From the IMG/VR virus record IMGVR_UViG_3300047548_000628, positions 62,001 to 126,000 of that record: a DNA stretch of 64,000 nucleotides. The stretch is one strand, 5' to 3'. The number at the start of each line of letters is the position of its first letter. Position 1 is the first letter of the stretch. The position numbers were made by a program, and so were the translations under genes. Under the pieces are notes generated by a model. That model saw nothing but the letters and a program-made list of their open reading frames with translations. It did not search any database and was not told the DNA's origin. This document shows positions 1 to 64,000 of the stretch, in pieces. This DNA comes from a virus.

Positions 1-153
1 GATTTCATCTAAACCCGTAGTGGGATACACCGGTAACTCGTTGTTAGGTGGCAACTTTAAACTATTTTCTGGGTAAAATTTACCGTTGCTGGGAAGTTTA
101 AAGTATAATGCAGGTTTTCTGAAGGCTGGTGTAGACACAGTTTTTTCGGTCAT
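1..153 (-). CDS. Partial phage structural protein, N-terminus only
   Basis: Reading the minus strand from the ATG at 151-153 gives 51 open codons that run off the left edge. The peptide begins MTEKTVSTPAFRKPALYFKL and continues with a Phe-Tyr-Pro segment and a Leu-Pro-rich stretch ending in GLDEI. From memory, this pattern resembles the N-terminus of small baseplate-hub or assembly proteins next to head genes in T4-like phages, but I could not test it. It is divergent from the large tail gene at 185. Its start codon overlaps the candidate late promoter of that gene. The product name is tentative. Confidence 0.55.
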   Translation of the reverse strand, partial: MTEKTVSTPAFRKPALYFKLPSNGKFYPENSLKLPPNNELPVYPTTGLDEI

Positions 154-158
154 AAATA
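151..158 (+). promoter_or_regulatory. Late-promoter-like CATAAATA
   Basis: CATAAATA lies 26 nt upstream of the ATG at 185. T4-like phages use a -10-only late promoter (TATAAATA in T4, NATAAATA in relatives). The spacing matches other copies in the window. Confidence 0.6.
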
Positions 159-184
159 CATTAGAATTATTTAATCACTAAAAA

Positions 185-2968
185 ATGGCTGACAATAATA
201 TAGACCCAGAAGAAATTAGAAGATTGTCGGAGAGTATCCGAGAATTAACAGACTCTACCACTGGATTGGATTCTGGGTTTGGTAAATTCAATACTACTAC
301 TGATACTACAAAGTCAACTGTAGCTAAGTTGAACAAAGAATTGGATAAGTTGTTAAAGAAAACAACTGAACTCAATACCACTACTTCTGCTGCTAAGAAA
401 ACTAGCGATAATGCAACCCGAGGGTTTGGAGCCGTATCTGATTCTAGCAAGTCATTAGGTAAAGACTTTAAGAGTCTGTCAAAAGCAACTCAGGGATTGA
501 TAACTCAATTCAACGAGTTAGGTAAAACATTAAGCAAGTTAACAAAAGTAAAAGTAGCCGGAACCGGCGAAGCTGGTGGTACTTTTAAGCAGAGTGAATA
601 TGAAATAAGACTTCAATCCTTAGGTAAGAAAATTGACACTTATGGAAACATTGTTAATATCTTATCAAAAGAGCAAAAAGAAAATTTAAAACTTATCGAG
701 AAAGAAAACAAGCGCAAAGCAGTTGAAGATAAAAAAGAAGATTTACGTGACCGAATGAAAGAAGAAAGCGGGAACGTACTCAAAGAACTTACTGACAAAT
801 ATAAAACAGGTGGTTCATTCCTAGCAGATTTAAACAATAAAGTCTTTGATTTAATTGGAAAGAGCGCAACACTTAGCGCAGGTTGGATTCTACTAACTGC
901 TGTTGGTACAGGATTATACAATGCAACTGCTAAGATGACTAAAGAAGTATACAACGGTGCTAGGGGTGCCGCTGTTTCTGCTAGAGCAGTCAAAGAGTTT
1001 ACTGATGAATTGGGAACAGCAACCCAAGCAATAGGTATTGCAATGATGTTAATACCTGGAATGGGCGCATTACGTTGGGTACTAAGGGGATTTGGGGCCG
1101 CACTTGCAATCGGTGGTACTGCTATAAAGAAAGCAGGTGAAGCAAACGAAGTAGCTGCTATACAGTCAGACAAATTATTTAAGTCATTCAACGATCTATC
1201 CCGTTCGGGTATTTTGTTATCCGGTGGCATGTCTGATGTTTTTGAACAGATGCAGACATTGGGGATGACTGTAGCTGAGATTGAAGAATTCAATAGAATT
1301 CTAGCCCAAAGTGCAAAAGATTTAAAGTATTTTGGGGCTACAACTAGCGAAGGAGCTAGACAGTATATTCGAGTTGCTGGAGAACTATTCAAAAGCGGCG
1401 CCGGAAAAGAATTAGAAGCATTGGGTATTGTTGCAAACGAGCAACGAGAACTTACCTTAAAATACATGGCCCAAGAAACTAGACTTGGGATGTCAAGGCT
1501 CAAAACTGAAAGTCAGTTAATTAAAGGGTCAGAAGCATATATCAAAGAGTTGGTTCTACTTCAAGAATTAACTGGTGCTACTAGAAAAGAACAAGAAGAA
1601 GCACGTGAAGCTATAATGGCTGTAGACGAGCTAAGAGCATCTATTTTAGAAGCAGAAGCTAGAGGAGCACCGCAAGCTGAATTAGAAAGATTAAGACAAT
1701 ACTATGAAGCTGCGGTTAGTATGCAAGCTATGGGTCAGTCTCAATTAGCTAAAGGTATTGCACAATACGGTGCTGGAGGTCCAGCATCAGCAGAAGCCGC
1801 AGCAGTATTGCAGTCAATGCCTAGACTTATACAAGGATTAGAAAGTGGTCAAAAAGCTAATCAATTATTAGGAAGCATAGCAGTTGATTTGAGGGAGGCG
1901 TTATTAAGAGTAGCACCTACTGTTAGATTTGGTGGTTCAGAAGCTGTTCAGGGTATTATACCAGGTAAGTTTGCAGGATTGTTAGACACCCAACAAAAAT
2001 TAAATTCAAATTTAGTTGAAGGTTTAGACCTACAACAAGCAGTCGCTCGTAGACTAGCTGAAATGGCACAACGCGGAGACAAAGACACTGAAAATATGAT
2101 CGATGCTGGTCGAAAGCAGCAAGGTGCCGCAATGTTAATGGATGGTGTTGTTAAAGCATTTAACATTTCGACTAATATTCACAAAGGGGCAACTGACACA
2201 TTTAAAAAGGCAGTAGATGAATTCAGTAAAGCAGTAGGAGGTAAAAGACCTTCAGTCCCTTCAGTTGAAGCCCCAGCTGCGCCCGCAGCACCTGGACAAG
2301 TAGATAAGATTTTATCCTTTGGTGGAGCTTCAGGATCAAGAACTAATTTTGATAACTTAAATCCTGCTTTTAAGGAGAAAGTTGTTTCTGCTGCTACTGA
2401 TTATTTCGCATTAACTGGTAAGAAAGTACAAGTTAACAGTTCTTTTAGGGATAGTGAAAAACAAAGACAACTTTATGCTGACTACTTAGCTAGAGGCAAA
2501 ACAGGAATGCCTGTAGCTCCTCCTGGTTCCAGTAAGCATGAAATGGGCAAAGCAATCGATGTCCAAAACTATACTGATCCAAAATTAGTAACGGCGTTTA
2601 ACGCACAGGGCTTGAAGCAAACAGTACCTAGAGACCCTGTGCATTTTGAAGAAGCAAGATACGGTGGAGTATTCAGTGGTCCTAATTCAGGATACCCTGT
2701 AATGCTTCATAAAAACGAAGTAGCTACAAGTGCTGCGTCATATCAAGCATTGTTATCAGATGCAGCAAACAGCTTAACTAACTATAGAAATGAAGTTTCT
2801 AAACAGCCCATTTCATCTATAAACCCGTTAAGTTCGCAACCAAATGCTGGTAAATTACTAGCTGACTTAATCTCTATGACCGACGATAACAGCCGATTGA
2901 TGCTAAATGAGTTGTATAAGTCTAGGTTGCTGCAAGAAGAAATGCTTGTTGCACTGCGTACAAATTAA
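185..2968 (+). CDS. Large tail protein with C-terminal M15-type peptidase domain
   Basis: A 927-residue protein. Residues 1-200 are polar, Thr/Lys-rich and probably coiled coil. Residues about 225-320 hold hydrophobic Gly/Ala-rich segments typical of tape-measure-like proteins. Residues 320-680 are mostly helical. Residues about 715-825 resemble a D-Ala-D-Ala carboxypeptidase/VanY (peptidase M15) domain: SSFRDSEKQ, then SKHEMGKAIDV with His785 and Asp792, then PVHFEE with His820, which are the expected zinc ligands. A segment after the peptidase (FSGPNSGYPVMLHKNE) resembles a motif seen near the ends of tape-measure proteins. The likely role is a tail or baseplate component that opens peptidoglycan during DNA entry. 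In T4 this position before the portal gene holds the tail tube gene, so the order differs. The peptidase call is firm; the exact structural role is not. Confidence 0.75.
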   Translation: MADNNIDPEEIRRLSESIRELTDSTTGLDSGFGKFNTTTDTTKSTVAKLNKELDKLLKKTTELNTTTSAAKKTSDNATRGFGAVSDSSKSLGKDFKSLSKATQGLITQFNELGKTLSKLTKVKVAGTGEAGGTFKQSEYEIRLQSLGKKIDTYGNIVNILSKEQKENLKLIEKENKRKAVEDKKEDLRDRMKEESGNVLKELTDKYKTGGSFLADLNNKVFDLIGKSATLSAGWILLTAVGTGLYNATAKMTKEVYNGARGAAVSARAVKEFTDELGTATQAIGIAMMLIPGMGALRWVLRGFGAALAIGGTAIKKAGEANEVAAIQSDKLFKSFNDLSRSGILLSGGMSDVFEQMQTLGMTVAEIEEFNRILAQSAKDLKYFGATTSEGARQYIRVAGELFKSGAGKELEALGIVANEQRELTLKYMAQETRLGMSRLKTESQLIKGSEAYIKELVLLQELTGATRKEQEEAREAIMAVDELRASILEAEARGAPQAELERLRQYYEAAVSMQAMGQSQLAKGIAQYGAGGPASAEAAAVLQSMPRLIQGLESGQKANQLLGSIAVDLREALLRVAPTVRFGGSEAVQGIIPGKFAGLLDTQQKLNSNLVEGLDLQQAVARRLAEMAQRGDKDTENMIDAGRKQQGAAMLMDGVVKAFNISTNIHKGATDTFKKAVDEFSKAVGGKRPSVPSVEAPAAPAAPGQVDKILSFGGASGSRTNFDNLNPAFKEKVVSAATDYFALTGKKVQVNSSFRDSEKQRQLYADYLARGKTGMPVAPPGSSKHEMGKAIDVQNYTDPKLVTAFNAQGLKQTVPRDPVHFEEARYGGVFSGPNSGYPVMLHKNEVATSAASYQALLSDAANSLTNYRNEVSKQPISSINPLSSQPNAGKLLADLISMTDDNSRLMLNELYKSRLLQEEMLVALRTN

Positions 2969-2988
2969 CTAACAACTCGCCAATGATT

Positions 2989-2996
2989 GATAAATA
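2989..2996 (+). promoter_or_regulatory. Late-promoter-like GATAAATA close to the portal start
   Basis: GATAAATA ends 5 nt before the ATG at 3002. That is much closer than the 20-31 nt seen elsewhere, so a transcript starting from it would be almost leaderless for that ATG. It could instead serve a later start or be chance. Confidence 0.4.
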
Positions 2997-3001
2997 TCAC
3001 T

Positions 3002-4777
3002 ATGTCTTATAAAAAGCGTTTCTCCAACTTAACAGGTCAGATGAGTCCTATATCTGGATTCAACCAAAACACTGGCGCATGGAATGGCCCGGGTATGAAC
3101 AATGGCCCCACAGGCGGTTGGAATAACACCGATTTTGGATATAAAAATTATCAAAGTAGATTACCAGAAGTCTATACAGGACACCCAAACCGTATTGAAC
3201 GTTACAATCAATATGAAATGATGGATGTGGATGCTGAAATCAATGCATGTTTAGATATTATTGCAGAATTCAGCACACAAAAGAACGAACACAACAATAC
3301 TCCTTTTGAAATTACATTCCATGAGGAACCAACTCCACACGAAGTTGAGATTGTTAAAAAGCAATTACAGCAATGGTGCAAACTAAATGAATTCGAGACT
3401 AGAATTTTTAAGATTTTTAGAAATTCTATAAAGTACGGTGATCAAGTATTCATACGAGACCCAGAGAACTTTAAGTTATACTGGGTAGATATGACTAAAG
3501 TAAGTAAAGTTATTGTTAATGAAAGTGAAGGTAAGAAACCTGAACAATATGTTGTTAAAGACATTAACCCTAACTTACAAAACTTAAGCATAGCAGAAAA
3601 AACAACTACAGATTTTCAAGCACAACCGCCTACAGCGGGTTATTCAGCACCATATTCATATACTGTTCCTAATGAACCTTACGGTACTACAGGATCACGT
3701 TTTAGTTTGGGTTTGAATGAATCTGCGATAGACGCTAAACATATCGTGCATCTTAGTCTAACCGAAGGTCTTGACAGATATTGGCCCTTCGGTCAAAGTA
3801 TTTTGGAAAACATCTTCAAAGTCTACAAACAAAAAGAATTGTTAGAAGATGCAATTTTGATTTATCGTATTAGCCGTGCACCAGAGCGTAGAATATTCAA
3901 AATTGATGTAGGTAATATGCCAAGTCACATGGCAATGGCGTTTGTGGATAGAATTAAAAACGAAATTCACCAACGCAGAATTCCAAGTGTACAAGGCGGA
4001 CAGTCAGTATTGGACGCTACTTATAACCCATTAAGTATCAACGAGGATTATTTTTTCCCTGTCACTGCTGATGGTCGAGGTAGTGACGTTACTACATTAC
4101 AGGGCGGACAAAACTTAGGCGAGATTGATGACTTACGGTACTTCAACAACAGATTAGCAAGGGGATTGCGTGTACCAAGTAGTTACTTACCTACAGGACC
4201 AGAAGATAACCCAACACCATTGAGCGATGGACGAGTTGGTACTGCTATGATTCAGGAATTTAGATTTAACCAATACTGCATGAGATTGCAGAATTATGTA
4301 AGTCAAAAGTTGAATGATGAATTCAAGTTATTCATGCGTTGGAGAGGCTTGAATATCGATAGTAGCTTGTTTGACATTAAGTTCAATAGCCCACAAAACT
4401 TTGCAGCATATCGTCAAAGTGAATTGGATACTGCTAGAGTTACGGTATTCCAAACTATGGAAGCATTCCCGTATATAAGTAAGCGTTTTGCTATGCAACG
4501 TTTCTTGGGCTTAACAGAAGAAGAAATCGAAGAAAACAGTAAACTTTGGTTTGAAGAAAGAGAAGAGCCTGAAAAATCCGAATCTAAAGGTAATGACTTA
4601 CGTAGTATCGGTATAAGTCCAGGTGATATCGATCAGGATGCAGAGACAGCAGAAAACTTACCGGACGAAAATCAAGCTGCTGAACAAATGCCACCTGAAA
4701 TAGGACCAGCAGTTGCAGGACCTGAAGCATTACCTGCAGCAGGCGCCCCAGCGCCAGGCGGCGCGGCACCAGTTTAA
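3002..4777 (+). CDS. 20: Portal vertex protein, gp20-like
   Basis: This is the dodecameric portal through which DNA enters the capsid. The sequence carries the T4-like portal pattern: an early EMMDVDAEINACLDIIAEF segment, IKYGDQVFIRDPENFKLYWVD, a central SRAPERRIFKIDVGNMP segment followed by the DDLRYFNNRLARGLRVPSSY region, and a Pro/Ala/Gly-rich disordered tail. It is 591 residues from ATG 3002. An in-frame TTG at 2987 would add five residues but overlaps the promoter-like motif, and another in-frame ATG lies at 3041. The acidic core protein, protease, scaffold and capsid genes follow as in T4. Family assignment is very secure; the start is less so. Confidence 0.93.
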   Translation: MSYKKRFSNLTGQMSPISGFNQNTGAWNGPGMNNGPTGGWNNTDFGYKNYQSRLPEVYTGHPNRIERYNQYEMMDVDAEINACLDIIAEFSTQKNEHNNTPFEITFHEEPTPHEVEIVKKQLQQWCKLNEFETRIFKIFRNSIKYGDQVFIRDPENFKLYWVDMTKVSKVIVNESEGKKPEQYVVKDINPNLQNLSIAEKTTTDFQAQPPTAGYSAPYSYTVPNEPYGTTGSRFSLGLNESAIDAKHIVHLSLTEGLDRYWPFGQSILENIFKVYKQKELLEDAILIYRISRAPERRIFKIDVGNMPSHMAMAFVDRIKNEIHQRRIPSVQGGQSVLDATYNPLSINEDYFFPVTADGRGSDVTTLQGGQNLGEIDDLRYFNNRLARGLRVPSSYLPTGPEDNPTPLSDGRVGTAMIQEFRFNQYCMRLQNYVSQKLNDEFKLFMRWRGLNIDSSLFDIKFNSPQNFAAYRQSELDTARVTVFQTMEAFPYISKRFAMQRFLGLTEEEIEENSKLWFEEREEPEKSESKGNDLRSIGISPGDIDQDAETAENLPDENQAAEQMPPEIGPAVAGPEALPAAGAPAPGGAAPV

Positions 4778-4778
4778 A

Positions 4779-4786
4779 GATAAATA
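4779..4786 (+). promoter_or_regulatory. Late-promoter-like GATAAATA
   Basis: GATAAATA starts two bases after the portal stop codon and ends 5 nt before the next ATG (4792). This is the same unusually short spacing as at the portal gene. Confidence 0.4.
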
Positions 4787-4791
4787 AAAAT

Positions 4792-5016
4792 ATGAAGCTC
4801 TACGAAATGTACGATCAACCAGTCAAAGGATACCAGGATCCTGCTGATGATAACAGCCGCTACAAGTGGACTGAGACCAGAAAAACAAAATTAACTTTAC
4901 GTCAAATACGAAAGTTAAGAAAAATGCTGGATGTTCGTAACTATGAGTACAGTAAAAATTTAAAGAAGGTTCGCAAGCAATACGAACCAGTTTCACAAGA
5001 AACTCCAGCTTTATAA
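4792..5016 (+). CDS. Small basic protein between portal and core protein
   Basis: A 74-residue, Lys/Arg-rich protein. A polar N-terminus is followed by a helical segment (LTLRQIRKLRKMLDVRNYEY). It sits where T4-like phages place small prohead-core or unknown genes, between gp20 and gp67/gp21. The position suggests a role in head assembly, but I recognise no domain. The start at 4792 is the only good ATG. There is no strong Shine-Dalgarno sequence. Confidence 0.7.
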   Translation: MKLYEMYDQPVKGYQDPADDNSRYKWTETRKTKLTLRQIRKLRKMLDVRNYEYSKNLKKVRKQYEPVSQETPAL

Positions 5017-5031
5017 GCATATCATTGCTAA

Positions 5032-5052
5032 AAGTGCAAAAAATATGCACTT
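5032..5052. other. Short hairpin in the gap before the acidic core gene
   Basis: AAGTGCA and TGCACTT form a 7-bp stem with a 7-nt A-rich loop. There is no U-run after it, so at most a weak terminator or mRNA-processing structure. Confidence 0.3.
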
Positions 5053-5077
5053 ATTGAGTACTTTTCACAGCTACTCA

Positions 5078-5084
5078 CTAAATA
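5078..5084 (+). promoter_or_regulatory. Late-promoter-like CTAAATA
   Basis: CTAAATA lies 39 nt upstream of the ATG at 5124, leaving room for the AGGAG ribosome site at 5111-5115. CTAAATA is the variant described for some T4-like cyanophages. Confidence 0.5.
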
Positions 5085-5123
5085 TTTCTACACAAGCCAT
5101 TTCTATTTCAGGAGAACACAATA

Positions 5124-5948
5124 ATGGATAACAAAAAGTTTGAACAACTCATTGACCTAATTATCAATGAGAGCGAGGAACAAGCACGTGCTTTATTCCA
5201 CGATATCGTGGTTGAAAAAAGCCGTGAAATTTATGAATCAATGATGGACGAGGAAATGACCGACAGTCCAGTAGAAGGTCTTTTAGATGAGATTTCTGCT
5301 GAAGAAGAAGGCATGACCGAAGAAGAAGAATTAGCTGACATTGACGTTGCAGACGACGGCGAAGAAATCGACGGAGAAGTTGAATTAGACGCTGACGAAA
5401 TGGGCGGCGAAGAAGGTGAAGAAGAATTAGAAGACCGTGTTGTTGATCTAGAAGATAAACTAGATCAATTAATGGCCGAATTTGAAGAATTGATGGCTGA
5501 CGAAGGCGGCGCTTCTGATGAAGAAGGCGACGAAGACTTTGGCGGCGAAGACGAAGAAATGATGGAATCTTCAGAAGAAGATGACGAAGAAGAAGGTGAA
5601 GAGACTCTAGAAGAATCTGTTCAACTACAGAAAGTACCTACAGCAAAGATGGGTGACGATGGTCAGAATACCAAGAGCCCTACGTTAGGTGCAAACAATA
5701 AAGTTTCTGGTAACGGCGCTAAGCCAATCAACTTTAGTCAAGGCGGTGACGCTACTAAAGGTGGCACACAAGGTGGTTTATTGAACCCAACACCAAAAGA
5801 CATTCCTGGTAACTACAAGAATGCACCTGGATCAAAGTTTAGCGAAAAGGGCGAAGCAGCACCAAAGCCAAAGCATGGTGATGATGGCGCTGATAGCAAA
5901 AGCCCAGTAGCAGAATCTAAAAAGTCTGCTAAGAAGATTGTTAAATAA
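5124..5948 (+). CDS. Highly acidic prohead core protein (gp67/gp68-like)
   Basis: A 274-residue protein. Residues 1-45 are helical, residues about 45-165 are overwhelmingly Glu/Asp with a short helical break (EDRVVDLEDKLDQLMAEFEE), and the C-terminus is a Gly/Lys-rich, low-complexity basic tail. T4 gp67 is a small acidic internal core protein encoded at the same place, between portal and protease. This one is about three times longer but has the same charge and location, so it is probably an internal prohead scaffold component cut by the gp21 protease. A good AGGAG site precedes the ATG. Sequence similarity to gp67 is only compositional. Confidence 0.75.
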   Translation: MDNKKFEQLIDLIINESEEQARALFHDIVVEKSREIYESMMDEEMTDSPVEGLLDEISAEEEGMTEEEELADIDVADDGEEIDGEVELDADEMGGEEGEEELEDRVVDLEDKLDQLMAEFEELMADEGGASDEEGDEDFGGEDEEMMESSEEDDEEEGEETLEESVQLQKVPTAKMGDDGQNTKSPTLGANNKVSGNGAKPINFSQGGDATKGGTQGGLLNPTPKDIPGNYKNAPGSKFSEKGEAAPKPKHGDDGADSKSPVAESKKSAKKIVK

Positions 5949-5962
5949 GGAAACCTGAGATA

Positions 5963-6598
5963 ATGGCTTTGTATCTCAAAGAAAATCTTACTTTCGACCG
6001 CGCAGGAATGGTTGTTGAAAGTGAAGGTGAAGGTAGCAAGAAGTCTCTTTATATGAAAGGGATCTTCATTCAGGGCGGGGTACGCAACGCTAACGAGCGT
6101 GTGTATCCTGTATCTGAAATTGAAAATGCTGTACAGACTTTGAATGAGCAAATATCAGACGGTTTATCTGTATTAGGTGAAGTAGATCACCCAGATGATT
6201 TAAAAATTAATTTGGATCGTGTATCACATATGATTACTAACATGTGGATGGATGGTGCAAATGGTTTTGGTAAATTAAAAATACTTCCAACACCGATGGG
6301 TCAACTAGTTTCTACTATGTTAGAGAGTGGTGTGAAGTTAGGAGTTTCTAGCAGAGGCAGCGGCAACGTTGACGATGCATCAGGAAAGGTTAGTGACTTT
6401 GAAATAGTCACTGTGGATATTGTCGCACAGCCTAGTGCGCCTAATGCATATCCTAAAGCAATCTATGAAGGGATGATGAATATGCGTCATGGTCATAGAA
6501 CTTTGGACATTGCAAAAGATGCACAAAACGACATGAAAGTACAGAGATACTTGAAAGAGGAAGTAATGCGCCTCATCAAGGACCTCAAGTTAAAATAA
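5963..6598 (+). CDS. 21: Prohead core protease, gp21-like (peptidase S80)
   Basis: A 211-residue serine protease that cleaves scaffold and capsid proteins during head maturation. The GEVDHP motif supplies the probable catalytic His76, GVSSRGSG the nucleophile at Ser129/Ser130, and VDIVAQPSAPNA (Asp152) completes the expected S80 triad region. Length and gene order agree with T4 gp21. It starts 14 nt after the acidic core gene and ends 10 nt before the scaffold gene, so the three are cotranscribed. Confidence 0.93.
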   Translation: MALYLKENLTFDRAGMVVESEGEGSKKSLYMKGIFIQGGVRNANERVYPVSEIENAVQTLNEQISDGLSVLGEVDHPDDLKINLDRVSHMITNMWMDGANGFGKLKILPTPMGQLVSTMLESGVKLGVSSRGSGNVDDASGKVSDFEIVTVDIVAQPSAPNAYPKAIYEGMMNMRHGHRTLDIAKDAQNDMKVQRYLKEEVMRLIKDLKLK

Positions 6599-6608
6599 GG
6601 GAACCGAT

Positions 6609-7718
6609 ATGCTAGACGCAATCAAGCCATTACTTGAATCTGGACTTATTAACGAAGAAACATCCACTGCTTTAAACGAAGCATGGGAAATCAAGTTAAA
6701 TGAAGCTAGAGAACAAGTTCGTGCAGAATTAAGAGAAGAATTCGCACAACGTTATGAACATGACAAAGACATAATGGTTGAAGCCCTAGATAAAATGGTT
6801 ACAGAAAGCCTTGCTGCTGAGATTGAAGAATTCAATCAAGAGCGTCAAGCAATGAACGAAGACCGCGTAAAAGCTAAAGCAAAGTTGCAAGAAAGTGCAG
6901 CTAAATTTAATCAATTCATGGTTGAAAAACTAAGTGAAGAAATTAAAGAGCTACGCTCAGAGCGCAAGCTACAACAAGAAAGCCAACAAAAGCTAGAACA
7001 ATTCGTTGTTTCTGCTCTTGCTCGTGAAATCAAAGAATTTGCACAAGACAAACAGGCTGTAGTTGAAGCTAAGGTTAAGTTAGTTGCTGAAGGTCGTAAA
7101 CAACTTGAAACACTAAAGGCACGTTTTGTTGCTGAAAGTGCTAAGAGATTGAACGAATCTGTAGCTAAACATCTAAAGGGTGAAATCGGACAATTGAAAG
7201 AAGATATCAAGATTGCTCGTGAAAACGATTTTGGTCGCCGTATCTTTGAATCTTTCGCAAGTGAATATTCTGGTACTTACTTAAATGATAAGGCAGAAGC
7301 ACGTAAGCTAATGCAACAATTAGCCGAGAAAGATAAGCAATTATCTGAATCCATTAAAACAATCAACAACGCTAAGATGTTGATTGAAAGCAAAGAACGT
7401 GAAGTTCGCATCATCAAAGAATCCAATGAACGTACAAAGGTCATGGGTGAGTTGTTATCTACATTAAATGCAGAAAAAGCAACAGTGATGAGAGACTTAC
7501 TAGAAAGCGTCCAAACCCCTCGTCTACAGGCCGCTTTCGACAAGTATCTACCAGCAGTATTGAATAATATTACTGAAAAGAAGGAAGCTCCAAAGAGCAA
7601 GACTGTAATTTCAGAAAGTGTTAAAGCAGTAACTGGGGATAAAACTGCCGTGAAACAAAATGTTGAAGTAGGAGAAGGTGATAACCTAATCGACTTTAAG
7701 CGTTTGGCAGGGCTTTAA
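6609..7718 (+). CDS. 22: Prohead scaffold core protein, gp22-like
   Basis: A 369-residue, almost wholly helical and charged protein with long Glu/Lys/Gln coiled-coil stretches, as expected for the T4-like major scaffold around which the capsid assembles. The C-terminus ends DFKRLAGL, reminiscent of the conserved end of T4-like gp22 proteins. It lies between the protease and the major capsid gene as in T4. Many Leu/Ile-x-Glu sites could be cut by the gp21-like protease. Function comes mainly from order and composition. Confidence 0.88.
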   Translation: MLDAIKPLLESGLINEETSTALNEAWEIKLNEAREQVRAELREEFAQRYEHDKDIMVEALDKMVTESLAAEIEEFNQERQAMNEDRVKAKAKLQESAAKFNQFMVEKLSEEIKELRSERKLQQESQQKLEQFVVSALAREIKEFAQDKQAVVEAKVKLVAEGRKQLETLKARFVAESAKRLNESVAKHLKGEIGQLKEDIKIARENDFGRRIFESFASEYSGTYLNDKAEARKLMQQLAEKDKQLSESIKTINNAKMLIESKEREVRIIKESNERTKVMGELLSTLNAEKATVMRDLLESVQTPRLQAAFDKYLPAVLNNITEKKEAPKSKTVISESVKAVTGDKTAVKQNVEVGEGDNLIDFKRLAGL

Positions 7719-7750
7719 AAATAAAGACATAATTTTAGGAGAAAATAAAC

Positions 7751-8947
7751 ATGTCACAAGTTCTATTAGAAAGCCGTTGGGACGAGACCAAAGAAGCCCT
7801 ACTTGAAGGTCTTAAAGGTACTCGCCGCTCAACAATGGGTGTTATTTTAGAAAACACCAAAAAGCAGTTGTTGTCTGAAAGTTCAGCCGGAACAACTACA
7901 GCTGGTAATATCGCTACTCTAAACCGCGTTATTCTTCCAGTTATCCGTCGTGTAATGCCGACAGTTATCGCTAACGAGTTAGTTGGTGTTCAGCCAATGA
8001 CTGGCCCAGTTGGTCAGATCCATACTCTACGTGTACGTTATGCTCAGTCTTTAACAGACAACAGCGCAGCACAAACTAGCGTAACAGCAGGTGAAGAAGC
8101 TCTATCACCATTCAAGATTGCTCAGGCTTATTCTACAGTACCTAACGCTGCTACTTCAGCTAGCGCATATACTGCAGCACCTACAGCATCTTTAGAAGGT
8201 AATGGCGGTAAGCAGATTTCTGTACAGATTCTACGTCAAGCTGTTGAAGCTAAGAGCCGTAAGTTGCAAGCACGTTGGACATTCGAAGCTGCTCAAGACG
8301 CACAAAGCCAGCATGGTATTGACGTTGAAGCAGAAATCATGGCCGCTCTAGCACAAGAAATTACTGCTGAAATCGACCAAGAAATTCTATTGTCTCTAAA
8401 CACATTAGCTACAACTGAGTTCACATACAACCAAGCTACCGTTTCTGGTACAGCTACATTCGTTGGTGACGAACACGCTGCTCTAGCAGTTCTAATCAAC
8501 CGTACAGCTAACTTGATCGCACAACGCACACGCCGTGGTGCTGGTAACTGGGCAGTTGTATCTCCAGCAGCATTGACTGTTCTACAGTCTGCTACAACAT
8601 CTGCATTCGCACGTACTACAGAAGGTACATTCGAAGCTCCAACTAACACTAAGTTCGTTGGTACATTGAACGGTGCAATGCGTGTGTTCGTTAACACATA
8701 TGCTTCTGACACAGCTAACGTTCTAGTCGGCTACAAGGGTTCATCTGAGACTGATGCAGCGGCATTCTATTGCCCATACATCCCATTGATGAGTTCTGGT
8801 GTTGTTCTAGATCCTACAACATTCGAACCAGTCGTATCATTCATGACACGTTATGGTTACGTAGAGTTGACAAACACAGCATCCAGCTTCGGTAATGCTG
8901 CTGACTACTTAGGCGCTATCGCTGTAAGTAACTTGACATTCCAATAA
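7751..8947 (+). CDS. 23: Major capsid protein, gp23-like
   Basis: A 398-residue capsid protein with the HK97-type T4-like signature IRRVMPTVIANELVGVQPMT followed by GPVGQIHTLRVRY. A plausible gp21 cleavage site is LSE at residues 42-44, just before SSAGTTTAGNI, which would remove a propeptide. AGGAG at 7737-7741 gives a strong ribosome site with 9-nt spacing. The gene is shorter than T4 gp23 (521 residues), as in many marine T4-like phages. A strong terminator follows. No separate gp24 vertex gene is seen. Confidence 0.96.
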   Translation: MSQVLLESRWDETKEALLEGLKGTRRSTMGVILENTKKQLLSESSAGTTTAGNIATLNRVILPVIRRVMPTVIANELVGVQPMTGPVGQIHTLRVRYAQSLTDNSAAQTSVTAGEEALSPFKIAQAYSTVPNAATSASAYTAAPTASLEGNGGKQISVQILRQAVEAKSRKLQARWTFEAAQDAQSQHGIDVEAEIMAALAQEITAEIDQEILLSLNTLATTEFTYNQATVSGTATFVGDEHAALAVLINRTANLIAQRTRRGAGNWAVVSPAALTVLQSATTSAFARTTEGTFEAPTNTKFVGTLNGAMRVFVNTYASDTANVLVGYKGSSETDAAAFYCPYIPLMSSGVVLDPTTFEPVVSFMTRYGYVELTNTASSFGNAADYLGAIAVSNLTFQ

Positions 8948-8978
8948 TCAAATCTTTCTTCGGGATGGGAAGACAATT

Positions 8979-9003
8979 AAGCACACTTCGGTGTGCTTTT
9001 TTG
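8979..9003 (+). terminator. Rho-independent terminator after the capsid gene
   Basis: An 8-bp stem AAGCACAC / GTGTGCTT with a UUCG tetraloop is followed by a T-run. This is a classic strong terminator 31 nt after the gp23 stop. Confidence 0.93.
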
Positions 9004-9031
9004 TTGGCTATGAGTAAGATTATGAAAAAAT

Positions 9032-9039
9032 GATAAATA
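9032..9039 (+). promoter_or_regulatory. Late-promoter-like GATAAATA for the tail-fibre operon
   Basis: GATAAATA lies 28 nt upstream of the first fibre ATG (9068) and just after the capsid terminator, so it would restart late transcription. Confidence 0.6.
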
Positions 9040-9067
9040 AGTAATAAGATGATATTCGGAACCATTC

Positions 9068-9757
9068 ATGGCTGCAGATCCATTTAACAGTAAAAGCGGG
9101 TACACAATAGGTATACCTCCGCGCCCATTTGCGGATAACAACGGCAACATTTATACAAGTTATGCAGAACTAGGTAATGTAAGTATTACTGGAAATACAG
9201 TATCTTCTGGTACTATATCTGCTGAATTGTTTTTAGGTACCTTTCAAGGAAACGTTGAAGCAAATATTGTAGTACCTGGACAAAATACTTGGGTATTGTT
9301 TAACAATAATGGACTTGCTGATGCTAGTGAAAAATTAAAGTTTGATTTTAATTCCGGTGTGTTGCAAGTAACCGACAAAGTTATTGCAAATACGTATGCA
9401 TTGGGATCAGGCACATCTGAATTTTCTAGTACTAATGTGATATTTGCAACTACAGCAAGCACAGCATCAAATCAAGTATTATATGCTACTCCTATAGAAG
9501 GAATATCTTCAGTTGATGTTACGATCATTGCGACGGATAACACATTAAATTATAGACAGATTAGTAAGCTGTTTGCAGGAATTTTAGACAACCAAGTTGA
9601 CTACAGTGAGTACGGTACCATTGATGTACCCAATTCAAGTCCTGGTGTAGCAGATTTTACTTTCTCGTACAATTCAGGTAATTTACAGTTAACAGTAACA
9701 CCACTCACTAGTAATCTAACTGAATATAAAATGAGTATAACAACTTACAAAGAATAA
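9068..9757 (+). CDS. Short tail-fibre-like structural protein
   Basis: A 229-residue beta-rich, Asn/Thr/Ser-rich protein. The N-terminus (GYTIGIPPRPFADNNGNIYT) differs from the following fibres, but the middle (FLGTFQGNVEANIVVPGQNT and VLFNNNGLADASEKLKFDF) matches motifs in the 14584 fibre. The last 85 residues share a general layout (DVTIIATDNTLNYRQISKL, then short beta-strands) with the C-terminal tip domain of the next three genes. It is probably a fibre or connector. It is first in an operon of eight fibre genes, 12 nt from the next. Confidence 0.7.
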   Translation: MAADPFNSKSGYTIGIPPRPFADNNGNIYTSYAELGNVSITGNTVSSGTISAELFLGTFQGNVEANIVVPGQNTWVLFNNNGLADASEKLKFDFNSGVLQVTDKVIANTYALGSGTSEFSSTNVIFATTASTASNQVLYATPIEGISSVDVTIIATDNTLNYRQISKLFAGILDNQVDYSEYGTIDVPNSSPGVADFTFSYNSGNLQLTVTPLTSNLTEYKMSITTYKE

Positions 9758-9769
9758 GGAAAATAAAAA

Positions 9770-11950
9770 ATGGCAATTAGAACCTTTAACTCAGTCGGTG
9801 GCTTTTCAGTAGGAGAAAACCCAACCACGATTATATTGGCTAACGGTGATATTACTACCGCAAATGCAACATTTACTGGTAACGTAGCTGCAGGTAACGT
9901 ATTAACCAATAACTTACTTTATGCTAATGGATCGCCGTGGGACTTTCAATTACCCGCAGGTTCAAATAATTATGTTCAATATAATAATGATGGCTCTTTT
10001 GGTGCTAGTGCTAATTTCCAATTCACCCCATCTACAAATTTATTAACAGTAACTGGAAATGCAAATATATCAGACACATTAAGTGCTGCTAATGTTACTG
10101 CTAACCGCATTGATGGTAATATCTATGGAAACATATATGCCAATACTGTACTATCAGGTACTGCTAACGGCGTTACATACAATAACAACGGTATATTAAC
10201 TGTTTCTTCTGGGTTAACGTTCAACGCCTCAGCTAACTCACTTGCACTAGTTGGTAACCTTACTACTGGAAATGCTAATTTAGGTAACTTAGCTTCTGCT
10301 AATTTTGTAAGCGGTACGTTAACAACAGCAGCGCAACCTAACATCACCAGCGTAGGCACACTTACTAACTTGGTAGTAGACGGTGCAGGTAGTATCTCTG
10401 GGGCCAACGTAGTAAGTGCTAATTATGTTTCAGGTACGTTAACTACTGCATTGCAACCCAACATAACACAAGTTGGCACATTGGGTTCACTAAGCGTTTT
10501 AGGAAATATTACTTCTGGAAATGCTAATTTAGGTAACTTAGCATCTGCTAACTTTGTAAGTGGTACATTAACTACTGGTGCTCAACCTAATATTACTAGT
10601 ATCGGTACATTATCTAGCTTAAACGTTACTGGAAATGCTAACGTAAGTGGTAATGTTAACGCCGCAAACTTGAATGTCACTGCTAGAGTTATTTCCTCAA
10701 TGATTCCTAGTATTAACAATAACTTTGATTTAGGTAGCTCAAGCAATCAGTGGAAAGATTTATACGTTTCTAACATTAACCTTGGAACAGCTTACATTAA
10801 ATCTAGTGCTAATGTAATTTTGATGGATGCTGCTAATATAGCTAATAATTTATCAACTGGTACATTTACTTCACGCGGTGATGCAGCGTTTCAAGGTAAC
10901 GCAACTATTGCAGGAAATCTAACAGTTAGTGGAAATACAACATATATTAACGTAACTAACTTAGATATTTCTGACCCTTTAATTAGTATGGGTGGTTCTG
11001 GTAACGGAGCAAATGCAACAGCATATGACGGTAAAGACCGTGGTATGATTCTTCATAACTACTATGCTAACGGAAGCGGACCGATTAACGAAGCGTTCAT
11101 TTGGAAAACCGGTTCTAACGAATTCCAGGCAATTTCTCAAGTTGGCTCAATCACTAATGAAGTAGTTACTGCCAGTGCATACGGTAACATAAGAGGTGAA
11201 GCATTCTTAGGTAACTTAAACGGCACAGTTTTACAAGCAAGTCAGCCTAATATTACCTCAGTCGGTACTTTGAGTAATTTGACAATTGGTGGTAATTTAA
11301 GAGTTAACAATACCGCTAACTTAAATTCTCTGATTGCAAGTGGATTGTCTTATCCAGTAACCGACGGTAGTGCTGGACAAGTATTACAAACAAATGGTTC
11401 AGGAACATTAACTTGGACTACAGTAAGTACAAGTAGTCTTGCTAATGGAAATAGCAATATATCTGTTTATCAAAACGGAAACGTTACTGTCAGCAGCAAT
11501 GGTGTTGCAAATATACTTAATGTAGATGGTGTAAGTGCTAACCCACAAGTCATAATCACTGGCAGCGCAAATATTTCTAATACACTAACAGCAGGCAACA
11601 CTACTGTTGCTAATTTGTTGATTGGAAATTCAACTGTACGCAGCGAAACTATCACAACTTCAAGTATTGGTGCTAATCAAACTATTGCAGCAGTTTCTAC
11701 TACCGGTGTTAGAGGTGTTATATTCGATGTCAAAGGTGAAAATCAAACTGGCGGAAAATATAGTGTAGCAACAGTATATTGCGTACACGACGGATCTGGT
11801 AATGTAGATTACTCTGTTTCTGGCACTGTATTATTAGGTGGAGCAACTGGAACATTAGCAGTGAATATATCATTAAATCAAATTTTACTAGGAGTCACCC
11901 CTGCAACAAGTGCGTCAACTGTTTGGACCACACAATATAGAACAATATAA
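9770..11950 (+). CDS. Repetitive tail-fibre protein 1
   Basis: A 726-residue protein with a short conserved N-terminus (MAIRTFNSVGGFSVGE) that recurs in later genes and probably anchors the fibre. The shaft is built of repeated segments with the core QPNITSVGTL and NLGNLASANFVSGTLTT. A segment near residue 400 (LDISDPLISMGGSGNGANAT) recurs in diverged form in later fibres. The last 90 residues form a different beta-rich tip (GVRGVIFDVKGENQTGGKYS). Such Asn/Thr/Gly beta-repeat shafts are typical of trimeric phage fibres. The receptor is unknown. Host range would depend on the tip and on repeat exchange. Confidence 0.8.
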   Translation: MAIRTFNSVGGFSVGENPTTIILANGDITTANATFTGNVAAGNVLTNNLLYANGSPWDFQLPAGSNNYVQYNNDGSFGASANFQFTPSTNLLTVTGNANISDTLSAANVTANRIDGNIYGNIYANTVLSGTANGVTYNNNGILTVSSGLTFNASANSLALVGNLTTGNANLGNLASANFVSGTLTTAAQPNITSVGTLTNLVVDGAGSISGANVVSANYVSGTLTTALQPNITQVGTLGSLSVLGNITSGNANLGNLASANFVSGTLTTGAQPNITSIGTLSSLNVTGNANVSGNVNAANLNVTARVISSMIPSINNNFDLGSSSNQWKDLYVSNINLGTAYIKSSANVILMDAANIANNLSTGTFTSRGDAAFQGNATIAGNLTVSGNTTYINVTNLDISDPLISMGGSGNGANATAYDGKDRGMILHNYYANGSGPINEAFIWKTGSNEFQAISQVGSITNEVVTASAYGNIRGEAFLGNLNGTVLQASQPNITSVGTLSNLTIGGNLRVNNTANLNSLIASGLSYPVTDGSAGQVLQTNGSGTLTWTTVSTSSLANGNSNISVYQNGNVTVSSNGVANILNVDGVSANPQVIITGSANISNTLTAGNTTVANLLIGNSTVRSETITTSSIGANQTIAAVSTTGVRGVIFDVKGENQTGGKYSVATVYCVHDGSGNVDYSVSGTVLLGGATGTLAVNISLNQILLGVTPATSASTVWTTQYRTI

Positions 11951-11974
11951 TAAGACCGTAACACAGGATATATT

Positions 11975-14572
11975 ATGGCAATTAAAAAATTTAACGCAGT
12001 GGCTGGGTTCTCTGTCGGTGGCGATGTAGTTTTTGAAGTCATCGACAATGTTGCCAACGTTAATGCTAATAACCTATCTGTTACTGGTACTAGCCAACTA
12101 GGTAGTAATGCTAATGTTAAAATTACCGGTGGCTCATCGGGCCAAGTATTAAAAACTGATGGTGCAGGTAATTTAAGTTGGGCTACTGACACAGCCTCAC
12201 CAGCAGGATCTAATACACAGATTCAATATAATGGTAGTGGATCATTTGCTGCTAGTGCAAATTTAACATACAATGATAGTTCTAAAACATTAACAGTTGA
12301 CAACGTAACTGCTAACGGTGCTGGCATTACCTACATAACCGGTGCTAACGTAGCCGGTCAAGTAGCTAACGCATTGATTGCAGGTACTGTCTATACAGCA
12401 GCGCAACCAAATATCACATCAGTTGGCACACTTACTGGTTTAACAAGCACCGGGGTAATCAATTTAACTGGCGCAAGCAATGTAAGTTTAGGTCCTGTCG
12501 GTAATGTTCGTATTACTGGTGGCAGCGCAGGACAAGTTCTTAAAACAGATGGATTAGGTAATCTTAGTTGGTCAGCAGATACTACTGACTATAGTAACGC
12601 TAACGTCACTTCACTTCTAGCATCTTTTGGATCTAATACCATAACAACTACTGGTAATATTACTGCGGGTAATATCATTGGTAATGGTCAATCATTAACT
12701 GGACTAAATGGTTCTAACGTTACTGGGCAAGTATCAAATGCATTAGTAGCCGGGACTGTCTATACAGCAGCGCAACCAAATATCACATCAGTTGGTACAT
12801 TATCAAACCTAAATGTAAGTGGAAACATTACTTCTGGAAATGCTAATTTAGGTAACTTAGCTTCTGCTAATTTTGTAAGCGGTACTTTAACTACTGCATC
12901 TCAACCTAATATTACTAGTGTAGGCACTTTATCAAGTCTTACTAGTACCGGTACTGTTAACTTAACTAATGCAAGCAACGTAAGTTTAGGACCAATCGGT
13001 AATGTTCGTATTACTGGTGGTTCTGCAGGTTATGTACTTAAAACAGATGGTGCAGGTAATTTAAGTTGGGCAGCAGACGTTACGGATTATAGCAACAGTA
13101 ATGTTACTTCGTTATTAGCATCATTTGGATCAAACACAATAACTACGACTGGTAATGTAACTGTTGGTAATATCATTGGTAATGGTCAAGCATTAACTGG
13201 CTTAAATGGAGCCAATGTAACTGGACAAGTATCAAATGCATTGGTAGCTGGTACTGTATACACAAACGCACAACCTAACATTACAAGTGTTGGTACACTC
13301 TCTGGAGTTACTAGTACCGGAGTAGTTAACTTTACTAGTAGTAGTAATGTTGCATTAGGTCCTGTCGGTAACGTTCACATTACAGGAGGCTCTTCTGGGT
13401 ATGCGTTGATTACCGATGGTACAGGCAACTTATCTTGGGGTCCCGCAGGTGGAACTTCAGGCGGATTTGTTAATATTGTAAAGAATACATTAACTGGTAA
13501 CGGCTCTCAGACAACATTTACATTAACTACAACACCTTCGGGGCTTGACGCTGTTTCAGTAAACATAAATGGTATTACTCAGTTTTCTAATACATACTCA
13601 GTATCTAGTAACCAAATTACCTTTAGTACTGCCCCGCTAAGTGGATCTATTATTGAAGTAACTGTTTATGGTGTAATACCTGCTATAACCAGCTCACAAA
13701 TACCATACAGCAATGGATCATATTATGTAGGTTCTGCTGCATTTACATTTAATGATACGACAAACGTACTAAGCGTAACTAATATTACTAGCACAGGTAC
13801 ATTAAACTTGTCTACAGCATCTAATGTAACATTAGGCGCAGTTGGTAATGTACACATCTCAGGCGGCGCAGCAGGCCAATATTTACAAACAGATGGATCA
13901 GGTAATTTATCTTGGGAAACAATTAATACAAGTGCTGTAGCAAACGGTACAAGTAACGTATCTATTCCAGTAGCTAACGGTAATGTGAATTTGAGTGCTG
14001 GTGGAAACGCAAATATATTGGTAGTTACTAGTACCGGAGCTAATGTAACTACAGGCAGTTTGAATTTGGGTTCAGGTTTAATTGCAGTTACCGGAACTGA
14101 TGCTGGTATTTTTACATCAGTTATAGGAAACGTAAACATCGGATTGTCAGCTAACGTGACTGTAGGAAGTACTACAGGTGATATTACTTTACGAGGGAAT
14201 ACAACGGTTGGCAACTTAACTAGTTCAGGGACTGCGACAATAACTAACTTAAAAGTTAATGACTTTTATAGCAATAGAACACCGGTGGTAGTAACTACTA
14301 GCACCGTAATAGACTCATTCCCGATAAATAAGTACAGATCAGCTAAATACACTATAAGGGCAAACAGTGATGACGGTTATCAAGCAATTGAAGTCTTGTT
14401 GATACACGATGGATCAGCTAGCTACGTTACTGTATATGGTAGTTTATCAACTATAGGATCTGATATAGTGTATTTGAGTACTGATATTACTTCTGGGAAT
14501 GTAAGATTGTTGGCAACAACCACATCAACGAATACAACAATCAATTTACTTGGTACATATGTGACAGGATAA
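11975..14572 (+). CDS. Repetitive tail-fibre protein 2
   Basis: An 865-residue fibre with the shared N-terminus (MAIKKFNAVAGFSVGGDV). Repeated units of about 60-100 residues contain SNVSLGPVGNVRITGGSAGQ, VLKTDGxGNLSW and AQPNITSVGTL. Around residues 490-570 there is a distinct beta-domain (FTLTTTPSGLDAVSVNINGI) with a counterpart in the 18264 gene. The C-terminal tip (about 765-865) contains VIDSFPINKYRSAKYTIRA and EVLLIHDGSASYVTVYGSL, which closely matches the tip of the 14584 gene. It is preceded by ACAGGA and sits 24 nt from the previous gene. Confidence 0.8.
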   Translation: MAIKKFNAVAGFSVGGDVVFEVIDNVANVNANNLSVTGTSQLGSNANVKITGGSSGQVLKTDGAGNLSWATDTASPAGSNTQIQYNGSGSFAASANLTYNDSSKTLTVDNVTANGAGITYITGANVAGQVANALIAGTVYTAAQPNITSVGTLTGLTSTGVINLTGASNVSLGPVGNVRITGGSAGQVLKTDGLGNLSWSADTTDYSNANVTSLLASFGSNTITTTGNITAGNIIGNGQSLTGLNGSNVTGQVSNALVAGTVYTAAQPNITSVGTLSNLNVSGNITSGNANLGNLASANFVSGTLTTASQPNITSVGTLSSLTSTGTVNLTNASNVSLGPIGNVRITGGSAGYVLKTDGAGNLSWAADVTDYSNSNVTSLLASFGSNTITTTGNVTVGNIIGNGQALTGLNGANVTGQVSNALVAGTVYTNAQPNITSVGTLSGVTSTGVVNFTSSSNVALGPVGNVHITGGSSGYALITDGTGNLSWGPAGGTSGGFVNIVKNTLTGNGSQTTFTLTTTPSGLDAVSVNINGITQFSNTYSVSSNQITFSTAPLSGSIIEVTVYGVIPAITSSQIPYSNGSYYVGSAAFTFNDTTNVLSVTNITSTGTLNLSTASNVTLGAVGNVHISGGAAGQYLQTDGSGNLSWETINTSAVANGTSNVSIPVANGNVNLSAGGNANILVVTSTGANVTTGSLNLGSGLIAVTGTDAGIFTSVIGNVNIGLSANVTVGSTTGDITLRGNTTVGNLTSSGTATITNLKVNDFYSNRTPVVVTTSTVIDSFPINKYRSAKYTIRANSDDGYQAIEVLLIHDGSASYVTVYGSLSTIGSDIVYLSTDITSGNVRLLATTTSTNTTINLLGTYVTG

Positions 14573-14583
14573 GGAAATAAAAA

Positions 14584-17583
14584 ATGACAACAAAATATTT
14601 TAACGTTAAGCAAGGTATTGTAACAGGAAATATTACTTTAGATGCGGCCTCAGGCAACATTGCTAATGTAGGTAATATTAGTGTTAAAGCCGGCGGAGTT
14701 GCTAACTTAGGTAATTTAGCAACCGCAAACTTTGTTACTGGTACATTAACAACTTCTTCACAACCCAATATTACCAGTGTCGGTACACTATCTAGTGTAG
14801 ACGTAACAGGTAATTTAACTGCAGGAAACGCTAACTTAGGTAACTTAGTAACAGCGAATTTCTTCAGCGGTAATGGTTCATTATTATCTAGTATTAACGG
14901 TGCTAATATTACGGGCACTACTGCTAATGCAAACTATGCTGCATATGCAGGAAATGTTGTCACTGCTGCTCAACCAAATATTACTAGTTTAGGTACTTTA
15001 ACTGGATTAACCAGCACTGGAATAGTAGACTTCACTGGCACAAGCAATGTTGCATTAGGTGCTGTAGGCAATGTACACATTACAGGTGGTACATCAGGAT
15101 ATGTCCTAAGTACAAATGGATCCGGTACTCTAAGTTGGGCTTCTCCTAATAGTTTAGGTACTGCAGGTTCAAACACACAAGTTCAGTTTAATGACGGTGG
15201 TTCATTTGGTGCTGATGCAAACTTTACATACGATAAAACAACTGATACATTGGGCGTTAAGAACGTTACAATGGAAGGTGCAGGAACTTTATCAGGCGGA
15301 AATTTAGTAAGCGCAAACTTTGTAACTGGTACATTAACAACTGCGGCTCAACCAAATATTACTAGTGTTGGTACATTATCATCACTATCAGTTACTGGTA
15401 ACGTAACATCAGGTAATGTTTACGCTAATAGTGGTACAATTGGTGCAAGTTTATTAACTGGTACATTAACAACAGCGGCACAACCAAATATTACTAGTGT
15501 TGGTACACTATCAAGTTTGACTTTAGTAGCAGACGGTGACATCACAATGAGTGGCTCAGGCTCTCAGTTGAGTGGTGCTAATTTAGTAAGTGCGAATTTC
15601 GTAACAGGTACGTTAACAACAGCAGCACAACCTAATATTACTAGTGTCGGAGATCTAGCAAGTTTAGGTGTTACTGGTAATGCAACAGTAGGTAATTTAT
15701 CATCTAATGGTTCAGCATATATTTCTAATGGCATGACTGTTGCTGCTGGCGGCGCATCTTTTACAGGTAATGTCGGTATTACAGGCAATTTAACAGTTAC
15801 TGGAAACTTGAATTATCAAAACGTTACTGACTTAGTAGTCGGTGACCCATTAATTTATATTGGTGCTAATAATACTGCAAATATCGTAGATTTAGGTATC
15901 GTTGCAAGCTATAACGATGGTACATATGAGCATACTGGTATTGTTCGTGACCACACAGATGGTGTTTGGAAACTATTTGACGGCGTTGCTACAGAGCCAA
16001 CTACGGTAATTGACTGGGCTAACGCTACATATGCTCCGTTCAAATCAGGAAGCATCACTGGTACAGGTACATTAAATATTACAGGTAATGCAAACGTAGG
16101 TAATATTGGCGCAAATATTGGTGTATTTACGGGCAACGTGACTGCTGCAAATATCTATGCTAACTCAGGTACTATCGGTGCAAGTTTATTAACTGGTACA
16201 TTAACAACAGCGGCACAACCAAATATTACTAGTGTTGGTACTCTATCGAGTTTATCTGTTACTGCTAACGTAACAGCAGGTAATGTATATGCTAACTCAG
16301 GTACTATCGGTGCAAGTTTATTAACTGGTACATTAACAACAGCAGCACAACCAAATATTACTAGTGTTGGTACTCTATCTTCATTGGTTGTCGGTAATTC
16401 AACTGCTAACGTCACTATCACAGTAGGCGGAGCAAACGGTACATTAACATCTACTGGTAACATTACTGCACCGTACTTCATCGGTAACGTACAAGGTAAC
16501 ATCAGTGGTAACATTGTTGTACCCGGTACAAATACATCTATACTGTTTAACAATTCTGGTAATGCTGGTGCAAGTTCTGACTTTACGTTTGATGATACTA
16601 CTAACATTGTCACACTAAACGGTAATATTGTAACAAATAATGCAAACTTAGGTAATGCAGCAACTGCAAATTACTTCATCGGTAACTTCTGGGGTACTGC
16701 TAACACAGCAACTACTGCGGGTACAGTAACTACAGCAGCACAACCTAATATTACATCAGTTGGTACATTAACTGGTTTAACAAGCACCGGTACTGTAAAT
16801 CTAACAGGTGCAAGCAACGTAAGTTTAGGACCAGTCGGTAATGTTCGTATTACTGGTGGTACTTCAGGTCAATATCTACAAACAGATGGTACCGGAACGT
16901 TATCGTGGGCGACACTCAGCTCTAGTTCTATATCTAACGGCACAAGTAATGTAAGTATCCCAGTATCTAATGGTAACGTAAATCTTGTTGCGGGTGGTAA
17001 TACAACAATGGTTGTTACTGCTACTGGATCAAACGTAACTGGCTACTTAGGAGTAACTGGTAATATTACTGCATCTAATGCTGATTTGGGCAATGCTGCA
17101 ACAGCTAATTACTTCATCGGTAATCTATGGGGCACTGCTAATACGGCAACTACTGCAGGTACAGTAACAACTGCTGCACAACCAAATATTACTAGTGTAG
17201 GTACACTAACAAGTCTAAATGTTTCTGGTAATTTAGCGGCTAACTATTCCGCAGCAAATACTGCGTTTACTTCAGGAAGAGCTAACGTAGCTGTAACAAC
17301 TAACACTGTTATCGACCAATTTGCTCCCGCTAGTTTTAGAACTGCTAAATATGTTATCAGTGCTGAAGGTGATGACGGATACCAATCTGTTGAAACATTG
17401 CTAATACATGACGGAGTTAATTCATACGTAACAATTTACGGTAGTATCTGTAGTAATAATACTGCTGATATTATTGAAATTTCTAGTAATGTTAGCGGAG
17501 TATCAGGAAACGTTGCATTGTATGCAACTGCATCAGGAGCTAACACAAAGGTTAAACTAGTAGCTACTTACATTGCTATCTAA
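14584..17583 (+). CDS. Repetitive tail-fibre protein 3 (longest plus-strand fibre)
   Basis: A 999-residue fibre that begins MTTKYFNVKQGIVTGNITLD, an N-terminal type shared with the 17637 gene. The shaft has many copies of GTLTTAAQPNITSVGTLSSL and YANSGTIGASLLTG. A segment LVVGDPLIYIGANNTANIV followed by HTGIVRDHTDGVWKLFDG resembles inserts in other phage fibres. The tip (about 895-999) has TNTVIDQFAPASFRTAKYVI and ETLLIHDGVNSYVTIYGSI. Repeats inside the gene are nearly identical in DNA, so copy number could change by recombination or be collapsed in assembly. Confidence 0.8.
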   Translation: MTTKYFNVKQGIVTGNITLDAASGNIANVGNISVKAGGVANLGNLATANFVTGTLTTSSQPNITSVGTLSSVDVTGNLTAGNANLGNLVTANFFSGNGSLLSSINGANITGTTANANYAAYAGNVVTAAQPNITSLGTLTGLTSTGIVDFTGTSNVALGAVGNVHITGGTSGYVLSTNGSGTLSWASPNSLGTAGSNTQVQFNDGGSFGADANFTYDKTTDTLGVKNVTMEGAGTLSGGNLVSANFVTGTLTTAAQPNITSVGTLSSLSVTGNVTSGNVYANSGTIGASLLTGTLTTAAQPNITSVGTLSSLTLVADGDITMSGSGSQLSGANLVSANFVTGTLTTAAQPNITSVGDLASLGVTGNATVGNLSSNGSAYISNGMTVAAGGASFTGNVGITGNLTVTGNLNYQNVTDLVVGDPLIYIGANNTANIVDLGIVASYNDGTYEHTGIVRDHTDGVWKLFDGVATEPTTVIDWANATYAPFKSGSITGTGTLNITGNANVGNIGANIGVFTGNVTAANIYANSGTIGASLLTGTLTTAAQPNITSVGTLSSLSVTANVTAGNVYANSGTIGASLLTGTLTTAAQPNITSVGTLSSLVVGNSTANVTITVGGANGTLTSTGNITAPYFIGNVQGNISGNIVVPGTNTSILFNNSGNAGASSDFTFDDTTNIVTLNGNIVTNNANLGNAATANYFIGNFWGTANTATTAGTVTTAAQPNITSVGTLTGLTSTGTVNLTGASNVSLGPVGNVRITGGTSGQYLQTDGTGTLSWATLSSSSISNGTSNVSIPVSNGNVNLVAGGNTTMVVTATGSNVTGYLGVTGNITASNADLGNAATANYFIGNLWGTANTATTAGTVTTAAQPNITSVGTLTSLNVSGNLAANYSAANTAFTSGRANVAVTTNTVIDQFAPASFRTAKYVISAEGDDGYQSVETLLIHDGVNSYVTIYGSICSNNTADIIEISSNVSGVSGNVALYATASGANTKVKLVATYIAI

Positions 17584-17636
17584 TAGCAATATAGGTTTCT
17601 ACATTACAATTTGCTTACAACAGGGAATATGGAACT

Positions 17637-18251
17637 GTGACACAAAAATATTTTAACGTTAAGAACGGCTTAACGACCGGTAATATTATATTGAATGCTA
17701 GTAATAGTAGTATTACGGCCAATACATATTCGGGTAATATACAAGTCACAGGTTCTGCAAATCTTGGTTCAGTATCAAATGTTACTATAACCGGTGGTTC
17801 TGCTAACTACGTACTTAGCACTAACGGATCAGGTTCATTGTCTTGGGTTCCGCAGTCAGGCGGTTCAGGATCACCTGGTGGATCAAACACTCAAGTTCAA
17901 TTCAATGACGGCGGATCTTTTGCCGGAAATGCTGGGCTAACCTTCGACAAAACTACAACTACTCTTACCGCAAATAATTTTGTAGCTACATCTAGTGCTA
18001 ATTTAGGTGCTGTTGAAAATTTACACATATCTGGTGGTATTGACGGTTATGTTTTAGCAACAGACGGAGCCGGAAACTTATCTTGGGTCGAACAAGGATC
18101 ATCTACTATAATCACTGCTGCGTACATGCCGTTTCAAATAAATACGTCAGAGCATTACTTGATTCCTGCAAACAGACAAGGTCTTTTCAGTTTACCTATC
18201 GATATAGGAGACGGAACATTAGAAATTGAAGGTATCTTAGTAGAAGTATAA
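17637..18251 (+). CDS. Short tail-fibre protein, GTG start
   Basis: A 204-residue protein with the same N-terminal block as the preceding gene (TQKYFNVKNGLTTGNIILNA), two shaft repeats (VTITGGSANYVLSTNGSGSL and LHISGGIDGYVLATDGAGNL), and a different short tip rich in beta-strand (MPFQINTSEHYLIPANRQGL). The start is GTG at 17637; the only nearby ATG (17628) is closed by a stop after three codons. It looks like a minimal fibre made of head, two repeats and tip. It is 12 nt from the next gene. Confidence 0.7.
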   Translation: MTQKYFNVKNGLTTGNIILNASNSSITANTYSGNIQVTGSANLGSVSNVTITGGSANYVLSTNGSGSLSWVPQSGGSGSPGGSNTQVQFNDGGSFAGNAGLTFDKTTTTLTANNFVATSSANLGAVENLHISGGIDGYVLATDGAGNLSWVEQGSSTIITAAYMPFQINTSEHYLIPANRQGLFSLPIDIGDGTLEIEGILVEV

Positions 18252-18263
18252 CGAGGAAAAATA

Positions 18264-20084
18264 ATGTCATTAATTTTAAAACAGGAAAACGCAAATGCAG
18301 TACCCACCCCAGGTAGTGGTAAAGGTACTATATTTTTAAATACTAACGATGACCTAGTAGTAAAACAATCTGACGGAAATGTAACGGTTTTCCCAACTAT
18401 ACCTAATGTCGCTAATACTGCAATTTATTATAGTAACAATGGGTCACTTGATGGTAGTAATGCATTAACGTTCAACAATACTACTAACGCTTTGTCAGTT
18501 ACTGGTAACGTAACAGCTAACACATTCAATGGTTCAGGAGCAGGTTTAACTAGTATACCCGGCGGTAACGTAACAGGTGCAGTAGCATACGCAACAACTG
18601 CCAACTCAGTAGCAGTTGGAAATGTAAGTGGAATAGGAAATATTGCTACTGTTAACTTAGATGGTAATGCAAGTAACATATTATATGGCAATGGTGCATT
18701 TGCATCTGCCCCTGTAACATATAATAACAGTAACGTAGCAACCTTCTTAGCAAGTTTTGGATCTAATACAATTACCACAACTGGTAATGTGCAAGTAGGA
18801 AATATCATCGGTAACGGTCAAGCATTGACTGGGATCAACGGTTCTAATGTAACTGGAACTGTAGCTAATGCAACATCTGCCGGTACAGCAGGGACAGTCA
18901 CTACAGCAGCACAACCTAATATTACTAGTGTTGGTACTTTAACAAGTTTAGGTGTTTCAGGAAACTTAGTTGTCGGCGGAGACTTAACAGTAGATGGTAA
19001 TTTGGTTTACGTAAATGTTTCAGATTTATCAGTTGAAGACCCGATTATTCAATTACAAACAGGACCAAACGCTGCTGCTCCTACAAGTAACTCAGGTAAA
19101 GATGTAGGTACTGCACTTAACTATTATGACACACAAGCTCGTGTGGCTTTTATGGGTTGGGATGTAAGTAATGCTGAATTTGGTTTCGGTGATGTAGTAT
19201 CAATTAATTCTGAAGTTGTAACTTTTACTAGTTACGGTAACATTCGTGCTGATTACTTCAAAGGTAATGGTAGCCAACTAACTGGTATTATTACTAGTGT
19301 GTCAAACGTTACTAACGGTAATAGCATAATGAATGTTATCGAAAACGGTAACATCACATTCCAGGCTGCAGGAAATGCCAACGTTGTTGTGGTTAGTGGA
19401 ACTGGTTTAACCGCAACTGGAACTATAGACTTTACTGGTGCAAGCAACGTTAGTTTAGGCAATATAGCTAACTTACATATCCCAGGTGGAACAGCTAATT
19501 ATGTATTAAGTACTGACGGTGCAGGTAACTTATCATGGGCACAAGGAGGCGGTGGTCCAACACAACTTGCAGTCGATTCATTTACCGGTGACGGTACTAC
19601 CGTTAACTTTACTTTATCAGTAACACCTAGTTCTGAAAATTATACAATCGTTGGTGTAGCTGGAACATTACAACCTAAGACTACATATTCATTATCTGGC
19701 AATACATTAACATTTTCTTCTGCACCACCAAATCAAGCACCTATTGAAGTTACTAGTTTTGCATCAGTTGGTAATATTAATCCCCCTACAGGATTGACAT
19801 GGAACTTGACTAATTCAAACGTCACTATGACAGTGTTTAATGGATATTTTGTTGATACATCAGCAGGCGCACTTTCTGTGACATTACCTAGTGTTGCTAC
19901 ATTAGGTGACACTGTTAAAGTAAGTGATCTTGCAGGAACTGCGGCAGCTAATAATATTACTGTATTACGAAATGGGCATAATATTCAAGGAGCTGCTTCA
20001 GATTTGCTAGTAGATTATGACAATGCTACAGTAGAGTTGATATACAGTAACGTAACGTATGGATGGAAGGCAATTGGACTATAA
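18264..20084 (+). CDS. Repetitive tail-fibre protein 4
   Basis: A 606-residue fibre. Its N-terminus (MSLILKQENANAVPTPGSGK, then GTIFLNTNDDLVVKQSDGNV) is a type seen in phage fibre adaptors. The shaft shares repeats with genes 11975 and 14584. The insert LSVEDPIIQLQTGPNAAAPT plus ALNYYDTQARVAFMGWDVSN is a long variant of the segment in the earlier fibres. The last 170 residues contain the beta-domain found in the 11975 gene and a tip with LPSVATLGDTVKVSDLAGTA. The SD site is AGGA. Its TAA stop overlaps the next ATG (TAATG), implying translational coupling. Confidence 0.8.
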   Translation: MSLILKQENANAVPTPGSGKGTIFLNTNDDLVVKQSDGNVTVFPTIPNVANTAIYYSNNGSLDGSNALTFNNTTNALSVTGNVTANTFNGSGAGLTSIPGGNVTGAVAYATTANSVAVGNVSGIGNIATVNLDGNASNILYGNGAFASAPVTYNNSNVATFLASFGSNTITTTGNVQVGNIIGNGQALTGINGSNVTGTVANATSAGTAGTVTTAAQPNITSVGTLTSLGVSGNLVVGGDLTVDGNLVYVNVSDLSVEDPIIQLQTGPNAAAPTSNSGKDVGTALNYYDTQARVAFMGWDVSNAEFGFGDVVSINSEVVTFTSYGNIRADYFKGNGSQLTGIITSVSNVTNGNSIMNVIENGNITFQAAGNANVVVVSGTGLTATGTIDFTGASNVSLGNIANLHIPGGTANYVLSTDGAGNLSWAQGGGGPTQLAVDSFTGDGTTVNFTLSVTPSSENYTIVGVAGTLQPKTTYSLSGNTLTFSSAPPNQAPIEVTSFASVGNINPPTGLTWNLTNSNVTMTVFNGYFVDTSAGALSVTLPSVATLGDTVKVSDLAGTAAANNITVLRNGHNIQGAASDLLVDYDNATVELIYSNVTYGWKAIGL

Positions 20085-21856
20085 TGACTACACAATCATA
20101 CTCTACATTACAAAATCAAGCACTTACTGAAGTTCTAGCACCTACGTTAGATGCTATTGCATCACCAAAAATTAACTCGATTACTTATCCAGGTGATGAT
20201 ACCGCAGCGTCAACTGCAGGAGGCCAAACTATTACAATTAATGGTTCTGGATTTCAAACTGGTGCAATAGTTACTGTTGACGGTTCTACTATAGGAGTTG
20301 TCTCAGTAGTAGATTCTAATACAATCACGTTCATAAGTCCTGCAAAAGCTTCCGGATCATATAATTTGTATGTAATTAATTCTGACGGTGGTACTGGTAT
20401 ATATATTCCTGGAATGCAATATAGTGGTACTCCTACTTGGAATACTGCTGCAGGCAGCTTAGGTACGTTATACGAAACACAAACATTGAATTATACTCTG
20501 TCTGCAACAAGTGATAGTACTATTACATATAGTGTTGGTACAGGGACATTAGTGTCAGGTGGTTCATTAAATTCTTCTACGGGTGCAATTACAGGTACAG
20601 CGGGATCAGTATCAAGTTCTACTACATACACATTTGGGGTAGATGCAATTGATACAGAACTACAAGATACACGTAGATCGTTTAGCGTTACAGTTAACCC
20701 AGACGTAGTTACTTGGAGTACACCTGCTAATGGTGCAAGTTATAGCAATGTTGTAAATGATGTATTTTCGGTATCACTAAGTGCTAGTAGTGCAATAGGA
20801 AGTCCAGTAACATACAGTGCAAATGTACTACCGGCAGGGTTAAGTGTAGGTACCGCTAATATATTTGGTACATTTACTACTGCAGGTAATAGTTCTAGTT
20901 TAATTACTGCTACCGCAACTAACACTAGCAAAACAGCAAATATAACATTGAATTGGGCAGTAGCTGCCTTGCCAGTTGATGCTAATTATGGTTGGTTTGC
21001 ATCAGGTACTAGTAGCCCATCTACTTCTCAATCAGACCGCATTGATTATAGCAATGACAACGTTGCAACAACATTACGTGGATCTACAATCAACACCCAA
21101 TACATGTCGGCTACCGGTAATAGCAGTTATGGTTGGTTTGGAAACGGTAGTAATACGACATTAATATGTAGATTAGATTACTCTAATGACAATGCTGCCG
21201 CTACAGATCGAGGCCCGTTATCGTTCGGAAGATATCAAGGATATGCAACTGGTAATCAAAATTATGGTTACTTTGGTGGCGGCGGCGGAACTTCTACTGG
21301 TGTTTCAGTTGTAACTAGGATAACCTATGCTAGTGATTTAAACACAAGTGAGACTAGAGGTCCTCTAGCAGCCTCTACATACTTTGTTGCCGCAACTGGA
21401 AACAGTGACTTCGGATGGTGGGGCGGCGGTGCTAACCCGAACAAGTTATCAAGAGTCAGCCGTGTTGACTATGCTAATGATAATACTACTGCCAGTGCTA
21501 GGGGCCCATTATCATCAGCTAGATACGGTATAGGTGCTGCTGGAAATAGTAACTATGGATGGTTTGCTGGTGGACTTGGTCAATACCCGACAGTATGGAC
21601 TTATGTTGATAGAATTACTTTCGCATCTGACACAGGAACTGCTGCAACACGTGGTCCAATATCTCGCGGTAGACGATACATAGGAGCAACCGGTAGTATC
21701 GATTACGGGTGGTTCATGGGAGGGGTTGTTTGGGGGCCATCTGCTGGTACAGTTATAGATCGTATTACATACTCATCAGATACTACTACAATGGCGGTAA
21801 GAGGGTCTACCGCAGATAAAGGATTCCGTGCAGCAGCGGGTGGATATCCAGGATAA
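20084..21856 (+). CDS. Fibre tip protein: IPT/Ig head plus six-repeat propeller-like ring
   Basis: Start chosen at ATG 20084, which overlaps the previous stop, rather than the longer frame from 20063. The protein has 590 residues. Residues about 20-120 resemble an IPT/TIG immunoglobulin-like domain (GGQTITINGSGFQTGAIVTV). Residues about 120-300 look like cadherin/putative-Ig strands. From about 300 onward there are six repeats of about 45 residues, each with a YGWF-GGG-type turn (variants YGYF, FGWW), a DYSNDN-type strand and an RGPLS segment, closing with GGYPG. The same six-repeat ring occurs in two minus-strand genes (41471 and 43779) behind unrelated heads. A beta-propeller receptor-binding domain is the most likely fold (inference). 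Confidence 0.75.
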   Translation: MTTQSYSTLQNQALTEVLAPTLDAIASPKINSITYPGDDTAASTAGGQTITINGSGFQTGAIVTVDGSTIGVVSVVDSNTITFISPAKASGSYNLYVINSDGGTGIYIPGMQYSGTPTWNTAAGSLGTLYETQTLNYTLSATSDSTITYSVGTGTLVSGGSLNSSTGAITGTAGSVSSSTTYTFGVDAIDTELQDTRRSFSVTVNPDVVTWSTPANGASYSNVVNDVFSVSLSASSAIGSPVTYSANVLPAGLSVGTANIFGTFTTAGNSSSLITATATNTSKTANITLNWAVAALPVDANYGWFASGTSSPSTSQSDRIDYSNDNVATTLRGSTINTQYMSATGNSSYGWFGNGSNTTLICRLDYSNDNAAATDRGPLSFGRYQGYATGNQNYGYFGGGGGTSTGVSVVTRITYASDLNTSETRGPLAASTYFVAATGNSDFGWWGGGANPNKLSRVSRVDYANDNTTASARGPLSSARYGIGAAGNSNYGWFAGGLGQYPTVWTYVDRITFASDTGTAATRGPISRGRRYIGATGSIDYGWFMGGVVWGPSAGTVIDRITYSSDTTTMAVRGSTADKGFRAAAGGYPG

Positions 21857-21862
21857 TAAATA
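21855..21862 (+). promoter_or_regulatory. Late-promoter-like AATAAATA
   Basis: AATAAATA overlaps the stop codon of the preceding gene and lies 20 nt before the ATG at 21883, with AAAAGG as ribosome site between. Confidence 0.55.
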
Positions 21863-21882
21863 CATAATAAAAGGTAAAAAAT

Positions 21883-22527
21883 ATGGCATTAGTAAAAATT
21901 AAACCATACATAGTCGATGAAACAAGCGACTTCACATTTAATAAAGTTACTGTTACAAGTAACGTAGTTGCAAACACAGGTAATGTAATTTTTGGTTCTG
22001 CCAGTAACGTAACTATCACCGGAGGAAGTAACGGGCAAGTTCTAACTACGAACGGATCAGGGGTTCTGAGTTGGTCAACCGTGTCAGCTGGTACTTCAAT
22101 CACAGATGACACCTCTACTAATGCTAACTATTACCCAACGTTAACTACTGCAACTTCAGGTACAATTTCCTCAGCAAACGTATCAAGTTCTAAACTGTAT
22201 TTTAATCCAAGTACAGGCGCCCTAGCAGCTACTGACTTTAACTCATTGTCTGACGGAAACTTTAAAACAAACTTAGTCAAGTTAGAAAAAGTAAGACAAA
22301 TCTTAGAACAAATATCGGGATATAGTTTCGATTGGACAGATGGTTCCGGTAGTAGTTACGGTGTTATTGCTCAAGAAGTTGAAAAAGTAATGCCAAATGC
22401 AGTTACTGATGGCGAAAAGAAAACCGTTAACTACGCAGCCATCACAGCATTTTTAGTCGAAGCTATCAAAGATTTGTATTTGGAAATTGACAAAATCAAA
22501 CAAGACATTTCTAAACACATTGATTGA
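21883..22527 (+). CDS. Tail-fibre protein with S74-type intramolecular chaperone
   Basis: A 214-residue protein. The first 115 residues are fibre-like (VTITGGSNGQVLTTNGSGVL). From about residue 120 the sequence is a peptidase S74 / endosialidase intramolecular chaperone domain: SDGNFKTNLVKLEKVRQILE, then SGYSFDWTDGSGSSYGVIAQ, EVEKVMPNAVTDGEKKTVNY and a helical end. In this family the domain trimerises the fibre and then cleaves itself off just before the Ser-Asp motif. It is the last gene of the fibre operon, followed by hairpins. It could assist folding of its own fibre only, or of the neighbours too (unproven). Confidence 0.85.
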   Translation: MALVKIKPYIVDETSDFTFNKVTVTSNVVANTGNVIFGSASNVTITGGSNGQVLTTNGSGVLSWSTVSAGTSITDDTSTNANYYPTLTTATSGTISSANVSSSKLYFNPSTGALAATDFNSLSDGNFKTNLVKLEKVRQILEQISGYSFDWTDGSGSSYGVIAQEVEKVMPNAVTDGEKKTVNYAAITAFLVEAIKDLYLEIDKIKQDISKHID

Positions 22528-22537
22528 TTGTTGATAA

Positions 22538-22564
22538 GTATAATATGAACTATTCATATTATAC
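22538..22564. repeat. Perfect 12-bp inverted repeat after the fibre operon
   Basis: GTATAATATGAA and TTCATATTATAC are separated by CTA. This is an AT-rich perfect palindrome 11 nt after the stop codon. It could be an mRNA 3' hairpin or a protein-binding site. Confidence 0.6.
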
Positions 22565-22569
22565 CATAA

Positions 22570-22595
22570 AAAGGTTACAAAATTTTGTAACCTTT
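22570..22595. terminator. Probable terminator hairpin, perfect 26-bp palindrome
   Basis: Thirteen bases beginning AAAGGTTAC are followed by their exact complement. As RNA this folds into an 11-bp stem with a 4-nt loop. It lacks a clean U-run (CCTTTCCTAC follows), so termination is plausible but not certain. Together with the repeat at 22538 it separates late fibre genes from nucleotide-metabolism genes. Confidence 0.55.
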
Positions 22596-22674
22596 CCTAC
22601 ATTTGACTACCCAAACTAATAGCTAGTCAATGTCTGATTATCCAAACAGTTCTAACTACTATTGTTACCTAGAG

Positions 22675-22691
22675 TAGTATATGATATACTA
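22675..22691. promoter_or_regulatory. Operator-like palindrome upstream of nrdA
   Basis: TAGTATAT-G-ATATACTA is a perfect 8-bp inverted repeat around one base, 118 nt before nrdA. The size and symmetry suit a dimeric regulator. It does not match the NrdR box well. The remaining gap bases show no clear -35/-10 pair that I would defend. Confidence 0.4.
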
Positions 22692-22809
22692 TTAGTCATA
22701 CCTACAGCGTAAAATATATATTGAATTACTAGTCCGATCCGTGATAAGTAATAATCTAAAACATTTTTTAAAGCAGTACAATTTAATATAAAAACACAAC
22801 AGGCAACAC

Positions 22810-25125
22810 ATGATTATAAACGTAACTAAGCGTTCTGGAAAAAAAGAACCACTTAACCTAGAAAAATGGCAAGCGCAAGTAGCAAAAGTTTGTAAAGGGA
22901 TCGCAGATGTTAGCTCAAGTATGATTGAGATTAAATCGCAGTTACATTTTTATGATGGAATCACTACTAAAGAAATCGATGAAATTACTCTACGTGCTAT
23001 CGTAGATTTAATCGATGTAGAGTCAAATCCAGAAATCGGTCACACAAACTACCAATACGTTGCTGGTAAACAACGTGTAAGTATGCTACGTAAGGATGTC
23101 TATGGCGACTATACACCTCCCAGACTGTACGAAATAGTTAAAACTAATATTGCTACAGGTTTATACACACCTGAACTATTAGAGTGGTATACAGAAGAAG
23201 AATGGGACAAGATGGATGACATGCTAGACCATTCAAAAGATGAACAGTATTCGTATGCTGCAATCGAACAATTGATTGAAAAATACCTAGTTCGCAATCG
23301 TTCTACTAAACAAACATATGAAACGCCGCAAGTTCGTTACATGATTGCTGCGGCTACTGTTTTTCATAAAGAAGAACCTAACAGCGCAAGAATGCGCTAT
23401 ATCAAAGAATATTACAATGCTGCTAGTGATGGGCTATTTACATTAGCAACACCTGTATTAGCTGGTCTTGGTACTCCTACCAAGCAGTTTTCAAGTTGTG
23501 TACTCATTCGCAGTGATGATGATTTAGACTCCATTTTTGCTAGTGGCGAAATGATGGCAAAGTATGCTAGTAAACGTGCTGGCATCGGTTTAGAGATTGG
23601 TCGTCTACGTTCATTAGGTTCTCCCATTCGTGGAGGGGAAATCATGCACACTGGGATGATACCTTTTTTAAAGAAGTGGTTCGGTGATTTGCGTAGTTGT
23701 TCACAAGGAGGCATTCGTAATGCTAGTGCTACAGTTTTCTATCCCATATGGCATCACCAATTTGATGACCTTATTGTTCTCAAAAACAATCAAGGAACAG
23801 AAGAAACACGAGTACGACACATGGATTACGGGGTGGTACTATCAGCATTCTTTTGGCGTAGATTTAAGAACAAGGAAAATATCACATTTTTCGACCCTAA
23901 CGAGGTACCCGACCTCTATGAGGCTTTCTATTCGAGCACCGAATTATTTGAAGAATTATATGTCAAGTATGAAAAAAATAAGAGCCTTCGAAAGAAAGTA
24001 ATGAGTGCTGAGGAAGTCTTCAAGGGCGGTATCCTTAAAGAGCGTACAGACACTGGACGTATCTATCTAGTTTTTATCGATAACGTAATGAATCAAGGTC
24101 CTTTTGATCCTGATTATCATACAATTTACCAGAGTAATCTTTGCTGTGAAATACTTCTTCCTACTAAACCCTTTAAACGTCTGGATGATGATTCTGGTCG
24201 TATCGCTCTTTGCACACTCGGATCAATCAACTGGGGCGCCTTCCGTAATCCAGAAGACATGCGCCGTGCTTGCCGTATTTTGCACCGTAGCCTTAACAAT
24301 ATACTTGATTACCAAGATTTCTTGAGTATACAAAGTAAATTAAGCAATGACGAGATCCGCCCATTGGGTATCGGTGTTACTAACTTAGCTTACTGGCATG
24401 CCAAACGTGGACTAAAGTATGGTACAGAAGAAGCACTGAAGGAAGTAAAATCTTTTATGGAACATCAAGCATTCTACTTGACTGAAGCTAGTGTTGAGTT
24501 AGCACAGGAAAGAGGTAGATGTGTTGATAGCGATAAGACATATTATGGTCAAGGTATCTTCCCTTGGGAGCGCAGAGCACCAGGTGTCAATGAATTAGCA
24601 GACTTTACGCCAGAGTTAAATTGGGAAGGCCTTCGTGCCCAAATGAGAGCTTATGGAGTACGAAACGCTACTCAAATGGCTATTGCACCTGTTGAAAGTT
24701 CTAGCGTTGTTATTAACTCAACTAACGGTATCGAAATGCCAATGAGTTTGATTACTGTCAAAGAAAGTAAAGCAGGATCGTTTACTCAAGTTGTACCTGA
24801 ATACCATAAGTTAAAGAATAAATATCAGTTAATGTGGGAACAGAAAGATTGCGATGCGTATCTAAAAACAGCCGCTGTATTGCAAGCATATGTTGACCAA
24901 TCTATTTCAACAAATACTTTCTATAATCCTGCACATTTTGAAGGTCGTAAAGTACCGACAACATTGATTGCTAAGAATCTAATGCAATCTCAGATGTGGG
25001 GTATTAAGACATTCTATTACTCATTGATTAATAAACAAGGAAGTAAACAAAAAGACGAGGCAGTTTTAGATTTACCTAACAACATCGAACTGATAGAAGA
25101 AGATTGTGAAGCATGTAAATTATGA
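22810..25125 (+). CDS. nrdA: Ribonucleoside-diphosphate reductase alpha subunit, class Ia
   Basis: A 771-residue catalytic subunit that reduces NDPs to dNDPs. The N-terminal 90 residues look like an ATP-cone ([20 protein letters not shown]). FSSCVLI holds active-site Cys230. NLCCEILLP supplies the Asn-Cys-Glu catalytic trio and [11 protein letters not shown] the second redox Cys. [18 protein letters not shown] is the conserved C-terminal barrel motif. The tail CEACKL carries the CxxC pair that relays electrons from glutaredoxin or thioredoxin. All key residues are present, so the enzyme should be active. It overlaps the next gene by four bases (ATGA) and shares its operon with nrdB. Confidence 0.97.
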
Positions 25126-25448
25126 TTACCATAACAGAATCAGCAAAGTTCAAAATCGTTGACCTTCTTAATGAAGAAAATGATGCAAATTTAAAACTTA
25201 GGACATTCGTTCAAGGTGGCGGGTGTTCAGGTTTTCAGTACGGTTTTACGTTTGACCCTGAACAAAACGAAGATGATTTTGAATTTCCAGTTGACGAGAA
25301 ATATAAAGTTGTAGTTGATGCAATGAGTATGCAATATTTGACAGGTGCAGTAATTGACTACAAAGAAGATTTAATGGGCAGTAGTTTCAGTATCAGTAAC
25401 CCTAATGCAGAAACTACATGTGGATGTGGTAGTAGCTTTTCAATTTAA
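25122..25448 (+). CDS. HesB/IscA-family iron-sulfur carrier (ErpA-like)
   Basis: A 108-residue A-type Fe-S carrier. The three conserved cysteines are present: Cys35 in [12 protein letters not shown], and Cys100 and Cys102 in [10 protein letters not shown]. The GGGCSGFQY form and acidic middle resemble ErpA more than IscA, but the subfamily is uncertain. It starts inside the nrdA stop region (ATGA overlap) and is 13 nt from iscU. HesB-like genes are known in T4-like aquatic phages. Here it is the first of three consecutive Fe-S biogenesis genes. Likely role: transfer of clusters to apo-enzymes. Confidence 0.92.
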
Positions 25449-25461
25449 ATAGGAGACGGAT

Positions 25462-25848
25462 ATGGCATATAGCGAAGCAGTTATAGATCATTATGAAAAT
25501 CCTAGAAATGTAGGATCGTTTTCAAAAGATGACGTTGATGTAGGTACTGGTATGGTCGGTGCCCCAGCTTGCGGTGATGTGATGAAACTACAGATAAAAG
25601 TAGAAGATGGTATTATTACTGATGCAAAGTTTAAAACATACGGCTGTGGCTCTGCCATCGCATCCAGTAGTCTTGTTACTGAGTGGGTCAAAGGCAAAAC
25701 GTTGGACGAAGCAGCAGCATTAAAGAATAGTCAAATCGCAGAAGAACTTGCATTGCCCCCTGTTAAAATTCATTGTTCAATCTTAGCCGAAGACGCTATT
25801 AAAGCCGCAGTAGAAGATTACAGGAAGAAGCATGATAACAGTCACTGA
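25462..25848 (+). CDS. iscU: Iron-sulfur cluster scaffold protein IscU
   Basis: A 128-residue scaffold on which Fe-S clusters are built. It has all IscU hallmarks: GAPACGDVM with Cys37 and Asp39, TYGCGSA with Cys62, and IHCSILAED with Cys105. LPPVK at 98-102 matches the motif that the HscA chaperone recognises in bacterial IscU. Keeping that motif suggests it works with the host HscA/HscB. No cysteine desulfurase (IscS) is in the window, so sulfur would have to come from the host. AGGAG lies upstream. The 3' end overlaps the next gene by 17 nt. Confidence 0.95.
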   Translation: MAYSEAVIDHYENPRNVGSFSKDDVDVGTGMVGAPACGDVMKLQIKVEDGIITDAKFKTYGCGSAIASSSLVTEWVKGKTLDEAAALKNSQIAEELALPPVKIHCSILAEDAIKAAVEDYRKKHDNSH

Positions 25849-26155
25849 TATTGCTGCTAAAAAAATCAAACAACAAATCAGTAAGCGCGGAAAAGGATTG
25901 GGTGTTCTAATAGGTGTTAAAACTACTGGTTGCAGTGGTCTAGCTTACGTGCTTGAATTTTTAGATAACGAAAACCCGCATTGCATAGAACATCACGAGA
26001 GCAACGGAGTCAAAGTATTTATGGATCCAAAATATCGACCTTATTTGTATGGCACCGTAATTGATTATGTACGTAATGGATTGAATGAAGGATTTGAATT
26101 TAAGAACCCGAATGAACGTGATAGATGCGGGTGCGGAGAAAGTTTTAGAGTATAA
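25832..26155 (+). CDS. iscA: Iron-sulfur carrier IscA
   Basis: A 107-residue second A-type carrier with Cys34 (KTTGCSGLAYVLEF) and Cys99/Cys101 (DRCGCGESFRV). The TGCSGLAY and ERDRCGCGESF forms are closer to classical IscA than the upstream paralogue. The reading frame begins 17 nt inside iscU, so the two are coupled. Two different carriers flanking one scaffold in a phage is unusual and suggests several client enzymes. Only 9 nt separate it from aceA. Confidence 0.93.
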   Translation: MITVTDIAAKKIKQQISKRGKGLGVLIGVKTTGCSGLAYVLEFLDNENPHCIEHHESNGVKVFMDPKYRPYLYGTVIDYVRNGLNEGFEFKNPNERDRCGCGESFRV

Positions 26156-26164
26156 GGAAACTAA

Positions 26165-27370
26165 ATGAAAAAGAGAAACTACACACAAGACACAGTTAAA
26201 AAGCTACAAGGTAGCGTACAGATTGAACACACACTAGCGAAACGCGGAGCGACAAAACTACGTGAATTGCTAGCAACAGAACCATACATCAATACACTAG
26301 GTGCATATAATGGACAAATGGCAGTACAACATGCTAAAGCTGGCTTAAAAGCAATTTACTTGTCAGGATGGCAAGTTGCCGGTGCAAACAATACCTCAAA
26401 TCAAACATACCCGGATCAATCACTCTATCCTGTTGATTCTGTACCTCGTGTTGTTAAAGGTATTAACAACGCTTTCCGTCGTGCAGACCAAATTGAACAC
26501 AGCGAAGGCAAAGTTGAAACAGACTATTTCTTGCCTATCGTTGCAGATGCAGAAGCTGGGTTCGGTGGTGCATTGAATGCATATGAGCTAATGGCAGCAA
26601 TGATTGAAGCAGGCGCCGCTGGTGTACACTTTGAAGACCAATTAGCTAGTGAAAAGAAATGTGGTCACTTGGGTGGTAAAGTTCTAGTACCCACAAGCCA
26701 AATGATTCGTACATTGAATGCTGCACGACTAGCAGCAGATGTTGCAGGTGTTGATACTGTTATTATGGCACGAACAGATGCCGAAGCAGCTACACTTATT
26801 ACTAGTGACCACGACCCATTAGACAAGGACTTTGTAATCAATGAAAGAACTGAAGAAGGTTTTTACAAATTTAAAAACGGTATTGATGCTTGTATTAGCA
26901 GAGGTCTTGCTTATGCCCCTTACGCTGATCTCTTATGGTTCGAAACTTCAACGCCTGATATCGCACAAGCTAGAAAGTTCGCTGACGCCATCCATGCACA
27001 GTATCCTGACCAAATGCTTGCCTATAATTGCAGTCCTAGTTTTAATTGGCGTAAGTTTTTGAGTGAAGACGAATGTGAAACATTCCAAAGAGAACTAGGA
27101 GAATTGGGTTATAAGTTCCAATTCATTACACTTGCAGGCTTTCATAGTGTAAACTTAGCTACATTCGAACTAGCAGAGGCTTACAAGGCAAGAGGCATGG
27201 CAGGTTACAGTGAAATGCAACAACGAGAGTTTGCTGCACAAGACCGTGGCTTTACCACAGTCAAACATCAACGTGAAGTAGGTGTTGGATATTTCGACCT
27301 AATTAGTGAAGCAGTTGGAGCAAAGTCTACAGTTGCTAATAAACATTCAACTGAAGAAGATCAATTTTAA
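26165..27370 (+). CDS. aceA: Isocitrate lyase (glyoxylate shunt)
   Basis: A 401-residue enzyme that splits isocitrate into succinate and glyoxylate. The catalytic signature [13 protein letters not shown] is intact (Cys166), as are [46 protein letters not shown] and the C-terminal STEEDQF, which parallels the end of E. coli AceA. It is about 30 residues shorter than the E. coli protein, mostly at the N-terminus, where the enzyme is variable. The KKCGH and length argue against methylisocitrate lyase. AAGGAA precedes the ATG. There is no malate synthase in the window. It lies inside the nrdA-nrdB operon, a location I do not know for any described phage. Confidence 0.95.
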
Positions 27371-27380
27371 GTGAAAAATT

Positions 27381-27968
27381 ATGAAAAAAATTATTCTATT
27401 ATTTCTATTCTTTGCAACGTCCGTATTTGCCGGTGATCTTACTATTTGTAATGGTAAGTATGCATTGTGTGCGGCTAGCACTTGTACTAAGACTGGAAAA
27501 ACTATTACAACTAATAACGGTGTTTCATACCCAGAAGTTGTTTGTAAATGTCCAGTACTAGAGGGTCCTAGTATTGCAGATTTAAGTGCTGGTGTAATGA
27601 AAGGGTCATGTAATGTAGATGATCCTACTACGCAAGTATGGAGTCTATTTGCTCCTCGCATTCATTATCCACAAGAAGCAAATAACTTTGTACAAACTCC
27701 AAAGAGTGCTACAAGAGCGAAAGTTCAATCTTGCTCAGGAGACGTAGCACAAGGGTCTGCTAATTGCTGGGGTATGATGTGTAGATACAAAAAAGATCCC
27801 ATTAACGGTACTACTGTTGCAGACTGTAGCTGCCCAATTGGACAGATTGCTAAAGGAATTGAATTCTTAACAGAAGCAGGTCAAGGAGATCCCAAAGCAT
27901 GTGCTAAGCACCCAGTAGCTGCACCTGATCCATTCGCTGATATAATTTTAAATGTAAAGAAAAAATGA
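27381..27968 (+). CDS. Secreted cysteine-rich protein of unknown function
   Basis: A 195-residue protein with a clear signal peptide: MKK, a hydrophobic run IILLFLFFATS, then a cleavage site after VFA. The mature part has about twelve cysteines in short motifs (TIC, ALC, STC, CKC, CSC), which suggests disulfide bonds in the periplasm or binding of a metal. I recognise no family. It starts 10 nt after aceA and overlaps nrdB by four bases, so it is cotranscribed with cytoplasmic enzymes although it should be exported. That mismatch makes it notable. Confidence 0.8.
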   Translation: MKKIILLFLFFATSVFAGDLTICNGKYALCAASTCTKTGKTITTNNGVSYPEVVCKCPVLEGPSIADLSAGVMKGSCNVDDPTTQVWSLFAPRIHYPQEANNFVQTPKSATRAKVQSCSGDVAQGSANCWGMMCRYKKDPINGTTVADCSCPIGQIAKGIEFLTEAGQGDPKACAKHPVAAPDPFADIILNVKKK

Positions 27969-29065
27969 GCCAAGCACAATATAACTTAAACACAAAAACA
28001 GATTATCTTAGTCGCAAAATGTTTCTAGACCCAGAAGGCCCGGTAACTATTCAACGATTCGAAGAAGTAAAATATAAAAAGATTGCAGATTTTGAACAAA
28101 CTGCACGTGGATTCTTTTGGGTCCCGGAAGAAATCAGTTTAACTAAAGATGCTAGTGATTTCAAAGATGCTAGTGAAACTGTTCGTCATATTTTTACGAG
28201 TAATTTATTGCGTCAGACTGCACTAGATAGTTTACAGGGAAGAGGTCCTAGTCAGATTTTTACACCTGTAATCAGTTTACCTGAACTAGAAGCACTAGTT
28301 TATAACTGGACATTCTTTGAAACAAACATTCATAGTCGTAGTTACAGCCATATTATTCGTAACATCTACAATGTTCCTAAAGAAGTATTCAACACTATTC
28401 ATGATACACAAGAAATTGTTAGTATGGCTTCTAGCGTCGGTAATTACTATGAAGCACTACACCAAATTAACTGTCGCAAAGAACTAGGTGAAACTGTTAC
28501 TGAAGATGAACACATTAAAGCAATCTATCTAGCACTACACGCTAGTTATGCATTAGAAGCATTTAGATTTATGGTTTCTTTTGCGACAAGTCTAGCAATG
28601 GTAGAAAACAAAATCTTTATTGGTAATGGCAACATCATCAGTTTGATTCTACAAGACGAACTATTACACAAAGGTTGGACTGCTTTCTTAATTAACCAAG
28701 TTGTTAAAGAAGACTCACGTTTTGCTAAAATTGCAGAAGAAACTAAAGACGAAGTTTATAAAATTTACTTAGATGTAATTCGTGAAGAAAAAGAATGGGC
28801 AGATTACTTGTTTCAAAAAGGACCAGTTATTGGTCTAAATGCGACTGTTCTTAAAGATTTTGTTGATTACACTGCGGTTAGTGCATTGAAAGAAATCGGT
28901 ATTAAGTACACAGAACCTCACCCAAAGACAACACCTATTCCTTGGTTTAACAAACATTCTGATACTAGTAAAAAGCAAACTGCGTTACAAGAGAATGAAT
29001 CTACTAACTATGTTATTGGTGTTATGAGTGATGCAATCGATTATGAGGCGTTACCCAGCTTGTAA
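27965..29065 (+). CDS. nrdB: Ribonucleoside-diphosphate reductase beta subunit
   Basis: A 366-residue radical-generating di-iron subunit, partner of NrdA. It shows FFWVPEEISLTKDASDF (Asp65, first ligand), the helix FFETNIHSRSYSHIIRNIY with Glu119, His123 and radical Tyr127, a later ALEAFRF glutamate, and LQDELLH with Glu and His. The tail (NYVIGVMSDAIDYEALPSL) is the acidic C-terminus that docks on NrdA. One oddity is that Glu and His in the radical helix are four apart (ExxxH) where E. coli NrdB has ExxH. It is the last gene of the operon and converges with a minus-strand gene two bases later. Confidence 0.95.
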   Translation: MSQAQYNLNTKTDYLSRKMFLDPEGPVTIQRFEEVKYKKIADFEQTARGFFWVPEEISLTKDASDFKDASETVRHIFTSNLLRQTALDSLQGRGPSQIFTPVISLPELEALVYNWTFFETNIHSRSYSHIIRNIYNVPKEVFNTIHDTQEIVSMASSVGNYYEALHQINCRKELGETVTEDEHIKAIYLALHASYALEAFRFMVSFATSLAMVENKIFIGNGNIISLILQDELLHKGWTAFLINQVVKEDSRFAKIAEETKDEVYKIYLDVIREEKEWADYLFQKGPVIGLNATVLKDFVDYTAVSALKEIGIKYTEPHPKTTPIPWFNKHSDTSKKQTALQENESTNYVIGVMSDAIDYEALPSL

Positions 29066-29067
29066 TA

Positions 29068-29277
29068 CTATCTATAGGAACCCCACTTAATACGATTCCA
29101 TACTCTTTCATGAATGTAGTATAGAATCGTATTAGCGGTCAACTGTACTATTGCAATAGTACCTGCTACACTAAGATTGTGTGATATAAGGTAACTAATA
29201 AGAAAAGTGGCGCTAGAACCAGTCAAGCGCCAACTAATAGTTTTCGCTAAGCTACGTAGCGATGTTTCTTTCATCAA
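29068..29277 (-). CDS. DUF2061-type small membrane protein
   Basis: A 69-residue protein with the DUF2061 pattern: SLAKTISWRLTGSSATFLIS at the front, a second hydrophobic segment (SVAGTIAIVQLTANTILYYI), and HERVWNRIKWG at the end. Two membrane helices are expected. In bacteria this domain is found near or fused to sulfate-activation genes (from memory), and here an APS-kinase-like gene lies one gene upstream. It overlaps its upstream neighbour by four bases. Function unknown. Confidence 0.85.
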   Translation of the reverse strand: MMKETSLRSLAKTISWRLTGSSATFLISYLISHNLSVAGTIAIVQLTANTILYYIHERVWNRIKWGSYR

Positions 29278-29498
29278 TCTTTCCCAGTTACTATAACGGC
29301 AACTTTGTCAACCCAAATTATACGCCCATTGCAGGCTATGTTCCATTTGGTTTCACCGTGTTCGTGTGTGCATTCGGTGTAAGTTTCTCCAATGATGCGA
29401 ACATCTGTTGCTAAATGTTCTACACCATTTTCAAAAATTCTCCAAACTAAATCACTACCGTTGTGTTTAGTATTGAAACGAACATGATACTTATTCAC
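29274..29498 (-). CDS. Small conserved-type protein of unknown function
   Basis: A 74-residue protein with alternating charged and hydrophobic residues suggesting a small beta-fold (VRFNTKHNGSDLVWRIFENG, then EHGETKWNIACNGRIIWVDK). I recognise the general look from aquatic phages but no named family. Four-base overlaps on both sides place it firmly in the unit with the APS-kinase fusion and the DUF2061 gene. Confidence 0.75.
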   Translation of the reverse strand: MNKYHVRFNTKHNGSDLVWRIFENGVEHLATDVRIIGETYTECTHEHGETKWNIACNGRIIWVDKVAVIVTGKD

Positions 29499-30289
29499 TT
29501 TAGGCCCAATGATTTACGAATCTTCGTTGCGCTAATAGAATGAATGGCATCATCAAAAACTTCTTGTTCAATCTTGTAACCAACATCACGCCCATATGTA
29601 ATGTTTACGATGTTAGGAACAACTTGAATTTCATATTGACCTTGATATAGAGGATCTAAATCACGCTTGATATAGTGTTTGACTTGTTCAATCGCAAAAG
29701 GATTAGAACCTTGCCAACCTTGACAGTCACGAATTTGAATCACAACTTGCCCAGTTTTAGCAATTGCACGATCAAACAATGCACGATGCCCTTCGTGCCA
29801 TGGTTGCCAACGACCTAACATTTGAACTGTTTCTTTTTTCCAGTCAAAAGTAGGGCGTCTACGATTATCAATCATATGTGCAGCAATAAATTCACCCCAC
29901 CATTCTGATTTTTGTTCAGTGATTCTGAAATCATAGACTTCAGGTGGTATAAAAACTTTGTTTGTATCTTCAAAACGACCTTTATCTATGGTGTCGACCC
30001 AAATAGTCCAATCTGCTTTAAAGTTGTTACGCATTTCAATCAATGGTGCAACAAAATCACAGATTACAAAGTCCATATCAACCATAGAATCAGCAAGTTC
30101 ACGCATGCGTAAACTTTGACGGATACGTCCTTCCTTGCTGAAATCCCAGTCGTTATACTTCTTGCGAACATCATCCGCATTTAACCAACCTACTTTTTTA
30201 CCGTTGATCTGTAAATGCTCTAAGATGTGTTGAGACAGGTAAGTTTTGCCTGCACCAGGTAAACCCATAACTAGTATACGCTGTACCAT
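29495..30289 (-). CDS. APS kinase-like domain fused to a nucleotidyltransferase domain
   Basis: A 264-residue two-domain protein. Residues 1-140: P-loop GLPGAGKT (9-16), LNADDVRKKYNDWDFS in the place of the APS-kinase DGDNVR motif, and VICDFVAPLIEMRNNF resembling the family's VxxAxxxPxxxxR block; this domain would make PAPS from APS and ATP. Residues about 150-264: GRWQPWHEGHRAL with the HxGH motif of cytidylyl/NMN-adenylyltransferases, and ISATKIRK near the end in the place of the ISSTxIR motif. Both catalytic motifs look intact. Two sulfotransferases nearby would use PAPS. The role of the second domain is open. Confidence 0.8.
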   Translation of the reverse strand: MVQRILVMGLPGAGKTYLSQHILEHLQINGKKVGWLNADDVRKKYNDWDFSKEGRIRQSLRMRELADSMVDMDFVICDFVAPLIEMRNNFKADWTIWVDTIDKGRFEDTNKVFIPPEVYDFRITEQKSEWWGEFIAAHMIDNRRRPTFDWKKETVQMLGRWQPWHEGHRALFDRAIAKTGQVVIQIRDCQGWQGSNPFAIEQVKHYIKRDLDPLYQGQYEIQVVPNIVNITYGRDVGYKIEQEVFDDAIHSISATKIRKSLGLK

Positions 30290-30298
30290 CTTTATTCC

Positions 30299-30523
30299 TT
30301 ATTGAATAATATTGCCTGTATCTTCTGATGCTTGTGATGCTTGTGATTCTGCTTCTGCTTGTTGTGCGGTGGCAGCATTATACTGCTGCATTTGTGTACT
30401 AGCTTGAACTTGAATAGAATTCATCAATGGGGCAATTGACTCGTATGGTAATTTACCTACAGTAGCTAGAATTAGGTTTACTTGATCAAGTGTAAGTTGA
30501 ATGTTGAAAATTGGATGTTCCAT
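30299..30523 (-). CDS. Small phage protein of unknown function
   Basis: A 74-residue protein. The first half is a helix-turn pattern (FNIQLTLDQVNLILATVGKL PY-type) and the second half is Gln/Ala-rich and probably disordered. No catalytic motif. Similar short proteins occur next to structural or modification genes in T4-like phages (impression, untested). A good AAGG site precedes the ATG. Confidence 0.65.
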   Translation of the reverse strand: MEHPIFNIQLTLDQVNLILATVGKLPYESIAPLMNSIQVQASTQMQQYNAATAQQAEAESQASQASEDTGNIIQ

Positions 30524-30587
30524 GGTTTACCTTTATAAAATGTATATTATAATTTATGCCTAAACAAAGAATGTACAAAAAAAGGTA

Positions 30588-30620
30588 GGAAAAAATAAAG
30601 GCCTCGTTTAGAGACCTTTA
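30588..30620 (-). terminator. Rho-independent terminator after the sulfotransferase gene
   Basis: On the minus strand AAAGGTCTC / GAGGCCTTT form a stem around TAAAC, followed by ATTTTTT. It sits right after the stop codon at 30624. Confidence 0.85.
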
Positions 30621-30623
30621 TGT

Positions 30624-31544
30624 TTAGATTAGCTTAGTATCACTATCATCATTGATTACTTGTCCAAAAAAGCTCTGTTGTGGCTTAATTTCAGTATCAG
30701 TGCTATCACTAAGTGGTACATCATCTATTTCACGCCAGAATTCTGCACCACGTACACTGTCTAATACACTAGCAGGTAATACATCTTCTGGATAAAGTGC
30801 TGTTGATTTGACTTCGGGTCTGACTTCGTGCATGTCAATAAAACCATAGATTTTTACATCGTCTTCTCTGTGCAAGTTCTTTAGATTCTTAAAATCGTGA
30901 TGATATTCCGGTTCACCTAAGAATTCATACACTTTCTTCATTGTTTCACGTGGATTATTAACTAAGTCTTTGTACTCAATGAAATGAATATTTGCTCTAT
31001 ATCCTTCAGCTAACGCCTTCTTTAGTCCATCAAACGATTGACCCAAGATACCGGGACCGGCAATAGCTTGGCAGCGAGTAACATCATTGATTGGTATGCC
31101 TTGTTGAACAAGTGCCTGGTCAATGAAGTTGATGCGGTCGTTAATAATATGCGGGTTTCTATTAATCATAGATATAAATGAAGCTAAGATTTCAGAAACA
31201 TCTCGTACTGGGTACAATACTTTAGGGTGTTCAATTCCAAAATAACCTTTGATATACTCCATTCTATTAACCCAGCTACGGTTCTTCTCAAATACAATTG
31301 GCTTATCTACATCTGCGTAGTAATGATCCATAACAGAAGCTATCAGATTCTTCCCAAAGTCTATTTTAGGATAAGCCAAGAACAATTCATCATTGCTTAA
31401 AGAATTCTCTATCGCTAGCATTGTAGGTATTACAGGAGAACTAGGTCCTGAATAAAATCTAGGGTTTTGATTTAAAATAGCTGATAGCATAGTACTACCG
31501 CTTCTAGGTAGTCCAGCCATAAAATAATATTTTTTCTTAGTCAT
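30624..31544 (-). CDS. PAPS-dependent sulfotransferase
   Basis: A 306-residue enzyme. The N-terminal GLPRSGSTMLSAILNQNP is the 5'-phosphosulfate-binding loop of sulfotransferases. VRDVSEILASFISMINRNP with its Arg resembles the 3'-phosphate-binding block. The FLGEPEYHHDF and LHREDDVKIYG segments are typical of the Sulfotransfer_1/3 families. It would move sulfate from PAPS to a sugar or Tyr. It is the last gene of a minus-strand cluster with three glycosyltransferase genes and sits two genes from the APS-kinase fusion, which supports a glycan substrate. A paralogue lies at 42494. Confidence 0.88.
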   Translation of the reverse strand: MTKKKYYFMAGLPRSGSTMLSAILNQNPRFYSGPSSPVIPTMLAIENSLSNDELFLAYPKIDFGKNLIASVMDHYYADVDKPIVFEKNRSWVNRMEYIKGYFGIEHPKVLYPVRDVSEILASFISMINRNPHIINDRINFIDQALVQQGIPINDVTRCQAIAGPGILGQSFDGLKKALAEGYRANIHFIEYKDLVNNPRETMKKVYEFLGEPEYHHDFKNLKNLHREDDVKIYGFIDMHEVRPEVKSTALYPEDVLPASVLDSVRGAEFWREIDDVPLSDSTDTEIKPQQSFFGQVINDDSDTKLI

Positions 31545-31554
31545 AATTTGTTCC

Positions 31555-32454
31555 TTATTGTTTGTCTACCGACGCAATGATTTCGTTTATATCAAAAAGA
31601 TTTTGATCTTCAGTAAATGGATATTCAATTTCATTACCATTAAAATCAAAGTCAAACAAGTAACTTCCTGGAAGTTTAAAGTTGTATGGAATCTTTGTAG
31701 TTATGTTGTCATGTAAGTCATAACCAAAAACAGTTGGACTTGTGCCATTCCATAATACAGTTGAAGGTTTATTTAATGCAGCAGCAGCGTGTTGAAGCGA
31801 AGAATCTATTAGAATTCTTTTTTCACTGTGTAGCATTAAACTGAAGAATTCCATCAACGATAATGCTTGTTGTTGTGTAGCAAAAACATGATTAGCACCT
31901 TTTAATTTAGGTGAGTTAATTTTTGTAACTTGATAGATCATGTAATCTGCTTTGTAGTGATTAACTAATTCTTGTGCAATTGATTCCGGCATGTCACGAG
32001 TCCATGCATAAGGTTTCGCATCAGTAGTCATCATGCCACCATTAGTGTGAATAACCATGATAGGTTTACTACCTTTGACCCAATATCTTTTAGAAAGATC
32101 ATATTGAAGTTTGTTAAACTTGATTACAGGTTTCTCACCGTTATAAGTAAGACCGTACATCTTACACCAGTTTTGGATCAACGGTAGTTTCTTGTGAATA
32201 TGGTCTGTAGTGTAATATGGCTCGTGATGAAATAGTAAAGAATCTTTGTCTTGTACGTAGTTTTGGTAAAAATAACTGGTATTACCTAACTGGTACACTC
32301 TATCTACAAAATCTAAGTTGTTAAAAATATCAGGATATGCACATACAACTATGAGTTTTCGATCAGGGTGATTGTTTTTAATAACTTTGGCAACAGCCGT
32401 TGCTGCGATGTGTTTCCCAATTCCACCTTGTAGATGAAAAATACTATATTTCAT
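31555..32454 (-). CDS. Glycosyltransferase, GT9/heptosyltransferase-like
   Basis: A 299-residue GT-B type protein. It starts MKYSIFHLQGGIGKHIAATA, the Gly-rich N-terminal loop of heptosyltransferase-like enzymes. The C-terminal half has RILIDSSLQHAAAALNKPST followed by VLWNGTSP, which closely parallels the sugar-nucleotide motif of GT9 (D-[ST]-x-x-x-H-x-A-A-x-L). It overlaps no neighbour and lies 10 nt from the sulfotransferase. The likely role is adding a sugar to a lipopolysaccharide-like or virion glycan; donor and acceptor are unknown. Confidence 0.78.
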   Translation of the reverse strand: MKYSIFHLQGGIGKHIAATAVAKVIKNNHPDRKLIVVCAYPDIFNNLDFVDRVYQLGNTSYFYQNYVQDKDSLLFHHEPYYTTDHIHKKLPLIQNWCKMYGLTYNGEKPVIKFNKLQYDLSKRYWVKGSKPIMVIHTNGGMMTTDAKPYAWTRDMPESIAQELVNHYKADYMIYQVTKINSPKLKGANHVFATQQQALSLMEFFSLMLHSEKRILIDSSLQHAAAALNKPSTVLWNGTSPTVFGYDLHDNITTKIPYNFKLPGSYLFDFDFNGNEIEYPFTEDQNLFDINEIIASVDKQ

Positions 32455-32457
32455 TTA

Positions 32458-33741
32458 TTATGTCCTTTTAAGGATAGTTAATCCATTGTTATTTGTTTTG
32501 TATTTGTAGAAAGTCCAATGAGAATTTTCCATCAAAAATTCTATAATAGCTGATAGAAGCCCTTTGTTGTCGTTACCGACTTCATCCCGCAATCCAAACG
32601 TGTGGGTATCGTGAAATGCAATATATTTATTGGCTTTGTTCCCGTGTAGTTTTAATTCTTGTTTTAATTGATCGTAAGTGTGCAATGTGTCAATAAACAA
32701 CAAATCAACGTTACCTATTTCAATCTCTAATACATTGGCTTTTATGTATTGAACCTGTTTGCCCACTCTTTTAGCTTCATTAAACAGTCTTTGCACGTTT
32801 GAATTCAAAACTATATCATATGAAATCAATGAAACATCAGTATTCAAGAATGCTCTTGTACTGACACCTGTTCTAACGCCCATTTCTACTACTGTTTTAC
32901 ATTCTTTAGCCAGTTCATATAGTTCGTGAACGTTTTCATTAATGTCACTTGGTGTATTTCTTGCGTTTTGGTATTCCATCTCAAATATAGAGTTATGTGT
33001 TTGATTACGCTGTTGGGCATACATCTTAATCATATTATGGGGAATGTCCCAATTATTACTGTTCTTAAAATGATTGAATTTGATTAGGTTTTTTGAGTCT
33101 AATTCAATTCTTTTTGACACATCACTATTTGGATCATTGAACTTAGTAAGCGTTTCAGAAATCTTACCTTTTATCTTGTTAGAGTTCAATGCATATACAG
33201 TTTTTGCACGTTGAGCTAAGTAATCATCACCGTACCATACTTGATATAGTGAAGGTATAGGGGTATAAGATTCACGCAACATAAACATACAAATACCAAA
33301 CGCCCATGCTTGACCGCCGATTGGTTGATTCTCGTTGTAGTTTAGTTTTACTATTTCTTCTTTGGTATCGATGTAATCATCGATTTTGTAATTGTTTTGA
33401 TATCCTCTAAGATTCACACCTATGATATCACCCTGAGACAAATTGAAATCTGTGATTAACTGAAAAACAGTACTGTCTACTTTGATATCATCATTTATTA
33501 TTCCAATGATTTTTGATGTAGCTCTTAAAACACCTTCATTCCATGCAGGATTTACGTAGATGTTTCTTCCATATGATATCAACTCTATTTTAGGATTCTT
33601 CAATACGTTGAAGTCAGGTCTGTTATTAATAGCATTGTCTATGATAATGACTTTGTTAACTAGTGCTTGCTCAACATACATTTCTAACGACTTTTCAAAG
33701 TCACTGGACATCCATAATGTTGGAATGATTATGTCGATCAT
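32458..33741 (-). CDS. Fusion of a GT2-like glycosyltransferase and a class I methyltransferase
   Basis: A 427-residue bifunctional protein. Residues 1-230 look like a GT-A domain: MIDIIIPTLWMSSDFEKSLE, NPAWNEGVLRATSKIIGIIN and DDIKV as the Asp-Asp motif. Residues about 265-427 look like a SAM methyltransferase of the Methyltransf_24/CmcI type: VVEMGVRTGVSTRAFL as the glycine-rich loop, VDLLFIDTLHTYDQLKQELK and KYIAFHDTHTFG. It could transfer a sugar and O-methylate it. The 5' end overlaps the next upstream gene by four bases. Confidence 0.82.
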   Translation of the reverse strand: MIDIIIPTLWMSSDFEKSLEMYVEQALVNKVIIIDNAINNRPDFNVLKNPKIELISYGRNIYVNPAWNEGVLRATSKIIGIINDDIKVDSTVFQLITDFNLSQGDIIGVNLRGYQNNYKIDDYIDTKEEIVKLNYNENQPIGGQAWAFGICMFMLRESYTPIPSLYQVWYGDDYLAQRAKTVYALNSNKIKGKISETLTKFNDPNSDVSKRIELDSKNLIKFNHFKNSNNWDIPHNMIKMYAQQRNQTHNSIFEMEYQNARNTPSDINENVHELYELAKECKTVVEMGVRTGVSTRAFLNTDVSLISYDIVLNSNVQRLFNEAKRVGKQVQYIKANVLEIEIGNVDLLFIDTLHTYDQLKQELKLHGNKANKYIAFHDTHTFGLRDEVGNDNKGLLSAIIEFLMENSHWTFYKYKTNNNGLTILKRT

Positions 33742-34382
33742 AGTTTATGTTGCTGTTTAAAGTCACCGACATACATTTTATTACCAATGTGGGATACTGT
33801 ATGATTTGGGTTAAGCCAAATGTCATAACCTAGTTCTTTAATTTTGTTGGATAACGTAATGTCTTCACCAACAAAGTCGCCGTTGACGTATGTATACTCG
33901 CAAATGTTTTTTAACTTCTTGTTTCTAAACACTAACTCTGTATTAGAATCCCAAAGATCATTAAGTACTTTTTGAGAAAGTTTTAAAAATCCTGTGCCAC
34001 ATTTGTTAATTTTTACGTATCCGTCAGTATCTATTACAATTTGAGGATCTATCCAAACGTTAAATGTAGTTGGTTTGTTGTCAGATTTATTAACGACAGG
34101 TACTGAAATTACATCCTTATCAGATTGAATTATGTCTATAAGAACCTGTGGATTCCAATATTCGTCATCGTCAATGAACACAACTGTGTCATATTTTTCA
34201 TTGTAAGCTAATGCAAAAAGTTCATTCCTAGCCATCGGTAGAATACTCTCATTAGCTAGAAACACACATTTAATATCTAGGTCGTGTTTTAAACCTAACT
34301 TGATGGATTCACATAAGCTGTGTACAAAGTATGCGTCAACTTTTTGATCTAGGCAGGGCGTGGCTATTAAAATTTTTTTCAT
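33738..34382 (-). CDS. Glycosyltransferase, GT2-like
   Basis: A 214-residue GT-A type enzyme. It has MKKILIATPCLDQKVDAYFV at the start, ARNELFALAYNEKYDTVVFI followed by the metal-binding DDDEYW, a FNVWID strand, and GEDITLSNKIKELGYDIWLN followed by HTVSHIG at the end. These are features of short glycosyltransferases frequent in large aquatic phages. First gene of the minus-strand cluster ending at 30624. A hairpin lies upstream at 34391-34424. Confidence 0.8.
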   Translation of the reverse strand: MKKILIATPCLDQKVDAYFVHSLCESIKLGLKHDLDIKCVFLANESILPMARNELFALAYNEKYDTVVFIDDDEYWNPQVLIDIIQSDKDVISVPVVNKSDNKPTTFNVWIDPQIVIDTDGYVKINKCGTGFLKLSQKVLNDLWDSNTELVFRNKKLKNICEYTYVNGDFVGEDITLSNKIKELGYDIWLNPNHTVSHIGNKMYVGDFKQQHKL

Positions 34383-34390
34383 GGATAAAA

Positions 34391-34424
34391 TAAAGGATTG
34401 ATACTTTTATATATCAATCCTTTA
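34391..34424 (-). terminator. Terminator hairpin after the frameshifted propeller gene
   Basis: TAAAGGATTGATA and its complement form a 13-bp stem around an 8-nt loop, followed on the minus strand by TTTTATCC. It separates the gene ending at 34444 from the glycosyltransferase cluster. Confidence 0.75.
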
Positions 34425-34443
34425 TTAAGATGAAAAATTATTT

Positions 34444-35389
34444 TTAGGTTCCTGAACACGCACCAAAATTTGATTTGGCTACTGTTAATGTGCCAAAATT
34501 TACAGCATTGCCTAATGTCTGTATAACGATATATTCTATTTTATTAAATCTAGTTCCATTACTACCGCCAGCAAATACTCCCCTAGTACCATTTGAGCAT
34601 GCACCAAGATCATGATTAGTAGAACTTAAATCGCCGAAATACGTAGCATTACCAGTTGTAGCAATTGTTATATAGTCAATAACATTACTAAAACTTCCAG
34701 CGTAACCACCCGCAAATACACCTCGTGTTGTATCCGAGCAGCCGTTAATCCAACCTCTACTTACAGTTAAAGTACCAAAGTTAGTAGCATTACCCGTAGT
34801 GTCAATAGTTATATAATCGATAACATCACTATAGGCTCCTTGAAGGTCTCCACCAGCAAATATACCACGGGTACTATTAGCACAAGAAGCTAAACTAGTT
34901 CTAGCAACTGTTAAAGTACCAAAACTAGTAGCATTACCAGTTGTAGCAATTGTTATATAATCTATTGCACTAGTTTTAGTAGCTGTAGAACCGCCCCCAA
35001 ATACACCCCTAATTCCGTTAGAGCAGGCACCGACCGATTGCCTAGCTGTAACTAGAGTGCCAAAATTAGTAGCATTACCTGTTGTAGCAATAGTTATATA
35101 ATCTATTGTGTTTTGAGCTGATGTAATCCAGCCTCCTGCAAACACACCTCGTGTTCCATTAGAACACGCACGAACACCATCTCTAGAACTAGTCAAAGTA
35201 CCAAAACTAGTAGCATTACCAGTTGTAGAAATTGTTATGTAGTCAATACCGTTTGTTTTTGACCCTGTATCACCGCCACCAAAAGTACCCCTATCACCAT
35301 ACTACTTGATAATACGTAGTAGGCCATACCCCATCTAACATTAATTCATATACTTCATTTAATGTGAAAACATCTGTTATTTGACTCAT
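34444..35389 (-). pseudogene. Frameshifted six-repeat propeller-like virion protein
   Basis: The intact start is ATG 35387-35389: MSQITDVFTLNEVYELMLDG continues to VVW and then hits TGA-TAG at 35294-35296. The paralogue at 40507 has the same head but continues WYGSRGTFGGG. Aligning the DNA, this copy lacks 5 nt at that spot, and the remainder (RGTFGGGDTG onward, to the stop at 34444) stays open in the +1 frame. Six RGVFAGG-type repeats (RGTF, RGVF, RGIF variants) and the closing ACSGT are all preserved, so the break is recent, an assembly error, or rescued by frameshifting. No good internal start precedes the repeats (only a TTG at 35196, mid-repeat). Confidence 0.8.
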
Positions 35390-35437
35390 ATATCTATATC
35401 CTGAGGTAGCCGCACTAAGAACGACTAATGAATATAG

Positions 35438-35445
35438 TATTTATG
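35438..35445 (-). promoter_or_regulatory. Late-promoter-like CATAAATA
   Basis: On the minus strand CATAAATA lies 48 nt upstream of the ATG at 35389 and overlaps the stop region of the upstream gene. Confidence 0.5.
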
Positions 35446-36058
35446 CGTATTTTAAGAAGAACAACTGCACTAAACGTGCGTTTTCTTTTTTATCACCAAA
35501 GTTTGCATTGTGACTATGCCATAAAAGAGAATCGAACAACACTAAACGATTGAACTTCATGGGAACCATTAAGTACTTTAACCATTTAGTGTCATCTAAT
35601 CCGTCCCCGTAAATTAAGTTTTCACGAATACTATGATACGTATCATAACCTAATAGTGCGGCTTCTTCAGGGTTTCTAGGACAATGCTCAATTCCTAATT
35701 TTTTGTGCATCCAAAAACTAGTACCACCTTCAATTTCGCACTGATTTGGTGGATTTAAATACAATACCCCAGCAATATCCCAACCAGGATCAACGTGAAT
35801 ATATTGTTCAAACGTGTCGTTTTCTGTTGAAAGTCTAAAATATCCCGCCTCCGTATCAGATTTAGGATATCTAAGTTTACTACCGCAAATTTTTTCTATC
35901 TCGTTATGCAGTGATTGGTCATATACACTTTTCGTAGAGTTCCTTCCCGGATATGTATATCCCTCAAAAGGTTCGGGGTAATCTAATGACAGTGCGTATT
36001 TTCTTATATCATATGGATTATTGTAGAAATCATCTACAACTGCATACTTGAACTTCAT
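35441..36058 (-). CDS. Probable 2OG-Fe(II) oxygenase (DUF6445-like)
   Basis: A 205-residue protein. EQYIHVDPGWDIAGVLYLNP gives the HxD metal motif, EGGTSFWMHKKLG follows, and RLVLFDSLLWHSHNANFG contains the distal His. ARLVQLFFLKYA ends the double-stranded beta-helix. The pattern is that of DUF6445/prolyl-hydroxylase-like proteins found near glycosyl-modification genes. The substrate is unknown. It is five bases from the next gene upstream. Confidence 0.75.
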   Translation of the reverse strand: MKFKYAVVDDFYNNPYDIRKYALSLDYPEPFEGYTYPGRNSTKSVYDQSLHNEIEKICGSKLRYPKSDTEAGYFRLSTENDTFEQYIHVDPGWDIAGVLYLNPPNQCEIEGGTSFWMHKKLGIEHCPRNPEEAALLGYDTYHSIRENLIYGDGLDDTKWLKYLMVPMKFNRLVLFDSLLWHSHNANFGDKKENARLVQLFFLKYA

Positions 36059-36063
36059 ATTTT

Positions 36064-36429
36064 TTATGGTTGCGGTATATCTGGAGCGTTTTCAACAGCT
36101 AAATCATAGTAAGCCTGCATGACTGTTTCTAAACTAGACTTATTCATTACTATGGAACTATCACCTTTGACTTCATTGAAGTGAGATTCTGCTTGATCTG
36201 CCCATTGATCAAATGTTAATACTTCAATGCCTGTTACTACTGTAACAGTAGTAGTATCTGGACATACAGATAAACAGTAATCTACTGTTGATTGTGGCTC
36301 ATTGATCCAAATCTTTACATCTAACCCATCTATCAACGGATGTGTTTTTCCGTTCGGTGCTATGTTGCTCTCAGTTAAATATATTGATGGATTGCTGCTG
36401 TCAACGTAGTAGTGTTTTAAATATTGCAT
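36064..36429 (-). CDS. Unknown small acidic protein
   Basis: A 121-residue acidic protein with one Cys pair (DYCLSVCPD), a Thr/Val beta-stretch (TTTVTVVTGIEVLTF) and a helical C-terminus ending in PDIPQP. I do not recognise it. It lies between two 2OG oxygenase genes and has its own late-type promoter and an AGGAT site, which points to a virion or virion-modifying role (inference). Confidence 0.65.
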   Translation of the reverse strand: MQYLKHYYVDSSNPSIYLTESNIAPNGKTHPLIDGLDVKIWINEPQSTVDYCLSVCPDTTTVTVVTGIEVLTFDQWADQAESHFNEVKGDSSIVMNKSSLETVMQAYYDLAVENAPDIPQP

Positions 36430-36434
36430 AATTA

Positions 36435-37097
36435 TTATCCTTTGATATTATATTTATCGTTAATAATCTTAGTTTCTTCATCTAGTGTCGTGAAACCCTT
36501 GACAGTCATCCAATTTACCATAGATAAACGATGTCCTTTAGTTACTGGTTCTACACCATGTAAATAACTAAAAGTTGAAGGGAAGCATACTAGCATACCA
36601 GGCTCAGGACGAATTCTGACTCTAAGTTCTGGGAATACAAAATCACCCCCTTCAAAATCATCGTTTAGAAAAAGAACAGTACTCAAGTCACGATCTGTTG
36701 ATTTCCTCCATAATACTTCTCCGTCAGGAGCTTTCCATAATGATTGACCGTCTACGTGCGGCAAGTAATGTCCGCCTACTGAATAAGATAATAACTGCGG
36801 AGCTTCAGAATCCCTAATCTCAAAATCATATGCTGGATTGATGATATTAAAAACAATGTCTCTATATAAGTCTACGATAGTATCCATGATGCCAGAAATA
36901 TCTATCATTTGTGTATCACGTACTTTTTTGTCAACCGTGAACGAAGTCTTCCCTGACTTGTTAGTTTCTTCAGGATCAAACACAGACAGATCAATTTTGT
37001 TTTGTTGTCTAACATAATCTGTGATAAAGGCAAGACCCTCTTTAGAAATGACATTGGGCTTAATTAAAATATTGGATAGTAAGTTATCTTTCATCAA
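36435..37097 (-). CDS. 2OG-Fe(II) oxygenase, prolyl-4-hydroxylase type
   Basis: A 220-residue protein with the P4H core: SVGGHYLPHVDGQ (HxD), DLSTVLFLNDDFEGGDFVFP, IRPEPGMLVCFPSTFSYLHG with the distal His, and GHRLSMVNWM with the 2-oxoglutarate-binding Arg. This arrangement is common in T4-like marine phages. It probably hydroxylates a protein or glycan. 11 nt from the upstream glycosyltransferase fusion. Confidence 0.9.
   Translation of the reverse strand: MMKDNLLSNILIKPNVISKEGLAFITDYVRQQNKIDLSVFDPEETNKSGKTSFTVDKKVRDTQMIDISGIMDTIVDLYRDIVFNIINPAYDFEIRDSEAPQLLSYSVGGHYLPHVDGQSLWKAPDGEVLWRKSTDRDLSTVLFLNDDFEGGDFVFPELRVRIRPEPGMLVCFPSTFSYLHGVEPVTKGHRLSMVNWMTVKGFTTLDEETKIINDKYNIKG
36451..36458 (-). 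promoter_or_regulatory. Late-promoter-like GATAAATA inside the end of the oxygenase gene
   Basis: GATAAATA on the minus strand lies 21 nt upstream of the ATG at 36429, within the last codons of the upstream gene. Confidence 0.45.
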
Positions 37098-37108
37098 AGT
37101 CTTTCAAA

Positions 37109-38935
37109 TTATTTTTTGTATTCAGAGTTAAACAATTTTTTGGGTGATGGAATAGACTGCTGAACAGTTTTAGGTGACATAGTTGATTGCTGACCATCAG
37201 AACCAAATGAAGGTTTTACTTGATCTGAATGCATATTATCTAATCGTTGTGTGATAGATTCATTGCCTAGAGCAAGACTAGTTCCAGTAACTTCTTCAAT
37301 ACCTTGCATTACTTTTTCCTGTAGTCCTAGTAGTAACTCAGATGGATCACCCAACAGAGCTTTGCCTAGGTCAGGATATCCGTTTTTAATTCTATTAACA
37401 TCATCAGACACTAATGTAGGTGCAGTGCCACGGCGCATACTGTGAATGTTACCGATGCTGATACCAGTCTTGTGAGATACCATTTCGTCAAACGCTTGGT
37501 TCGCAAATCTACGTTCCCAGTAAATGTGATCTTCTTTTTCAAACTGTTCACGTGTGATTGGACCACCGTTCATCTCAATAAGTTTGTTTAGTAACTTGTC
37601 AAAGAACTCAATCTGTTGCACACGGTCACGAATCTCAAGTTCAGAAGACTTTAAGAAGTTTTCAAGATTCATTGAATCAAGATCATACCAACATAATTTT
37701 TTGTTTCCTTGATTGTCAAACCATTCAATAGGGTCGTTCTTTGGTTTATCTTTCCACTTATACTCAAATTCACGTTGCTTTTCCTTCATCTCAGTTACTT
37801 TACTGAATAGGCCCTCTGCCATAATTCTACGGTTCTTCAATAAAGCATTGAAAGATGATGCAATTGTAAAATTGTCTAGTGCGATGAACTTTTCAATTTG
37901 GAAATTAGAACGACCTTGTGCATGTTCTTTATCGTATTCTTCCCACTTGAATACTTCATCGTATACTTTCTTCAACACCTTTGCGTCTGCTGCAATATCA
38001 GAACCGGTTTCATTCACTAGAGTGGAAATACTTGCTTTTGTCATTGTGTTTGCCTTATTTGTCAATTTGTTTAAAAGTTGTAGCCATTCCTTAGAGATAG
38101 ACTCCCAACTGTAATATTCTTTAAAAGAATTTTCTTTACTAGAGTTATATTTATACTTGTCTAAAACCCATATGATTTTGTTTGCAAAATTGTCTAAAAA
38201 TATCCTGTCGGGTATCCAACCAGAAGGTGAGTTCTTACCAGTCATTTTAACAATTTCACCAAAACCCATTGATGTTTCTGGTAAAGCACCTATATCTGAT
38301 ATAACTGGAATGCATCCAGAAATCATTGCTTCAGCCAATGCAACACAGAATGTTTCTTCCCATGTGTTTGGATATGCAAATATATAAGCCTTTGCAAATT
38401 CGTCTGCTAATTCTGTGTGTGATATAGCAGGAGAATATTCTGTATTTGGCAAAGACATTAATTCTTTATATAATTTCTTTTGCTCAATTGAATCTTCCAA
38501 TCCATACAAATTCATAGCAGAAAACACTTTGAGTTTTGCATCAGGGTGTTTTTCTAAAACTCGGGTAAAGATATACGGTAAGTATTCAAGTCCCCTAAAT
38601 GGAGTGCTTGCGTATATAAGAGTTTTTTCTTTTTTACCAGTATAAAAGTAATCAGCGACCCCATTGCGTATTACTGTTATTTTTGACTCTGGTACAGGAC
38701 TGTATTTTAAAAACTGTTCCTTCTCCCACTTTGATACACACACTACATGAGTAATCTTGCCCCAATCTGTTCCCAGATACATGGGCTGGTCAATGTTTGA
38801 ATGCGCCCATAATATCTTTATGGGTTTGTTTGATTGAATCAGCCTGTTAGGGATATGGTCTATTTCAACATCTTCTGGTACTTTTAGATGTTCAAATAAA
38901 AATTTATATGAGGATTCGGTAGCGCCTGAAATCAT
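37109..38935 (-). CDS. GT4-like glycosyltransferase fused to a phage-specific C-terminal domain
   Basis: A 608-residue protein. Residues 1-295 look like a GT-B glycosyltransferase of the GT4 type: KITVIRNGV, LIYASTPFRGLEYLPYIF, and EETFCVALAEAMISGCIPVI with the E-x7-E motif and SDIGALPE. Residues 298-608 are a different, charged helical module (FQIEKFIALDNFTIASSFNA; LEIRDRVQQIEFFDKLLNKL) with a disordered Ser/Gln-rich tail. An in-frame ATG at residue 298, preceded by AAGG, could produce the C-terminal half alone. The stop overlaps nothing; the start overlaps the upstream gene by four bases. The second half is not a recognised enzyme and may be a virion or targeting domain. Confidence 0.75.
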   Translation of the reverse strand: MISGATESSYKFLFEHLKVPEDVEIDHIPNRLIQSNKPIKILWAHSNIDQPMYLGTDWGKITHVVCVSKWEKEQFLKYSPVPESKITVIRNGVADYFYTGKKEKTLIYASTPFRGLEYLPYIFTRVLEKHPDAKLKVFSAMNLYGLEDSIEQKKLYKELMSLPNTEYSPAISHTELADEFAKAYIFAYPNTWEETFCVALAEAMISGCIPVISDIGALPETSMGFGEIVKMTGKNSPSGWIPDRIFLDNFANKIIWVLDKYKYNSSKENSFKEYYSWESISKEWLQLLNKLTNKANTMTKASISTLVNETGSDIAADAKVLKKVYDEVFKWEEYDKEHAQGRSNFQIEKFIALDNFTIASSFNALLKNRRIMAEGLFSKVTEMKEKQREFEYKWKDKPKNDPIEWFDNQGNKKLCWYDLDSMNLENFLKSSELEIRDRVQQIEFFDKLLNKLIEMNGGPITREQFEKEDHIYWERRFANQAFDEMVSHKTGISIGNIHSMRRGTAPTLVSDDVNRIKNGYPDLGKALLGDPSELLLGLQEKVMQGIEEVTGTSLALGNESITQRLDNMHSDQVKPSFGSDGQQSTMSPKTVQQSIPSPKKLFNSEYKK

Positions 38936-39588
38936 TCTTGAAATACATGTGAGCCAACGTGAGCAAGATTAATAGAAACATCTAACCAAGGTTGAATGCC
39001 ACATCTTTTAGCTCTTTCAAAGAAACTCAAATCTTCAGGGAGAAAAACGTCATTCTCTCTAAGTTCAGAGAAAAAGTGATATGAGTTTTCAATTTCAGCT
39101 GGTGTTGGTGGACTATTAGTACTTTCACTATTTGGTCTGTACTTTAATTCATGTCCGTATTTTTCAGTAAGTTTTTCAAAAACACTTCTATGAATTAATG
39201 AAAACCCAATACCTATGCGGTCGATTGCAACAAGGTCCCCCTCACGCTGCATTGGGTTTGTCAGGGTATAGTTCCACTTGAGTGGTATAGACTTCATTGG
39301 GTAAGCACCACATACTATATCTTTTTGATGAGAAAACAACTTCAACATGTCAGGAGGATTGAAACCTACATCTGCATCAAGAAAGAATAGATATTCAAAC
39401 TCTGTATTGTTGATGAAAAAATTTGCAATACGTGAACGACCTTTGGAGATCAACGACTCGTTGGCAATAGTTAGTAGCCCATGAGGTATATTATTACGAA
39501 CAAACAATTTTCCTAAATTGAAAAGTGAATTAGTTGTTTTATCCGAAACAACTCCACCGTAGCACGGCATTGCAATCAATACTGACAT
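38932..39588 (-). CDS. Glycosyltransferase, GT2-like
   Basis: A 218-residue GT-A enzyme. MSVLIAMPCYGGVVSDKTTN, then FEYLFFLDADVGFNP with the DxD motif, CGAYPMKSIPLKWNY, and PEDLSFFERAKRCGIQPWLD ending in LAHVGSHVF. This is a common phage glycosyltransferase form. It is translationally coupled (ATGA) to the GT4 fusion. Together they could build a short glycan. Confidence 0.83.
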   Translation of the reverse strand: MSVLIAMPCYGGVVSDKTTNSLFNLGKLFVRNNIPHGLLTIANESLISKGRSRIANFFINNTEFEYLFFLDADVGFNPPDMLKLFSHQKDIVCGAYPMKSIPLKWNYTLTNPMQREGDLVAIDRIGIGFSLIHRSVFEKLTEKYGHELKYRPNSESTNSPPTPAEIENSYHFFSELRENDVFLPEDLSFFERAKRCGIQPWLDVSINLAHVGSHVFQE

Positions 39589-39614
39589 TAATAAAACTCC
39601 TGTATAATCAGAGT

Positions 39615-39621
39615 TATTTAG
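39615..39621 (-). promoter_or_regulatory. Late-promoter-like CTAAATA
   Basis: CTAAATA on the minus strand is about 26 nt upstream of the ATG at 39588, with CAGGAGT between. Confidence 0.5.
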
Positions 39622-39639
39622 TGTGTAAAATGAGCATGT

Positions 39640-40452
39640 TCAATTATCTGAACTATCGGTTAGTCTAAACATGTAGTCAGTATTAGTAAAATCCTTAACA
39701 CCAAAAATGCGTTCTGATGTTTTATCAACACTTTTATAATATTTCTCTGCCATATGATCTAAAAAGTCTTCAAGATCATTTGAATGAGGTAATTGACCGT
39801 CAGCAATTTTCATAGCAGTTACTTGAATGTACCCAGTGACTTCTGTAAGTGAAACTTGTGGGTGAACGCCATACTGTTGTAGATATTCGATAGTAGCAGT
39901 CTGTGCCCTACCGCCTTCAAGTATATTGCGATACATTAACTCAAATCCTCTACGAACATGGTGACGTTTTTCTTCAGCTTCGAACGTTGCTTCATCCCAT
40001 TCATCAATATTGTTCTTTGACTTTATGTTTTCATAAGCATCGATTAATGTCGCAATATCCTTGAAAGCTCCGTTGATTTTTGATTCCATCAAAACAAGAC
40101 TGAATTGCTTTTGACGACATTCGGCTTGCTCAACTAAATCTGTACTATTTTGTAGTTGAGAAATTTCTTTTACTAATTTAGCATGATTGACTTGTGCTTC
40201 TGCTAAAGCCATTTTACGACTCTCAACTTCTGCGAGAATCTGTCTCATCATTCGCATTGGTGATTGACCATTCAGCATAGTCAATGTCATTAATGCCAAT
40301 GTAGTTTGACTATTACTACGATCAAATGCCTTTGTCTTTTCTGTTAGTTCGGGTAAAAATTGATTTACTTTTGCAACAGCTACAGCGTTAATTTTGTTTT
40401 CTGCGATAGTTGGAATATTAAAGGAAACAGAGGTTGATAGTTCAGTAGTCAT
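39640..40452 (-). CDS. Helical phage protein of unknown function
   Basis: A 270-residue protein, mostly alpha-helical. Positions about 85-130 look like coiled coil (KMALAEAQVNHAKLVKEISQ), and the C-terminal half is charged (ILEGGRAQTATIEYLQQYGV; DDFLDHMAEKYYK-type helices). No enzyme motif. A near-perfect T4 late promoter (TATAAATA) precedes it, so it is probably a virion or late assembly protein. Proteins with this look occur in pelagic T4-like phages (impression). Confidence 0.75.
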   Translation of the reverse strand: MTTELSTSVSFNIPTIAENKINAVAVAKVNQFLPELTEKTKAFDRSNSQTTLALMTLTMLNGQSPMRMMRQILAEVESRKMALAEAQVNHAKLVKEISQLQNSTDLVEQAECRQKQFSLVLMESKINGAFKDIATLIDAYENIKSKNNIDEWDEATFEAEEKRHHVRRGFELMYRNILEGGRAQTATIEYLQQYGVHPQVSLTEVTGYIQVTAMKIADGQLPHSNDLEDFLDHMAEKYYKSVDKTSERIFGVKDFTNTDYMFRLTDSSDN

Positions 40453-40477
40453 ATATAATTACCTATAATGGTCTATA

Positions 40478-40485
40478 TATTTATA
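40478..40485 (-). promoter_or_regulatory. Late promoter, exact TATAAATA
   Basis: The minus strand reads TATAAATA 25 nt upstream of the ATG at 40452, identical to the T4 late promoter consensus. Confidence 0.7.
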
Positions 40486-40506
40486 TACTGATTGGAATAC
40501 GAGTAA

Positions 40507-41463
40507 TTAAGTTCCTGAGCAAGAAGCTAATGATTGTCTACTAACAGTTAAATCACCAAAATCTGTAGCATTGCCGGTACTAGCAATAGTAATATAATCA
40601 ATTACATTAGAATTTACGGTAGTATAACCACCACCAAATACACCTATTGTTCCATTTGAACAAGAAGACAGCTCCTTTCTAGCAACAGTTAAAGTACCGA
40701 AACTAGTTGCATTGCCTGTTGTTTGAATAGTAATATAATCAATTACATTAGAGAGCGAACCGGTATTACCACCACCAAATACACCACGAGTAGAATCAGA
40801 ACATGCAGCTAAAGCACTTCTAAAATTTGTTAAATTACCAAAGTTAGTAGCATTACCTGTAGTAGCAATTGTAACATAATCTATTTTATTGGTATATGCT
40901 GAGTCGCCAAATCCACCACCAAATACACCACGAGTAGAATCAGAACATGCACCTACAGAATATCTGGCAGCAGTCAAATCACCAAAATCTGTAGCATTGC
41001 CGGTAGTAGCAATCGTAATATAATCAATTACATTAGAATTTGCATTTGAAGCATATCCACCACCAAATACACCTCTTGTCCCATTAGAACAAGCACTCAC
41101 ACCTTCCCTGCCACTAACAGTTAAATCGCCGAAGTCTGTAGCGTTACCAGTTGTGGCAATAGTAATGTAATCAATTACATTTGAAATTGGACCATTACTA
41201 CCGCCACCAAATACACCTCTTGTCCCATTAGAACAAGCAGCTAATCCTTGTCTACCAACAGTTAAATCACCAAAATCTGTAGCATTGCCGGTACTAGCAA
41301 TAGTAATATAATCAATTACATTAGAGATCGACCCAGTGGTGCCGCCACCAAATGTACCTCTACTACCGTACCATACTGGTTGATAATATGTAGTGGGCCA
41401 TACCCCATCTAATATTAATTCATATACTTCATTTAATGTGAAAACATCTGTTATTTGACTCAT
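40507..41463 (-). CDS. Six-repeat propeller-like virion protein, type I (intact)
   Basis: A 318-residue protein. The head MSQITDVFTLNEVYELILDG is followed by VWPTTYYQPVW. Six repeats of about 46 residues follow, each with an RGVFGGG turn (RGTF and IGVF variants), NVIDYITIATTGNATDFGDL and a variable CSNGT loop, ending SCSGT. The truncated last unit (CSGT) would be completed by the first RGTFGGG, as in beta-propellers closed by joining the two ends. Probably a receptor-binding or decoration protein. It shares its head with the frameshifted gene at 34444. Confidence 0.75.
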   Translation of the reverse strand: MSQITDVFTLNEVYELILDGVWPTTYYQPVWYGSRGTFGGGTTGSISNVIDYITIASTGNATDFGDLTVGRQGLAACSNGTRGVFGGGSNGPISNVIDYITIATTGNATDFGDLTVSGREGVSACSNGTRGVFGGGYASNANSNVIDYITIATTGNATDFGDLTAARYSVGACSDSTRGVFGGGFGDSAYTNKIDYVTIATTGNATNFGNLTNFRSALAACSDSTRGVFGGGNTGSLSNVIDYITIQTTGNATSFGTLTVARKELSSCSNGTIGVFGGGYTTVNSNVIDYITIASTGNATDFGDLTVSRQSLASCSGT

Positions 41464-41470
41464 ATTTTTA

Positions 41471-42481
41471 TTATCCCGGATACCCGCCAGTAGCAGCTAA
41501 TCCATATCTACCTGCGCTTAGAGGACCCCTTGATGATGCAGCAGTAGAATCACTCGCATAAGTGATGCGATCTACTGATGACATTAGATTGGGACTACCT
41601 GCACCAAAATAACCATAATCAGCATTACCGGTTGCAGTAAATAAGTACCTGTTTACAGTTAACGGACCTCTAACGCTAGCGAGTCCGGTGTCACTTGCAT
41701 AATCAACTCTATCCACCCTAGATAACAATAAAGAATTAATCTGGTCGACTCCACCGCCCCACCAACCATAGTTACTATTGCCGGCTGCTGCTGGCGCCAC
41801 TACAGTAGAATTTAAATTTCCTCTTACACTTGATGTACTTAAATCACTTGAATATGTAATTCGTGTTAAGTATGAACGTTGAGTTGGTACAGGTCCATTA
41901 TTTATTGTTCCGCCCCCGAACCAACCATAGTTACTATTACCTGTTGCAGCAAGTTGAAATATTATTTCATATAAACTTCCTCTAACACCGGCAGTTCCTG
42001 TATCACTTGAATATGTTATACGATCAACTGTGCTTAAAACACTGGGGGTACCATTACCACCGCCACCGAACCAACCGTAATCAGTATTACCAGTTGCTGC
42101 TAATAGATATCTTGCTGCACTTAGTGGTCCTCTCGCACTAGCAGTAGAACTGTCGCTAGCATAATCTACACGATCTACGCTAGAAAGCACGTCTGGTCTG
42201 CCCCCTCCAAACCAACCATAATTTCCATTACCGGCTGCGGTAAACCTGTGTCTGACTACAGTTAAGGGACCTCTAACGCTAGCTGTCGCAGTGTCATTTG
42301 CATACTCGATTCTATCGACCAACGAAGCGTCTATTGATGGAGATGGTTTACCACCACCGAACCAACCATATAATTCTCCCGGTGGAGTTGCTGGTTGATA
42401 TGTAGTGGGCCAATAACCGCCTAATTGTCTTGCTCGTACATCAGACCCCCAAAATGCACCAGTTGTGTTAGTTTCCGCCAT
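41471..42481 (-). CDS. Six-repeat propeller-like virion protein, type II
   Basis: A 336-residue protein. The head MAETNTTGAFWGSDVRARQL is followed by GGYWPTTYQPATPPGE. Six repeats with YGWFGGG turns (one YGWWGGG, one YGYFGAG), RVDYASDT-type strands and SVRGPLS segments follow, closing with AATGGYPG. The repeat type matches the plus-strand gene 20084 and the gene at 43779. The head matches the gene at 44754, which instead carries type I repeats. This is direct evidence of module exchange. Confidence 0.75.
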   Translation of the reverse strand: MAETNTTGAFWGSDVRARQLGGYWPTTYQPATPPGELYGWFGGGKPSPSIDASLVDRIEYANDTATASVRGPLTVVRHRFTAAGNGNYGWFGGGRPDVLSSVDRVDYASDSSTASARGPLSAARYLLAATGNTDYGWFGGGGNGTPSVLSTVDRITYSSDTGTAGVRGSLYEIIFQLAATGNSNYGWFGGGTINNGPVPTQRSYLTRITYSSDLSTSSVRGNLNSTVVAPAAAGNSNYGWWGGGVDQINSLLLSRVDRVDYASDTGLASVRGPLTVNRYLFTATGNADYGYFGAGSPNLMSSVDRITYASDSTAASSRGPLSAGRYGLAATGGYPG

Positions 42482-42493
42482 AAAGCTCCTAAA

Positions 42494-43333
42494 TTATATT
42501 CCGAATACTTTATATTTATTCATTTTTTTACTTTTTCTCCAGTACTCTAAACCAGAATATTGTTCAACTAACTTTTTACCAAGGATTTTTTCAGGATCTA
42601 AATTTCTATTCTTTAATACAGGACGCACATCATGCATTCCATCAAACCCATATGACATATCATCTACAGGAGTCACATTTTTAATGTTGTTAAAGTCAAA
42701 TTTATGGTTACTGACACCCCAAAACTTAGTAATGTTGTATAGTACCTCATCGGGGCTAGAAACTAAATCATCATATTCGACTATATGCAATCTGTGGCTA
42801 TCGGGACTAGAATATCCTTGATACATACTCCACAAACTTTGATTGACGATCCCGATTGGTTGCATCAAATACATACACCTATTCTCAGTAGTCAAATCTA
42901 AATTGTTTTCGAGTAACCATAAATCAATGAAGTTTTTTCTTTTGTTTTGTTCATTCTCTGCTAAAGTAATAAAACTTGCTAGAATACTTGGTATGTCTCT
43001 TACGATACAAACAATTTTTGGATCAGGCGTGATATGATCTTTTATTCGTTGAATATTGTTTGGCCAACCTCTGCTATTATCAACAATATACTTTTTCTCA
43101 ATATGAGCATAGTATTGCTGTGGCATCGACCTTAAAATTGCATTTTTACCTATGTGATTTGGGTCGGCGATAAAAGGATCGCTAGTTTTGAAATATTCTT
43201 CACAATGATACAAAAGCTCAATTGTAGGACTTAATGATGAGACATATAGATCCGGATGTTGGTTTAATACTGATGCAAGCATGGTTCCACCAGAGCGTGG
43301 TAACCCAGAATAAAATAGAAATTCATGATTCAT
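42494..43333 (-). CDS. PAPS-dependent sulfotransferase, second copy
   Basis: A 279-residue protein with GLPRSGGTMLASVLNQHPDL as the 5'-phosphosulfate loop and KIVCIVRDIPSILASFITLA as the 3'-phosphate-binding block, plus KFWGVSNHKFDF in the place of FLGEPEYHHDF in the 30624 paralogue. It is clearly related to that gene but diverged, so an old duplication or separate acquisition. It sits among virion-surface genes, which suggests that a virion or receptor glycan is sulfated (inference). It has a TATAAATA promoter of its own. Confidence 0.87.
   Translation of the reverse strand: MNHEFLFYSGLPRSGGTMLASVLNQHPDLYVSSLSPTIELLYHCEEYFKTSDPFIADPNHIGKNAILRSMPQQYYAHIEKKYIVDNSRGWPNNIQRIKDHITPDPKIVCIVRDIPSILASFITLAENEQNKRKNFIDLWLLENNLDLTTENRCMYLMQPIGIVNQSLWSMYQGYSSPDSHRLHIVEYDDLVSSPDEVLYNITKFWGVSNHKFDFNNIKNVTPVDDMSYGFDGMHDVRPVLKNRNLDPEKILGKKLVEQYSGLEYWRKSKKMNKYKVFGI
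42513..42520 (-). promoter_or_regulatory. Late-promoter-like AATAAATA within the sulfotransferase 3' end
   Basis: AATAAATA on the minus strand is 31 nt upstream of the ATG at 42481. It lies in the codons for the sulfotransferase C-terminus. Confidence 0.45.
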
Positions 43334-43359
43334 AGTGTTTGACGTAAATTATAGTATTT

Positions 43360-43367
43360 TATTTATA
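43360..43367 (-). promoter_or_regulatory. Late promoter, exact TATAAATA
   Basis: TATAAATA on the minus strand, 26 nt upstream of the ATG at 43333 and just after the terminator of the preceding gene. Confidence 0.7.
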
Positions 43368-43372
43368 GGTAA

Positions 43373-43401
43373 AAAAACAGGACTATAAAAGTCCTGTTTT
43401 T
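43373..43401 (-). terminator. Bidirectional-type terminator
   Basis: AAAAACAGGACT and its complement form a 12-bp stem with loop ATAAA, flanked by A-run and T-run on the two sides. It ends the small gene at 43423. Confidence 0.88.
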
Positions 43402-43422
43402 ATAAGTCATTGAAGTAAATTA

Positions 43423-43692
43423 TTAAGACCAAATATTTTCTGCTAATTTGCTTTCGCCTGCGGCAATAGCTGCGATTAAATCACTGATATCTTCACCAGA
43501 ATCAATAACGTCTTGGGCCGCAACAACAAGTTTCAAATGACTAACATTACGCTCAATATTACCTTTACGTTCAGCAGTTGCAGCTTCACCGTCTGCTATT
43601 TTTTGAAGTTCATCAGTAACAACCCAAACGCTGTCACGTGCAGCACTAATAGTTGCTTGAATTTGTTCTAATGTGCGTGTCTCGTTTTCCAT
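43423..43692 (-). CDS. Small helical protein of unknown function
   Basis: An 89-residue, Glu/Ala-rich helical protein (TISAARDSVWVVTDELQKIA). No domain recognised. It has its own late-type promoter (43719) and AGGAG site, and its own terminator, so it forms a single-gene late unit, probably virion-associated. Confidence 0.7.
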   Translation of the reverse strand: MENETRTLEQIQATISAARDSVWVVTDELQKIADGEAATAERKGNIERNVSHLKLVVAAQDVIDSGEDISDLIAAIAAGESKLAENIWS

Positions 43693-43718
43693 GAATATCT
43701 CCTATGTGTTTTATAATA

Positions 43719-43725
43719 TATTTAG
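43719..43725 (-). promoter_or_regulatory. Late-promoter-like CTAAATA
   Basis: CTAAATA on the minus strand, 26 nt upstream of the ATG at 43692. Confidence 0.5.
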
Positions 43726-43778
43726 TCTAAAATAAATTTTTAGTCTTTACTAAACGTTTTATCAAATGCTAATGTTGG

Positions 43779-44750
43779 TTATCCTGCATAACCGCCGACT
43801 GCTCCCATTCCTGTAGCAGTTCTGTCTAATAGACCCACATTTGATGTAGCGACGGAATCATTGGAATATTGAATACGTTGTATATTAGATAATGTAGGCC
43901 AACCACCTGATGCGAGATACCCATACGTAGTAGTACCAGTACCACCTGCATGAGTTTTTCCTGTTACCATTGGCCCCCTAACACTTGCAGTACCGGTATC
44001 ACTTGCATAGTCAATACGGTCTATCGTAGAGAATTGCACACTTGTGTAACCTCCTGCAAACCAACCATAATTGCCGTTACTAGTTGCACTAACACCGTAT
44101 CTTGCAGAACTCAACGGTCCTCTAGTACTTGCGGTATTAGTATCACTTGCATATTGGATCCGATACACTGCACTTCTATCTGTGGGTGTCGGCCCCGGTA
44201 CTACCTTTCCATTAGCATACCAACCATAACTACTGTTACCGTGTGCAGCAAAATATTTACCTGAGGCGCTGAGCGGCCCTCTAGTACTTGCAGTACCTGT
44301 ATCACTTGCATAAGTGATTCTGTCAATCCGGTCAATCGTTGGATTGTTGCCGCCGCCGACCCATGAATAATCAGCATTTCCGGAAGAACCTGCAGCATAA
44401 ACTGTTCCAGTTAATGGTCCTCTAACACTTGCAGTAGCATTGTCATTTGAATAATCAATTCTATCTACGGTAGAAATGTTAGGTGACCATCCGCCGCCAG
44501 CGAACCAACCATAATTGCCGTTTCCTGAAGCGCCAATCATAAATCTTCCGACAGACAACGGTCCTCGTGCAGTTGCTGTACCGGAATCATTAGCATAATC
44601 TATTCTGCTCACTGACGATACATTGTATGCGCCACCGAACCAACCATACAATTCACCTGGTGGAGTTGCTGGCTGATATGTAGTAGGCCAAGACGAACTA
44701 CGTTGCAGATTGTATACTGTTTGTATTGAAAAAATTCCTTTTGTTGCCAT
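43779..44750 (-). CDS. Six-repeat propeller-like virion protein, type II, third head
   Basis: A 323-residue protein. A third head type (MATKGIFSIQTVYNLQRSSS) joins the same WPTTYQPATPPGELYGWFGG linker as the 41471 gene. Six repeats follow (turns YGWFGGA, YGWFAGG, YSWVGGG, YGWYANG, YGWFAGG, YGYLASG) and the end is GGYAG. The conserved linker is the likely exchange point. It starts three bases after the 44754 gene stops, so the two are cotranscribed. Confidence 0.75.
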   Translation of the reverse strand: MATKGIFSIQTVYNLQRSSSWPTTYQPATPPGELYGWFGGAYNVSSVSRIDYANDSGTATARGPLSVGRFMIGASGNGNYGWFAGGGWSPNISTVDRIDYSNDNATASVRGPLTGTVYAAGSSGNADYSWVGGGNNPTIDRIDRITYASDTGTASTRGPLSASGKYFAAHGNSSYGWYANGKVVPGPTPTDRSAVYRIQYASDTNTASTRGPLSSARYGVSATSNGNYGWFAGGYTSVQFSTIDRIDYASDTGTASVRGPMVTGKTHAGGTGTTTYGYLASGGWPTLSNIQRIQYSNDSVATSNVGLLDRTATGMGAVGGYAG

Positions 44751-44753
44751 AAT

Positions 44754-45143
44754 TTAAGTTCCTGAACATGCAGCTAAAAAACGTCTTCCAACTGACAAAT
44801 TACCAAAGTTTATAGCATTACTTGGTGTAGCAATAGTAACATAATCAATAACATTATAATTACCTCCACTATATTCACCTCCACCAAACACTCCGCGAGT
44901 GCCATTTGCACAAGCAGCTGGATTTTCCCTAGCAATAGTTAAGTCACCGAAATCTGTTGCATTACCAGTAGTAGCAATAGTAACATAATCTATTACATTG
45001 GATGGACCATCACCGCCACCAAACGTACCTCTACTTCCATACCATAATGGCGGACTGTAATATGAAGTGGGCCAGTAACCACCTAGTTGCCTAGCCCTTA
45101 CATCATATCCCCAGAATGCTCCAGTAGTGTTAGTTTCTGCCAT
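44754..45143 (-). CDS. Two-repeat miniature of the type I propeller-like protein
   Basis: A 129-residue protein with the MAETNTTGAFWG head of the 41471 gene joined to type I repeats. Only two repeats are present (RGTFGGGDG and RGVFGGGEY) before the standard end ACSGT. It is intact in frame, with conserved head and tail, so it looks like a real contracted form rather than a fragment. If the ring has six blades, three copies could make one ring (inference). Confidence 0.7.
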   Translation of the reverse strand: MAETNTTGAFWGYDVRARQLGGYWPTSYYSPPLWYGSRGTFGGGDGPSNVIDYVTIATTGNATDFGDLTIARENPAACANGTRGVFGGGEYSGGNYNVIDYVTIATPSNAINFGNLSVGRRFLAACSGT

Positions 45144-45155
45144 ATAATCTCAATA

Positions 45156-48100
45156 TTATACTGTTATATTTTTAGCAGATACAAATACGCTCAATACATT
45201 AGCAGTTGTTCCTTGAATAGCAATCTTATCACCAATAGCCATGAACTTTGGATTATCACTCAACTCAACTGTAGCTCCTGCTGGAATAATCAATTCATAA
45301 CACAAGTAACTCTTAATCACATTCGATGAATCAGTCCAGGTAATTGTAATACCGTGGTTGTTTCCAGCAGAGTCAACGTTCGCTATCTTAATACTTTCAA
45401 CAACTGACTTGTATGTTGTAGATGTATACAAAGCTACTGACGAAGTTGTTGCTAGTGCAGCACTTCTCATATAGTTAGAATTTTGTGCATTTTCGTAAAC
45501 GATTGTTGCGTATGCCGATGATGCATTAGATGCCTTAAGTGCAATAACGTCACCGTTCTTAACAACTTGTGGCTTCTTGAGCATTTCAACAGATGAACGA
45601 ATTGGCACCGGAATCGCACAGAATAGACCAATAGCAGAACCACCTGATGGAGTGAAGTTACTATCAACGGTGATGCATGTTGTTGTATTAATGTTAGAGA
45701 TGAACAACGAATGAACAATCGCATCTGCACCAAATGTAATTGCAGTTGCCATTGATGTTGTCAATGCATAACATGAACCACCTTGAATTGCATCGTTGAA
45801 GAATCCTTCACCGTTACCTAGTGGTACAAGAGCAGAACCGTTAACTAATACGCAACCAGAACCACAAACTTGCATACAGTTAGTACCTGCCTTCAAGAAG
45901 ATGTTGTTGGTCATGTTTGAAGTACCTACGTAATCACCGATGATGATGTTGCAAGTACCGGAGACGTTACAATAACCAGCACATTGACCTATGAATGTGT
46001 TATTAATACCTGTTGTGTTACAGAAACCAGCACAGAAACCAGCAAAGAAATTACAACCGCCGGTTGTAACTGATCGACCAGACTGTCTACCTAAGAAAAT
46101 GTTGTCATTACCGGTTGTGTTACTACATCCAGCATTCCAACCAACAAATATATTGTTAACACCGTTTGTGTTCGCAGTACCTGCATAACGCCCGATGAAA
46201 GTATTATAAGAACCGGTTGTGTTATTACATCCAGTTCCGCAACCCATGAACACGTTATGGTTACCAAAAGTATTTTTAAAGCCAGTAGATTCACCTATGA
46301 ATATGTTATCTACGCCACTTACGTTACAGTATCCTGCAGAATTACCGATGAAGACGTTGTTGTTGCCGGTTGTAGTGAAGTAACCTGTATATGTACCTAT
46401 AAAGACATTATTGACTGAGTTACTGCACACTCCTGACTTGTAACCTATTATTGTGTTATATTTACCGGTTGTGTTACAAGCACCAGCACATAGACCTATA
46501 GATATGTTGCCAAGGCCAGTTGTATTACGGAAACCTGCACAACCACCTAAAAATACATTAAAAGAACCTGTAGTAGTATATCTTCCAGCAGCATAACCCA
46601 TCATCTGATTATTACAACCAGTTGTTATGTTACCTCCAGCAATGCCTCCCATTAAGTTGTTACATGAACCAGTTGTTATAGCATATCCTGCTTGATCTCC
46701 GAACAAATTATTCCAAGAAGCACTAGTTCCATAGTAACCGGTATAGGCACCTATATAATTATTGAGGCAACCAGTGACGTTACAATAACCAGCTTGTCGA
46801 CCGATGAAAGTATTTCTAATTCCAGTTGTATTTTTGAAACCAGCACACATACCTGCAAAAAAGTTAAAACTTCCGGTTGTGTTACATCTGCCTGCACACT
46901 CACCAATAAAGATGTTATCAGTACCGGTCGTTGTTGCCGAACCAGCACATAGACCAGCAAAGAAGTTATCAGAACCAGTACCACCTGTACCGCTGATACA
47001 GCTTACGATGTTAGTTGTGTTGCATACGTTGAATGCACTTGAACCACCAACAGCAGCTCCATTGACTGTTAATGAGCCACCTGATACCTGTAGACACTGA
47101 GTACCTGCTTGTAGACGAATAGTGTTGCTTAATCCAGCACTACCTGCATAACTACCAATGATTAAGTTATTAGAACCAGTAGTTACACTACAACCTGCAT
47201 TGCAACCAAGGAATGTATTGTTTGTACCACTTGAGGTATTATAACCTGCACACAGACCGGCAATGAAGTTATTAGTACCAGTTGATGTTTTGAAACCTGC
47301 ATAGTAACCAGTGATAAAGTTGTTACTTCCAGTTGTATTACAGTAGCCAGCATTTTTTCCTATAAACGTATTATAATTACCGGTTGTGTTACTGTAACCG
47401 GCGGCGCCGCCGATGAAAGTATTATTTTTTCCGAATGTGTTACTGTAACCGGCATTGCCGCCGATGAAAGTATTATAAGTACCGGATGTATTAAATCTGC
47501 CAGCTAGATACCCTATAAAAACGTTTATTCCGCCGGTGGTATTTTTACAACCTGCAGCTCGCCCGGCAAAGACGTTATATTTACCAGTTGTGTTATATAA
47601 ACCAGCTTCACCCCCAACAAAGAAGTTATCAGTACCGGTTGTGTTACATAGACCAGCATTTTGTCCTATAAAGACATTACAGCTGCCGGTTGTATTCTTA
47701 AAACCAGCACATTGTCCAGCAAAGAAGTTGTTAGTACCAGTTGTGTTACATTGGCCAGCATTTAAACCAATGAATGTGTTGTTAGTACCGGTTGTGTTAT
47801 TATAACCCGCACATTTTCCAGCAAAGAAGTTGTAATTACCAGATGTGTTGCAATATCCAGCCCTGGCACCAATGAAAGTATTATAGCAACCGGATATGTT
47901 ATAAAATCCTGTTTTCTCTCCTAGAAAAATGTTTTGTGAACCGTATGTGCTGCTTAAACCTGCACCTTCACCAATAAATATATTCTTAGTACCTGATACA
48001 TTGTATGCACCAGCAGATGCTCCGATAAATGTATTAGAACCGCCGGTTGTACTACGGGATCCAGCATTATATCCTATAAATACGTTGGATTGAGCAGTAG

Positions 48101-49343
48101 TATTACACATACCGGCACGACGGCCGAAAAATATATTATCTACGCCGCTTGTGTTTCTATAACCAGCACAGAAACCGGCAAAGACGTTATGACACCCAGT
48201 TGTGTTAGAATAGCCAGCACATTGACCAACAAAGAAATTACATGCACCAGTTGTGTTAGAATAGCCAGCACATTGACCTATGAAGGTGTTGCTACAACCA
48301 GTCGTGTTATTGTAACCTGCACATTGTCCAGCAAAGAAGTTATCAGTGCCAGTACCACCTGTACCACCGATACAGCTTACAATGTTAGTTGTATTGCATA
48401 CATTGAATGCACTTGAGCCACCAACAGCAGCTCCGTTGACTGTTAATGAGCCACCTGAAACTTGTAAGCACTGAGTACCTGCTTGTAGACGAATAGTGTT
48501 GCTTAGTCCAGCAGTGCCCGCATAAGATCCAATAATCAAGTTATTACTGCCAGTTGTTACTGCACAACCTGCATTGCATCCAATAAATGTGTTGTTAGTA
48601 CCGGTTGTGTTACATAAACCTGCACACTGACCAGCGAAGAAGTTGTTAATACCGGTTGTGTTTTTTAAACCAGCGCTACATCCTAAAAAGACGTTAAAAT
48701 TACCAAATGTATTATAGCGCCCTGCATATTTACCTATAAAAGTATTATCTACCCCTGATGTAGTACTGTTACCAGCGTAATAACCGATCAAGGTATTACC
48801 GCAACCGGTTGTATTACTATAACCCGCGCCCGCCCCGACGAAAGTATTATATTTACCTATTGAATTGTTCTGACCAGCCGTTTCACCTATAAAGACGTTT
48901 TTATTACCGTATGAGTTGGTGTTACCGGCATTTTTTCCTATAAAGACGTTATTACGACCTGAAACGTTATATCCGCCAGCGCCATATCCTATGAAAGTAT
49001 TATAAGTTCCTGTGGTATTACACCTACCAGTGTTTTGACCGATGAAGATATTATTGATACCAGTTGTATTCTTAAAACCAGCACATTGTCCTGCAAAGAA
49101 GTTGTGATTGCCGGTAGTGTTGCATTGGCCAGCATTTAAACCAATGAATGTGTTGTTATTACCAGAAGTGTTAGCTTGGCCTGCACCAGACCCGATAAAT
49201 GTGTTATTTACGCCGCTAGCGTTATTGCAACTACCTGCATTGGTTCCAGCAAAGAAGTTAGTCCCCGATGCATTGAAGTTTTGAACGTTATCTAGTTGAC
49301 AACTGTTGTTGATGATTGTGGTATTACAAACTTTAATGGCCAT
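45156..49343 (-). CDS. Giant Cys-rich 17-residue-repeat surface protein
   Basis: A 1395-residue protein made of roughly sixty copies of a 17-residue unit of the form NTFIGxNAGxCNTTGxx, with alternating NFFAGQCAGF versions. Such repeats resemble head/stalk repeats of trimeric adhesins and form left-handed beta-rolls. There are three repeat blocks (about 40-278, 334-735, 790-1165) split by two near-identical inserts (LSNTIRLQAGTQCLQVSGGS, LTVNGAAVGG). The C-terminal 225 residues are a non-repetitive beta-domain, probably the tip. The frequent Cys in the CNTTG position is unusual for a phage fibre. It is the largest gene here and has an AAGGA site. Confidence 0.82.
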   Translation of the reverse strand: MAIKVCNTTIINNSCQLDNVQNFNASGTNFFAGTNAGSCNNASGVNNTFIGSGAGQANTSGNNNTFIGLNAGQCNTTGNHNFFAGQCAGFKNTTGINNIFIGQNTGRCNTTGTYNTFIGYGAGGYNVSGRNNVFIGKNAGNTNSYGNKNVFIGETAGQNNSIGKYNTFVGAGAGYSNTTGCGNTLIGYYAGNSTTSGVDNTFIGKYAGRYNTFGNFNVFLGCSAGLKNTTGINNFFAGQCAGLCNTTGTNNTFIGCNAGCAVTTGSNNLIIGSYAGTAGLSNTIRLQAGTQCLQVSGGSLTVNGAAVGGSSAFNVCNTTNIVSCIGGTGGTGTDNFFAGQCAGYNNTTGCSNTFIGQCAGYSNTTGACNFFVGQCAGYSNTTGCHNVFAGFCAGYRNTSGVDNIFFGRRAGMCNTTAQSNVFIGYNAGSRSTTGGSNTFIGASAGAYNVSGTKNIFIGEGAGLSSTYGSQNIFLGEKTGFYNISGCYNTFIGARAGYCNTSGNYNFFAGKCAGYNNTTGTNNTFIGLNAGQCNTTGTNNFFAGQCAGFKNTTGSCNVFIGQNAGLCNTTGTDNFFVGGEAGLYNTTGKYNVFAGRAAGCKNTTGGINVFIGYLAGRFNTSGTYNTFIGGNAGYSNTFGKNNTFIGGAAGYSNTTGNYNTFIGKNAGYCNTTGSNNFITGYYAGFKTSTGTNNFIAGLCAGYNTSSGTNNTFLGCNAGCSVTTGSNNLIIGSYAGSAGLSNTIRLQAGTQCLQVSGGSLTVNGAAVGGSSAFNVCNTTNIVSCISGTGGTGSDNFFAGLCAGSATTTGTDNIFIGECAGRCNTTGSFNFFAGMCAGFKNTTGIRNTFIGRQAGYCNVTGCLNNYIGAYTGYYGTSASWNNLFGDQAGYAITTGSCNNLMGGIAGGNITTGCNNQMMGYAAGRYTTTGSFNVFLGGCAGFRNTTGLGNISIGLCAGACNTTGKYNTIIGYKSGVCSNSVNNVFIGTYTGYFTTTGNNNVFIGNSAGYCNVSGVDNIFIGESTGFKNTFGNHNVFMGCGTGCNNTTGSYNTFIGRYAGTANTNGVNNIFVGWNAGCSNTTGNDNIFLGRQSGRSVTTGGCNFFAGFCAGFCNTTGINNTFIGQCAGYCNVSGTCNIIIGDYVGTSNMTNNIFLKAGTNCMQVCGSGCVLVNGSALVPLGNGEGFFNDAIQGGSCYALTTSMATAITFGADAIVHSLFISNINTTTCITVDSNFTPSGGSAIGLFCAIPVPIRSSVEMLKKPQVVKNGDVIALKASNASSAYATIVYENAQNSNYMRSAALATTSSVALYTSTTYKSVVESIKIANVDSAGNNHGITITWTDSSNVIKSYLCYELIIPAGATVELSDNPKFMAIGDKIAIQGTTANVLSVFVSAKNITV
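46980..47170. repeat. Long direct repeat copy A inside the giant gene
   Basis: About 190 bp nearly identical to 48357-48545. It encodes the insert between repeat blocks two and three. Recombination between the copies would delete one whole repeat block in frame. Confidence 0.85.
48357..48545. repeat. Long direct repeat copy B inside the giant gene
   Basis: Partner of 46980-47170. It encodes the insert between repeat blocks one and two. Confidence 0.85.
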
Positions 49344-49464
49344 GTTTTATCCTTATACTGCTATAACTTATATACAGGTAGCCAGCAAAGGACAACAGTC
49401 CTCATACCACGCCATCTTCGTTCCTCTATACAAGTTACTAGGCAAAATTTATTCTTTTATCTAT

Positions 49465-49472
49465 TATTTATC
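49465..49472 (-). promoter_or_regulatory. Late-promoter-like GATAAATA for the giant gene
   Basis: GATAAATA on the minus strand is 121 nt upstream of the ATG at 49343, in the divergent gap 49344-49553. The rest of that gap holds only this motif and the plus-strand promoter at 49509. Confidence 0.4.
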
Positions 49473-49508
49473 AAATTTGGATAAACTCCCACTTTTAACA
49501 ATTAATAC

Positions 49509-49537
49509 TTTACATTTTTCAATAGACTATATATAAT
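49509..49537 (+). promoter_or_regulatory. Sigma70-type promoter candidate
   Basis: TTTACA and TATAAT are separated by 17 nt. The predicted transcript start falls at the AAGGAG ribosome site (49543-49548), closer than usual, so this is a candidate only. Confidence 0.4.
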
Positions 49538-49553
49538 ATATTAAGGAGTTACT

Positions 49554-49856
49554 ATGTCGTCAACAACACAAGAATTAACCCCAGAAGAAAAACAAAAACG
49601 TGTAGAAATAGCAAAAGAAACGACGGAATATATACTAAAAGAAAGCAAACGCCGCGAATGGGCTCAAGCTAAAGACACTACTCTTAGTGTTTGGAACAAT
49701 CTGCAACGTATTGAACAAAAAGAACGATGCATTAGGGTCAAGTTTTTAGATTGGCTATCAGACAAATTGTTGTCATGGAGTCAGTCCGTACACCAAATGA
49801 GTGTAAAAATTGATAGTCCATGTGTGATTAAACTACCCGAAAAAACTAAAAAATAA
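49554..49856 (+). CDS. Small helical protein of unknown function
   Basis: A 100-residue charged protein (LTPEEKQKRVEIAKETTEYI) with no known motif, followed by a C-terminal KLPEKTKK tail. AAGGAG lies 6 nt before the ATG. First gene of a plus-strand operon with glutaredoxin, PAAR and lysis-type genes. Likely virion or assembly related by context only. Confidence 0.75.
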   Translation: MSSTTQELTPEEKQKRVEIAKETTEYILKESKRREWAQAKDTTLSVWNNLQRIEQKERCIRVKFLDWLSDKLLSWSQSVHQMSVKIDSPCVIKLPEKTKK

Positions 49857-49866
49857 AGGAAATATT

Positions 49867-50097
49867 ATGAAAGCTATAGTGTGGAGCAAATATCAATGCC
49901 CCTACTGCGAACAAGCAAAGGCATTACTAACACAAAAAGGAATCCAATACGAAGAACGTAAAATCGGTGATGGATACACGAAAGAAGATTTATTAGAAGC
50001 AGTTCCTACAGCAAGAACCGTTCCGCAAATCTTTTTAGATGGTGAATTAATTGGTGGATTCACAGAACTTAAACAAAAATTAACAGAAAGCAAATAA
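49867..50097 (+). CDS. Glutaredoxin
   Basis: A 76-residue thioredoxin-fold redox protein with the active site CPYC (Cys11, Cys14), the cis-Pro TVPQIF motif and GGFTEL. T4 encodes a comparable small NrdC that reduces its ribonucleotide reductase. Here the gene is 21 kb from nrdAB and coupled to virion genes. It could reduce NrdA or act on Cys-rich virion proteins. The stop overlaps the next start by one base. Confidence 0.93.
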   Translation: MKAIVWSKYQCPYCEQAKALLTQKGIQYEERKIGDGYTKEDLLEAVPTARTVPQIFLDGELIGGFTELKQKLTESK

Positions 50098-50396
50098 TGA
50101 CAATAGAAGTAGGTAAAGTTTATACCCTTAAATTTAATTCAGGCGAAGAAATGATTGCTAAGGTCGCAGAGACTAAAGATAATTATATCTCAGTCACAGA
50201 CCCATTATCAGTTGCACCTAGCGCACAGGGAGTTGGATTAATTCCCAGTTTGTTTACCGCAGACCCTGGATCATCCGTCATGATAAATATTAATAGTATT
50301 GCTATGTACTGTGAAGCAGAAGATAGTGTTAAAATGAAGTACCTAGAAGCGACTACAGGAATTAAAGTTCCTGAGAAAAAAATTATATTAGGATAA
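50097..50396 (+). CDS. Small Sm-like beta-fold phage protein
   Basis: A 99-residue protein. MTIEVGKVYTLKFNSGEEMI, AKVAETKDNYISVTDPLSVA and the later hydrophobic strands suggest a small Sm-like beta-barrel, as in small phage proteins with a similar GKxYTLKLNSGEE start. The fold is an inference. It overlaps glutaredoxin by one base and precedes the PAAR gene by one base. Confidence 0.75.
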   Translation: MTIEVGKVYTLKFNSGEEMIAKVAETKDNYISVTDPLSVAPSAQGVGLIPSLFTADPGSSVMININSIAMYCEAEDSVKMKYLEATTGIKVPEKKIILG

Positions 50397-50397
50397 A

Positions 50398-50679
50398 ATG
50401 CCAGCATTAAGCAGACAAGGAGATCAAAACACAACCGGCGGAAAGATTATTCGTGGTGCCGGAACAGTGTTTGCAAATGGAAAACCAGTTGGGTTACACG
50501 TTAGTCCTATTACTCCTCACGCACCTTACGGTAGACCACACCCCCCACACAAAAATGCGACTACAACCGACGGAAGCCCTACTGTATTTGCTGAAGGTGA
50601 TCCTGTGTTAAGAGTTGGATCGGGAAATAGTTGTGGTCATAGCATAGTTGAAGGTAGTCCAGACGTTTACGTACCATGA
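50398..50679 (+). CDS. PAAR-domain spike tip protein
   Basis: A 93-residue PAAR protein that forms the conical tip of the membrane-piercing spike, like T4 gp5.4. It starts MPALSRQGDQNTTGGKIIRG and has PHPPH and CGHSIVEGSPDVYVP, with His and Cys residues (His in PHPPHK, CGH) able to bind the apical metal. It overlaps the following large gene by four bases, implying that the next protein is also a tail or baseplate component. Confidence 0.9.
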   Translation: MPALSRQGDQNTTGGKIIRGAGTVFANGKPVGLHVSPITPHAPYGRPHPPHKNATTTDGSPTVFAEGDPVLRVGSGNSCGHSIVEGSPDVYVP

Positions 50680-52709
50680 GTCTAACACCGTTAAAGATTA
50701 ATTCCTTAGGGGACCTATTACAAAATTCTGGATTTAACATTAATTCAGATGCAGTCACCTATATGGGTTCAAGCACATCTTTAAGCAACTATACTCAGGG
50801 TACAACAGTCTCATCAACTGTGTTAGCAAAATTATCAACTGTAATTAATCTAGCTTATCAAAAGATTGGTTCTGGAATTTCTTCAACCGTATACCAGAAC
50901 TTAATTTCTATTGGAAGTACAACGATCCCTGCATTAGGAAATAGCAAGCCATCGACATACACCAATACTTACACAGGTCAAATCACAAGATTTGGATGGC
51001 TACGACTAATTCCATATCAAGCATATAATGAATTTTATCTAAACAACGGGTCTTACAGCGACTTCACTAATACATTATCTACCTGTTTTTCTAAGAAAAA
51101 TCAACTCAATGATGTAATAAAGTCAGCTAATAACAGCATTACTTTCTTGGACGGAATCTATAGTAACATGAATGATTTGATTACCAGTGATATCACTGGT
51201 GTTTCGTTAAGTACATTCTACTGGGGACAAGATTTAATTACTTTAGGTAAAGCAATTGATTTAACATCTATCAATACGTTTGGAGAACCCGTAAATCTGT
51301 TAAGAACGTTATATAAAAATCAAGCACTAACTAAGTCTATTAATCTAGCATTGTTGAGTGCTGGAATGTCTACTTCTATGTTAACAAGACTGATAGAGGG
51401 CGAGACACCTACGTTAGAACAACAGCGTTTGATGTACAGCGCATTTTGTGTCATCGTGGGTAATGACTTAGCTGAAGCAATGATTCCGTTGAATTGTCAA
51501 ACTATTGGACTTGAAACATTAGCAGATTTATTAGATGTAAAGAAATTATTCCCCAATAGTTATAAGACATTAACTTTCCCAGTATTCAATGGAACTGTCC
51601 AACCAACTAACAGTAAGACATATTATCTAATCTATTCAGGAAATAGTCCTAATTTAAATTCAGGCGTAAGTCTAGGCACTAGACTACGAAACATGGTGCC
51701 AGCCGAATTAGCAGCTACGTGTGATGCATTTAGTTTAGCTATGTTACAAATTAAAAACATTCAGTCAATGAATATTGAAAAATTCAGTCAAGTAGTTTTT
51801 AACTTAGAAAATACTGAGGGATTGGTAAATATTAGCGGAACTACGACACCCACTAATCCACAAATGGCAAACAGTGTGTTGAACAGTTTGGCTAAAGGCT
51901 CTAACAGTGACGGCTCATACAATATGTGTGATTTCTTCGGGTCTATGACAAATCTACATTATCGTTGGGAAGATTTGCAAACGCAAATTAAAAATGTTCA
52001 GTCACTTCAACTAGATGCAATATACAATGAGATGTTGACGGTCATGAATTCAACTGACTATTCAACTATGCAGATACTAATCAATCGTGCTAATCAAGAA
52101 ATTACCAATATCAAAAATACAAAAGCAACATTAGCTAATCAATTAAACGCTACATATTCTCAGTTTGGTTCTTTCTTGCAAATCGAACAAACAGCTAGGA
52201 GTATCGCTATACCTAATGTTAGTGATTTAGAAACTACTAGTATGGATATCATTGCGTTTGAAGAAAGTTTAGATAGTTATGCTCAAAACACTGAAGTTAA
52301 GGGCATGGCACTAGTTATCGAAAACATATGCAATAGAGCAACCATTGGTGGTAATAGTACGATTGGTGCCATGCGTGAAGCTAGAAATGCTATTCGTTTG
52401 GGTCTTACTGGAACTGAACAAGATAATGATGTCAACAGTTCTAGTGAGTTGGTACTACCAAGACCAACTGGAAAAACACTAAACGAATTACCTATCAATG
52501 GATTTACGAGTTGCAGTCAGATAAGTAATGTACCAATAGTTACTGGTGCTGCAACTATTCCGGGTAGTCTTGCTGGTTCAAGTGAAACGACACTAATACC
52601 AACAAATCTATCTATACTGATTCAGCCAGTGTGCGATTCAGTCGTAACTCCTGACGAAGCAGTTAACCAAGTTGTATTGTGTAATTGCGATTGTTGGGAC
52701 AATTTGTGA
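50676..52709 (+). CDS. Large probable baseplate/tail protein of unknown family
   Basis: A 677-residue protein with no recognised enzyme motif. It begins MSLTPLKINSLGDLLQNSGF, is Ser/Thr/Asn-rich, contains helical stretches around 160-230 and 440-540, and ends with a Cys-rich tail (CNCDCWDNL). Translational coupling to the PAAR gene and length suggest a baseplate wedge/hub or spike component. I cannot match it to a T4 protein. Confidence 0.75.
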   Translation: MSLTPLKINSLGDLLQNSGFNINSDAVTYMGSSTSLSNYTQGTTVSSTVLAKLSTVINLAYQKIGSGISSTVYQNLISIGSTTIPALGNSKPSTYTNTYTGQITRFGWLRLIPYQAYNEFYLNNGSYSDFTNTLSTCFSKKNQLNDVIKSANNSITFLDGIYSNMNDLITSDITGVSLSTFYWGQDLITLGKAIDLTSINTFGEPVNLLRTLYKNQALTKSINLALLSAGMSTSMLTRLIEGETPTLEQQRLMYSAFCVIVGNDLAEAMIPLNCQTIGLETLADLLDVKKLFPNSYKTLTFPVFNGTVQPTNSKTYYLIYSGNSPNLNSGVSLGTRLRNMVPAELAATCDAFSLAMLQIKNIQSMNIEKFSQVVFNLENTEGLVNISGTTTPTNPQMANSVLNSLAKGSNSDGSYNMCDFFGSMTNLHYRWEDLQTQIKNVQSLQLDAIYNEMLTVMNSTDYSTMQILINRANQEITNIKNTKATLANQLNATYSQFGSFLQIEQTARSIAIPNVSDLETTSMDIIAFEESLDSYAQNTEVKGMALVIENICNRATIGGNSTIGAMREARNAIRLGLTGTEQDNDVNSSSELVLPRPTGKTLNELPINGFTSCSQISNVPIVTGAATIPGSLAGSSETTLIPTNLSILIQPVCDSVVTPDEAVNQVVLCNCDCWDNL

Positions 52710-52731
52710 TTTTGGTTATATAACCAAAATC
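52708..52731. terminator. Palindromic hairpin after the large tail gene
   Basis: GATTTTGGTTAT is followed directly by its complement, starting at the stop codon. No T-run follows, so termination strength is uncertain. Confidence 0.5.
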
Positions 52732-52788
52732 ATTGTGCAAAACTCAAAATCGGGCGTATACTTATAGTAGCCTGAGGAAAGGAAATCA

Positions 52789-53334
52789 ATGAAGCACATT
52801 CTATACGTTAATACTAAAATTTTAGTATTACTTTCTTTAATTTTTGTTAGTTTGTTAATGCCCGCAAAGGTAAAAACTAACATAGCACACACCTCAGACC
52901 AAATTGCCAATTCTGTTAAAAAAATAGATATGAAGCAACTTATTTGTATGGCAAACAATATTTTTTATGAAGCCGGGTCAGAGACTGTTACAGGTCAAGC
53001 CGCAGTAGCTAGAGTTGTTATGAATAGAGTCCGTCACGGTTTCGGTGCTGACCCATGCAAAGTAATATATCAAGTAACTAAAATTGACGATAAAAAAATA
53101 TGTCAGTTCAGTTGGGTATGTGAGGGTAAAACAACCCCAAACAAAAACGATCCTAGATATTTGAAAGCAATGGATACCGCATATCAAGTTATGGTACATG
53201 ATGCATACAAAGATGTTGTGACAAAATCTACTTTGTTTTTCCACAATACAAGTGTTGAACCTAATTGGCCACACAAAAGAGTAGTTCAGATCGGTAATCA
53301 TATTTTTTACGCAAAAAACTATAAAAAGCAATGA
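52789..53334 (+). CDS. Cell-wall hydrolase, SleB-like (Hydrolase_2), likely endolysin
   Basis: A 181-residue protein with an N-terminal hydrophobic segment (ILVLLSLIFVSLLM) serving as signal or signal-anchor. The SleB-like core follows: LICMANNIFYEAGSETVTGQ with catalytic Glu61, AAVARVVMNRVRHGFG, ICQFSWVCEGK, and THE-type end VVQIGNHIFYAKN. It hydrolyses peptidoglycan. An N-terminal anchor would let it reach the periplasm without a holin. AGGAAAGGA precedes the ATG. It overlaps the next gene by four bases. Confidence 0.9.
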   Translation: MKHILYVNTKILVLLSLIFVSLLMPAKVKTNIAHTSDQIANSVKKIDMKQLICMANNIFYEAGSETVTGQAAVARVVMNRVRHGFGADPCKVIYQVTKIDDKKICQFSWVCEGKTTPNKNDPRYLKAMDTAYQVMVHDAYKDVVTKSTLFFHNTSVEPNWPHKRVVQIGNHIFYAKNYKKQ

Positions 53335-53897
53335 ATACTAGTCCAGATCGCGGATCATTCCACATTGAATGCGAACTCAAACGTGTTGAAGAAGGTGAGA
53401 AAACACCCGAAGAAGCCCAACACATGATTGAGTTTTATAAGTCTTGGGAAGAGCTACGTAGAGAACATGAAGCTACTGACGAATGGAAAGTAGACAACAT
53501 GGAGTATGACCTTCGCTCCACTAAGTGGATTTGTGACAAAGCTAAAGCAAGTGAAGCATATGCACAAAATCTATATGCCGCGATGTGTAATAATGAATTT
53601 ATTAAAAATGATGTATGGCCTATCTTAACCAATAAGCGCTGGTCCGCTAGCTGGCGCTGTGCTGGTGGCATTCTTGCTAATATGGTTGAGAAAGGTGACT
53701 ATATTGATTGGTATTGTTCTGGCATTCGCAACGATATTTCTGACGAAGAATACAATGAATTATCTAAAGAGCAACAAGAGTATTATCTATACACTAAAAC
53801 TCAATTTGTCAGTGAAAGCGTAGTCACCGATGAAGTGCGAGAAGACTTACTGAAATTGGGTTGGATTTGTATTGATGACAATGAGGAAAAAAATTAA
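53331..53897 (+). CDS. Conserved-type phage protein of unknown function
   Basis: A 188-residue acidic protein, Trp-rich (EWKVDNMEYDLRSTKWICDK; WSASWRCAGGILANMVEKGD; DYIDWYCSGIRNDISDEEYN). The Trp/Cys spacing suggests a compact helical fold. Proteins of this look occur next to lysis genes in T4-like aquatic phages (impression). No function assigned. Coupled to the hydrolase gene by ATGA. Confidence 0.75.
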   Translation: MNTSPDRGSFHIECELKRVEEGEKTPEEAQHMIEFYKSWEELRREHEATDEWKVDNMEYDLRSTKWICDKAKASEAYAQNLYAAMCNNEFIKNDVWPILTNKRWSASWRCAGGILANMVEKGDYIDWYCSGIRNDISDEEYNELSKEQQEYYLYTKTQFVSESVVTDEVREDLLKLGWICIDDNEEKN

Positions 53898-53908
53898 GCC
53901 ATCAAATA

Positions 53909-54742
53909 ATGGAAAATAAAGTTGTATTAAACACTGTAGTTGACTTACCCATATATTCGTTTCCATACAGGCACGAATCTATGGTTCCTAACATCACAAC
54001 AAACTTTTATGCAACTGACACCGAACAACTATTCGAACGAAACAAAAAGAATAGAACAAATTGGATCTACCTTGACAAAGAAATAACCTACACGTTTAAT
54101 AGTGACGGGTTACGTATGAGTAAAAATCTAAATCAAGTAGATGATAATTACATCTTCTTTAGTGGTACTAGCTATTCAATGGGTATAGGACTACACGAAG
54201 ATGATAGATTTAGTAATACAGTAGCCAAAGAACTTAACTTAGACTTTATAAATTGCGCCGGAGCAACTTATAGCTGTAAGGCACAAGTAATCAACTTCTT
54301 TAACTTAATTAACAGTGGGTACAAACTACCTAAAATTCTAGTGATGGAATATGCTCCTTGTACTGGATATACGTTTTACGTTAAAGACAAGTTTGTACTA
54401 TGTTATGGTAAGCATTTACCCGATAGTATGTACAACCCTCAAATAGAATTGTATAATAAGATGCGTGATGCTGATTTCTATTACCAAGAAGCAAACATAT
54501 ACCAACACATGGTTAGAGCTACATGTAAAAGATTAGGTATAAAACTGATAGAAATTAGTTTCGAAAAACACGACAGTTTTGCGAAACAAAACGTACCCAA
54601 CATAGTAGATGTTGATACTAATTCATCAGACATTAATTTCTGCTATGCCCGAGACGTTAGACTATTAGGTGATAGTTATACAGGTCATCCGGGTATTGGT
54701 ATACATAGCATAGCGCATAACATGATAATAAAATCACTATGA
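53909..54742 (+). CDS. SGNH/GDSL-like hydrolase or acyltransferase
   Basis: A 277-residue protein. NYIFFSGTSYSMGIGLHEDD resembles SGNH block I with Ser88 in GTS instead of GDS, NCAGATYSCKAQV carries the Asn/Gly oxyanion region, and near the end DSYTGHPGIGIHS supplies an Asp/His pair like block V. SGNH proteins remove or transfer acyl groups on carbohydrates. The nucleophile motif deviates, so activity is unproven. It overlaps the mini-ligase gene by four bases and so likely works with it. Confidence 0.7.
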   Translation: MENKVVLNTVVDLPIYSFPYRHESMVPNITTNFYATDTEQLFERNKKNRTNWIYLDKEITYTFNSDGLRMSKNLNQVDDNYIFFSGTSYSMGIGLHEDDRFSNTVAKELNLDFINCAGATYSCKAQVINFFNLINSGYKLPKILVMEYAPCTGYTFYVKDKFVLCYGKHLPDSMYNPQIELYNKMRDADFYYQEANIYQHMVRATCKRLGIKLIEISFEKHDSFAKQNVPNIVDVDTNSSDINFCYARDVRLLGDSYTGHPGIGIHSIAHNMIIKSL

Positions 54743-55389
54743 GCAACTTAATCCTTCACACGTCCGGTAGTACTAAAGAACCTAAAGAGATACAACATTC
54801 TTGGGAGTATATCTATAAATGTGCGTATCGTAGTATACAAGAAATGAACATGACTAGCAATGATACTGTATTGAATATCTTTCCTAGCAACGTTATAGCA
54901 CACTATACAATTTCAGCATTACCCGCCCAGTTGTCGTCAGCTAAACTTATCTCTGCTAACTTTGATCCCTATACATATACAAAACTTTTCAATACGTATA
55001 GACCTACACATATCGCATTGATTCCCAAACACGTGGAAGTGTTGAATGGAACAAAAGAATGGCATAACTTAGACATGAGTTGTGTAAAATATATGACTAT
55101 GGGTAGCATGGATGTGCCCCAAGAAATGATTGATTCATTGCGTAACAAAGGAGTACAGACTGTAGCAAACTGGTATGGTAGTACAGAATTGCCCCCTCCC
55201 GTTTTTGTCGCATACAATGGTACTGAGTTTGACTTTAAGCCACGTGACGGGTATTCAATCGAATTTACCGATGAGGGTGAATGCGTTGTCAATGGTTTTC
55301 ACACCGGCGATTTGTTTGATGTAAATACTAAAAAATATCTACGTAGGAAAAATGCTGCCGTTAATAGTACCTGGAAAACCCAGATTTAA
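54739..55389 (+). CDS. Miniature AMP-forming (ANL-type) ligase core
   Basis: A 216-residue protein keeping the core ANL motifs but none of the rest. ILHTSGSTKEPK (A3 loop, residues 5-16) opens the protein almost at once, NWYGSTELPPP (145-154) is the A5 motif, and HTGD (188-191) is A7. Typical ANL enzymes have about 150 residues before A3 and a 100-residue C-terminal lid; both are missing, with the end falling near the usual hinge. It may adenylate an acyl or aryl acid for transfer to a thiol or amine. Codon context and motifs are intact, so it is not simply a decayed gene. Confidence 0.8.
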   Translation: MSNLILHTSGSTKEPKEIQHSWEYIYKCAYRSIQEMNMTSNDTVLNIFPSNVIAHYTISALPAQLSSAKLISANFDPYTYTKLFNTYRPTHIALIPKHVEVLNGTKEWHNLDMSCVKYMTMGSMDVPQEMIDSLRNKGVQTVANWYGSTELPPPVFVAYNGTEFDFKPRDGYSIEFTDEGECVVNGFHTGDLFDVNTKKYLRRKNAAVNSTWKTQI

Positions 55390-55966
55390 AATTGTAGAAC
55401 TCACGGAAGAATATTATGATAGACTTCAAATCTTCTGTGAGTTATGTAGCACATTAGGCTATGTTAATAACTCTAGTTTCAAAGCGATGAAACTAGAGCA
55501 GATGAAAATGCCCTATGGCAAATATCACATCGCAGTAGATATCGATAGGGGCAACATATTCAGTATCGCCGGAGTACATCACTTACCAGAAGTTGATCCT
55601 GACAGCTATCGTTGTTTGTTTCGTGGCGCACAATTGCCAGGTTACATGCCTACATTATGTAGCAATCTATTCAAAAACGCTATAAAGATACACTTTGGAT
55701 ATTTTTTATACGTACAGATTTTAGACATATTGGATATAAATCCAAATGCTAAGTTCTTTATATCAACTAACGTAAATAGTAATCAAGGCGCTAAATCTTA
55801 TAAGATGAATAAGACTATTATGCCATTAATGGAGAAACGTGGCTTTTGGTCTTTATATAAAGAAAATGTTGTACTATACAATACAACTCAAAACATATAT
55901 AAAGTAAACCACGAATTCTATTTAGAAGAACGAAGTAAGATTATACCCAATAGTCTTTTGAGATAA
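55352..55966 (+). CDS. Unknown protein partner of the mini-ligase
   Basis: A 204-residue protein overlapping the ligase by 38 nt, with TAGGAA as ribosome site. FKIVELTEEYYDRLQIFCEL, YHIAVDIDRGNIFSIAGVHH and a later ANAKFFISTNVN-type strand (residues about 130-145) give alternating strands and helices that could be a GNAT-like N-acyltransferase, but the acetyl-CoA loop is not visible. The stable overlap and gene order suggest that it receives the activated product of the mini-ligase (inference). It converges and overlaps by 26 nt with the oxygenase gene. Confidence 0.6.
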   Translation: MLPLIVPGKPRFKIVELTEEYYDRLQIFCELCSTLGYVNNSSFKAMKLEQMKMPYGKYHIAVDIDRGNIFSIAGVHHLPEVDPDSYRCLFRGAQLPGYMPTLCSNLFKNAIKIHFGYFLYVQILDILDINPNAKFFISTNVNSNQGAKSYKMNKTIMPLMEKRGFWSLYKENVVLYNTTQNIYKVNHEFYLEERSKIIPNSLLR

Positions 55967-56549
55967 TCTCGTCAATCTTATCTAATGGGACTTTGAATAG
56001 TAAATGTATTCTATCTAAGTCACCGTGATTTTCTGTACTATGTGTTCGTTTAGTATTAACTAGATAACATTTTCCGGGCTCTAAAACATACCTATTCTCA
56101 TATATAAAATAACTTTTATCTGTAGATTGAATAGGTAAATGTATACGCATATGATTATCTTTATCTATATGCGGGTGAAGTTTACTACCGGGTATATGAC
56201 AAGTTATACCCAGTTCTTCACAATATGGAAACGCATCTAATAATTTTTGTGCGAAACCCTGTAATAATACAGTGGGCTTAGTAAAACTATTCTTGCTTTT
56301 TATCTGTTTAAAATCACCGGGCGGAACTAATGGTTTCGTAACATCGTCTAAATTGCTTTGTATTCCATAGCCATATATACCCACACTATCATCAAAATTT
56401 GGAGGATATATATTTTGGTCAATAGATAAATCTCTGGGCGGGATAGTAAATCTTAACTGTTCGTTGTTTTTAACTACATTATTGAAATAGTCCAATAACT
56501 CATTATAGTCAAAATGTACATTAGGTAGTTCTTTTATGTCAAAGTTCAT
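55941..56549 (-). CDS. Asp/Asn beta-hydroxylase-like 2OG oxygenase 1
   Basis: A 202-residue protein of the aspartyl/asparaginyl hydroxylase fold. KLHPHIDKDNHMRIHLPI gives HxD plus the RIHLPI strand, EPGKCYLVNTKRTHSTEN gives the distal His, and DLDRIHLLF the 2OG-binding Arg. All metal and cofactor residues are in place. Overlaps the upstream paralogue by 11 nt. Substrate unknown; related family members hydroxylate Asp/Asn or free amino-acid-like substrates. Confidence 0.85.
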   Translation of the reverse strand: MNFDIKELPNVHFDYNELLDYFNNVVKNNEQLRFTIPPRDLSIDQNIYPPNFDDSVGIYGYGIQSNLDDVTKPLVPPGDFKQIKSKNSFTKPTVLLQGFAQKLLDAFPYCEELGITCHIPGSKLHPHIDKDNHMRIHLPIQSTDKSYFIYENRYVLEPGKCYLVNTKRTHSTENHGDLDRIHLLFKVPLDKIDEIISKDYWV

Positions 56550-57132
56550 ATTCTGTGTTTAAAATTACATCGATATCGGACTTACTAAACTTAGTGATAA
56601 AATGTATTCTATCATTGTCACCTTGATTATCAGTGCCGTGGTTAATGCTGGTATTTACTAGATACGCATACCCGGCTTCTAATACAAACTTTTCATCGTC
56701 AAAAAAGAAATAACTACTGTCCGTAGTATATATGGGAATGTGTATTTTTAAAAACTCGTCATTATCTATATGAGTATCGATATAAGTTCCTTTTGGATGA
56801 CAACTGATAACCGTTTGTCTGACATTGGGTAATGTATCTATAATTTTTTTAGCAAATCCAAATACTAAGTCAGTTGGCTTAGAGAAGTCGTCGGATTCTA
56901 TAATCTGTTCATCATGTTTAATATGATAAGGAGGACAGGGTTTGTTAATATCAACTAGATTAGTTTGTATAGCATAACTATAAACATCTTCTATTTTGTG
57001 CGTTTTTCTATCGATATTACTTAACCGTGCTTCCCATTTAAGATGTGGGTATTTTTCTATCACGTTTTGATAGTATTCACGTAGTTCATTTAAATCGAAC
57101 TTAATATTATCTAACCGTTTAATCTTGTACAT
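56539..57132 (-). CDS. Asp/Asn beta-hydroxylase-like 2OG oxygenase 2
   Basis: A 197-residue paralogue: TYIDTHIDNDEFLKIHIPI (HID), AGYAYLVNTSINHGTDN (distal His), GDNDRIHFITKF (Arg). It is similar in length and plan to oxygenase 1, including the N-terminal LDNIKFDLNELREYYQNVIE helix, so tandem duplication is likely. Overlaps the phosphatase-like gene by 14 nt. Confidence 0.85.
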   Translation of the reverse strand: MYKIKRLDNIKFDLNELREYYQNVIEKYPHLKWEARLSNIDRKTHKIEDVYSYAIQTNLVDINKPCPPYHIKHDEQIIESDDFSKPTDLVFGFAKKIIDTLPNVRQTVISCHPKGTYIDTHIDNDEFLKIHIPIYTTDSSYFFFDDEKFVLEAGYAYLVNTSINHGTDNQGDNDRIHFITKFSKSDIDVILNTEYEL

Positions 57133-57562
57133 CTACTTCTTTCAATAGATTATATACATAATGGTTATACTCACTAATATGTGAGCTATCTATGTTTTTT
57201 TTATCTAATAGATACTTAGCAACTGCTGTACTACGGCTTTTACCCTTAGCACAATATACATGAATATCTGTGCTATTACCCACGAATTCTAATATCTGTT
57301 TAGCTTGAATAACAGTCATTTTACGTGCGGTAATAGTCTTTGTTGTATTATTAAACCATTGTACGGTTTTAGTACAATCATCATTCACATCGTCAAAGTT
57401 TAGATTCAATACATTATTATGTGGTCTATCAAAGTATGGTAAACTATGTACCCAGTTAGTACTATGTATACAGATAAAACGACTATGATGATAATCATCT
57501 ACAGTATCGTCATTATATACTGACTTACCAAAATTATTCATACTATACACAGTTACTTTCAT
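57119..57562 (-). CDS. Dual-specificity/tyrosine phosphatase-like protein
   Basis: A 147-residue protein; start set at 57562, which gives a four-base ATGA overlap with the upstream gene (an earlier in-frame ATG at 57580 overlaps it more). VYCAKGKSRSTAVAKYLL is the CX5R phosphate loop of PTP/DSP enzymes (Cys104, Arg110), with the Gly-Lys-Ser-Arg-Ser turn intact. The general-acid Asp is not obvious. It may dephosphorylate a protein, lipid or sugar phosphate made by the pathway in this island. Confidence 0.8.
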   Translation of the reverse strand: MKVTVYSMNNFGKSVYNDDTVDDYHHSRFICIHSTNWVHSLPYFDRPHNNVLNLNFDDVNDDCTKTVQWFNNTTKTITARKMTVIQAKQILEFVGNSTDIHVYCAKGKSRSTAVAKYLLDKKNIDSSHISEYNHYVYNLLKEVDVQD

Positions 57563-58203
57563 AGAAAATCCTCTGTCCATACTTTCCCATATAAATGTAT
57601 TCTATTTGTAGTTCCACGATTCTCTACACTATGCGGAAGAGTAGTATTAACTAGATAAGCATATCCAGGTTCCATATGATATTCTACTCCGTCGATGATC
57701 CAATTGCTGTCATCGTTAGTATATATTGGAATATGTACACGTATTTTGTCTGGGCTATCAGTATGTGTAATTAATTTAGTTCCGGGAGTATGTACAGTAA
57801 CTAACCAGCGTTTACTGCGTACAGGCATATTCTGTATTAAGTCCAATGCGTATCCATTAAAGCATTTTCTAGGATATAATAAATCTTCATCTATATCGTG
57901 ATATTCGGGTTTAGCACATCCGCGCTCAAAGGGTAATGGTCCTTCTACGTCACCGTTATAACATAGTGTATAGTAATAAACATCATCGGGTAATATATGC
58001 CCAGTTTGTCCTGTCATATCTACAATAGGTTCATTCCATACATGATGATTTTCCCCGATAATAAACTTCCAATCGTTATAATCATTTTCTAAGTTATGGA
58101 ACCATTCACGTAGTTTATCAATATCAACTGGGAAGTATTTCTTAACTACAAACCCTAAATCTACGGGTTCAAAGTGTTGGATATATCGTTTCATTTTAAG
58201 CAT
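57559..58203 (-). CDS. Asp/Asn beta-hydroxylase-like 2OG oxygenase 3
   Basis: A 214-residue protein: TKLITHTDSPDKIRVHIPIY (HTD), EPGYAYLVNTTLPHSVEN (distal His), NRIHLYGKV (Arg). The N-terminal half differs from oxygenases 1 and 2, so a different substrate is likely. MLKMKRY gives two possible starts three codons apart. Overlaps neighbours on both sides. Confidence 0.85.
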   Translation of the reverse strand: MLKMKRYIQHFEPVDLGFVVKKYFPVDIDKLREWFHNLENDYNDWKFIIGENHHVWNEPIVDMTGQTGHILPDDVYYYTLCYNGDVEGPLPFERGCAKPEYHDIDEDLLYPRKCFNGYALDLIQNMPVRSKRWLVTVHTPGTKLITHTDSPDKIRVHIPIYTNDDSNWIIDGVEYHMEPGYAYLVNTTLPHSVENRGTTNRIHLYGKVWTEDFL

Positions 58204-58919
58204 AGTATATCCATTATATCTTTATCATCTATATCACTAATTATGTTTGCTCTAGTTGGCCCGTAATTAGTTGTACCGTGACTTAATCTAGTATTAATTA
58301 AGTACATATTTCCGGGCATTAGTTTATAGGGTGTTTCACCCCAATAGAAATAACTATTATCTGTAGTAATAGGAATATGTAATCTAACTGTCATTCCGTC
58401 TGTATGCTGAGGTAATATTAATCCATTTAAATGCTGTGCAATTCTTGGGTTTCTAAAATAGATACCTATTTCATCTACTAAGTTTTTCCATGCCCCAAAC
58501 ATATATTGGTCTAAGTAGACCCAGTTATTATAATCAAAATCTTTAATTAAATCGTCACCGTTATAATATTCTTGTAGTTCTGGGTATAACTCTAAATTAC
58601 ATGCCCAGGGCGGGGGTAATGGTATATCTTTTTGTACTGGCCAAGATAATGCGTAACTGTTTAATAATCGTTCGTCTGCTTTACTCAAATCAAAGAAGTT
58701 TTCCTTCTCTTTATTAGTAAAATAACCTTTGACCGCGGGCTTTAATAAGTCTTTGTTTTTGTATAAGTTACAGCGTAAGTAACTTAATCTATCTTCTATT
58801 TCAACGTACCAATTCAATAGATTTACACTGTCTACTTTTTTGTTTAGTACAATTAAATCCCAATCGTTACTGTTGATAAAGTCTATTGACAAGTTACTGT
58901 AATTCTGTACTAACCTCAT
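58191..58919 (-). CDS. Asp/Asn beta-hydroxylase-like 2OG oxygenase 4
   Basis: A 242-residue protein: LPQHTDGMTVRLHIPITT (HTD), PGNMYLINTRLSHGTTNY (distal His), and Arg in TRANIISDI, shifted relative to the others. It has a Pro-rich PLPPPWACNLELYPELQEYY segment shared with oxygenase 5 (PLPPPVQANLSLFPEV), showing these two are closest relatives. Confidence 0.85.
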   Translation of the reverse strand: MRLVQNYSNLSIDFINSNDWDLIVLNKKVDSVNLLNWYVEIEDRLSYLRCNLYKNKDLLKPAVKGYFTNKEKENFFDLSKADERLLNSYALSWPVQKDIPLPPPWACNLELYPELQEYYNGDDLIKDFDYNNWVYLDQYMFGAWKNLVDEIGIYFRNPRIAQHLNGLILPQHTDGMTVRLHIPITTDNSYFYWGETPYKLMPGNMYLINTRLSHGTTNYGPTRANIISDIDDKDIMDILCLK

Positions 58920-59631
58920 TGTTTAATCCTAATACGTAACTAACGTGACTTTCTATTATTCGGGTAATGATATGACTGCGTAATTTATCGCCCTCATTTG
59001 TAGTACCGTGCCAATACCCTGTATTCAAAATATAGATATGTCCCAATTTCATATGGTAACTTCTTTCTTTATTCTCGCCAAAATGAAATAGTGCGTTTTC
59101 GTGCGTTTCTACAGGTATATGTAGTTTTAATACCTTACTATCTATATGCTGACGAATATACATACCGGGATGATGTGTAGTTATAATAGCTTGACGGAAA
59201 CTGTCTTCTCCCAAAACGTCTATCATTTCTTTTAAATAGCCCATTTTAAATTTAGTCATTATCTTAGCATCGTCAATAAATGTCTCTCTATTAACTTCTG
59301 GGAACAAACTTAAATTAGCCTGAACGGGCGGGGGTAATGGCTCATATTTTTCTTTGGGCCATGCTAATGTAATACCATCTATAGGACCGCAATAATATCC
59401 GCAATATCCTTCCTCAACCATACGTTTGCTTATTTCTAATTCTAGTTTCTCGGGAAACTTGTCGAATCTAAAACGCATATAGTCAAAATTAGTAGATAAC
59501 TCTTTATACCAGCTAGTTAACTTGTTAGGATCTAGTTTATAGTTCAATTCAACAAGATCCCAGTCATTTGTGTTGTATAAAAAGTCTGTTGTGATATCTT
59601 TACTATCATAGTCTTTAATAACTCTGTCCAT
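58894..59631 (-). CDS. Asp/Asn beta-hydroxylase-like 2OG oxygenase 5
   Basis: A 245-residue protein: YIRQHIDSKVLKLHIPVE (HID), LGHIYILNTGYWHGTTNE (distal His), GDKLRSHIITRI (Arg). The N-terminus (DFLYNTNDWDLVELNYKLDP) parallels oxygenase 4 (FINSNDWDLIVLNKKVDS), confirming duplication. Overlaps oxygenase 4 by 26 nt. Confidence 0.85.
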   Translation of the reverse strand: MDRVIKDYDSKDITTDFLYNTNDWDLVELNYKLDPNKLTSWYKELSTNFDYMRFRFDKFPEKLELEISKRMVEEGYCGYYCGPIDGITLAWPKEKYEPLPPPVQANLSLFPEVNRETFIDDAKIMTKFKMGYLKEMIDVLGEDSFRQAIITTHHPGMYIRQHIDSKVLKLHIPVETHENALFHFGENKERSYHMKLGHIYILNTGYWHGTTNEGDKLRSHIITRIIESHVSYVLGLNNEVSTELQ

Positions 59632-59632
59632 A

Positions 59633-61108
59633 CTATAGTCCCATATTGATATATTTATTGGTGGATTTATAGTGTGGGTGCGATAATTTTAGATTGCCAC
59701 GTACACGGTCTTGTAAGTCTCTAGCCATGTAATCTTGTCCGTATAATGTAAGATTATCTGGTATCAAACTCTCAAAATGTTTGTATTTTTCTTCTAAGAT
59801 TTCAGGTTCTATATTCCAATGTAACTGTAGACTAGCCCATATATTAGTAGTCCATAATGTGTTATTGCCCGGGCCCATTAAATTAAATAATTTCTCTGGT
59901 TCGTTTACGATATCAATAATATGATATTGATGTTCTAGTTTACGGTATCTGTCCCATAACTGTTTAAATTCTTCACGTGACCCGAATTCTTTACTTAGCT
60001 CCAATTGCCAGAATTCAAAATAAGTACCGCGATAAGTAGAGCTAAAATTATATAATCCGTCATTTTCTAATAACCATTTGTCTAAGTCGTAACCATCCCA
60101 TGTTTCTAATAAATGCTTTTTATAATTGAGACTAGCCGGACACCAATCAAAGTAATGCACAACTGTTTTATCATGGAAACCATTATTACGTAACAATGCC
60201 AATGGTTTGAAACCCGCTGCCGCACAATATAAACTATCTATTGGCCCTGGACTACGTATACCCTCAGCACTTAATCGTTCAGTATTGAAAGCATATACTC
60301 TGTCTTTTTCAATAAACTCTTGGTAACTTTGCTTGCGAAACCAAGACCTAGCCCCATAGTTTTGTATACTGTCAATCAATGCAATATTCTGTAGATTATC
60401 CCAACATTCCATTAACTTATCGGATTCTTCATATGGATAGATAAAGACCTTACACTCACGCATTTCTAAGTTTAAATTATCTATGCGTATATTATTACGT
60501 AGTGCTAAGTCAATCCAATTACTGCCATCTTCTGTCACATCAAACTTAGTTTCCCCCGGGCTAGGTTCTATATATTCGGGAGTATATTCACTGGCTATTT
60601 TATTCTCACTGACAGAATAATTACATCCAATAAATTTACGGTCCCAATAAAATCCATTTTCTAAATATTCCGGACGTCCTAATTTATCCCATACACTTAA
60701 ATTAACAATCAATATCTGACGATGTAGTCCGGGATATCTACCCTTACGGTTCATAATATGACCCACTACAAAACTATCAGGATTCTTTTTAAAATAGTCT
60801 ACAGATAAAGTAACGATGTGAGCTAATCTTAAACTCATCATACCTTGTGCTTGTATGATACACAATTCATCACCGTTATTTAAACTCTCGGTTAACAGTT
60901 CTTTTATACTATGATTGTACCCACGATATGTTCCAAAGCCCATTTTCAAGCATTGATTTACCATCCAGAATGTTAAATCAAATGTTCTTTTACGTAGTTT
61001 TTCATTAGTAATATCACGGCTAATATCTAATATCCCGTGCCCTACTTTAGTGTAAAGTTTATTGTCACTGAGATATCTATCGTATGTTATGCTATTCCAA
61101 TCACGCAT
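59633..61108 (-). CDS. 491-residue protein of unknown function in the oxygenase island
   Basis: I do not recognise a named family. The sequence shows alternating strands and helices, with ELCIIQAQGMMSLRLAHIVT, FVVGHIMNRKGRYPGLHRQI and KFIGCNYSVSENKIASEYTP in the first half, and YAFNTERLSAEGIRSPGPID plus NGFHDKTVVHYFDWCPASLN in the second. The PGLHRQ-ILIVNLSVWDKLG stretch resembles acceptor regions in some glycosyltransferases, but no DxD donor motif is clear. It lies between oxygenases 5 and 6 with 1-nt and 8-nt junctions, so it is part of the same pathway. Confidence 0.75.
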   Translation of the reverse strand: MRDWNSITYDRYLSDNKLYTKVGHGILDISRDITNEKLRKRTFDLTFWMVNQCLKMGFGTYRGYNHSIKELLTESLNNGDELCIIQAQGMMSLRLAHIVTLSVDYFKKNPDSFVVGHIMNRKGRYPGLHRQILIVNLSVWDKLGRPEYLENGFYWDRKFIGCNYSVSENKIASEYTPEYIEPSPGETKFDVTEDGSNWIDLALRNNIRIDNLNLEMRECKVFIYPYEESDKLMECWDNLQNIALIDSIQNYGARSWFRKQSYQEFIEKDRVYAFNTERLSAEGIRSPGPIDSLYCAAAGFKPLALLRNNGFHDKTVVHYFDWCPASLNYKKHLLETWDGYDLDKWLLENDGLYNFSSTYRGTYFEFWQLELSKEFGSREEFKQLWDRYRKLEHQYHIIDIVNEPEKLFNLMGPGNNTLWTTNIWASLQLHWNIEPEILEEKYKHFESLIPDNLTLYGQDYMARDLQDRVRGNLKLSHPHYKSTNKYINMGL

Positions 61109-61814
61109 TTTTCATCCTATTGGTATAATAACTTTTACGCAATACATAGAAGAAATCACGTAATTTATTTCCAATTTCATAGTGAATTATCATATGAATT
61201 CTTGGCTTGTCAGAATTGTTAATATATGCATGTTTATTAGATATATCAACTAGAAACGCTGACCCATTATTGTCAAATGGAACTACGCCATGGTCTTTAA
61301 ATATAAATTCACAGCCCTCTGGGTGATTTAAACTGATATTACAAACACTCAATCTACGCTCACTGTCCGGTCTATCCTGATGTGGTAATATATAGCCCCC
61401 GGGCTCTAATAACATAAAGCGAACACGATTTAGATATTCTGCTGGCCATACATCTGTTAAGAACTTTTTAACAGTTGGACATTGTTCTGCTACCCATGTA
61501 TAGTGTAACTCTTTTAATACTTGATCACGTTCACCATAACTGTTCAAACTCTGACTATCCTCATTGACTCCATGAATAGTTAAACTACGCCATCCATGCC
61601 CATAATCGTCACGGTGTACGTGAAATTTGTCTATGAGTTTTTCAGCCTCAAGATACATATCATGCCAGGGCATATTATCAAATACACTCAGTCTGAACCA
61701 TGGATAGTGACTCTCAGTGACTACCCATTTTGGGTCAAAGAAGTCTGGGTATCGATGCTGAAATTGATTTTTCTTATTTTCTTCAATAAATTCAATTAAT
61801 TCTTTGGGGTACAT
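61101..61814 (-). CDS. Asp/Asn beta-hydroxylase-like 2OG oxygenase 6
   Basis: A 237-residue, more distant member: GGYILPHQDRPDSERRLSVC (HQD), SAFLVDISNKHAYINNSD (distal His), KPRIHMIIHYEIG (Arg). It is the first gene of the minus-strand island and diverges from the radical SAM gene with only 11 bp between start codons. Promoters for both must therefore lie in coding sequence. Confidence 0.85.
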   Translation of the reverse strand: MYPKELIEFIEENKKNQFQHRYPDFFDPKWVVTESHYPWFRLSVFDNMPWHDMYLEAEKLIDKFHVHRDDYGHGWRSLTIHGVNEDSQSLNSYGERDQVLKELHYTWVAEQCPTVKKFLTDVWPAEYLNRVRFMLLEPGGYILPHQDRPDSERRLSVCNISLNHPEGCEFIFKDHGVVPFDNNGSAFLVDISNKHAYINNSDKPRIHMIIHYEIGNKLRDFFYVLRKSYYTNRMKNA

Positions 61815-61825
61815 GTAGATATTTA

Positions 61826-62896
61826 ATGGAAAATAGACTACCCTATAAATATGTGATGAAATGTAAATACCTAGACCATCAAGTCTGTGTCAGAACCAAC
61901 GGCGAGTATAGATTATGTTGCGCTAGCATAGAACCAGACCATGGGTACAACATTAAAACACATACAATAGAACAGTGGTTAGACAGTCCAGTACACAAGC
62001 AAGCAAAACAATCATTGGAAAATGATGTTTTTCCTGATAGTTGCTTACGTTGTAAAACAGATGAAGAATCTGGAATACAAAGCATGAGACAACGTCCAAC
62101 GGTATATGGCCCGGGGTTAAGCCACTTAGATATCAGATTCAGTAATCAATGTAATTTACGCTGTGTAATGTGCGGCCCACATAGTTCTAGTTCTCTTATG
62201 CTAGAACATAAACAATTGGGCAAGAATAGTCCCTGGGGAAATATTGTAGCAGAAGAATTCAATTGGTTCCGTGAAGATTTAATAGATCAATTGGCTAATA
62301 TTCCTACACTAAAAGAAGTCTATTTGACGGGAGGAGAGCCCTTTATGGTTAAGGGCTTAGACAAGTTCATAGACAAATTAGATAGAAACGTACAGTTGAG
62401 ATTTAATACAAATGGCACACTGACCAATAATAAATTATTGAATTTATTAAGCGAATTTAATACTGTTAATTTAGCCTTTAGCATCGATGGTATAGGAAAA
62501 GTTAATGACTATATACGTTACGGGAGTGACTGGGGAACAATAGAGAATAATCTACATGTTTCGGCTACATATGGGTTGAATGTCAGTATCACACCCACTA
62601 TTCAGATATACAATTATCCATATATTCAACAACTTTGGGACTATTGCGATAGATATAATATACCGCATTATGATACAATACTGATAAATCCCACACATTT
62701 TGATATTAAAAACATGCCAATTAGCATGCGGGAAAAGTATGCCCTACCCAAACATACTGAATATCTGAAAAATAGTCTAATAAATCAGTCTGAGGTTGAT
62801 AAGTTTGTAACAATGACAAAGACATTAGACCAACATAGAAACATAGATATATGTGAGTACTTGCCGTTAGTAGCAGAACATTATGATTTTAGTTAA
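61826..62896 (+). CDS. Radical SAM enzyme with N-terminal cysteine cluster
   Basis: A 356-residue enzyme. The [4Fe-4S] motif CNLRCVMC (Cys109, Cys113, Cys116) and LTGGEPF are intact. Before it, Cys13, Cys21, Cys31, Cys32, Cys73 and Cys76 (RTNGEYRLCC; DSCLRCK) look like a twitch/SPASM-type auxiliary cluster site placed N-terminally. Such enzymes modify peptides, sugars or lipids. Its need for clusters links it to the IscU/IscA genes at 25 kb. It overlaps the kinase-like gene by 14 nt. Confidence 0.88.
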   Translation: MENRLPYKYVMKCKYLDHQVCVRTNGEYRLCCASIEPDHGYNIKTHTIEQWLDSPVHKQAKQSLENDVFPDSCLRCKTDEESGIQSMRQRPTVYGPGLSHLDIRFSNQCNLRCVMCGPHSSSSLMLEHKQLGKNSPWGNIVAEEFNWFREDLIDQLANIPTLKEVYLTGGEPFMVKGLDKFIDKLDRNVQLRFNTNGTLTNNKLLNLLSEFNTVNLAFSIDGIGKVNDYIRYGSDWGTIENNLHVSATYGLNVSITPTIQIYNYPYIQQLWDYCDRYNIPHYDTILINPTHFDIKNMPISMREKYALPKHTEYLKNSLINQSEVDKFVTMTKTLDQHRNIDICEYLPLVAEHYDFS

Positions 62897-63335
62897 ATCT
62901 AATATTGACAAGGGTCGTAGAGTATTTTACAAGAATGGTAAATATATCAAAATATGGTATAATGTCAAGCCTCAATGGATTGTTGAGCATGTTAGATTAT
63001 TACGACATTTTGTATCACATGAATATGTTTATGAATATGGTAGTAATTGGATAAGTTTCAATGAAATAGTTGGCACCCCGGTAAGTAAACTAGAACATAC
63101 TGATAGTCTTATTAAAAGTGTATATCAATACTGTTTAGAGAATATAGAAGAAACAAAGCCCTATGTGCATGGTGATTGGGTATTAAGCAATATCATATAT
63201 TGTCCCGACAATACATTCAAACTAATTGACTGGGACAACATAGGGATTTACAGTGAGTATGAATATATGAACAAGTTACACAGTGACTTACGTTCAGGTT
63301 TTGGAGAAAGATTTAATGACGCCGCAGGCATTTAG
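62883..63335 (+). CDS. Miniature APH/choline-kinase-like phosphotransferase
   Basis: A 150-residue protein that keeps the catalytic half of the aminoglycoside-phosphotransferase fold: YVHGDWVLSNIIY with Asp98 and Asn103, and KLIDWDN with Asp116/Asp118. The N-lobe is reduced to about 55 residues (NGKYIKIWYNVKPQWIVEHV), compared with about 100 normally. It probably phosphorylates a small hydroxylated molecule. A phosphatase-like gene in the opposite island could reverse this (inference). Confidence 0.8.
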   Translation: MILVKSNIDKGRRVFYKNGKYIKIWYNVKPQWIVEHVRLLRHFVSHEYVYEYGSNWISFNEIVGTPVSKLEHTDSLIKSVYQYCLENIEETKPYVHGDWVLSNIIYCPDNTFKLIDWDNIGIYSEYEYMNKLHSDLRSGFGERFNDAAGI

Positions 63336-64000
63336 TTATGGTACTTTAGGATCAAATAATATGATTTATTTGCCTCCCTATGGATTAAATGAATCAATCA
63401 ACTATATGTTGAAACTTAATCCAAAGACATACAGTATCAAAAAGATTCCATTATCAGTAGATGAATCGACTGAGAAGTGGACTACGGGTATATTACATAA
63501 TGAGAAACTATACTTTTTACCATATAACGAGGGTAGGATATTAATCGTAGATTGTAATACAGACGAGGTCTCATACATTAATATAGGCTTTAAAGAACGT
63601 GGAAAGTACATTCAAGGACATTTGTATAAAGATAAAATCATTGCGTTACCTTATGGGACTGAGGATGAGTTTAATTTTGTTTTGATATTTGACACAGTTA
63701 CTAAATCGATTGTCTTTAAGAATATATGTTGTGACATAAACGATAAAAAGAAGTGGCATACTACACAATTATTGGGTAATACTATACATGGATTACCCCG
63801 CGGCGAACGTATAGAAAAGCCCTATTTCCCATATAGAATAGAGTTCGATTGTGATAATTATTCATATAAACTATCGAATATGAGTCCTATGTGGTTTGAG
63901 ATTGACGAAGAGGGTTTCAGCAATAAGAAATATACTACGTTGGCTAAAGCCAATAATAAACTATATGCCCCGCCCTATAGTGAGAATAAAAACTTTGATT
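63316..64000 (+). CDS. Propeller-like protein, cut off by the window edge
   Basis: Open from ATG 63316 (overlapping the kinase-like gene by 20 nt) to the window end, 228 codons. The N-terminus is MTPQAFSYGTLGSNNMIYLP. Motifs of the form LPPYG, LPYNEG, LPYGTE, LPRGE and PPYSEN recur about every 45 residues, with hydrophobic strands between (RILIVDCNTDEVSYI), which suggests a beta-propeller of four or more blades. It could bind a substrate or partner of the island. No signal peptide. Confidence 0.75.
   Translation, partial: MTPQAFSYGTLGSNNMIYLPPYGLNESINYMLKLNPKTYSIKKIPLSVDESTEKWTTGILHNEKLYFLPYNEGRILIVDCNTDEVSYINIGFKERGKYIQGHLYKDKIIALPYGTEDEFNFVLIFDTVTKSIVFKNICCDINDKKKWHTTQLLGNTIHGLPRGERIEKPYFPYRIEFDCDNYSYKLSNMSPMWFEIDEEGFSNKKYTTLAKANNKLYAPPYSENKNFD

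Follow-up and report, generated by a model that had tools for sequence, protein, structure and literature searches.

Genes for isocitrate lyase (ICL; aceA) in viruses have been published since 2013 (PMC4053976) and an aceBA operon since 2017 (PMC5332604), and the accessible parts of both papers propose that viral aceA boosts the glyoxylate shunt. An earlier note on the DNA studied here, which knew of no described phage with aceA, is not supported on this point. Viral aceA was further reported in PMC12783922 and PMC10721903, as far as their accessible text goes; in that of the former, lake sediment is the source of both aceA and nrdA of viruses, and a common contig is not stated. Two other candidate sources were discarded, as PMC12628691 merely cites a Vibrio AceA study and the ICL in PMC6811365 is a host gene only. 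On the host side, the accessible part of a review (PMC10452541) names aceA and aceB as having the highest expression in Pseudoalteromonas infected by phage HP1.

Several described systems resemble the locus analysed here. The virus TARA_ERS478052_N000008 (PMC5332604; T4-like, 179 kb), compared only by its description in the accessible text, is likewise a large T4-like virus that carries aceA but pairs it with aceB, whereas in our case aceA stands alone among nrd and Fe-S genes. The aceA and aceB families of the Pacific Ocean virome (PMC4053976) likewise place viral aceA in environmental viromes, but in the accessible text they are gene families without genome context. T4-like marine viruses with IscU (PMC5332604) are described in the accessible text with iscU, A-type carriers and many radical SAM genes, all of which recur here, and what our locus adds to them is the ICL. 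Phage C48C1 (OQ984149.1, Kyanoviridae by record) encodes a 63% identical ICL that is also short at the N-terminus (CDS0055, L002:18001-19242, labelled 'hypothetical protein' in its record), and it too has an IscU-like gene upstream of ICL, but no nrd gene lies within 18 kb of its ICL, judged by annotation and by tblastn with our NrdA and NrdB. Bacterial AceA/ICL1 (PF00463, PRK15063; 6lrp, 7cmx, 1f8i) is alike in family, fold, active-site residues and C-terminal end, with 62-64% identity to the best solved structures; the phage protein differs in being approximately 20-35 residues shorter at the N-terminus, and its gene in lying within a ribonucleotide reductase (RNR) operon of a record without malate synthase. 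Thus, viral aceA itself was already known, and for its position inside an RNR operon we found no published description in our searches of open-access papers.

RESULTS

An isocitrate lyase gene inside a phage RNR operon

The window, i.e. the whole stretch of 64,000 nucleotides that was analysed, covers positions 62,001 to 126,000 of the IMG/VR virus record IMGVR_UViG_3300047548_000628 (147,572 bp). The plus strand of the window carries the following genes in this order.

22810..25125, + strand: nrdA, class Ia RNR large subunit, 771 aa (PRK09103, 833.5 bits, cut-off 813)
25122..25448, + strand: ErpA-like A-type Fe-S carrier, 108 aa (PRK13623 ErpA, 153.8 bits, cut-off 117)
25462..25848, + strand: IscU Fe-S scaffold, 128 aa (TIGR01999, 224.4 bits, cut-off 192.4)
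25832..26155, + strand: IscA-like A-type Fe-S carrier, 107 aa (TIGR00049, 99.9 over 58.8)
26165..27370, + strand: isocitrate lyase (aceA), 401 aa, catalytic Cys166 (profile matches, active-site alignment, AlphaFold2 model, Foldseek)
27381..27968, + strand: protein of 195 aa of no known family (Pfam, PHROG and NCBIfam without family match)
27965..29065, + strand: nrdB, class Ia RNR small subunit, 366 aa (PF00268, 142.3 bits over 33.6; phrog_86, E 3.5e-111)

The IscA-like protein stayed under the cut-off of the IscA model TIGR02011 (135.5 bits, cut-off 150.6) and NrdB under that of PRK09101 (295.7, cut-off 346). From nrdA to nrdB the junctions measured -4, 13, -17, 9, 10 and -4 nt, so that nrdA overlaps the ErpA-like gene, and the 195-aa ORF overlaps nrdB, by 4 nt each. 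The ATG of the ICL gene follows directly after an in-frame TAA (window 26165). The claim that the gene lies between Fe-S genes and nrdB held for the upstream Fe-S gene, the common strand and the tight junctions, but the 195-aa ORF precedes nrdB. The N-terminus of the 195-aa protein resembles a signal peptide by eye, and a relative of it adjoins ICL in 8 of the 81 lineage-1 loci introduced below, window included. A search of the window with Rfam gave no riboswitch or other RNA at the gathering threshold, and promoter- and terminator-like sites were no more frequent than in shuffled sequence.

The phage protein has the hallmarks of a true isocitrate lyase

The phage ORF matched the NCBIfam isocitrate lyase model PRK15063 over residues 3-401 (690.6 bits, cut-off 562), TIGR01346 (548.8 bits, cut-off 275.9) and the Pfam ICL family (E 5e-103), and the nearest solved chains in a sequence search were ICLs. 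The KKCGH motif with Cys166 (within KKCGHLGGK) and the STEEDQF C-terminal end were both present, as the earlier note had pointed out. The phage ICL was aligned with the Mycobacterium tuberculosis enzyme, and in an alignment of 31 ICL rows (13 from lineage 1 and close to it, 10 from lineage 2, 4 from group 3 and 4 bacterial) S67, G68, W69, D84, D128, H155, E157, C166, H168 and R203 were invariant, as were E260, N288, S290, S292 and T322. These residues match the active-site set of the M. tuberculosis enzyme.

An AlphaFold2 model built from 29 aligned rows reached a pLDDT of 85.9 and a pTM of 0.87, and the only stretch with a pLDDT below 50 was residues 166-169, at the catalytic cysteine. The best PDB match of the model in Foldseek was the ICL 6lrp (TM 0.93, 64% identity); ranks 1-15 were bacterial ICLs with TM-scores of 0.93-0.96, and all 50 matches listed were ICLs.

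A rival reading is a member of the ICL/PEP-mutase superfamily with another substrate, such as methylisocitrate lyase, and the phage ICL did match PrpB and PEP mutase models more weakly. The general Pfam PEP_mutase model was passed (68.1 over 31.5), as by a superfamily relative. The PrpB model, however, gave only 114.8 bits against a cut-off of 354.4, and the other PrpB- or PEP-mutase-type equivalogs of NCBIfam were all far under their own cut-offs, whereas the AceA models were well over theirs; together with the KKCGHLGGK motif and the STEEDQF end this makes another substrate very improbable and upholds the original assignment to true ICL. Judged from the sequence, the phage ORF very probably encodes a working ICL, and because of the homology, cleavage of isocitrate by the protein would be near certain. 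The description of the enzyme as complete applied to the catalytic core and the C-terminal end, but not to the N-terminal segment, of which approximately 20-35 residues are missing. 

The gene belongs to a phage genome

A bacterial contaminant or a chimeric assembly was considered as a rival explanation. The record is a virus record from an environmental collection, and 8 of the 9 records in a phage collection that match the ICL look bacterial, judged by name and identity. Against this, 178 IMG/VR stretches encode relatives of the ICL, the nearest tree rows are viral and up to 96% identical while bacteria reach at most 67% among the loci fetched, phage C48C1 carries its 63% identical relative, and the N-terminal segment is missing in the viral copies alike. 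The GC3 of the ICL gene (0.274) also matches that of the phage genes (RNR genes 0.237-0.304, capsid 0.311). Contamination is thus extremely unlikely, and GC3, the relatives and purifying selection (below) rule out the chimera with bacterial DNA that the earlier note had named as a danger. Going by its sequence, aceA is a putative auxiliary metabolic gene, as it lies within a virus genome among virus genes and is kept under selection.

The major capsid protein is 68.8% identical to that of Vibrio phage 2.275.O (349 kb) and 66% to that of MIJ3 (288 kb), so its nearest relatives are jumbo T4-like phages; a size above 200 kb is reached by the 260,148-bp record L252, while our record has 147,572 bp. 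L252 shares 18,313 bp with our record with 0 mismatches, and our record is therefore probably a fragment of a larger genome; the two may derive from shared reads and were not counted as independent assemblies.

Other features of the record were noted. Approximately 40 tRNA genes cluster at L087:11916-19757 and in L088, and a solitary tRNA-like gene whose anticodon is CUA (amber) lies at L083:1032-1105 (minus strand). Recoding of TAG by this tRNA was considered and rejected, as the stop codons of ORFs with 150 aa or more are TAA (61), TGA (26) and TAG (5), and none of the 5 TAG ends was followed by 30 or more open codons. Seven radical SAM proteins, some with SPASM, were found among those checked (sites at L083:14352-16831, L087:2674-9590 and window 61826-62896), and they are a likely reason for the Fe-S assembly genes. 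A run of aspartyl/asparaginyl beta-hydroxylase-like genes with a 2OG-Fe(II) oxygenase gene occupies window 55941-59631 (minus strand), and a further gene lies at 36435-37097; the Pfam checks covered this further gene and three from the run. A PstS phosphate-binding protein (L083:4393-5397, minus strand; 403.7 bits, cut-off 339), an AhpC-like peroxiredoxin (L083:3080-3625, minus strand) and a class II aldolase (L083:2060-2683, minus strand) are also encoded, and relatives of the aldolase lie within 3 kb of the ICL in 11 of 81 lineage-1 loci. Very long repetitive ORFs (window 9068-22527 and 40507-49343) are probably tail-fibre or surface proteins; the ORF at window 21883 has an endosialidase-chaperone Peptidase_S74 domain.

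Viral ICLs form an apparently virus-only branch and a mixed group

Scanning IMG/VR with the window ICL yielded the 178 stretches mentioned above, of which 80 loci, 88-96% identical, were kept (lineage 1). In the phage collection 9 records matched, and only C48C1 (63%) did not look bacterial by name or identity. A scan with the C48C1 ICL found 98, mostly lineage 2, among them L198 and L199, which are 85% identical to the window ICL, and L202, which belongs to group 3; a scan with the L202 ICL then found 26 (group 3), and these counts may overlap and depend on exact peptide patterns. The group-3 ICLs (L224-L249) are viral, on contigs of up to 361 kb, partly with malate synthase.

Across 3240 pairs of the 81 lineage-1 ICL sequences the median pN was 0.084 compared to a median pS of 0.709, and in pairs with a dS of 0.1-2 the median dN/dS was 0.051, a rough ratio because dS was near saturation. 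By these measures, strong purifying selection clearly acts on the lineage-1 gene, and the gene is clearly old.

ICL trees were built from 71 sequences, 17 of them bacterial, and the bacterial sampling is thin. Lineages 1 and 2 formed one side of a branch with an SH-aLRT of 98 (99 without the two longest rows) and required one virus/bacterium change in the careful tree, and on this sequence evidence they apparently constitute a virus-only branch. The closest rows to the window ICL were viral. Group 3 was intermixed with bacterial rows. The free tree requires 5 virus/bacterium changes, and a single origin for all viral ICLs was not rejected (p-AU 0.116).

The window ICL and its viral relatives in lineages 1 and 2 lack the approximately 20-35 N-terminal residues with which bacterial ICLs begin. 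All 44 bacterial rows (39 distinct genes) have an in-frame start 10 or more codons upstream, compared to 8 of 80 and 5 of 72 viral rows, although an open frame upstream does not establish which start is used. Seven plasmid ICLs were fetched, of which 5 are annotated and start 19-35 codons upstream. Group 3 is intermediate in this respect. The absent segment, which precedes the equivalent of residues 3-4, is usual in bacteria and not family-defining.

No recent host donor was found: the best identity in bacterial genomes was 67% (28 loci), in a scan that reaches only genomes with exact peptide matches. It was at most 65% in 61 genomes from the phylum of an Aquimarina and at most 66.3% among the best 60 of 314 matching plasmid records.

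Lineage-1 ICL genes recur beside nrd genes or a desaturase

Within 3 kb of the ICL, the 81 lineage-1 loci, window included, have nrdA or nrdB in 57 cases, a desaturase in 22, neither in 2 and both in 0. The picture was similar for the 40 loci whose flanks both span 3 kb or more (nrd 25, desaturase 13, neither 2). All 69 junctions between ICL and a directly neighbouring nrd gene were co-directional, with gaps of -44 to 205 nt. The desaturase of L026 gave 380.3 bits with the DesA-family model NF049918, just under the cut-off of 400, and passed Pfam FA_desaturase. A glutaredoxin-like gene lies within 3 kb of the ICL in 44 of the 81 loci. The C48C1 scan contributed 80 loci, almost all from lineage 2, and tblastn with the window NrdA and NrdB placed nrd near the ICL in none of them. 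An IscU or A-type-carrier gene lies no more than 8 kb away in 16 of these loci and in 19 of 80 from lineage 1, where flanks are often short.

When counted from NrdA, ICL was present in 7 of the 80 nearest IMG/VR loci (the best 80 of at least 599 stretches), and in 5 of the 35 that have flanks of 3 kb in both directions; among the 7, one is the identical L252 and three are contigs already included among the ICL loci. A search of 16 related records over their whole length found ICL in 2, namely our own record and its identical sister. The ICL is an occasional passenger of the phage nrd operon, which works without it, as its presence in 7 of 80 NrdA loci implies.

The distances between NrdA sequences correlated with those between NrdB sequences (Spearman 0.80, p 0.001, 29 loci), but ICL distances hardly followed those of NrdA (Spearman 0.14, p 0.073, 32 loci) or NrdB (Spearman 0.11, p 0.058, 53 loci). 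Two RNR lineages (23 and 9 loci) have a median NrdA identity of 86.5% within and 69.9% between them, whereas the median ICL identity is 91.3% within and 91.0% between the same two lineages. Because ICL divergence hardly tracks that of NrdA while NrdB divergence does, the ICL seems to have been exchanged between phages. It may have entered nrd operons more than once or have been replaced in place; the architectures of the nrd operons differ, with ICL before or after nrdB and Fe-S genes present or not, and this variation would favour repeated entry.

Beta-type tmRNAs point to betaproteobacterial hosts

Our record encodes a permuted tmRNA (L083:7067-7452, minus strand) that matches Rfam beta_tmRNA with 99 bits (cut-off 84). 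Its predicted tag is ANAANDEVFALAA; five related phage loci have beta-type tmRNAs with other tags. ARAGORN found tmRNAs in 5 of the 81 loci L002-L082, all in lineage 1, and all 5 passed beta_tmRNA, so that 6 of 6 lineage-1 tmRNAs, our own record included and with nrd and desaturase neighbourhoods both represented, are of the beta type. In the 106 loci of the other two scans it found 5 tmRNAs, all in lineage 2; all 5 passed the general permuted model, and one also passed alpha_tmRNA. Since the lineage-1 tmRNAs are all beta-type, the lineage-1 phages likely infect betaproteobacteria. PstS was indecisive as a host clue, its best plasmid matches being to Azospirillum at approximately 60%.

No malate synthase was detected in the lineage-1 and lineage-2 records searched

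PF01274 did not detect a malate synthase in our record (147,572 bp), itself probably a fragment, in line with what had been noted from the sequence. Counted by record, which may be a fragment in each case, malate synthase occurred in 0 of 10 for lineage 1 (our own included), 0 of 5 for lineage 2 and 6 of 10 for group 3; the PF01274 control was positive in 6 of 14 genomes. An earlier, partly overlapping set of 20 records also gave 0. In group 3, a member of a malate synthase cluster lies within 3 kb of the ICL in 9 of 26 loci, and the member in L224 is malate synthase A (TIGR01344, 713.7 bits over 594.5). Serine hydroxymethyltransferase (SHMT) was found in 0 of 15 phage records, and Aminotran_5 in 2 of 15, as weak matches.

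DISCUSSION

What is new here is an apparently virus-only ICL lineage that recurs near nrd genes or a desaturase and comes without malate synthase in the records searched. Of the evidence for a link in function or expression, the repeated association with nrd operons is the best. As a whole, a functional ICL made together with RNR for a biosynthetic benefit is the best explanation, and we give it an even chance. According to this explanation, a jumbo T4-like phage whose host is probably a betaproteobacterium would make ICL alongside its RNR, presumably from a common transcript, and during phage DNA replication the enzyme would split host isocitrate into glyoxylate and succinate. As the search of the phage yielded no malate synthase, host enzymes would have to take up and use the glyoxylate. 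Glyoxylate could then be converted into glycine and one-carbon units for purines and thymidylate, and succinate via oxaloacetate into aspartate for pyrimidines. The main benefit would be that carbon is retained for biosynthesis rather than lost as CO2. In the freshwater betaproteobacterium Polynucleobacter, induction of ICL under UV and amination of glyoxylate to glycine are discussed in the accessible part of PMC7522526, and by analogy such a fate may be plausible in a host of this kind.

The specific purpose within this explanation, supply of nucleotide precursors, has somewhat less than an even chance. Counting against it, 22 of the 81 ICLs in lineage 1 have a DesA-like desaturase and not nrd in their vicinity, and these, together with the nrd-free loci of the C48C1 scan, would be left unexplained by a purpose in nucleotide synthesis only. 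The low counts of SHMT and Aminotran_5 also count against it. Other cargo of the nrd operon, such as the Fe-S genes and the aldolase, suggests that the position of the ICL may merely reflect a convenient site for expression. The most specific version, to which we attach a lower probability still, is that of a mobile, virus-only, short ICL without malate synthase. It would be carried as cargo by RNR operons in jumbo phages of betaproteobacteria, would have passed between two or more of their RNR lineages and would act as a nucleotide-precursor enzyme and not as part of the shunt.

Viral aceA was read earlier as a boost of the glyoxylate shunt. Here phage ICL and host malate synthase would together save the carbon of acetyl-CoA, derived from acetate, fatty acids or membrane lipid turnover, and keep the TCA cycle filled. 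This was proposed in the accessible text of PMC4053976 and PMC5332604, and the high expression of host aceA and aceB in HP1-infected Pseudoalteromonas (accessible part of PMC10452541) would fit it, as would the aceB that accompanies group-3 ICLs; the desaturase beside 22 of 81 lineage-1 ICLs hints at lipid metabolism. The absence of aceB from the lineage-1 and lineage-2 records, possible fragments, and the frequent nrd neighbourhood in lineage 1 speak against it, and we consider an ordinary shunt boost a real but less likely alternative to a biosynthetic use alongside RNR.

Less probable again is that the ICL serves redox, iron or 2-oxoglutarate management by bypassing the TCA steps that form NADH and lose CO2, which would lower NADH and 2-oxoglutarate or ease iron or oxidative stress. 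The ErpA-, IscU- and IscA-like genes that accompany the ICL, the frequent glutaredoxin-like gene, a weakly matching Dps-like gene near the ICL in L018, and the AhpC-like peroxiredoxin, PstS and radical SAM proteins of our record are consistent with this. However, the 2OG-Fe(II) oxygenase-like proteins of the phage would need 2-oxoglutarate, and the radical SAM genes account for the Fe-S genes without the ICL.

The locus also exposes a gap in annotation, as no PHROG matched the phage ICL (E 0.001) and the C48C1 copy is labelled hypothetical. While viral aceA has so far been read as a booster of the glyoxylate shunt, a viral lineage without malate synthase in 15 records, with its ICL near RNR or a desaturase, suggests that phages may use half of the shunt for biosynthesis.
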